A stretch of 34,646 bases of DNA, taken from contig QXXX01000080.1 in the NCBI GenBank assembly GCA_009887195.1, positions 409 to 35,054 on the forward strand, in the 5' to 3' direction. The position numbers and the translations under genes are program-made. This DNA comes from Candidatus Poseidoniales archaeon. GTDB taxonomy: Archaea; Thermoplasmatota; Poseidoniia; Poseidoniales; Poseidoniaceae. Shown here in pieces: positions 1 to 34,646 of this stretch (position 1 is the stretch's first letter; the number at the start of each line of letters is the position of its first letter). Under the pieces are notes generated by a model. That model searched no databases, was not told the origin of the DNA, and was given only the letters and a program-made list of their open reading frames with translations.

Positions 1-3000
1 ATTGCAAGAACCTGAGGGTCTAATTGAACGTCGAATAATGGTTGATTAACCGGCACACTTGGTGACAGAGTTTTGGCTATTGGTTTCGCTTTTTCTAACG
101 GCTTAGCCTGCTTAACTGGTGCCGGTATTGCTTGTTGTGAGTTTTCTTCCTGTTTTGCCTCAATGTCTTGGAAAGCCTTGTCCAACTCCTCATCAAATTC
201 CTCTTGTTCCTCCACCGCTTGCGCCAAATCCTGTTCAGACTCCATCACTTCTTCGACGATCTCTTCTGGCATTTGCTGAACTGGTTGCATATTAGTTTCA
301 GGTAAAGCTTGAATTGGCGGAATTACCGCATTTTGCATGCTGCTGCCTTGACCTTGGTATAGCGTACTTTCTTCGCCCATTCTATTCATGTAGAGAATAC
401 CGAAGCCAAATGCCACTATACCAATTAACATCCATATCATGTAACGGAATAATTCAGTATCAATGGAAAGAGAAAGCATGAACAGGGATAACAAAGAACC
501 GAATGAACCAAATCCTCTACGCCATGGAGTTTCAGTCTCATCTCTAAATCCTTGAATAGCAATGCCAATTAGATAACCTGCCCAAAGCGTCCATAGAACT
601 GGCCATACATCGCTGTCCATCAAAATCAAGACAATTCCAAAGAGGAAGTATGCTATTGCCGATATTCCAACTTTGTCAATCCACGAGAAGTATTCTGTTT
701 CATCTTCCCAGTCAAATGCCGACCATTTCCAAACAACTTCGGTTTTTGTTGCAAGATATGTCATGAAAAGGCCATTTGCCAATAGAACTGTTCCTGCAAC
801 TTTATTAATTTGTGAACTAGTAAGTACATCTAGTTGAACAATTAAATTGCAGATTGCGAAAACATGCAGAATCGGCAACATCAGGATGCCATTTTTTCCA
901 CCATCGGCAAATACTTCTCTAGTAATCCAAATTGCACCAAATAAAGTACCAATTCCAAATAGTGCATTCCATGATAAAACAAGACAAACAATTGCAACAT
1001 ACTTACTAGCTGTAGTCAGTTGTTCTCTTCCTCCAATTGATGCAATATCCAACGCATGATCTGGTCTAGAGTGTTCAATCGCAACCTTTGCCCAACGATA
1101 TAGTAACCCACTCTTAGATAATTGATTAAGCACCAAAGTGAATAGCCCTGTTGTTAGAATGCTATTAGAAAATATTTCCTCGTCACCTATATCTCCAAAG
1201 GCAGAACTACTGGCAAATCCGATTAACAATGAGATGAACATAAAGATTGGTGCCCAAGGAATAAGTTCAATTCTACCAGAGAGCCATGAGTAAGTTGACA
1301 AGAGTAGGGTTAAAATTACGAATAACCAACCAACTTCAGTCAGTATTCCTGCTAGGCCAAGCGCCAGCCAAATGGCTGGGAATACCAACGGCGTTTCAGC
1401 AACCTCATCACCAAGACCTGCTCTTCCCTCAATAACCCCTTTAGCAAGGATGATTAACGCCGTTGATGCCATTATCAAACACGATAGTCTAGTTATTCCA
1501 AGAACCGTAACTTGACTTGGGTCATAAGCTGTGACATCGATTAATTGAAGCAATGAGTAAATCATCGAACTATCCCAAGCAAATCTATCCTGGAATAATA
1601 TAATGGCAATCGGTGCTAAAGATAATAGTAAATTCTGTCGATGTTTAAGAGCCCTAGAGAATACCAAAATATACATTGTAATGAATAAAATCCCGCCACT
1701 AGAATCTATCAAACCCAAAGCCAGTAAACCGAATAATGTGATTCTATCTGCGCTTTTGTCAAGACTTGCAGAGTTGATGCCTTTCTTGCTAAGTGATGCA
1801 GAAACAATCAACGGGCCTGCTAGTAACATCAAATCAAGTATGACTCCGTTGATAATTAATTGGTCAACCTCAGCAGCAGCATAGTTTAATTTGAAGGCAA
1901 CCGGTGAAGCAACAATAACCATCAGCCAAATTGCGACCATTCTTCCAAGTGAAGACGCTTCTTTTTCATCTAGTACTTCCTTGATAATTATGCCAATTGG
2001 AATCAACATCAAAACTATCCACTGAATATCCAAAGCGATGCTTTTTGCATCAATTGATGAAACCGATATACTGAACAGAAGTAGTGGCCCTAATAGGCTC
2101 ATCCTACTCAGTGGTCCCCAGCCCTTGGTTTCATTAGTTGGCTCGATTTTCTCTTTGTGTATTACCCAATTACCTGTTATCGGGTCGTAAATAGGAACCA
2201 ATTTCCTCCGGTTGGAATTAGCCATGTTGATTAAGTACCCAACATCCAATTCTGTTTCTTTGAATTTCATCATACTCAAGTAAACCATTACTCCGACAAT
2301 CGCTAAGGTAATATTGAATCCCGACAAAGCCTCAGAAATAGCATCAGGAAGCGGCACCTCAAGTCGACCTAAGAAGGACAACAGCACCGATAAAACCATC
2401 GAGGTAAATAGTGCTGAACTAGCCCCCATTGCTGATCTTTCATCCTTATTTTCTCGAGCCTCATTCAACATTAGATAAGAGGTTATTATGGTGTAAATTA
2501 CGATAGTCCAAGGGACCAAAACATTACTTCCAAGTAACACTGGAGACGAAACGACTAATGTTCCAAGTAATGTAAAGTGGGCAAAGTTATCGATTTTATT
2601 TTTAGAGCGGGCCACTTCACTAGTTACTAGTAAAGCAATAATGAGAACAGAATCAAAATACTCATAATAAAATCCATTTGAGTTAAGATGACTTTGTAAG
2701 AAGAACGACGCTCCTGCTGCAGCAATGGTACTATTAGCTACCCACCTTCGAGTAATCTTGGAAATAATTAGCAGGTAGGGTAACATAATGATGGTTATTA
2801 CCCAAGGTATGATGCTTGCTTGAGGAACAATTAGGAATAATGACGCTGCTAAGCCTATTGGCATATAGGGGATTCGCCGTTTTAGGGTGGCAGGGAAATA
2901 GGCAAGTAATACTGTCAGCCAAAGAACCACTTGAAGGGTGATTATACTGGATAAATCACCATATTCGTCTGCTCTAAATGGTCCAAGAATTAAATTCAAT

Positions 3001-3986
3001 TCTTCCGCCCTAGCAAAAACCATGGCGAGAATTACTTCGCCAACAAGGAAAATTGATACCCATTGCATCAGGTCTTGTCGAAGGCGGTGATCTGCTGCTA
3101 GCCACCCTTGAACAATAATTATGAAGATAATCAAAGAAAGCGCTCCACCCGCTCCAGTATCATCTGCAGGATTATTTTGCATTTCATATAATATCGGAAT
3201 AATTCCGCTTGCCAATGCTGCAATGGCGAATATTATTCCGCTATTTGAGCGTAGAGATAACCACATGGATACTGCTGTCAAAGAGATTATCGAAATTCCT
3301 AACTCCCAAGATACAATGTCATTAGACCATCTCATCCAAGGGCCAAATCCAATAATGGCTAGTACAAGAGGAGTGAATGTTGCTACAGACCACCCAAAAA
3401 CCACCTTGCCCTTCAATCTGTTAAGATACATGACCTGTCCAAAAATCAGAATAAAACAGGCGGCTAATTGAACATATATTGCTTCGGCTGAGGGCGACCA
3501 ATCGGTGTCTGAATATGGAATACCTTCATTCAAGAACCAAGAGTAATTTGATGCGGCTTCACCAATTAACCATCTTGAGCCCCATAAAACGCCAACTGCG
3601 GAGAAGAAGAAACCTATGCCAATCAGGTAATCGTGAACGCTATGTAATTCAGCGCCACCTTTTCTACGCTGCCATTCAACCAGTGCAATTGCCATTCCAG
3701 CCGAAATTAAGCCCCCTACTCCTAAAATTAAGAAATTGAGATTTGTTGAATTTTCGGCAAACGCAATTGCAAGTATGCCGCCCCAAATTGCGAACATAGC
3801 AATTCCATAAAGGATCAATTGAGCAAATTTCTGTAGCGGATTAACCACAGTATTTGCTGGTAGCGGGCCTGGTGAAACTACCGACAATGCAGGCATTGAG
3901 GAAGAGCCCTGAAATAAACTCCCAGGGGTTGGATTTGCGGAAATAATCGCTTTTGGCCTAGTAGGGCGAATGGGTGCACTTGACAT
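1..3986 (-). CDS. Giant polytopic membrane protein (>=1328 aa, 3' end outside window); Pro-rich N-terminus, very many predicted TM segments, acidic Gln/Glu/Pro-rich C-terminal tail
   Basis: Reading the minus strand from ATG at 3986-3984 (MSSAPIRPTRPKAIISANPTPGSLFQGSS...NPLQKFAQLILYGIAMFAIWGG...) the frame stays open in the stretches I translated, to the window edge; not in the ORF track because no stop lies inside the window. Long hydrophobic runs are interrupted by a hydrophilic segment (NRRKLVPIYDPITGNWVIHKEK). Near the window edge: ...EEIVEEVMESEQDLAQAVEEQEEFDEELDKAFQDIEAKQEE... Confidence 0.85.
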   Translation of the reverse strand, partial: MSSAPIRPTRPKAIISANPTPGSLFQGSSSMPALSVVSPGPLPANTVVNPLQKFAQLILYGIAMFAIWGGILAIAFAENSTNLNFLILGVGGLISAGMAIALVEWQRRKGGAELHSVHDYLIGIGFFFSAVGVLWGSRWLIGEAASNYSWFLNEGIPYSDTDWSPSAEAIYVQLAACFILIFGQVMYLNRLKGKVVFGWSVATFTPLVLAIIGFGPWMRWSNDIVSWELGISIISLTAVSMWLSLRSNSGIIFAIAALASGIIPILYEMQNNPADDTGAGGALSLIIFIIIVQGWLAADHRLRQDLMQWVSIFLVGEVILAMVFARAEELNLILGPFRADEYGDLSSIITLQVVLWLTVLLAYFPATLKRRIPYMPIGLAASLFLIVPQASIIPWVITIIMLPYLLIISKITRRWVANSTIAAAGASFFLQSHLNSNGFYYEYFDSVLIIALLVTSEVARSKNKIDNFAHFTLLGTLVVSSPVLLGSNVLVPWTIVIYTIITSYLMLNEARENKDERSAMGASSALFTSMVLSVLLSFLGRLEVPLPDAISEALSGFNITLAIVGVMVYLSMMKFKETELDVGYLINMANSNRRKLVPIYDPITGNWVIHKEKIEPTNETKGWGPLSRMSLLGPLLLFSISVSSIDAKSIALDIQWIVLMLIPIGIIIKEVLDEKEASSLGRMVAIWLMVIVASPVAFKLNYAAAEVDQLIINGVILDLMLLAGPLIVSASLSKKGINSASLDKSADRITLFGLLALGLIDSSGGILFITMYILVFSRALKHRQNLLLSLAPIAIILFQDRFAWDSSMIYSLLQLIDVTAYDPSQVTVLGITRLSCLIMASTALIILAKGVIEGRAGLGDEVAETPLVFPAIWLALGLAGILTEVGWLFVILTLLLSTYSWLSGRIELIPWAPIFMFISLLIGFASSSAFGDIGDEEIFSNSILTTGLFTLVLNQLSKSGLLYRWAKVAIEHSRPDHALDIASIGGREQLTTASKYVAIVCLVLSWNALFGIGTLFGAIWITREVFADGGKNGILMLPILHVFAICNLIVQLDVLTSSQINKVAGTVLLANGLFMTYLATKTEVVWKWSAFDWEDETEYFSWIDKVGISAIAYFLFGIVLILMDSDVWPVLWTLWAGYLIGIAIQGFRDETETPWRRGFGSFGSLLSLFMLSLSIDTELFRYMIWMLIGIVAFGFGILYMNRMGEESTLYQGQGSSMQNAVIPPIQALPETNMQPVQQMPEEIVEEVMESEQDLAQAVEEQEEFDEELDKAFQDIEAKQEENSQQAIPAPVKQAKPLEKAKPIAKTLSPSVPVNQPLFDVQLDPQVLA

Positions 3987-4090
3987 TTTATCGTCCGTGG
4001 TTCAGTACATTGCCTTTTGAAGATTTAGCCGGCATTAGTCGAAAATATCTATTTTGAAGTAATTTAGCGCCACATGGTTGTGACTTTGGA

Positions 4091-4777
4091 TTACTCGCCT
4101 TCAGATTTGGCTTCTTGTGAAGCATCTAGCGGCTCGCCTTCACCAGATTTTCTAGCGATTAGTATACCAAGCAGCAGGCCGGAAGAAATACCGGTAAACA
4201 GTCCCACATAGAGCAACATTTTCTCAGGAGTTAACTCGTCATCTTCGCTTTCAGTACTGGTTGTAGTATCTCTGTCATCATTAATGACGCCAAATTCACT
4301 ACCTATTGAGGGGACATTTGCTTCCACGTGGGTGCCATTATCAGCCATCAACTGAATAGTTGCATTAACCACCGAGCCATCGGAACGAAGATCTTGGTAA
4401 GTATAATTGCCCACAGTCCAATTCATGTCCATAGTAACTATGAAATTAATAGTACAATTTTCATCTAGTTTGGTGTTGTTCTCATCCCGCTCGCAATCGT
4501 AAGATAGTTCACCAGAATCCCAATCAAAGGTGCCGTTGTAAAGTCCATCACCATCAGAATCGTAGACAATTCGATGTGTCAAATTGGACTGATTGTCAAC
4601 ATTATACCAGATAACCGAATCGTTTTGGATAATCAGGGGATTGTCTTGAGAAAACCCATCTTCTTGGATTAGCACAGTAAAGCTACTCGCAGTATGTGCT
4701 TGGACAGAAACTATTGCCGGGCTGGCAACAAAAGCAAGTAAAATTGTCAAGGCTAATACTCGTGTTTTGATGGCCAT
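4091..4777 (-). CDS. Secreted, C-terminally TM-anchored cupredoxin-like domain protein
   Basis: Start MAIKTRVLALTILLAFVASPAIVSVQAHT (signal peptide); beta-rich ectodomain VLIQEDGFSQDNPLIIQNDSVIWYNVDNQSNLTHRIVYDSDGDG...; C-terminal TM LLYVGLFTGISSGLLLGILIARK. TATA-like ATTTATTTAT about 26 bp upstream of ATG 4777 supports the internal start. Confidence 0.75.
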   Translation of the reverse strand: MAIKTRVLALTILLAFVASPAIVSVQAHTASSFTVLIQEDGFSQDNPLIIQNDSVIWYNVDNQSNLTHRIVYDSDGDGLYNGTFDWDSGELSYDCERDENNTKLDENCTINFIVTMDMNWTVGNYTYQDLRSDGSVVNATIQLMADNGTHVEANVPSIGSEFGVINDDRDTTTSTESEDDELTPEKMLLYVGLFTGISSGLLLGILIARKSGEGEPLDASQEAKSEGE

Positions 4778-4864
4778 ATTCCAAAACCACAGCCGCTCAT
4801 AAATAAATAATCCCAACAAGCGTTTATTGCATTAATTCAAATAATACTGCTTTTTGAACAGACC

Positions 4865-6874
4865 ATGCGTAAAGAAGGTATGACTCGCGATTGGAATGGT
4901 GCAGACCAACTCATAATGTATGCAATCGTTGGCTTAGTAAGCGTCAGTATGCTTTCTCTTGGCGCATATGTCATTATGTCTGCCGGTGAAGAAGACTCTT
5001 CACCCTCATCCATGGATCAAGAAGCATGGATCGACCCAACTATCGAGATTGAGGATGAAAACCACAGTCACACCGATCTACTCGCTCACCGACTACAAAC
5101 TAGCAACATGCAACTAATTGACTATCACAACCTAAACTGTGATGGTAACGTTGCACCACCTGCTGAACTTGATAACGTAGCAGGAAGACCTTGTTTCCCT
5201 GAATACAAGAATGTAGGACCCACTCCTGGAGACTCTTCTGAAATCGCCATAGAAGGTAATTTCATGGAAGACTGTGTTAAAAACCCAGATGGTTCAGGCG
5301 GTTGCTATGCTTATGTTTCATCTTACAACCAGTTTGAAATTCTAGATATCTCAAAACCAAATAATATTACTTTACTCTCGACATATTACGCTGAAGTTGG
5401 CCGTATGATTGACATCAAGGTTACTCCAGACAACAACTGGGTTTTGGTCAATCACGAACTTACCAACAGCGATTTAGATCCAATTCCAACTGACGATGAT
5501 GCTAACAGTGGTGCAAACCGCTTAGACGTAATATCCGTAGTTAACAAGAATGAACCAATCAAGGTTGCAGAATGGAACAATCCTCCAGCCGGATTCCACA
5601 ATCAAGACATGCACGTGGATTGTGACTGGGAGCCAGCCAATCCACTATGGTCTATCGAAGAATGTCACCTTTTCTTATACGGCGCTGACCCATATCCAGA
5701 AATGGTTGAGGGAGATTCAGGAACTTTTTACAAAGGCACTCAAGTGTTTTATGTCCCGCTTGGATTTGAGTCTTGGAACCCTACATCCACAGACGAACAG
5801 CAAAATGACAGTCGACAAATTCTACGCTGGGGCGGATATTCACCTGAGCCTGAAACAACTTGCGGAGGATCCATTTTTAACCACGACAATGTATTTCACA
5901 TTCATCCAATAACAGGACAGAAACTTCTCTATATCTCTTATTGGGATGCAGGATTGCGTATCGTTGATGTGTCAAATCCACCAGAAGTTCCAGACCCCGA
6001 AGGAATCTCTTGGCCACAAGATAACGAAGTCGGCCGCTGGCTTGGTTGCCCAAGTGCCAGCGATGGCTGGTACGGTCCTGATGGTGGGGGACATGCTAAC
6101 ATGACCTCAGAAGAATGGGGTGGCAGCAGTGGTGCGCTAAACGGCAATGGCTGGATTCATTATGCGGTGCCATACGAACACCTACTGTGCAATGGTGCAG
6201 CTGAGTTCGATCCGGTAAACACTTGGGACGATGAATGTGGAACAGGCCCTGAAGACCCAGTCTACGGCATTAACTGGCGACACTTGACTCTCATTGCTCC
6301 TGAATATGGCACCAACACTAATCACACCGGTTACATTTGGACTATCGACACAACCGACCCAGCAAACCCATTCTTACTCAGCAAGTGGAAATTACCAGGA
6401 ACAAGTATTCTGCCAGATGGCAGCGAACACCCACACCACTACATCCCAGGCGGCTATATCTACAGTCCACACAATGGTGATACTGGAACTAACGGGCACG
6501 TTTACTGGACGCATTATCACGCCGGTAACTGGGTAACCGACCACAGCCAAATCTGGAATGATGTCAAGTGGGTAAACGATGTACCAGCACCAGAAGTTGG
6601 TTTCCCAGCGATTGAACAACTTGCTGAGACTCTCACTATGGGTTACTATTCGCCTGCAGGACCAACATGGATTGAAGACCCTAAGGAAACCCTAGGTTAT
6701 GACATGGCTGATTGTTGGGCATCTTGTATGATTCCATTTGACTGGGGGCTGCAATATGACCCACGAGGATTCTTGTTCATCTCTGAAATGGTATCGGGAA
6801 TCTATGTTGTACAAATGGATGAAGACATTAACCAGAATTATCTCTACCCACCATTGTATGCTACTGATGAGTAA
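4865..6874 (+). CDS. Membrane-anchored LVIVD-repeat-like beta-propeller surface protein
   Basis: 669 aa; N-terminal TM anchor LIMYAIVGLVSVSMLSLGAYVIMSAG; LVIVD-like repeats (FEILDISKPNNITLLSTYYAEVGRMIDIKVTPDNNWVLVNHE; YISYWDAGLRIVDVSNPPEVPD). Start could be M at 4880. Confidence 0.8.
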   Translation: MRKEGMTRDWNGADQLIMYAIVGLVSVSMLSLGAYVIMSAGEEDSSPSSMDQEAWIDPTIEIEDENHSHTDLLAHRLQTSNMQLIDYHNLNCDGNVAPPAELDNVAGRPCFPEYKNVGPTPGDSSEIAIEGNFMEDCVKNPDGSGGCYAYVSSYNQFEILDISKPNNITLLSTYYAEVGRMIDIKVTPDNNWVLVNHELTNSDLDPIPTDDDANSGANRLDVISVVNKNEPIKVAEWNNPPAGFHNQDMHVDCDWEPANPLWSIEECHLFLYGADPYPEMVEGDSGTFYKGTQVFYVPLGFESWNPTSTDEQQNDSRQILRWGGYSPEPETTCGGSIFNHDNVFHIHPITGQKLLYISYWDAGLRIVDVSNPPEVPDPEGISWPQDNEVGRWLGCPSASDGWYGPDGGGHANMTSEEWGGSSGALNGNGWIHYAVPYEHLLCNGAAEFDPVNTWDDECGTGPEDPVYGINWRHLTLIAPEYGTNTNHTGYIWTIDTTDPANPFLLSKWKLPGTSILPDGSEHPHHYIPGGYIYSPHNGDTGTNGHVYWTHYHAGNWVTDHSQIWNDVKWVNDVPAPEVGFPAIEQLAETLTMGYYSPAGPTWIEDPKETLGYDMADCWASCMIPFDWGLQYDPRGFLFISEMVSGIYVVQMDEDINQNYLYPPLYATDE

Positions 6875-6897
6875 TCAAATTACTAACAACTGAATTG

Positions 6898-7971
6898 TCA
6901 TTCTTCTTCAAACGCGGGAGATTCAGCATTAAATTTTGACTCTACTTCTTCGATCGCATTTCGAAGCACTAAGCCGTGATAAACTTTGATGCCTTTGTCC
7001 TTAACCGTCTGGTTAACTGCCTTTTCTAGCTCAATTAATTCATCCTTTGATTTAGCACCCTCTATCTTGGTTAACAAATCTCGGTATTTACTCGCTCTAA
7101 CGTAATAGATGGCGAAGTAGGTTGGAATTAACAATAATGGAATGACTAATTCCTCAAACACGATTTCCATGAAGGCAGAAACAGAAAGTTCGAAACTCTC
7201 CGCATCATAGCCTTGACTAAACGAGTTACCGTTTAATCCACCTGAGTAAAAGACACCGCTATTAATGCCAAAATACAGATTAAACGGGGTTTCATCAGCA
7301 TCAAAAATATCAGAACCACGATCCAATTCCACCGAATCTGGCCAACCATCATTGTCATTATCGCTATCTATGACGTCAGGAATAGTATCTCTATCAGTAT
7401 CAAGGGGCGTTGATAGTGGGTTGTATGGGTCGTATAGAATCGTGCCAGACGATGCAGCTCGCTCTAATTCGTTACGTATTCCATCACCATCTGCATCATC
7501 ATCATAGATGTCGGGCATGAAATCTCCATCTATGTCAGAACAACCAACTAGTCGAATTTTGCTTTTTCCATATGCAGCTGGACAATTGTCAGATAACTCG
7601 TGGCCACCTTGGTCAGCATAACCGTCTTCATCAGTATCTGACCAAATTTTGGTAATTGTTGGCCAAACATCTTGCGCATTTTCTACCCCGTCGCCATCAA
7701 TATCATTATCGGAATTATCACCAATTCCATCGAGGTCTAAATCTGCATGCTCTGATGAATTATTAGGAAAAGCATCAGCACCCATGACAATAGTCCAATT
7801 CTCATCAGCATCAGACCATCCATCCCCGTCTGAATCCAAACAGCCAATTCGGTCTTCGGTTGAATCACCACTGGCCACACATGGAGAATCTTGCGCTGAC
7901 GCAGAGGTTATAGAAAATCCTGAAACGATTACCGCCAGCAGTATTATCACAACAATTTGTCTTGATGCCAT
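6898..7971 (-). CDS. Secreted thrombospondin type-3 (Ca2+-binding) repeat protein with C-terminal TM and cytosolic tail
   Basis: Signal peptide MASRQIVVIILLAVIVSGFSITSASAQ; repeated DxDxDGxxD motifs (CLDSDGDGWSDADE, DLDLDGIGDNSDNDIDGDGVENAQD, DTDRDTIPDVIDSDNDNDGWPD); TM around EELVIPLLLIPTYFAIYYV. Confidence 0.82.
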   Translation of the reverse strand: MASRQIVVIILLAVIVSGFSITSASAQDSPCVASGDSTEDRIGCLDSDGDGWSDADENWTIVMGADAFPNNSSEHADLDLDGIGDNSDNDIDGDGVENAQDVWPTITKIWSDTDEDGYADQGGHELSDNCPAAYGKSKIRLVGCSDIDGDFMPDIYDDDADGDGIRNELERAASSGTILYDPYNPLSTPLDTDRDTIPDVIDSDNDNDGWPDSVELDRGSDIFDADETPFNLYFGINSGVFYSGGLNGNSFSQGYDAESFELSVSAFMEIVFEELVIPLLLIPTYFAIYYVRASKYRDLLTKIEGAKSKDELIELEKAVNQTVKDKGIKVYHGLVLRNAIEEVESKFNAESPAFEEE

Positions 7972-8056
7972 GCGTACCGGTCTGTTTGAACATTAATGGC
8001 TTTATTGCTATGCATTGTGACAAAACCTTGAAAACCCAACATTACAGCATTTAGCC

Positions 8057-8581
8057 ATGCGATTGCAGATTCTAGTCATAACGACTCTGTTATTGCTGCC
8101 GTCATTAAGCGGTTGTGTCGAGGAAGCAGCAGAAGCACAGGAATTCCCACAATTCTCTGCCGTGGCCGATGATGAACTAACTTACAACAATTCGAGAATG
8201 GCCGGTGCCCCCTATATTGTGATGTTTTCTGCAGAATGGTGTAATAGCCCGTGTTATTCTACTTTGCATTCAATATGGAATGCGCAGGCAGAACTCCCAG
8301 TATTGGTGATGTCCACCGATCCAGCCAAACGCGCTGGCGGGGTCACTTTACAACAATGGCATGAATCGGCTAATGCTCACGATGATGAGGAAAATGATAC
8401 TGGTATTGAGTTGTCAACCTATGCCTTCATGAAGGGTGATGATACTGCGCTTGAAATGGATATTACCACTCCTGGGACGACCTTTTTCATCAATTCAGCA
8501 GGCATTATCACCGATCGCCACGAAGGCTTACTAGATGACCAAGAGTTAATTTCGTCATACTGGGAATCAGCGTCACAATAA
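8057..8581 (+). CDS. Thioredoxin-like lipoprotein with CxxxC (CNSPC) motif
   Basis: Lipobox LLPSLSGC; thioredoxin-fold-like strand and motif VMFSAEWCNSPCYS, later TPGTTFFINSAGIITDRHEGLL (cis-Pro-like TPGTTFF). Confidence 0.7.
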   Translation: MRLQILVITTLLLLPSLSGCVEEAAEAQEFPQFSAVADDELTYNNSRMAGAPYIVMFSAEWCNSPCYSTLHSIWNAQAELPVLVMSTDPAKRAGGVTLQQWHESANAHDDEENDTGIELSTYAFMKGDDTALEMDITTPGTTFFINSAGIITDRHEGLLDDQELISSYWESASQ

Positions 8582-8586
8582 CCGGT

Positions 8587-8862
8587 TTAATTACTCAAGG
8601 CGCATCTAGCACAAACAAAAGTTTCACCGTCTTGCCAAAGTATTTTTTTGTGTTCAGTAAGATAAATCTCGCCACATGACTCACATTTTAGAGAGATACT
8701 AGTAACCTCGTCTTCTGTTAAAATGTATGGCGTATTAACAATTTCAGGTTTTATACAAATTTTACAATACCATTTTTTGTTAGTTTTATTCAATTCCATT
8801 ACTGCGGGTTTGTCGGTCTTGTAGCACCTAAAGCACTGCCAGTCTTTGTCTGGGCCCCACAC
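8587..8862 (-). CDS. Small zinc-ribbon protein (four CxxC knuckles)
   Basis: 91 aa: CFRC, CKIC, CESC, CARC pairs. Confidence 0.65.
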   Translation of the reverse strand: MWGPDKDWQCFRCYKTDKPAVMELNKTNKKWYCKICIKPEIVNTPYILTEDEVTSISLKCESCGEIYLTEHKKILWQDGETFVCARCALSN

Positions 8863-8956
8863 AATTAAACTAACACTGAGTTATTTATCAAATTATAAAT
8901 TTCTTGAAATTTCAATTTATACCCTTATTTTTAAGTCACCTTAATTTCCCCGAATT

Positions 8957-9337
8957 ATGCACTTCTACATTCCCGGAGCAATAGCCGGAATTATTGTCTT
9001 CCAAGTATCGATAATCGCTCCGACAATGTTCAAAAAACTTAAGATTGAAGATTTCGGCACCGCCATACGCTCTATTTGGCCAAAATTCTTCGCACTAATC
9101 TGCTTTCTAGCACTCGCTAGTATTGCGGTCATGGTGTCAAGCGGTGACGGGAATAATGTTCATCTAGGAATTTCTGGATTTACTTTGTTGGCCTCAGGAA
9201 TCTGTTATGGGATAATCCCAGCAACCAACCGGGCAACCGACTCTGGAAATAGCAAGAAGTTTGACCTGCTGCACAAACTAAGTGTTTGGTTAACAGTAGC
9301 GATACTTCTTGCCAACATCGCATTTTTATTGGTTTGA
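8957..9337 (+). CDS. Small multi-TM membrane protein (DUF4149-like)
   Basis: 126 aa, about 4 hydrophobic helices; IAPTMFKKL and FDLLHKLSVWLTVAILL motifs. TATA-like TATTTTTAAG about 30 bp upstream. Confidence 0.65.
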   Translation: MHFYIPGAIAGIIVFQVSIIAPTMFKKLKIEDFGTAIRSIWPKFFALICFLALASIAVMVSSGDGNNVHLGISGFTLLASGICYGIIPATNRATDSGNSKKFDLLHKLSVWLTVAILLANIAFLLV

Positions 9338-9348
9338 GGCGATTAAGG

Positions 9349-9597
9349 ATGATTAAAAATAGGTCCCAGTTGTACTTATTGCTGGCCATTATTATGGTAA
9401 TGGCTGCTACAACAGTACAAGCCGAATCAACCAATGCAGAGGATAAGGATTCATTCAATATGGCCGGCTATATCTTTCTTGCAGTAGCCGGCTTTGGGTG
9501 GTTATTTTTCTTGACCCTACTTGGTTCTGCGATTTACTTGATAGCGAAAAAATCTCGACAATTATACCAACCAAAACACCCTGTAAGATGCAAATAA
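9349..9597 (+). CDS. Small secreted/TM protein of unknown function
   Basis: Likely start MIKNRSQLYLLLAIIMVMAATTVQAES (signal peptide) plus one TM (MAGYIFLAVAGFGWLFFLTLLGSAIYLIAKK). Confidence 0.55.
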   Translation: MIKNRSQLYLLLAIIMVMAATTVQAESTNAEDKDSFNMAGYIFLAVAGFGWLFFLTLLGSAIYLIAKKSRQLYQPKHPVRCK

Positions 9598-9651
9598 CTT
9601 GTTATTAGAATCTAATCAAGGTTCTTTAAACAACCAAAACTTGGTAGGCTC

Positions 9652-10293
9652 ATGAAGCACATATTGTGGGCGACAATACTGTTGTTGTTGACGCCGCTTG
9701 CTTCGGCAGAGACATACCGCATTTCTGGTAAGGCAACTTATGCTGATAACTCAGCAGTATCACTTGGTTACGTCTACGTAAATTGTGAACAAGGCGCTTT
9801 TGAGTGCTACCAATACCGCGGCACTGAGGCAATGACAAATGCCTATGGTGAATTCACCATGGTAATTGATGCAGACTCAGAAGAAGATGGAATCGATATA
9901 CTCTTGACTCTTAAAGGTGAAAACTTCACCCACACTATTGACTTAAGCAAACATCAAAACTCTCCTGAAGGTAAAGTCTATCAAAATTTAAAGTTACAAC
10001 AAAACCCAACTGCTTCAGGAGTGATGATGGGCTTTGGATGTTTCATTGTCCTATTTGTTGTAGCATTTGTCTCAATATTGTTGCGAACCGGTAGTCGACT
10101 TTCAACTAAGCGAGGTAGACTTGAATTCATGGGATACCGGCAAGCAAAGCAACTCGAATGTCCCAAGTGTAAGGAAATGGTCTTCCAACATGAACTTGTC
10201 AAACATTTGATTGTCGACCACGATTTAGATCCATTAGATGCTGGAGAAATTACCGGCATGGTCATGCGACGAACTTGGTCTGAAGAGGAATAA
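9652..10293 (+). CDS. Secreted carboxypeptidase-regulatory-like (beta-sandwich) ectodomain + TM + cytosolic C2H2-like zinc finger
   Basis: Signal peptide MKHILWATILLLLTPLASAE; YRISGKATYADNSAVSLGYVYVNC...TNAYGEFTMVIDAD; TM GVMMGFGCFIVLFVVAFVSILL; LECPKCKEMVFQHELVKHLIVDHD. Confidence 0.72.
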   Translation: MKHILWATILLLLTPLASAETYRISGKATYADNSAVSLGYVYVNCEQGAFECYQYRGTEAMTNAYGEFTMVIDADSEEDGIDILLTLKGENFTHTIDLSKHQNSPEGKVYQNLKLQQNPTASGVMMGFGCFIVLFVVAFVSILLRTGSRLSTKRGRLEFMGYRQAKQLECPKCKEMVFQHELVKHLIVDHDLDPLDAGEITGMVMRRTWSEEE

Positions 10294-10331
10294 ACGAGGA
10301 ATTCATCAACCTCCAACTATTCCACCGATCT

Positions 10332-11168
10332 ATGCGCATTAGTCACATCACACCGGATGGCAATGAAGCCTACGTTCATGAAGTACCTCAATTTGGTTTA
10401 GGAGTATTCCTAATGTCAGATGATGGGGAATGTAAAGACTCTATTCTAAAGGCTCTAGAAGCAGGCTATACCCATATTGACACAGCACGAGCTTACAATA
10501 ACGAGCATGAGGTTGGAAAAGCGGTTAGAGAATCAAATGTTGCGCGTGAATCACTATTCATCACAACAAAACTTCGCAGAGGCCATGCAACCGGTTACCA
10601 AGATACCATCGAGCACTGCCAGAAGTCACTGGAATTACTTAATATGGACTATATCGACCTATATCTGGTTCATGCGCCACCAGAAAATCCAGACCATCGC
10701 GCACCAGTGTGGCAAGCAATGGAATACTGCCTTGAACAAGGCTGGGTCAAAGCAATTGGCGTATCTAATTACGGGCCTAGTCACTTATCGGCCATGAAAG
10801 GTTATGCAAAATATATGCCCAGTGTAAATCAAGTAGAATTCAACCCATGGCTGCAGCGCCCTCATCTAAAACAAGCTACTGAGGATGCAGGTGCCAAAGT
10901 AATGGCCTATTCTCCACTTGCTAGAGGGCACAAAGTTGACGACCCACAACTTGGCATGATTGCTGAGAAACTCGGATGTACTCCGGCCCAAGTTGCGATA
11001 AAATTCTGTTATGATGAAGGTTGCATCACTATTCCAAAGTCAAGTAATCCAGCGCGTATTGTGGAAAATATTCAATCCTTAGATGTAGACATTTCTAGTC
11101 AATACGAGGCAATAAAATCGCTAGAATGCAACTATGTTTCTGGCTGGGACCCAACTACTGAACCCTGA
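10332..11168 (+). CDS. Aldo/keto reductase
   Basis: 278 aa; GYTHIDTARAYNNEHEVGKAV, LFITTKL, YIDLYLVHAP, KAIGVSNYGPSHL, NQVEFNPWLQ, AYSPLARG, TIPKSSNPARI. Confidence 0.93.
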   Translation: MRISHITPDGNEAYVHEVPQFGLGVFLMSDDGECKDSILKALEAGYTHIDTARAYNNEHEVGKAVRESNVARESLFITTKLRRGHATGYQDTIEHCQKSLELLNMDYIDLYLVHAPPENPDHRAPVWQAMEYCLEQGWVKAIGVSNYGPSHLSAMKGYAKYMPSVNQVEFNPWLQRPHLKQATEDAGAKVMAYSPLARGHKVDDPQLGMIAEKLGCTPAQVAIKFCYDEGCITIPKSSNPARIVENIQSLDVDISSQYEAIKSLECNYVSGWDPTTEP

Positions 11169-11186
11169 TTAAACCGTCTTAATCAG
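11165..11186. other. Perfect inverted repeat / hairpin (8-bp arms, 6-nt loop) spanning the stop codon of the aldo/keto reductase
   Basis: CTGATTAA-ACCGTC-TTAATCAG read directly. Confidence 0.7.
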
Positions 11187-11232
11187 ATATGTAGGGCAAA
11201 GCCACAAAAGATAAGCGGGTTAGGATTAACCA

Positions 11233-12123
11233 ATGTCTGATAATTTTTGGGATACTAAACTTTCTGAGGATGCATCAATCGGTAAGGACGATAATAATCC
11301 AAAGAAATTAGATATCTCGAAACCCAAAGTGAAGATCAATGTCAAGTTAAATGACTTCCCAGTAGGTTATTGGGATAGTGATAACGATGCTATGCACATT
11401 GTTCAATGGTATAATGATAATCGAATGGCAGTTGAGGAGAAGAGCCTGGATTTTTTCAAACAGAATACTGGAATTAAACTTGTGACCTCTAAAGCAGAGG
11501 CGCAGAAAATACTTGATTTAGCGATTCAAACTATGCAAGAAGAGGGCGTAACAGTCTGGCGTCCACCAAATTATGAGTATGAAGATGAGACAAATAATAC
11601 TATTCAACTCAATAATATTGAAACAGTAGGTGGCCTAATAGGTGGTTGGTTTTTTGCGGGAATTTGGTTTACTATCTCCTTTTTGATTTTATTTCTTGTT
11701 GGAGGACCTGCAATAGCAGACCTGGGGACTGCTGATTGGAATGCCACTGATGGAGTAATTACTTCTAGTGAAGTACACACCTCCACTGACGGTGAAGGAG
11801 GTACAACATACTGTTTGTGGGTCAATTATGAATATACTTACAATGGGAAAACTTACGATGGTGACGTAGTTAGTTTTAGCAAAGATAATTCATGTGATTC
11901 ATGGTCAGGAAATGCGGATGATGACTACCCAGAAGGCAAGGAAATCACAGTATATGTCAATCCAGACAATCCGTATGAAGCCGTACTTGAGCCAGGACTT
12001 TCTGGCGTAGATTTCGGAGTATGCTGCGTTTTACCCTTCCCTCTCATCGGGATTCTGCTGGTTGTTATGATGCTAAAAAATACCTTTGGAGTAGTATCTT
12101 CAAAGTTTAATAAAAACCGATGA
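11233..12123 (+). CDS. DUF3592-like two-TM protein with N-terminal NFWD motif
   Basis: 296 aa; MSDNFWDTK N-terminus; TM GLIGGWFFAGIWFTISFLILFLV; WNATDGVITSSEVHTS...YCLWVNYEYTYNGKTYDGDVVSF...YPEGKEITVYVNPDNPYEAVLEPGL (DUF3592 pattern); second TM near the C-terminus. Confidence 0.78.
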   Translation: MSDNFWDTKLSEDASIGKDDNNPKKLDISKPKVKINVKLNDFPVGYWDSDNDAMHIVQWYNDNRMAVEEKSLDFFKQNTGIKLVTSKAEAQKILDLAIQTMQEEGVTVWRPPNYEYEDETNNTIQLNNIETVGGLIGGWFFAGIWFTISFLILFLVGGPAIADLGTADWNATDGVITSSEVHTSTDGEGGTTYCLWVNYEYTYNGKTYDGDVVSFSKDNSCDSWSGNADDDYPEGKEITVYVNPDNPYEAVLEPGLSGVDFGVCCVLPFPLIGILLVVMMLKNTFGVVSSKFNKNR

Positions 12124-12223
12124 AAAGATTCTTAATTTTACACCCGAAAATCTGTAGATTATACTGTCAGTTTAACACACGGTCGGGAAAAACCCAAAGA
12201 ACCACAAGACGAGGGATAACAAC

Positions 12224-14038
12224 ATGTCAACTAATTTCTGGGATGCTAAAGTCGGCGATGAAGAAAACCCCCCGTCTACCCTTCCATCAGTCGAACAAGA
12301 CCGGCTTTCAGTAGAAAATAAAGCAACTAAACCTCATTCTGATGCAGTATTGTTTAGTAACCCACTGGTGATTGATGTAGACGGGAACAAAACAGAACTC
12401 CCCTTGGCACGATCTAATGAATTATCCGAGCAAGCTATTAATTTAATTTTTAAATCCAAAGAATACTGGATGATAGAACTGGCTTGCGAAGAGAGTTTTT
12501 TTCAGATGAATGTCCAGACATCTGAGATTGAACATTGGCTAGATGGCAACATAATTCACCAACAAAGAGGCGATATCGGGCAGGCAATGGATTACCTTGA
12601 GTCAATAATTTCCGAATCAATTCCTAGCGAAAATTCTACGCCAACCGACAATATTTGGTCGCAACCCACTGCAAATAATGAAATTTCTACATCGCAAAGA
12701 ATTGTGGAAATGAGGGCAATAGATATTCAACAATTAGAACAATCAGGGCCCAAAGAAACACATCACTTCCCGAACCTAGCGTCTATTATTGTTGGTGGAG
12801 TGGCACTCTTTTTTGCCTTAATTTCACTAATTAATGGGGCAATCTTTCCACTGCTAATCACCGGTTTCATCTCATTTATTGGATTGGCGATTGCTTTTTC
12901 TATACATGTAAAAATAGACCATTATCCAAACGATTCTACGTTTGTCTGGTATAGGGGACAATCTGTAGATTTCATTTATCAAAAACAAGCGGGCGATAAA
13001 TTACAACACTGGGAGGAAGTGAGTTATTCTACCGATTCAGAGGGTGATACAACTTCTACAACATACTACCATTTCAGAATGGTTGATGCTTCGGGCGGAG
13101 AATTATATTCAGCACAAGGTGCAGGCGGTGGTAGCTTTGGTCGCAACAATAGGGCGAAATTGACAAATTTGCTAGGTCTGCCAACAGGCAATGTGAGTAG
13201 AAGTGCAGGCAAAATACAGTATCAAGACCCCGGTTCACCGAACTTTAATGTTGAACCAGCAAAGAACTCATTTGGAGCTTTAAGCAGATTTGCCTTATTC
13301 CCAATCATCATTTTTTTGATGTTCGGTTTTGTTATTGTATCTGATATTTTTCTGGATGATGATTTTGGCACCTATGATTATGAAATGCCAAATCGATGGT
13401 GTGACGAAAGCGTAAATTATCCTGTTACAGTGCCAATTAACACTGTATCTGAAACAGCAATGCGTGGTTATGAGACCAATAGAGCAGATGGCACGTATTC
13501 TAATATGGATCTAGTAATCAATGGCGGCATATGCACATATCGTTATCAAACCGGAGAATCAACAGCATTTGAGTTTGAATATGAATTACAAGAGGTCTCA
13601 GACATTGATGGAATTAGCATGCTAGTTATGTTCCATCCAGGCGGCCAATATGTTGGCTATTCAGGTATTGAAGTCTATACTATGGCACATAACAGTACGC
13701 AATGGATACAACAAATCGATTCACTTTACATGTATGGTGATTATGAACGCTATGCTTCACATGAATATCCTCACAATGAGTTTTGGTTTGACGATTGGTT
13801 TAGACATGCTTTTGATAATACAGTAGAGAACGTTTCTCAAGTAAAAATCGTTACTGGTCATGCTGACCAAATGGGCGACCGGTCAGTTAGTTTTTCAGGG
13901 CTTAGAGTTGATGCAGCGGGTGATTATGATTATCCCGATTATCGAATTTGTAGTGGAGAATGGGACGGCTTGTTTGAAAATTCAACCAGCGACATGATCC
14001 CGTGGTCGAGGTCAGATGGCGAACCATATCATTGTTAA
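12224..14038 (+). CDS. Multi-TM protein of unknown function with N-terminal NFWD motif
   Basis: 604 aa; MSTNFWDAKVGDEE N-terminus; TM pair (IIVGGVALFFALISLINGAIFPLLITGFISFIGLAIAF) and a later TM (FALFPIIIFLMFGFVIVSDIF); C-terminal domain with Cys residues. Confidence 0.75.
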   Translation: MSTNFWDAKVGDEENPPSTLPSVEQDRLSVENKATKPHSDAVLFSNPLVIDVDGNKTELPLARSNELSEQAINLIFKSKEYWMIELACEESFFQMNVQTSEIEHWLDGNIIHQQRGDIGQAMDYLESIISESIPSENSTPTDNIWSQPTANNEISTSQRIVEMRAIDIQQLEQSGPKETHHFPNLASIIVGGVALFFALISLINGAIFPLLITGFISFIGLAIAFSIHVKIDHYPNDSTFVWYRGQSVDFIYQKQAGDKLQHWEEVSYSTDSEGDTTSTTYYHFRMVDASGGELYSAQGAGGGSFGRNNRAKLTNLLGLPTGNVSRSAGKIQYQDPGSPNFNVEPAKNSFGALSRFALFPIIIFLMFGFVIVSDIFLDDDFGTYDYEMPNRWCDESVNYPVTVPINTVSETAMRGYETNRADGTYSNMDLVINGGICTYRYQTGESTAFEFEYELQEVSDIDGISMLVMFHPGGQYVGYSGIEVYTMAHNSTQWIQQIDSLYMYGDYERYASHEYPHNEFWFDDWFRHAFDNTVENVSQVKIVTGHADQMGDRSVSFSGLRVDAAGDYDYPDYRICSGEWDGLFENSTSDMIPWSRSDGEPYHC

Positions 14039-14071
14039 ATGCTAATCAAAAGTAAAGTAATGAAAGTATAG

Positions 14072-14395
14072 TTATTGTTTTTCAGGCTCCCATTCCCATT
14101 TGTATATTTTTAGCGCTTCATCTTTGATGAGTAGTTGTAAGAATGATTCTTCGTCGTGGTAAAGAGACGTATGTTCTTGAAAGGACCTATATTGTACCCC
14201 TGCCATGTATTCTGTCGGGTTGCCATTTTCTTCTGGATTCCAGCTTCCTCTTGACATGTTTAGTACTACCTCTTTTGGTGTATTACCAAAACTTACATCC
14301 CCGTTCCATTCCCCACCATACCATCCAAATAGGACGATTTTGAAACCATCAAACAAGACATAATCTTCTTTACCGAGTTTATCCAAGCCGTCCAT
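14072..14395 (-). CDS. Hypothetical protein (107 aa)
   Basis: Intact ORF in its own interval between convergent/divergent neighbours; no recognised motif. Confidence 0.45.
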   Translation of the reverse strand: MDGLDKLGKEDYVLFDGFKIVLFGWYGGEWNGDVSFGNTPKEVVLNMSRGSWNPEENGNPTEYMAGVQYRSFQEHTSLYHDEESFLQLLIKDEALKIYKWEWEPEKQ

Positions 14396-14455
14396 AATTC
14401 TACTTAATCAATCGAATTTAAAAATCTATTCAAAGTAAATCAGCCTAGCACTAGC

Positions 14456-14815
14456 ATGGCCAAGATAAATTTCCAAGATAAATTTGCTAAATTCAGCGAG
14501 CACTGGACGCCGAAAGTAATTGCGGAAATGAATGATTATCAATTTAAATTAGCTAAGGTAAAAGGCGAATTTGTTTGGCACAATCATCGCGATACTGATG
14601 AAGTATTCATCGTTATCGAGGGCTGTTTGAAGATTGAATTTGCTGATAAAACCATTGAACTCAATGCTGGTGAAATGTATGTTGTGCCTAAAGGACTGCA
14701 GCACAAACCATACTCAGATGAGGAATGTAAGATTCTCCTAGTTGAGCCAAAAGGGGTAGTCAATACTGGTGAAGCAGAAGGTGAACTGACCGCATCTAAT
14801 GATGTCTGGATTTAA
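14456..14815 (+). CDS. Cupin-domain protein
   Basis: 119 aa; cupin motifs WHNHRDTDEVFIVIEGCLKIEF and LNAGEMYVVPKGLQHKPYS. Confidence 0.88.
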   Translation: MAKINFQDKFAKFSEHWTPKVIAEMNDYQFKLAKVKGEFVWHNHRDTDEVFIVIEGCLKIEFADKTIELNAGEMYVVPKGLQHKPYSDEECKILLVEPKGVVNTGEAEGELTASNDVWI

Positions 14816-16053
14816 TCATCTTTATTTGTCAAATGCTTGATGTTCTTAACCGCACTATCAACTTGCGGGATTTCCTCGACTTTGCGTTGAGCTCCCTCGG
14901 TTACTTTCAAAGATTCCAATTTCTTTCCAGACGGTATTATTCGAGCATCATATGAAGCAACCGCATCATTGTAGGCGCCTACTGCAGTATTGATGCCCCT
15001 CCCCATCTTGGCTAGATCAGCGCTGAATTTAGCAACTCGATCATAGAACTCTCGTGCTTGTGTATGAATTTCTTTAGCGTTGTCGGCCATAGACTGCTGT
15101 TGCCAGTAAAGGCTAACAGTTCTAAGTAGAGCAAGTAGAGTCACTGGCGTGACAATCAAAACGTGTTTGTTGAAGCCATATTCTTGCAGTGAAGGCTCAT
15201 ATTCAAAGGCGGCAGAGAGAATTGGTTCGGCAGGAATAAACATTACCGTAAAATCCGAACCGCCAATTAAACTCGGATAATTCCGGCTTGCTAAATCGTC
15301 AATATGCTTCTTGACATTTTTTGCATGTTCTTTCATTTTATCGGTTCGAGCATCAGGGTCTTCAATATCAAGACCGTCCCAATACGCAGCAAGAGGGACC
15401 TTTGAGTCAACAGGAACACTACCTCCGTCTGGAATCTTAGCAAGCAAATCTACTCGCGCACCACCTGCGCCGGATTTCAAAGTATATTCGATATCGAAAT
15501 CACAGTGTTCCAGCATTCCCGCAGCCTCAGCGATATTCTTCAAGGCAACTTGCCCCCAATCGCCGCGAGCCTTAACTGAGCCACGTAAAGCGGTAGACAG
15601 CTTGACGTTTGTATCGCGTAGATTGGTAGTCTGTTCTTGCAAACCCTTGACCATCGTGGAGATTTCTGAGTAAGCCCCTTCTCTAGTTTTTTCCATTTCA
15701 TTAGTAGCTAGTTCTAACTTCTCTAAGTGGTGTTTGATAGGCTCTACTAATGATTCAACTTCCTTTTTGCGAGCGTCATAATCTTTACTTGCTTCAGATT
15801 GATGTTTACCTAAGCGTTCTTCAGCAAGTTTAAGGAAATCTTCAGAGTTTTGTCTTGCCACCATAGATGCAATACTTTCCATTTCGGCTTTCATTGAATC
15901 CTTGCTTTGTTGGCTAGCAGCCGCTTGAGCCTCGGCTTTTGCTGATGCTTTGATGGCTTCTGTAGAATATTTATTCTTGGCAATCAAGAAACCAATACCA
16001 ATTCCTAGGGCGCACCCAATAATCAGTAGCCCGTATTCAGTAACACTCGCCAT
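14812..16053 (-). CDS. rmuC: RmuC-family DNA recombination protein
   Basis: N-terminal TM, coiled coil, then RGDWGQVALKNIAEAAGMLEHCDFDIEYTLKSGAGGARVDLLAKIPDGGSVPVDSKVPLAAYWD...FTVMFIPAEPILSAAFEYEPSLQEYGFNKHVLIVTPVTLLALLRTVSLYWQQQ: RmuC core. Confidence 0.92.
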   Translation of the reverse strand: MASVTEYGLLIIGCALGIGIGFLIAKNKYSTEAIKASAKAEAQAAASQQSKDSMKAEMESIASMVARQNSEDFLKLAEERLGKHQSEASKDYDARKKEVESLVEPIKHHLEKLELATNEMEKTREGAYSEISTMVKGLQEQTTNLRDTNVKLSTALRGSVKARGDWGQVALKNIAEAAGMLEHCDFDIEYTLKSGAGGARVDLLAKIPDGGSVPVDSKVPLAAYWDGLDIEDPDARTDKMKEHAKNVKKHIDDLASRNYPSLIGGSDFTVMFIPAEPILSAAFEYEPSLQEYGFNKHVLIVTPVTLLALLRTVSLYWQQQSMADNAKEIHTQAREFYDRVAKFSADLAKMGRGINTAVGAYNDAVASYDARIIPSGKKLESLKVTEGAQRKVEEIPQVDSAVKNIKHLTNKDD

Positions 16054-16113
16054 GACATGAACAAAGCGTCAACACTTCTTGAAGACTGGGGCGAATTAGG
16101 CTGAAGCGCCAAA

Positions 16114-16716
16114 TCACTTGCCACGGTTTTGGTTTGCTTTTAGAGAAGGACGTAGTTTCTCAGCGCCCTTACCCTTGTTGTGTAGACCACGACCACGCTT
16201 TCCAGCAGAGGTCTTACCACGGTAGACACGACCCTTGTGAGCCTTGTGACCGTTAGCGGAGCAGAATACCCCAAGTTGCTTATCACTGATGATAGCAGGA
16301 TGGTGAGTATCAATCATAATCACTTCGTAGTACTTGTGTTTTCCATCTTGGCCAACCCAGTATGAGTTGAGTACTTCCAGGTTAGGGAAGTGACGGGCAA
16401 CACGCTCTTCAGCGATTCTTTGAATATTCTTTGCCATGGTAATTTTGGAGATACCAGCCTTTGACGGCTTTCTCTTCATGTGAATCTTACCCTTTCTAAG
16501 TCCACCTCGGCGAACACGAGTTCTGATCATGACTACGCCTTGCTTGGCTTTGTAGCCCATTCTGCGAGCAGCATCAATACGAGTTGGGCGGTCAATTTTA
16601 CAGTTGACAGGCTCTCTACGCCATTGCGCCATGCGCTCCTGACGGAACATATGCGGCAAGGCATCCTTAGGGCGTCTCCAAGTTGCACGAACGTGTTGGT
16701 ATAGTCCTTGAGCCAT
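16114..16716 (-). CDS. rpl15e: 50S ribosomal protein L15e
   Basis: MAQGLYQHVRATWRRPKDALPHMFRQERMAQWRRE...RTRVRRGGLRKGKIHMKRKPSK...LEVLNSYWVGQDGKHKYYEVIMIDTHHP: archaeal/eukaryotic L15e. ORF track start 16791 trimmed to the MAQGLYQ start. Confidence 0.95.
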   Translation of the reverse strand: MAQGLYQHVRATWRRPKDALPHMFRQERMAQWRREPVNCKIDRPTRIDAARRMGYKAKQGVVMIRTRVRRGGLRKGKIHMKRKPSKAGISKITMAKNIQRIAEERVARHFPNLEVLNSYWVGQDGKHKYYEVIMIDTHHPAIISDKQLGVFCSANGHKAHKGRVYRGKTSAGKRGRGLHNKGKGAEKLRPSLKANQNRGK

Positions 16717-16809
16717 GTTATCACCGCTTCTCAGCAACATGCCGACAAAACTCCCCTTTATCAGTCTACCTTCGCGATACTGCGCGAACATTCTCCTTAG
16801 GGAAGTTGA

Positions 16810-17217
16810 TTATTTCGTTGTTTCAAGACCTTCAGCAAGGATACCTCGCCAGCCGCCCCACAGTGAAACAACATCGCTGTAACCCATATCTTGCAATGAT
16901 TTGGCGGCTATTGCACTGCGAAAGCCACCACCACAGTACAAAATTATCTTGTCAGATTCGGTAATGTCATGTTTTTCAATATCGCGCTCAATAACGCCTT
17001 TACCAATGTGTAGGGCGCCAAAATAATGCCCAGCAGCAAACTCGTGCTGTTCTCTAACATCAATCACCATCGCTCCCTTTTGGACAAGTGCGGTTAACTC
17101 TGCTGCACTACATTCGGTAATCTCACTGCGTGCCGCTTCAACAATTGCCAAAAAACGCGGGCTGTGCTGTTTCGCCATGGTTTTGCCATAGTGGACAGGC
17201 TCATGAGGGTAATCCAT
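16810..17217 (-). CDS. Rhodanese-like domain protein
   Basis: MVIDVREQHEFAAGHYFGALHIGKGVIE...IILYCGGGFRSAIAAKSLQDMGYSDVVSLWGGWRGI; catalytic-loop Cys in YCGGGFR. Alternative start M at 17178. Confidence 0.9.
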   Translation of the reverse strand: MDYPHEPVHYGKTMAKQHSPRFLAIVEAARSEITECSAAELTALVQKGAMVIDVREQHEFAAGHYFGALHIGKGVIERDIEKHDITESDKIILYCGGGFRSAIAAKSLQDMGYSDVVSLWGGWRGILAEGLETTK

Positions 17218-17228
17218 GACACAGGTTC

Positions 17229-17930
17229 ATGGCCGGACAGATAACTGGAGCAGAAGCTGTGCTTCAGGCGCTTCGTGATGGAGTGGCTATCGACCGTGTA
17301 CTTGTTGACCGAGAAAAGGATACAAAGCAAATCCGTCAATTGTGTCTAGAACTGGAAATACCGTTAGAAGAAGGTTCAACCAATGATTTGTGGCGTATGT
17401 CTGCAGCAGGCCATGTCGATGCACTGGCGCTAATTGGGCGTTTTCAAACCGATTCAATGGACGAATTAATGTCAAGAGGCGGCACGATTTGGTTTTTTGA
17501 TGGGGTGACGTATTCGACCAATCTTGGTTTTGCCATTAGAGCAGCAGAAGTTAGCGGTGCCAATGGCGTAGTGATAAACGTGGCTAAAACTCACGAAGAG
17601 CGCCGCACCATACGCCGTGCTAGTATGCGCGCAGATCGATTCATACCTGTCATCTACAGCAGTACAGAAGAAATCCTGCAATGTGCAAAAAAGCACAAAT
17701 TGACGATTATTTCCGCCGAAGATGTTGGGGATAGAGCGCCTTGGGACGTTGACATGTCGAACGACGTTCTGCTGGTTGTCGGTGCGGAACGTGAAGGTAT
17801 CAGCCAAGCGACGCTAGATGCTTCTGATTACATAGTTAGGTTGCCCATGGACGGTTTTGTTCCATCTTACAATCTTCAAGTCGCAGTAAGCGTACTTACT
17901 GTCGAAGCGCTCAAGCAAAGAATTGCTTAA
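17229..17930 (+). CDS. SpoU/TrmH-family RNA 2'-O-methyltransferase
   Basis: N-terminal substrate-binding-like ITGAEAVLQALRDGVAIDRVLVDRE; SPOUT motifs NLGFAIRAAEVSGANGVVI, LLVVGAEREGIS, VRLPMDGFVPSYNLQVAVSVLTVEAL. Confidence 0.9.
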   Translation: MAGQITGAEAVLQALRDGVAIDRVLVDREKDTKQIRQLCLELEIPLEEGSTNDLWRMSAAGHVDALALIGRFQTDSMDELMSRGGTIWFFDGVTYSTNLGFAIRAAEVSGANGVVINVAKTHEERRTIRRASMRADRFIPVIYSSTEEILQCAKKHKLTIISAEDVGDRAPWDVDMSNDVLLVVGAEREGISQATLDASDYIVRLPMDGFVPSYNLQVAVSVLTVEALKQRIA

Positions 17931-17959
17931 TGGGAAACTCTTGCTAGTTACTGAGCTAT

Positions 17960-18499
17960 TTACTCGCCATCAGCAGGAACAAACATGTCCATTAATGGTG
18001 CAGCAAGGCCAAGCAGTCCAGCAAACATAGCCATGAAGAAACTCATGCCAACGGCCATTCCGTCTTCAAATTCCGGCATTAGAATCCACCATAATAATGC
18101 TCCAGCCAAAATTAGTCCGCCAGCAGCCCAAGTAACAACCTTTTGACCAATTTCTGGAATAGCATCCATTGCATCAATTCCAAACATTGGAAGGACCATC
18201 ATCAATCCAGCAACAACGGTTACAATTATTCCTAACCAAATGAATAGGCCGCCAAAAGTTCCAGCACTAGCAGCGCTACACATGTCATCATCATCCATTT
18301 CATCACACATCTCAGAATAATCTACATCCATAGTAATTCCGCCTTCGCTCATTTCCATTCCGCCAAGCGTGTAGTCAACATCAGCATCGCCAGTGTCATC
18401 AACGCTCAACCACGAGCCACCCATAACTGCGAGTAACGCAAATAAAAATGCTCCAACAATCATTCCAGTCATTATTTTCCCTTTCATACTATTATCCAT
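17960..18499 (-). CDS. Small 4-TM membrane protein with acidic Met/Cys-containing first loop
   Basis: MDNSMKGKIMTGMIVGAFLFALLAVMGGSWLSV...MEMSEGGITMDVDYSEMCDEMDDDDMCSAASAGTF... + three further TMs. ATG 18499 preceded by SD-like AAGGTGG; the ORF-track start at 18508 is GTG. Confidence 0.7.
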   Translation of the reverse strand: MDNSMKGKIMTGMIVGAFLFALLAVMGGSWLSVDDTGDADVDYTLGGMEMSEGGITMDVDYSEMCDEMDDDDMCSAASAGTFGGLFIWLGIIVTVVAGLMMVLPMFGIDAMDAIPEIGQKVVTWAAGGLILAGALLWWILMPEFEDGMAVGMSFFMAMFAGLLGLAAPLMDMFVPADGE

Positions 18500-18605
18500 A
18501 AATTCCACCTTAGTTATAAGAATATTAATTTTCTTTATATATAGTCATATACCCGATTCATAGTTGGCCAAACCCCTTTTATCTTGCTTAATAAGACGCC
18601 AGTTC

Positions 18606-21230
18606 ATGCTCAGGGAGAAAGGCAAGCGGCTTCCTCTTCCCAAGGTATTTGCCACAGTCATGGTAATGCTATTTCTCGTGCCTGGCTGTTTGGATTTTGG
18701 CAACGATGATGAAGCACCCTCCTCGGCTAGTGACGGGCCAATAACTATCGAAGTATGGCACACATTTGCTGCTGAAAGCAAGGAGGAAGTGGCTTTCACC
18801 AATGCAGTTAGAGATTTTGAAACAGCCCACCCAAATATTACCGTTGAGATTACCCTAGTGCCGTTTGGTAATGCTGACCAGTTATTCATGACCGCCGCCC
18901 AAGGCGGCGAAGCACCCGATTTGATGCGACTTTCTAGTGACCAACTTGGGGCAATTGGTGAAGTGCGGGTTGACGGATATCCATTACTTGAGGACCTACG
19001 TCCACACTTAACACCGCAAGATAGAGCTCAATTTGAAGCAAGAGCGCTTGATTCAATGCGTTATGGCGAGGAATTGTATGGCATTCCAGCCAGCCAAGAT
19101 TGCCTTTCATTGATTTACAATAAGGCATTATTTGATGCCGAGGGACTAGATTATCCCAATGAAAATTGGACCGAGCAAGATCTTTTAGCAGCCGCCCAAC
19201 AATTAACTCAACAAGATGTTCAGGGTCTTGCTTTACCGATAAAAACCGCTTACTGGTGGTTTCCAATCCAGGAAGGATTTGGCGGCAGTTTGTTTGATGA
19301 GCAAGGCAATCCAACACTTGACTCAAACGGCTCTAGTGAAGCGATGAGATGGATGCTTGATTTGGAATTGACCGAAGAAGTAGTCGCTACTGGAACGCAA
19401 ATTGAAGGGATGAAGAACCAATTTATCACCTCTAAAGCAGCAATGATTGTTGACGGCCCGTGGAATTGGGCAACTTATGAAGACAGTCGGCTAAATATCG
19501 GGCAAACCCTGCTGCCAACAGTTGTTCAATCAGGTGAACGCATGTCACCCCTTGTCACCTACAAAGGCTGGACGGTAAGCAAACAAAGTGCTCACAAGGT
19601 CGCAGCAACCGAATTGGCGCTCTGGCTATCATCACAATCAGTCCAGCAAGAATTCGCACTAGAAACCTATACTATGCCAACGCACGTAGCGCTTGACACG
19701 GACCCAGCAATCATCAACGACGAGGTAATTTCGGGATTTTTAGAACAAACTAAACTAGCCACTCCAGCCCCAACTACTCGTGCTATGTCGCTGATATACG
19801 GCCCCCTTTCCACTGCTTTTGAACAAGCATATACTGGTACTGCAAGTACCTCTGATGCTTTGAGCGACGCCAATGATGAATTAATTTCTCTAATCGAGAA
19901 TCTGCAGCGTGCAGATCAGGTAGAACCGAATCCTGGTTATCGGGTAATTGACGCAAACATTTCTACAGATGATTCACAAAATTATACGATTTATGTCGAT
20001 GGAAAACTACACACTGAATTACAATTAGATGTTGGGCAAGGTGTCACAAATAGCGGTTATGATGTCTGTACTGCGGACGGTAATCAAATGAACCAAAGCG
20101 GTCAAATGAGGCTATTTCCTGATACAACTAAACAAATCAAATGTAGTTTAACAGGGATGATTCCAGATAAATTACACCTGATTGAAGTGTATTCTCAAAA
20201 CGGGCAGGTCATGAGTTTTGAAGCCGTAACCGGGGTTGGGGACCAGCGGCCTGAATCAGGTGACACCTCACCAGTTCTATTTGCTATTGGAGCAATAGTT
20301 CTCTCGCTAATTGCCCTGCTTAGTTACGGCCGATATCGCGACGGTCAATTGGGTCGCACCAATTCACGATTGGCCCATTTCTACATTGCACCAGCAATGT
20401 TGGCTTTGGCAATTCTAACATTTTACCCCGTAATGTATGGCTTTTGGCTGTCGTTTACCGATGCCGACCAAACCCACTTAGGTGAGCAAGCCTTCATTGG
20501 ACTGACTAATTTTTGGGAGGTAATAACCGCTTCTGGGTTCATTAGAGTGACGATATTTACCTTGGTTTGGACGGTTGTCAACGTTACTGCGCACATCGGT
20601 ATCGGACTATTTCTAGCCCTAATTTTGCAGCGTGCAGACCTCAAGGGAAAAACCGCTTATCGAACAATTTTGCTATTGCCTTGGGCGGTACCGTCCTATA
20701 TTTCGGTCTTAGTTTGGAAAGGGATGTTCCAGCCTGATGGCTTGATTAACGATTTACTCGGCACGGATATCAATTTCTTATCTGATCCAACCGGAGCCCA
20801 AATCGTAGTTATTTTGGTAAATATTTGGCTTGGAGTTCCATTCATGATGATGTCCATCAGTGGTGCGTTACAAGCCCTACCAAAGGACATGTATGAGGCT
20901 GCTGAGGTTGAAGGTGTTACAGGATGGGAGGCATTTAGACACCTGACCCTGCCTAATCTGAAAAGTGCATTAGTGCCGTTATCCTTGCTTGGATTTATTT
21001 GGACTTTCAATATGTTCAATGTAATTTACTTAATGACCGATGGAGGCCCCAATCTCTACTTTGGAGAGCCTGGCCAAACAGATATTTTGATCACTTATGT
21101 TTACGATGTTGCCTTTAGAGATGGCGCATATGGTGTTGCAGCAGCCTGGTCAGTGATAATTTTCCTAATGCTTCTAGCATTCTCATGGACTTACATGAAG
21201 CAAACTAACGCAACGGAGGCGGCTGCATGA
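18606..21230 (+). CDS. ABC transporter fusion: extracellular solute-binding lipoprotein (MalE-like) + MalF-type permease
   Basis: Lipobox VMLFLVPGC; SBP family-1 features (ITIEVWHTFAAESKEEVAFTNAVRDFETAHPNITVEI, APDLMRLSSDQLG, YGIPASQDCLSLIYNKALFDAEGLDYP, KAAMIVDGPWNWATY); intervening beta-rich segment and TM; permease IAPAMLALAILTFYPVMYGFWLSFTDADQ... with EAA loop EAAEVEGVTGWEAFRHLTLPNLKSALVPL. Single uninterrupted ORF. TATA-like TTTTATC about 28 bp upstream of ATG 18606. Confidence 0.92.
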   Translation: MLREKGKRLPLPKVFATVMVMLFLVPGCLDFGNDDEAPSSASDGPITIEVWHTFAAESKEEVAFTNAVRDFETAHPNITVEITLVPFGNADQLFMTAAQGGEAPDLMRLSSDQLGAIGEVRVDGYPLLEDLRPHLTPQDRAQFEARALDSMRYGEELYGIPASQDCLSLIYNKALFDAEGLDYPNENWTEQDLLAAAQQLTQQDVQGLALPIKTAYWWFPIQEGFGGSLFDEQGNPTLDSNGSSEAMRWMLDLELTEEVVATGTQIEGMKNQFITSKAAMIVDGPWNWATYEDSRLNIGQTLLPTVVQSGERMSPLVTYKGWTVSKQSAHKVAATELALWLSSQSVQQEFALETYTMPTHVALDTDPAIINDEVISGFLEQTKLATPAPTTRAMSLIYGPLSTAFEQAYTGTASTSDALSDANDELISLIENLQRADQVEPNPGYRVIDANISTDDSQNYTIYVDGKLHTELQLDVGQGVTNSGYDVCTADGNQMNQSGQMRLFPDTTKQIKCSLTGMIPDKLHLIEVYSQNGQVMSFEAVTGVGDQRPESGDTSPVLFAIGAIVLSLIALLSYGRYRDGQLGRTNSRLAHFYIAPAMLALAILTFYPVMYGFWLSFTDADQTHLGEQAFIGLTNFWEVITASGFIRVTIFTLVWTVVNVTAHIGIGLFLALILQRADLKGKTAYRTILLLPWAVPSYISVLVWKGMFQPDGLINDLLGTDINFLSDPTGAQIVVILVNIWLGVPFMMMSISGALQALPKDMYEAAEVEGVTGWEAFRHLTLPNLKSALVPLSLLGFIWTFNMFNVIYLMTDGGPNLYFGEPGQTDILITYVYDVAFRDGAYGVAAAWSVIIFLMLLAFSWTYMKQTNATEAAA

Positions 21231-22474
21231 TTAGTGAGCGAGTGATTCGGGCTTGGTACACTCCAGCAGAAGTTTTGGCCTTGCGACGTTGGCTAGTTGT
21301 GGCAACAGTAGTCAATATCGTATTGCTTACATTTGATTATCTGCGTGGCGATAGCCAAATCTTACTGCTCGGCCTTTTCGGCTGTACTGTATTAGCGGCT
21401 TTACGTAACTTTTTGCCCGCAGCTAACAACCCCAACAAACGCAATATTTCCCTGCTATTATCTGGGGCAATAATCGCCGTTGGCATTTATCGGTTTATGT
21501 TGATGCCAATCTCCATGTTTAATTTCTGGCTTTGTGCTTGGATGATAATTCCTGGACTAATCGCATTATATTGGTTATCAAATCAGGCAGTATCGGTATG
21601 GGCAACCCGTGAATTGTCCATTTCTGCGGTTGAATACGGGCTTTCAAGGAACTTCGAATTAAACAAGAAATACCAAAGAATAGGTTCTCATACCACACTA
21701 TTACATTTCTCAGTGATCACTTTAATTCCAATAATTTGGATATTCGATATTGCCTTATCTCCGGGGAATGCGCTTGGTGGTGAAATTGGAGACTCCTTTA
21801 GTGGTGAGCACTTTTCCAAGATCCTTGAAGGAGACTCCTTTTGGATTTGGTTTAGAAATTCCCTAATTGTTTCAATCGGGACAAGTTTACTTGGATTAGT
21901 AATTGCAATCCCTGCTGGATATGCGTTTAGTAGATACAAATTCACCGGGCGAGATGTTTCTATGTTTGCGTTCTTATTAGTGCAAATGTTCCCTGGAATA
22001 ATTATCTTAGTGCCTTATTTCTTGGTTATGAAAACCCTAGGTTTACTTAATTCTCATCTCGGGTTAATTCTTGCTTACTGTGTAACAGCATTACCATTAT
22101 GCGTTTGGATGTTGAAAGGCTTCTTCGATACCGTGCCCCGTGAACTTGAAGAAGCAGCCGCTTTAGATGGGTGTAACCAATTCCAAGTCTTCACCAAAGT
22201 CGTGCTGCCATTATCGATGCCTGCCGTGGCAGTAACTGCTCTGTTTAGTTTCCTTGCTGCTTGGAATGAATTCCTCCTCGCACTGACCTTCAATACCTCC
22301 AATGACATGTACACATTGCCAGTCGGCCTTGCATCATTAATTTCCTCAACCGGTCAAGCGTGGGGAGATTTTGCCGCTGCTAGTATTTTGGTTAGCCTGC
22401 CAGTAGCGTTGTTGTTTTTATTCTTCCAGAAGTTCCTCATCGAGGGGCTATCTGCAGGTGGAGTTAAAGGGTGA
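21227..22474 (+). CDS. MalG-type ABC sugar permease with extended N-terminal membrane region
   Basis: ATGA overlap with upstream gene and GGAGG SD; core permease FSGEHFSKILEGDSFWIWFRNSLIVSIGTSLLGLVIAIPAGYAFSRYKF..., EAA loop EEAAALDGCNQFQVFTKVVLPLSMPAVAV; about 150 extra N-terminal residues with several hydrophobic segments. Confidence 0.92.
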   Translation: MISERVIRAWYTPAEVLALRRWLVVATVVNIVLLTFDYLRGDSQILLLGLFGCTVLAALRNFLPAANNPNKRNISLLLSGAIIAVGIYRFMLMPISMFNFWLCAWMIIPGLIALYWLSNQAVSVWATRELSISAVEYGLSRNFELNKKYQRIGSHTTLLHFSVITLIPIIWIFDIALSPGNALGGEIGDSFSGEHFSKILEGDSFWIWFRNSLIVSIGTSLLGLVIAIPAGYAFSRYKFTGRDVSMFAFLLVQMFPGIIILVPYFLVMKTLGLLNSHLGLILAYCVTALPLCVWMLKGFFDTVPRELEEAAALDGCNQFQVFTKVVLPLSMPAVAVTALFSFLAAWNEFLLALTFNTSNDMYTLPVGLASLISSTGQAWGDFAAASILVSLPVALLFLFFQKFLIEGLSAGGVKG

Positions 22475-22478
22475 TTGA

Positions 22479-23255
22479 ATGGTAAATGTAAGATATAACT
22501 CGGTATCAAAGAAATATGATGACGGCTTTGAAGCGGTAAAAGAATTGAATTTAGAAATAAAAGATGGCGAATTTTTGGTGTTACTGGGCCCGTCAGGCTG
22601 TGGCAAGTCAACAACTCTGCGAATGCTTGCTGGGCTAGAAGAAGTGACTAGCGGCGAAATACAAATTGATGATGTGACAGTCAATCATTTGCCACCTGGA
22701 GCAAGAGGTTTAGGAATGGTGTTCCAATCTTATGCCTTGTATCCACACATGTCAATTGCTGACAACCTATCGTTTGGTTTGCGCATGGCCAAAGGTGGAG
22801 CAAAACTAAGCGGTGATGAGATTAAGGCACGAGTTCAAGAAGCTGCCGAAATGCTAGACTTAGTTGACCACCTCGATAAAAAACCCAAGGAGTTAAGTGG
22901 TGGACAGAGACAAAGAGTGGCTCTTGGCAGAGCATTAGTCCGTAGGCCAAAAGTGCTGTTGATGGACGAGCCTTTATCGAATTTAGATGCTGAATTAAGA
23001 CATCAAATGCGCAGCGAGATTCGTAAATTACATGATGAACTTGGAACTACGACAATTTATGTTACGCACGACCAAATCGAGGCGATGACCTTAGCAGATC
23101 GAATTGCTATCCTCGACAAAGGCGTGCTACAGCAACACGATGAGCCACTAAATGCATACCATAACCCAGCAAACGAGTTCGTCAAAGGCTTTCTTTGCCA
23201 ACACATCGATGATTTGGTACAAACAGCAAACAACCTTTTCAAGAAAACAGAATAA
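22479..23255 (+). CDS. MalK/MsmX-like ABC transporter ATPase, short form lacking the C-terminal regulatory (OB/TOBE) domain
   Basis: Walker A GPSGCGKST, Q-loop VFQSYALYPHMS, signature LSGGQRQR, Walker B VLLMDEPLSNLD, H-loop THD; ends at ...NEFVKGFLCQHIDDLVQTANNLFKKTE (258 aa). Confidence 0.95.
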   Translation: MVNVRYNSVSKKYDDGFEAVKELNLEIKDGEFLVLLGPSGCGKSTTLRMLAGLEEVTSGEIQIDDVTVNHLPPGARGLGMVFQSYALYPHMSIADNLSFGLRMAKGGAKLSGDEIKARVQEAAEMLDLVDHLDKKPKELSGGQRQRVALGRALVRRPKVLLMDEPLSNLDAELRHQMRSEIRKLHDELGTTTIYVTHDQIEAMTLADRIAILDKGVLQQHDEPLNAYHNPANEFVKGFLCQHIDDLVQTANNLFKKTE

Positions 23256-23272
23256 CCTAGTGGGTGAGGCAG

Positions 23273-26155
23273 ATGCGTAATCAGGTAGTCGTGGCAATCT
23301 TATTCCTAACGGTATTATTGTTGCCAATGGTGCCGGTAACGGCAGATAATCCAGATATTGACTATCAAGACGGTCAAACCGTATTTACTTGGTCTGGCAC
23401 CGCTTCAACAGTTGAATTAATTGGCGAATGGAATTGGAGTGAAACGTCATCATTATCTGAACAAAACGGTATTTGGTCTACTACTATTTCAATTGATGAA
23501 GGACAATATTGCTACAAATTAATCGTTGATGGGGAGTATATTTTTGACCCAGCAAACCCGTATCGTGGTTATTGTGATAATATCGAAAATTCTGTTGTTC
23601 GAGTTAAGGATTCAGTTCGTCCCAATTTTGCTAGCGAAATAATCAATCAGCAACTAATTGTCAGTTTTCTGCCCGGTACTAGTGGGGCAGGCCCAGACGG
23701 GATTCCAGCTGGCTTAGAAGCGGCTGTATGGGATGAGGCGTCCATGTCATGGACGCTTGCTTTGGCTGGCTTAAGCGATGGAAAACACACGCTTGATTTG
23801 GCAATAACCGATACCAATGGTAATGTTGCCTATGACCATCTAGTGCCGTTTTGGACCGGTCCACAAAGTGATTTCTCGTGGGAAGATTCTTTGATTTACA
23901 TGATAATGACTGATCGTTATATCAACGGCAATACGAGTAATGACCCCTCGCCAACTGGTGCCGCCGCCGGTGCTGATTGGATGGGCGGTGATATTGAGGG
24001 AGTCACCAGCAAAATTCAATCTGGTTATTTTGCTGAACTTGGAGTAAATGTTCTATGGCTAACCCCACTTAACACCAATGCTCAAGGCACAGGGATTGCT
24101 GGTGATGGGCAACATGATGTTGCAGCATATCACGGCTATTGGCCTGTCGAGCCACGACAAGTTGACCCTCGACTTGGTACTGCAGAGCAACTCAAAACGA
24201 TGGTTGATGCAGCCCATCAATCAGGTATTCGTGTGATGATGGATTATGTTGTTAATCACGTTCATCAAGACCACACCTACTATCAAGATAATCCGGAATG
24301 GTTCAATCAAGGATGTTTATGTGGCTCAGCGAATTGCGATTGGACTGAACACCGGCTTGATTGCCAATTCACCTCATACATGCCGGATGTTAACTGGAAA
24401 GTTCGTAATGCCTCTGAACAATTTATTGAGGACGCGTTGTGGTGGCTAGAAGAATTTGATTTTGATGGTGCTAGAATCGATGCGGTAAAACACGTAGAAG
24501 ATTTAGCGATTACCAATTTAGCGACGAGAATTAACGAGCGTTTTGAAACAGTGGGCACAGATTACTATCTCAAAGGAGAGACTGCAATGGGCTGGTCTGG
24601 ACATAGCCTTGCGGATAACCAATTTCAATACGACACCATCAACCAGTATATTGGTGAAGACTCACTAGACGGTCAAGCAGATTTTGTTCTCTATCACGCA
24701 GTTGTTGACAATGTCTTTACTCAAGGGATTGAAGATTATCAGCATCTAGATTATTGGACCAATAGAAGTCAAGATCAGTATGTTGATGGGGCAACAATGG
24801 TGCCGTATGTGGGCAGTCATGACGTTCCAAGAATCGCAAGTAGAGCAGATGCTGGAACCGGAGATTCTGACAATCAATGGCAAGAAGATGGACTACCTGG
24901 CCAGCCTGGCGATGCGTCTGCCTATCAAGCAGTATTACAAGCATACGGCTGGCTTCTTACAACTCCTGGTGCACCGTTATTGTATTATGGTGATGAATAT
25001 GGCGAATATGGTGGAGCAGACCCCGATAATCGACATATGTACCGGAACTTGACAACTTGGAGCCAATTTGAACAATCATTATTCGATAACATTTCACAAA
25101 TCGGCCAATTACGCGCTGAGTCAATTGCTCTCAAGCAAGGCAGTTATTCCACACGATATGCTAGCCCGGATTTGTTAATTTACGATATGTCTCACGCCGA
25201 ACAAAACATGTCAGTCATTCTTAATCGAGGACAATCCACTACTATTCAAGACTTTGATTCGGGTGATGTCATTAGATTTGGCGAAGCAGCAATATCATCT
25301 GCGGGCATCAACATCCCTGGTAACTCAGTTACCATTATCGAATTAGACGGCAATCCAACAATGCCGCAAAGAGAGCCAGACAGTCATTGTTTAATCGTCA
25401 ATAATTTCACCATGAATACGACTTATTTCATTACCCTCGATTTGACAAATACCTGTACCAAAGAACTACATTACCCTGGAGTCAACTCCTCTATTGACAA
25501 TAATTTAGTCACCGGATTTCCCGATTATAATGAATGGTTCTACATGATTTTCCCTGAAACCTCTTACAACATGTCTTGGCAATTAGCAGTCAATGAAACG
25601 ATTCCAAACGGCACATTAATCACTTTATTGTTCAATGCTACGATACTTAATTGTGGCCCACAAGGCGACTGGCACGATTGCCCAACATCTAGTCTAGAAC
25701 ACTCTTTTAACGTATTATGGCCCAGCAATGAAACAAATACCACAAGTCCACCAGTTGAGCCTCAACCGATCTTAGGCTGTACAGATGATAGTGCGCTAAA
25801 CTATCAAAATGACGCTACTGAAGACGACGGAAGTTGCACTTACCCAATAGATAATCAGAACAATAACACAGATTCCCAAGTCAATAATAGCAATAATGAT
25901 TCAGCTATCGAAGATAATACTAACACAACTCAGACTAGTAACCAAACCGATTTATTGGTGAAAAATTGCTCTATGTGTTGCGGAAAGTTTATCCAAATTC
26001 CAATCAATCACCCCTGCCCGGTACCCGATTGTCAATCGTGTGATGAGCAATCTGTTGATAGTAAATCCACTGCTGGAGAATTTGTTAGATCTGCCCTTGC
26101 AGTAGCAGTATTTATTGGCGTGGTAGTGCTATTTTTTGTTAGTAGAAAGCAGTGA
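23273..26155 (+). CDS. Secreted, membrane-anchored GH13 alpha-amylase-family glycosidase with N-terminal CBM48/AMPK-like domain and GCTD..DDGSC cysteine motif
   Basis: Signal peptide; VELIGEWNWSETSSLSEQNGIWSTTISIDEGQYCYKLIVDGEYIFDP (CBM48-like); GH13 motifs MDYVVNHVHQDH, FDGARIDAVKHVE, LKGET, YVGSHDVPR; GCTDDSALNYQNDATEDDGSC; Cys-rich segment; terminal TM ALAVAVFIGVVVLFFVSRKQ. ATG 23273 preceded by SD-like GGTGAGG; the ORF-track start 23264 is a GTG. Confidence 0.92.
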   Translation: MRNQVVVAILFLTVLLLPMVPVTADNPDIDYQDGQTVFTWSGTASTVELIGEWNWSETSSLSEQNGIWSTTISIDEGQYCYKLIVDGEYIFDPANPYRGYCDNIENSVVRVKDSVRPNFASEIINQQLIVSFLPGTSGAGPDGIPAGLEAAVWDEASMSWTLALAGLSDGKHTLDLAITDTNGNVAYDHLVPFWTGPQSDFSWEDSLIYMIMTDRYINGNTSNDPSPTGAAAGADWMGGDIEGVTSKIQSGYFAELGVNVLWLTPLNTNAQGTGIAGDGQHDVAAYHGYWPVEPRQVDPRLGTAEQLKTMVDAAHQSGIRVMMDYVVNHVHQDHTYYQDNPEWFNQGCLCGSANCDWTEHRLDCQFTSYMPDVNWKVRNASEQFIEDALWWLEEFDFDGARIDAVKHVEDLAITNLATRINERFETVGTDYYLKGETAMGWSGHSLADNQFQYDTINQYIGEDSLDGQADFVLYHAVVDNVFTQGIEDYQHLDYWTNRSQDQYVDGATMVPYVGSHDVPRIASRADAGTGDSDNQWQEDGLPGQPGDASAYQAVLQAYGWLLTTPGAPLLYYGDEYGEYGGADPDNRHMYRNLTTWSQFEQSLFDNISQIGQLRAESIALKQGSYSTRYASPDLLIYDMSHAEQNMSVILNRGQSTTIQDFDSGDVIRFGEAAISSAGINIPGNSVTIIELDGNPTMPQREPDSHCLIVNNFTMNTTYFITLDLTNTCTKELHYPGVNSSIDNNLVTGFPDYNEWFYMIFPETSYNMSWQLAVNETIPNGTLITLLFNATILNCGPQGDWHDCPTSSLEHSFNVLWPSNETNTTSPPVEPQPILGCTDDSALNYQNDATEDDGSCTYPIDNQNNNTDSQVNNSNNDSAIEDNTNTTQTSNQTDLLVKNCSMCCGKFIQIPINHPCPVPDCQSCDEQSVDSKSTAGEFVRSALAVAVFIGVVVLFFVSRKQ

Positions 26156-27826
26156 TTAGTCTTTGAATGATTGATAAAAACGTAGATAATCTGTAATCAT
26201 TCTAGCCCCAGTAAATCTTGCCGAGGTGGCAATACTTGAGCGCATAATATTGGCCCAAACCGTGCCGCCTTGCCGCCATGCTGGTAAAACGTCTTGTTCC
26301 AAGACCTCGTAGATATTGTTAGCATCACGCTCATCATCGCGGTCATCTTCAGATTCACCAATTGCCCATCCATTGACGCCGTGCTGACAACCTTCAGGCC
26401 ACCATCCATCAAGAATTGAGCAATTTGGTACACCATTCATTGCGGCTTTCATCCCTGAAGTTCCCGAAGCCTCTAGCGGCCTGATTGGATTATTGAGCCA
26501 AATATCAACACCACTGGTAATCGCTAAACCAGTATCCATGTCATAATTCTCCAAAAATGCAACCGGTATTTCACCTTCTATTTGCTTCGCGCTGCCATAA
26601 ATATCTCTAATCAACTGCTTACCGCCTTCATCTTTTGGATGTGCTTTTCCAGAGAACACGAATTGTATTTCACCACCAGCAATCTCTCTCAACCGCTCGA
26701 TATCGCTGAAGACTAGATTCGCTCTTTTGTAGGTGGCAAATCTTCGAGCAAATCCAACTGTCAATTTTTCTTTATGTAATTCAACTCCTGTCGATGCTTT
26801 GACCAATTCACGAAAGATACTGCGGTTTTTTTCTCTAGCCGCAAGTAGGTCTTCATCAGAGAGTTTCCCTGAATAAGCTAGTTGAGTTGGGTCACGTTGC
26901 CAATTTGGCAATTGATTGTCATATAGTTCTGCCATAGTAGGGGAAGTCCAGGTGATATGATGAACGCCATTGGTAATTGGATGAATATGAGTCTCGCCAT
27001 ACATTCCCGAAGCAACTATTGCATTGAGATTTGACACCGCATTCACCTTGTCAACTAATCCTACAGCGAGGTGTGACATCGAGCATCGCTCGCCATTTTC
27101 CGGGTCTCCAGCAGCAATTACCAACTGTCTTGCATCATCGGGTAACATTTCACCAAGCACGGCTTTTACCGATTCCCAATTGAAGCGGTCGTGTCCTGCT
27201 GGAACTGGTGTGTGCGTGGTGAACAGTATTTTCTTTTCGAGGTCTTTTCTAGTCCAGCCTTTACCCAATAATTCAAGCAGTGCAAAGGTACAATGCCCTT
27301 CATTTAGATGCAGTCCATCCAGTTCTATGCGTAGCAGATTTAGTAATCTTAATCCTCCTACGCCAAGTAAGAATTCTTGTCTAATTCTAACTTCATCGTC
27401 CCCGCCATATAATCTCGCTCCGAGTACACGATGGTATTCTGAATTTTTTGGGTGATGAGTGTCAAGGAAATACACCGGTACGACGTGGCCGGTTATTCCA
27501 ACAACTTCGACCTTCCAAATCCTAGAGTATATCGTTGTTCCATCAAGGGGCAACATCAGTTCTAATCCAGTATCGATTAAATGGTCAGCGGGATCTAGTG
27601 CTGCGAACGACTCAGATTGATTGCCATCTTGGTCAATATGTTGTCGGCCATAACCTTCTCGATAGAGTAATGTAACGCCAATTAAATCAATCTCAGCATC
27701 TGCTGCAGACTTGACATGGTCTCCTGCTAAAACACCAAGTCCGCCCGAATATGTGTGTAATTCAGACCACAAACCAATCTCTGCAGTGAAGTAACCGATG
27801 TGCCCCATTCGAAGAAACGGTATCAA
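26156..27826 (-). CDS. glgP: Alpha-glucan (glycogen/maltodextrin) phosphorylase, GT35, short archaeal type
   Basis: 556 aa; IGYFTAEIGLWSELHTYSGGLGVLAGDHVKSAADA, HLNEGHCTFALLEL, FTTHTPVPAGHDRF, NGVHHITW, VGFARRFATYKRANLVFSD, FSGKAHPKDEGGK, PLP-site motif EASGTSGMKAAMNGVPNCSILDGWW. Start could be M at 27808. Confidence 0.95.
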   Translation of the reverse strand: MIPFLRMGHIGYFTAEIGLWSELHTYSGGLGVLAGDHVKSAADAEIDLIGVTLLYREGYGRQHIDQDGNQSESFAALDPADHLIDTGLELMLPLDGTTIYSRIWKVEVVGITGHVVPVYFLDTHHPKNSEYHRVLGARLYGGDDEVRIRQEFLLGVGGLRLLNLLRIELDGLHLNEGHCTFALLELLGKGWTRKDLEKKILFTTHTPVPAGHDRFNWESVKAVLGEMLPDDARQLVIAAGDPENGERCSMSHLAVGLVDKVNAVSNLNAIVASGMYGETHIHPITNGVHHITWTSPTMAELYDNQLPNWQRDPTQLAYSGKLSDEDLLAAREKNRSIFRELVKASTGVELHKEKLTVGFARRFATYKRANLVFSDIERLREIAGGEIQFVFSGKAHPKDEGGKQLIRDIYGSAKQIEGEIPVAFLENYDMDTGLAITSGVDIWLNNPIRPLEASGTSGMKAAMNGVPNCSILDGWWPEGCQHGVNGWAIGESEDDRDDERDANNIYEVLEQDVLPAWRQGGTVWANIMRSSIATSARFTGARMITDYLRFYQSFKD

Positions 27827-27865
27827 AGGGGGGTTATGATAATGCCCCTTGGTAAACGATTTCAG

Positions 27866-29110
27866 TTAATTTAGCTCAGGCCACGAAAAACGCCAGCGCC
27901 AATTACCTTGCTCAACTCCAGGTATATTCATGCGCGCAGCAGAATCCAGTCGCAGAATATCTTGCAGCGGAATAATGCATAACTGACTATTACCTTTAGT
28001 CGCTAAATCAATCATTGAACCGATAATGTCGTCGGAGTCCCCAACCAAATCTATCACTCTCCGTTTACTGGTATCCTTGATAGAATTCCACCAACCAAGT
28101 GTAGTATCATTATCATGGGTGCCAGTATAAGTTACCTGCATCGATGAAATATTGCTGGGATGATGTGGGCTTGTTGTATAGTCATCATCAAAGCCAAATT
28201 GTAGAACCGCCATGCCTTTTAGATTAAATTTCAATCGCAAATCAATCACCTCTTGTGGAATAATACCAAGATCTTCAGCAATTATTCTTGATTCATCACC
28301 AGCAACCTCGATTAGCTGCTCAATAATTTTCTCTTTAGGTGCTTCTTGCCACTGTCCGATTACTCCGTTTTCTGCTTCTCTTGGTACCGCCCAAGCCGAA
28401 TGGAAACCTCGGAAATGGTCTATTCTAACAATGTCATACAACTTTAGCATTCTCGCCATTCGCATGCGCCACCACATCCAATTACTCTTTTCATGTTCTG
28501 CCCAGTTATACAACACAGTGTTCCATTTTTGTCCGGTTTCACTAAAATAATCTGGCGGCACGCCGGCGACAACAATCGGCAAACCATGATCATCTAATTG
28601 GAATAATTCACGATGCGCCCACACATCTGCGGAATGGTGTGAAATAAAAATCGGCAAATCACCAACAAGTTCGATATTTGACTGATTGGCATAATTTTTC
28701 AATGCCAACCACTCATTCTGAAATATGCCTTGCTTGGCAACTTCCTCACCAATCCTATCACGCCATTTTGCCATTTCGACAGGGTCCCTGTCGCGTAATG
28801 GTTTTGGCCACTGTGTCCAATCTTTATTTGGGAACTCTGCGCTAATTGTGGCAAATAATGCCCAGTCATCAAGCCAATATTCTTCTCCAGTCAGTTGCTT
28901 AGAATTAGTCTGCGTACACAAACCAAAATGTCCAGCAAATGCTGAAGGCGACGCATATGGAGAGCCGTGTTTGTCCGGCGGAGTTAGCGGTAAGAACTGC
29001 CATTTTGAGTAATTATTTTCACTTAAAAAATCAACGAATTTAGCCCCGTCTGAAATTTTCCCATTGGGTAGCGAGGTAATGTGACATAGCACGCCAATCT
29101 CACTGCTCAT
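27866..29110 (-). CDS. malQ: 4-alpha-glucanotransferase (GH77, amylomaltase)
   Basis: MSSEIGVLCHITSLPNGKISDGAKFVDFLSENNYSKWQFLPLTPPDKHGSPYASPSAFAGH, VGDLPIFISHHSADVW, YDIVRIDHFRGFHSAWAVP, IIAEDLGIIPQEV, YTGTHDNDTTLGWW. ORF-track start 29140 trimmed to MSSEIG with a TATA-like TTTATTGTT about 20 bp upstream. Confidence 0.95.
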   Translation of the reverse strand: MSSEIGVLCHITSLPNGKISDGAKFVDFLSENNYSKWQFLPLTPPDKHGSPYASPSAFAGHFGLCTQTNSKQLTGEEYWLDDWALFATISAEFPNKDWTQWPKPLRDRDPVEMAKWRDRIGEEVAKQGIFQNEWLALKNYANQSNIELVGDLPIFISHHSADVWAHRELFQLDDHGLPIVVAGVPPDYFSETGQKWNTVLYNWAEHEKSNWMWWRMRMARMLKLYDIVRIDHFRGFHSAWAVPREAENGVIGQWQEAPKEKIIEQLIEVAGDESRIIAEDLGIIPQEVIDLRLKFNLKGMAVLQFGFDDDYTTSPHHPSNISSMQVTYTGTHDNDTTLGWWNSIKDTSKRRVIDLVGDSDDIIGSMIDLATKGNSQLCIIPLQDILRLDSAARMNIPGVEQGNWRWRFSWPELN

Positions 29111-29164
29111 ATCTAAGCGCCTAACAATAAACCCTTTCAAGTTATCATATTGTGGGTGGTTCTA

Positions 29165-32100
29165 ATGAGGACGACTGCGGTATTTATTGTGACATTATTC
29201 TGTTTGCAAGCAGGTATGGGTTTTGTATCTGCCCTGACTCCAGAAACCATAACCATTGACGGCGACGTTGCCGAGTGGTCCTCGGATAGTGAAATGGCTT
29301 CAGACGACAATGCAGTCACCTATTATTCAACTTGGGATAATGATAATTTCTACGTCGCTTGGACGGGTACAGATTGGGCAGATTCTATATCTGGAGCAGA
29401 TTTATTCATTTACTTCAATACTAGCGAAGGTGGCTCAGTCCTCAGTAAAGATTGGGGATTTGCCCACACCTTGCCTTTTTCTGCGGATTATGGTTTTGCG
29501 TTAGAAGATTCAACATATAATCAAAAGTTTGCCTTTGATGGTACATCTTGGCAAGATCAAGGACCCTTGCCTGAGCAGGACATCTATGTCGGATGGGCTG
29601 ATAATACGGTGACAGAACTAGCCATCCCTTGGTCAGCCATCGGCTCGCCGACTAGTTTGCAATTCATGATTTATGCCCAATGGCAAGACGAAGGAAATGT
29701 TTGGACCTCATTCCCTGCAGCAAACCCTTCAAGTTCTAATGGCGCAGAAACCTTTACTCATTATTATCACCTTGATAATAGGAATAATGCAACAGCACCC
29801 AATACTCTACCAGTAATTGAAAATGGAGCAATAGACAAGGTAGATGATGCTCTTAATTTAGCAATTATTTTCCATCAACATCAACCATATTACAAGAATA
29901 AGCTAACCAATACCTACGAGATGCCGTGGGTAAGAGTTCACGCCATGACCGAATATGTCGATTCTCCGGGAATACTCGCACAAACTGGCACCAAAGTAAC
30001 TTACAATTTAGTTCCGTCATTTATTGAACAATTGGTTGATTATTATGAAAATGAAACCCTCGATGACCATACTGATATGGCAAAGCGACCATGGCCAGAA
30101 GGAAATTACCCCAATGCCACCGCCTTAGAATTACACACTATGCAATTCCAATCTTTTTGGAATAGTGGCTGGATTTACAACGTCTCTGAAACCGGACATA
30201 TTCAATCATGGCTTTATCCATCTAGTGCCAGGTATTCAGAACTTTATGATATGACGCTGCATAATCTAAAACCAGCCACTATAATGGACGACACCTTACT
30301 ATCTCCTCAAGATTATTTAGATCTTCAAGTGCTTTGGTACTTGTATCAATTTTCACCTGACTATGTCCTCGGAGAATATGATATATCTCACCGAGATCAA
30401 GGATTAATTGATTTATTCATGCAAAATGGCCAGTATACTCATACCGATTTGATGTATGTTATAGATCAACAACACCAGCATATGGCAAATGTTTTACCAA
30501 TGTATAGTCAACTAGCTGCTGAAGGCCAAATTGAGTTAACTACTACGCCGTACTATCATCCAATTATGCCACTGTTGATGATGGATGGCTGGACTATGGA
30601 AGATGGTATTAGAGTTAACAAAGACTCTTGGCCAGTAGACGTTCAAGACCATTTAGTCAACGGAATGGACTTGTTTGAGGCAAAACTTGGCTTTAGGCCA
30701 ACTGGTATGTGGCCAAGCGAGCAGGCGGTTTCTCCAGCAATGGTTGAACCAGTTTCTGATGTCGGAATCCAGTGGATGGTTAGTGATGAAGAAATTCTAC
30801 TCCAGTCTACTGATTCCTCTGGCAATCTAATCGATGTTGATGATGCAAGTAATTTAGCAACGCCATGGAAGGTTACTGGTGAAGATGGCGGCGAAGTTGC
30901 GGTGGTATTTCGTGACCGCGTCATATCCGACAGAATTGCTTTCCAGTATGGGACGATGACTCCTGAAGCTGCGGTGTCTGATTTTATTGCCTACCTCGAT
31001 AATATTCGGCAACAATTACTAGATGCTGGTGAGGACCCTTCCGAGCATTTGCTGACAGTTGCGCTTGACGGAGAAAATTGGATGTTCATGTCTGAATTCC
31101 AACATCAAGATAATGCTCGTCCGTTCATGCATGAATGGTATTCACGTTTAGCATCTCATCCAACTATCGTAACCACCACTCCAAGTGAATTCCTATCGAC
31201 AGAACCGACGTTGCCTGAAATCGAAACTATCGGCACAGGGTCTTGGATTGATGGGACTTTACGAACTTGGGCTGGCGAGCCAGAAGAGAGTTTAGGTTGG
31301 CAACGATTAGTCGAAGCACGCCAAGCATTAGTCGGATTTCAAGCCGATAACCCAACTCATCCAGGTTTGTCAAATGCTTGGGAATCACTGTATATTGCCG
31401 AAGGTAGTGACTGGTTTTGGTGGTATGGATTAGACCAAGACAGTGGCTATGATGAGAATTGGGACGTTTTGTTTAAGGTTCATTTGTCCAATATCTATCG
31501 AGCAATCAATATCGATTTACCGCCTTATCTGCAAGATTTGTGGACTGGAGCAGCAACTCCTGTAGTACCTTATGGCGGAATTATTGAGCCAATGATTGAC
31601 GGAATAGCCTTGCCCGGTGAATGGGATGGTGCCGCTAAATATGATGCATCAGTTGATGGCGGTGATTTTGATATCGACAATTTCTATGTCGGTTATGATT
31701 CGAGTAATATCTTCATGCGCATCGATTCAGTAACCGCCGATGAACTTGATGCAATTTCCCGCAATTCGCAGTTTGATGAACCTGATTTAGCCATTTATTT
31801 CATGCAGCCAAACGCGGTAAACTTCAATGAAGTTGAAACAAATTTCCGCACCTATTACGGCAATCAGATACTTGGTTTTCCGGCCAAATACATGGTAGCC
31901 ATTGATTTTGATACCGTTAGAGAAGACGGTCGGGCTAAGTGGAACTTGTTTGAGGCAAAAGGCAAATCGGGAGACTCTGAACAATGGGTGCTAACCAGCA
32001 CTTCTTCACTTGGCGATTGTGCGGTTGATGACGTCTATGAATTTGTAATACCGTGGGCAGACATCGGCCTTGCTCCAAGATACACTACGAGAATTAAGGT

Positions 32101-33655
32101 AGTTTCTTCTTGGGCAGCATCACTATCTTATGGCGATGGTGAAGACATGGAAATTGCCCCACCTGCACCAGCAGAATTAGTCTTACCAGATTTGGAAGAG
32201 TGGGTTACTTTACTTGAATTGGATGATGTAGTTGGTGATGAAAATGGCGATGGTGACTATACCTATCCGCTGGCCAGCGATTTCGCAACCGATAATGGCG
32301 GTGGCTTATGGGACGCTAAGAAAGTCACAGTACGTCAAAGCGCATGGAATGCTCAATTCATCATTGAAATGGATGAGATGACTGATATTTGGGGTCTAGC
32401 CAACGGTTTTAGCCATCAAATAGTGCAAATTTATGTCGATCAGGGCGATACAACTTATGGTGAAACCGAGATGCTTACCGGCGCTAATGCCGAAGTACAT
32501 CCAGATTGGGCATGGGAAGTTGCTATCAGTGGCACTGGTGAGCCAGGTGCTGTACAATCAGTACAAGCTGAGACTGGCAGCACCTCAGCAAGAGGCATTG
32601 ATGTGACCGGCAATGTCGATGATAAAACCATCATTTTCACAGTCAGCAAAGACGTGATTGGTAGTGATGTTGCTAATTATCGCTATATCATTGTAATTGG
32701 TAGTCAAGATGGTTTTGGAACCGGTAAGTGGCGTGACGTTGATGCAACAGCCAAAACTTGGCGTCTTGGCGGCGGTGCTGACCCAGCCGACGATGATGGA
32801 ATTGATTACGACCCAAACATTGTCGATATTATTCTTGATGGCGATGGGCAACAAGCAATGCTGTCTTCTTACGATGTCAATGGGCACGTATATGCCCAAC
32901 TAACCGGCTTTGAAATGCCGGCGATTGCACAGCAAATTTATGGCTTCAAGTATGTCAGTAGTACCGCTGATTCAGCCATTTTAGAATGGTCAACAACTCA
33001 GGCTGCATCTGGTGATTTGTCTTGTAATGAGGTAGGCCAAACCACAGTAGCAGTCAATCAATCATGGAGTAGTGAAGAGCTTACCAATACTGTAACTGCA
33101 ACTGGATTAACCGCCGGTACAGAATACGAATGTAGAGTCTCAATTGGCGATATTCTGTCAGAAAGGGTGAATTTCACAACCTCAACTGTAATCGATACTG
33201 AGGCTCCAGAACTGCTTAATTTAGCGGTTGAAGTATTGGATGATGGCAGAGCCAGAATTTCATGGTACAGTTCCGAGAGTGCCACCGAACAAGTATCTTT
33301 AGACGGCGTAGTTATCTTTACCGATGAGTTTGCAACAAAGAAAAATCACCAATATATTACGACAATTTTGGCTGATGGCACTTATGCTCTGATAATTACT
33401 GGATCTGATGCATCAGGAAATAGTAACAGTTCTTCGATTAATTTCGTTGTTGATATTGGCGACCAAGTTGTTGATAACGGCGATAATAATGCAGGGACGT
33501 CGCCAGATAATTCGGCTGAGGAAGAAGATTCTGCCAGTTCAGATATCTCTTCGATGACCATGCAGATTGCCGTATTGGCGATTATACTGTTGCTTGTTAT
33601 TGCCTTCATTAGAGTTAATCGAAATGATTCTAGCGATGATGAAAAGTGGTCTTGA
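29165..33655 (+). CDS. Large secreted, TM-anchored GH57 alpha-amylase/amylopullulanase with CBM9/DOMON-like, glucodextranase-C-like and FN3/Ig-like domains
   Basis: About 1496 aa from MRTTAVFIVTLFCLQAGMGFVSA with SD-like GGTGG upstream; N-terminal ITIDGDVAEW... domain; GH57 motifs LAIIFHQHQPYYKN, GMWPSEQAVSP, VALDGENWMFM; second IDGIALPGEWDGAAKYD... domain; VVGDENGDGDYTYPLASDFATDNGGGLWDAKKVTV (glucodextranase C-like); FN3-like ADSAILEWSTTQAASGDLSC...LTAGTEYECRVSI; acidic linker and TM MQIAVLAIILLLVIAFIRVNR. Confidence 0.92.
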   Translation: MRTTAVFIVTLFCLQAGMGFVSALTPETITIDGDVAEWSSDSEMASDDNAVTYYSTWDNDNFYVAWTGTDWADSISGADLFIYFNTSEGGSVLSKDWGFAHTLPFSADYGFALEDSTYNQKFAFDGTSWQDQGPLPEQDIYVGWADNTVTELAIPWSAIGSPTSLQFMIYAQWQDEGNVWTSFPAANPSSSNGAETFTHYYHLDNRNNATAPNTLPVIENGAIDKVDDALNLAIIFHQHQPYYKNKLTNTYEMPWVRVHAMTEYVDSPGILAQTGTKVTYNLVPSFIEQLVDYYENETLDDHTDMAKRPWPEGNYPNATALELHTMQFQSFWNSGWIYNVSETGHIQSWLYPSSARYSELYDMTLHNLKPATIMDDTLLSPQDYLDLQVLWYLYQFSPDYVLGEYDISHRDQGLIDLFMQNGQYTHTDLMYVIDQQHQHMANVLPMYSQLAAEGQIELTTTPYYHPIMPLLMMDGWTMEDGIRVNKDSWPVDVQDHLVNGMDLFEAKLGFRPTGMWPSEQAVSPAMVEPVSDVGIQWMVSDEEILLQSTDSSGNLIDVDDASNLATPWKVTGEDGGEVAVVFRDRVISDRIAFQYGTMTPEAAVSDFIAYLDNIRQQLLDAGEDPSEHLLTVALDGENWMFMSEFQHQDNARPFMHEWYSRLASHPTIVTTTPSEFLSTEPTLPEIETIGTGSWIDGTLRTWAGEPEESLGWQRLVEARQALVGFQADNPTHPGLSNAWESLYIAEGSDWFWWYGLDQDSGYDENWDVLFKVHLSNIYRAINIDLPPYLQDLWTGAATPVVPYGGIIEPMIDGIALPGEWDGAAKYDASVDGGDFDIDNFYVGYDSSNIFMRIDSVTADELDAISRNSQFDEPDLAIYFMQPNAVNFNEVETNFRTYYGNQILGFPAKYMVAIDFDTVREDGRAKWNLFEAKGKSGDSEQWVLTSTSSLGDCAVDDVYEFVIPWADIGLAPRYTTRIKVVSSWAASLSYGDGEDMEIAPPAPAELVLPDLEEWVTLLELDDVVGDENGDGDYTYPLASDFATDNGGGLWDAKKVTVRQSAWNAQFIIEMDEMTDIWGLANGFSHQIVQIYVDQGDTTYGETEMLTGANAEVHPDWAWEVAISGTGEPGAVQSVQAETGSTSARGIDVTGNVDDKTIIFTVSKDVIGSDVANYRYIIVIGSQDGFGTGKWRDVDATAKTWRLGGGADPADDDGIDYDPNIVDIILDGDGQQAMLSSYDVNGHVYAQLTGFEMPAIAQQIYGFKYVSSTADSAILEWSTTQAASGDLSCNEVGQTTVAVNQSWSSEELTNTVTATGLTAGTEYECRVSIGDILSERVNFTTSTVIDTEAPELLNLAVEVLDDGRARISWYSSESATEQVSLDGVVIFTDEFATKKNHQYITTILADGTYALIITGSDASGNSNSSSINFVVDIGDQVVDNGDNNAGTSPDNSAEEEDSASSDISSMTMQIAVLAIILLLVIAFIRVNRNDSSDDEKWS

Positions 33656-33794
33656 CTAAATTTGTTCAAAGGGTAGGCAGTGTACTGGGCCACTGAACAC
33701 CCATCGTACTCTCCCATAATGTCTTGAGGGGTTTGGAAGAACCCTTGCGATTTCATGGAAATGATATGTCGTTTCTTTGTATTTTGGCTGGGAT

Positions 33795-34148
33795 TCAAAG
33801 AGAACTATCTGCTCGATTCAGCACCCACTCAAACATTGATTCAAGACTTGGTTGAAGTGCTATGGCATCTCTTGTAAGGGTATATTCAACTGTGGAAGGT
33901 ACGGTTGCATAAGCAGTGCGAGTGACGAGTCCATGGGCTTCAAGTTCTCCCAATCGTCTTGCAACTGTTGTTGAAGAAGAGTCAACCCTCTTTTTGATTT
34001 CAGAAAAACGCATTGGATCGGGATCACAATTCATCACGTAGAGAGTGCTGAGCATCTTTGATTTTGAAAGCAGGACGAGTAAATCATCAACATGAGCTTT
34101 CGCAGATTCACACATTGATTGCATGCGCTGTGATTGTTCTTGGGACAT
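33795..34148 (-). CDS. HxlR-like winged-helix transcriptional regulator
   Basis: MSQEQSQRMQSMCESAKAHVDDLLVLLSKSKMLSTLYVMNCDPDPMRFSEIKKRVDSSSTTVARRLGELEAHGLVTRTAYATVPSTVEYTLTRDAIALQPSLESMFEWV; HxlR-like wHTH and wing. Confidence 0.85.
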   Translation of the reverse strand: MSQEQSQRMQSMCESAKAHVDDLLVLLSKSKMLSTLYVMNCDPDPMRFSEIKKRVDSSSTTVARRLGELEAHGLVTRTAYATVPSTVEYTLTRDAIALQPSLESMFEWVLNRADSSL

Positions 34149-34184
34149 ATACCGCACAAGTAGCATTTTGTTATTAGGAGACAG

Positions 34185-34202
34185 GTTACAACCTTGTTAC
34201 AA
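34185..34202. promoter_or_regulatory. Direct repeat GTTACAA x2 (11-bp phase) in the divergent HxlR/MDR promoter; candidate operator
   Basis: agGTTACAAccttGTTACAAaag read directly at 34185-34191 and 34196-34202, immediately upstream of a TATA-like TAATAACAAA for the regulator. Confidence 0.4.
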
Positions 34203-34255
34203 AAGAACACCTCTGCCACTTTTTGGTTTACATACAGAAGCCCATAGGCCGGGCT

Positions 34256-34646
34256 ATGATGGCACATCCAAACGGCAAAAAAATGAATATTATTGGTTTC
34301 TCAAGGTACGGCAAACCGACCCAATTGAAGAAAACAAGTGTGGCTTATCCCCATGGTTTTGATGCATCAAACAATATCGTGATCAAGGTTCACGCATCGG
34401 CCATCAATCCAGTTGACAAAGCCCTGCTCTCAGGCGACTTGAAGATGGTACGACCCGTTGCGACCTTCCCTCACGTCATTTGTTACGATGTTGCTGGTGT
34501 TGTTGAAGAAGCAGACCTTGAAGGAAAATTCACTGTAGGCCAACCCGTATTTGCTCGCCTTTTTGGGAATGTAAAAGATGGAAAGAAAACCCCCTGGTAC
34601 AGAGGCGCAATGGCAGAATACTGCGTTGCAGATACCGCGAACGTAG
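34256..34646 (+). CDS. Medium-chain dehydrogenase/reductase, NADPH:quinone oxidoreductase-like (partial, 3' end outside window)
   Basis: MMAHPNGKKMNIIGFSRYGKPTQLKKTSVAYPHGFDASNNIVIKVHASAINPVDKALLSGDLKMVRPVATFPHVICYDVAGVVEEADLEGKFTVGQPVFARLFG...GAMAEYCVADTANV; open to the window edge. TATA-like TTTACATA about 24 bp upstream. Confidence 0.88.
   Translation, partial: MMAHPNGKKMNIIGFSRYGKPTQLKKTSVAYPHGFDASNNIVIKVHASAINPVDKALLSGDLKMVRPVATFPHVICYDVAGVVEEADLEGKFTVGQPVFARLFGNVKDGKKTPWYRGAMAEYCVADTANV

Follow-up and report, generated by a model that had tools for sequence, protein, structure and literature searches.

The window analysed here is a stretch of 34,646 nucleotides from a Poseidoniales contig, and its forward strand carries at 18606-21230 a malE-malF fusion gene, defined by its open reading frame and translation, Pfam matches and orthologues. 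No internal stop interrupts the 874 residues read from the ATG, and an alternative in-frame TTG start at 18564 would extend the product to 888 residues. The protein opens with a signal sequence (18606-18689) in which a basic n-region is followed by a hydrophobic stretch up to the lipobox LVPGC, with cleavage predicted before Cys28; the hydrophobic segment covers residues 14-32, and the g1 orthologues share the lipobox. A MalE-type solute-binding domain follows (residues 46-432; 18741-19901), matched by Pfam SBP_bac_1 at residues 61-347 (E 7e-28, 98.9 bits, cut-off 26) and, in the PDB, by GacH (1.6e-31), MalE2 (3.7e-28) and 6ffl (2e-26). Its solved relatives are maltose or maltodextrin binders, and the best NCBIfam model is the GanS/MalE-type binding protein. 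An 11-residue junction linker (19902-19934), equal in length in every fused row examined, leads from the last helix of the binding domain to a GYR motif, where an Ig/FN3-like beta-sandwich of about 107 residues begins (residues 444-550; 19935-20255), assigned from AlphaFold models and from homology to its N-terminal counterpart in unfused MalF. The remainder comprises a transmembrane helix (residues 557-575; 20274-20330), recognised by hydrophobicity and in the AlphaFold model and topologically equivalent to MalF TM2, and a MalF permease core without the P2 loop (residues 588-869; 20367-21212), delimited by Pfam, NCBIfam and an alignment with E. coli MalF. Within this core, Pfam BPD_transp_1 matches residues 665-859 (E 2.4e-15), the best NCBIfam model is MalF (E 1.5e-59), and the EAA coupling loop can be read in the sequence at 20895-20957 (EAAEVEGVTGWEAFRHLTLP). 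A single polypeptide therefore holds both a binding and a transmembrane domain, the defining feature of an SBP-TMD fusion importer. Compared with the locus L037, dN/dS is 0.007 in the binding domain, 0.13 in the linker plus beta-domain and 0.016 in the permease; values far below 1 in all three segments point to purifying selection maintaining every part.

Downstream on the same strand, malG (21227-22474; 415 residues; Pfam, NCBIfam E 1.5e-55) overlaps the fusion gene by ATGA. Its N-terminal extension of approximately 145 residues (21227-21660), with about four extra transmembrane segments, is common to fused and unfused operons and has no Pfam match. The adjoining malK (22479-23255; Pfam, NCBIfam MalK/UgpC) encodes an ATPase of 258 residues with Walker A GPSGCGKST, signature LSGGQ and Walker B LLMDEP (ABC_tran, 124 bits). 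It lacks the C-terminal regulatory domain, the profile matches ending at about position 235-240 of some 360-369. A long MalK (356-371 residues) is found in genera g2, g4 and g25, and fused lineages and some unfused ones (g9, g16, g17, g18) alike have the short form, so the loss of the regulatory domain is not tied to the fusion; nor is this domain an essential feature of a CUT1 or MalEFGK2-type importer. Further along lie a GH13 alpha-amylase with an AMPK1_CBM (CBM48-type) domain, an N-terminal signal and a C-terminal transmembrane segment (23264-26155, forward; Pfam, hydrophobicity), an alpha-glucan phosphorylase (26156-27826, reverse; Pfam, NCBIfam), a GH77 4-alpha-glucanotransferase (27866-29140, reverse; Pfam) and a GH57 amylopullulanase-like protein of 1501 residues with a Glucodextran_C module (29150-33655, forward; domain matches). 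Towards its C-terminus, the last of these may also carry a purple-acid-phosphatase N-like (FN3-type) domain, at an E-value of 7e-4 that falls under the cut-off. Most fused loci of sufficient length preserve the order malEF-malG-malK-amylase, and the predicted gene functions identify an alpha-glucan utilisation locus. An apparent MalK-amylase fusion in locus L083 was discarded, being due to a run of N.

The fusion is real and has long been conserved in many Poseidoniales. A contig scan with one genome per species found it in 76 of the 80 best loci, 4 being without it; these loci come from many independent assemblies whose titles are nearly all Poseidoniales or Euryarchaeota, and relatives identified by name belong to the Poseidoniales (Marine Group II). 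One bin titled 'Rhodobiaceae bacterium' (L088) is evidently mislabelled. The single-cell genome AG-461-G23 (L093) carries the fusion at 95% identity. The window's contig derives from a genome of 1.70 Mb that is 80% complete. The reading that an assembly error or frameshift has joined two genes was weighed. In its favour, malE and malF are separate in several relatives, and a g15 locus (L169) has frameshifts in this very operon; yet the intact fusion in 76 of 80 loci, a single-cell genome among them, and the constant linker length leave this reading with practically no weight. The apparent split at L169 (genome G154) was itself rejected as evidence, because malG there is likewise in overlapping broken frames and sequencing frameshifts are the probable cause. 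Open-frame lengths from the genome search were not counted as fusions, as such frames spanned stops in g2 and g9. Across the order, the permease was detected at E 1e-40 or better in 127 of 319 genomes, its absence elsewhere being partly due to incompleteness. The initial annotation, which had proposed a genuine MalE-MalF fusion in one frame and considered it unusual for an archaeal sugar importer, is thereby borne out on both points. It had also envisaged that relatives might encode separate malE and malF and that the frame might be an artefact of the junction: the former holds for some relatives, but the latter does not, independent genomes carrying the same frame.

The domain between MalE and the first transmembrane helix had been described as an extra module between two proteins, possibly a spacer or a docking element analogous to the MalF P2 loop. 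Residues 446-540 are all beta in two AlphaFold models: a full-length model (12 sequences), which at pLDDT 38 is usable only in its locally confident beta stretch, and a domain-only model (66 sequences) with pLDDT 84.5 and nine strands. In genera g2, g4, g9, g16, g17, g18 and g25, where malE and malF are separate, MalF consists of a signal/TM segment, a domain of the same kind, a transmembrane helix and the permease core. Domain profiles of fused and unfused forms match at E 2.4e-14 with zero shared rows (a comparison of row set A2 with the split forms was set aside because A2 includes split rows). Because the same domain stands at the N-terminus of unfused MalF in relatives, it is MalF's own and not an added module; sequence comparison identifies it as ancestral, an extracellular domain that MalF already bore at its N-terminus before the fusion. 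The first of the outer loops of E. coli MalF, which joins TM1 to TM2 (the P1 position), is short, and P2 sits between TM3 and TM4. By topology, the beta-domain occupies the P1 position, in a fused protein that has lost TM1/signal.

Equivalence of this domain to P2 as a docking module is accordingly unlikely. The domain is extracellular and P2 itself is missing, as such an equivalence would have it: the alignment with E. coli MalF runs to residue 98 and resumes at 254, where the fusion passes from 624 to 626, although the first aligned stretch of this comparison is weak (-1.3 bits). However, the domain lies before TM2 rather than between TM3 and TM4, it is found in unfused MalF, and it resembles Ig/FN3 sandwiches. 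Position and presence in unfused MalF together make it neither an inserted spacer nor a P2 counterpart; a docking role is possible, but homology to P2 is not supported. Regarding the fold, a Foldseek comparison of the domain with the PDB and viral structure libraries returned weak and mostly Ig-like matches (best E 0.0094, none below 0.001, TM-score at most 0.5), and a PDB profile search with the window's domain gave a best E of 0.36 and no significant FN3 match. The window's own domain has no fn3 match over the Pfam cut-off. The corresponding N-terminal domain of MalF in a distant relative (L213) matches Pfam fn3 at 30.4 bits (cut-off 25), and the fused forms match the L211-L213 domains weakly by profile (E 5e-4 over 28 columns). 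An Ig/FN3-like beta-sandwich is reasonably supported as the fold, and membership in the FN3 family is less so. MalF can thus bear an Ig/FN3-like extracellular domain without P2.

The unfused operons suggest how the joining could have come about. In most of them malE and malF share 4 nt or lie end to end, and in L052 and L053 the TAG of malE directly precedes the malF start, so a short deletion would be enough to fuse them. By eye, unfused MalE ends 14-17 residues past the AL of its last helix, and the mature part of unfused MalF has roughly 8-12 residues ahead of GYR; fused proteins have 26 residues between AL and GYR, the spacing that would result from precise removal of the malE stop codon together with MalF's signal segment. 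The fusion is accordingly proposed to have arisen inside Poseidoniales by loss of these two elements between adjacent or overlapping genes. In an automatic count, the distance from the end of the binding domain to GYR was 11 residues in 108 of 108 fused rows, which represent two overlapping locus sets and hence fewer distinct genomes. This constancy favours one origin.

The trees are in conflict on this point. In the permease+MalG+MalK tree, fused forms do not form one clade (AU p 0.006) and three changes are needed, which would be expected had the fusion arisen several times independently within Poseidoniales. We regard repeated fusion as rather doubtful, since every fused row has the identical linker length, the SBP tree does not reject a single fused clade (AU p 0.19), and the SBP+beta tree needs only one change, albeit with a branch support of only 3. 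Moreover, g9 and g16 group together though they come from two different families, which suggests that the operon, or parts of it, moved between lineages by horizontal transfer. A single origin is tentatively favoured; repeated fusion, reversal or recombination could account for the conflict in the permease tree. Individual placements also deserve mention: L179 (genome G209, assigned to g13) has a divergent g2-like unfused operon unlike that of its genus mates, reflecting transfer or a binning error, and the operons of L188, L189 and L191 (assigned to g15 or g7) group with g1/g22/g14, reflecting transfer or misassigned bins.

With regard to membrane attachment, a lipobox is present in all 30 unfused MalE rows with a readable N-terminus. 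Among fused proteins it is found in most rows but is absent from g5, L193 excepted, and from the f2-type g7 rows; L082 and L190 score negative by the strict lipobox pattern yet read LQGC, and the rows behind these counts are not phylogenetically independent. Loss in some fused lineages fits the idea that the transmembrane helix makes the lipid anchor dispensable. The double tether of lipid anchor plus transmembrane helix proposed earlier is thus seen in the window's protein, and it is not general among fused proteins. These observations also bear on whether the fused product is made and then cleaved at the linker into an ordinary lipoprotein MalE and MalF. If MalE were released, the lipobox that many fused proteins retain would anchor it in the membrane; several fused lineages, however, lack this motif and could lose the freed MalE, and the linker is short, with a length that does not vary. 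Cleavage of this kind is very unlikely, and a protein that stays joined is the preferred reading.

Elsewhere in the phylum Thermoplasmatota, outside the order, the same operon components are divided differently. L211:3871-6573, L212:3832-6534 and L213:4228-7098 encode malF-malG fusions of 900-956 residues with their own signal and N-terminal beta-domain, with malE outside and with extra transmembrane segments between the two halves; the MalG extension described above has no detectable homology to this MalF-MalG linker (Prob 0.1). Upstream of the malF-malG fusion, L213 (2-4231) and L217 (frame 2843 to 8230) have a 1795-codon frame that joins a GH57 amylopullulanase, Glucodextran_C, a transmembrane segment and a maltodextrin-type binding protein. 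In a tree rooted on canonical MalFGK, L211-L213 fall outside Poseidoniales on very long branches. Protein boundaries thus follow four arrangements, namely MalE / MalF-MalG (L211, L212), amylopullulanase-MalE / MalF-MalG (L213/L217), MalE / MalF / MalG and MalE-MalF / MalG, which indicates that boundaries within the operon moved several times. More tentatively, boundaries may have been redrawn repeatedly within one phylum, with the fused form as a possible self-contained importer in which the FN3-like arm replaces P2 docking and each transporter has one binding domain.

Together, the family-1 binding domain, a MalF/MalG-like permease pair with EAA motifs and BPD_transp_1 read in both members, and the MalK ATPase are the components of a CUT1 or MalEFGK2-type importer. 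It is probable that, in a maltodextrin importer of this type, MalE was recruited as MalF's extracellular N-terminal domain, working as proposed below. Judging from neighbouring genes and homologues, maltodextrin is the likely predicted substrate. The secreted amylase and GH57 enzymes would trim alpha-glucans outside the cell; a single tethered MalE domain per MalF-MalG heterodimer would catch the released maltodextrin and dock onto its own transporter; two MalK would drive import; and the phosphorylase and GH77 enzyme would process the sugar inside the cell. The FN3-like domain now probably serves as an arm controlling how far MalE can reach, and the fusion would hold binding protein and transporter at 1:1. 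Poseidoniales are abundant uncultured archaea of the surface ocean, and their fused and unfused sister operons provide a natural comparison for the effect of tethering on affinity, stoichiometry and the uptake of dilute sugars. For these same subclades, a published genome survey noted hydrolases of starch/glycogen and an annotation as 'galactose permease', in passages that do not describe the fusion (PMC6336850).

Compared with E. coli MalEFGK2, the system shares the MalF core, a MalG homologue, the EAA loop, the MalK ATPase and a maltodextrin-type binding protein; it differs in that the binding protein is fused, P2 is missing, an extra extracellular domain precedes TM2, MalG has about four extra transmembrane segments and MalK lacks the regulatory domain. 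GlnPQ and OpuA consist of identical fused subunits and hence have two or more binding domains per transporter. Binding domains fused to importers are well established for these two systems (PMC8025302, PMC11065425). The present protein resembles them in the covalent joining of a binding domain to a transmembrane subunit. Unlike in these homodimeric importers, malG here is a separate gene without a binding domain, so that the latter sits on the MalF half only, and the binding protein and permease belong to other families. The closest parallel is a MalE-MalF fusion in Bdellovibrio, of which 6ffl ('Maltose/maltodextrin transport permease homologue'), matched here at E 2e-26, is presumably the solved binding domain; both join a MalE-type domain to a MalF-type permease. 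The window's form differs from the Bdellovibrio fusion in being archaeal; its 11-residue linker runs onto an Ig/FN3-like domain. Fused binding proteins are thus already known in bacteria, and what is new is an order-wide archaeal form with an Ig/FN3-like domain.
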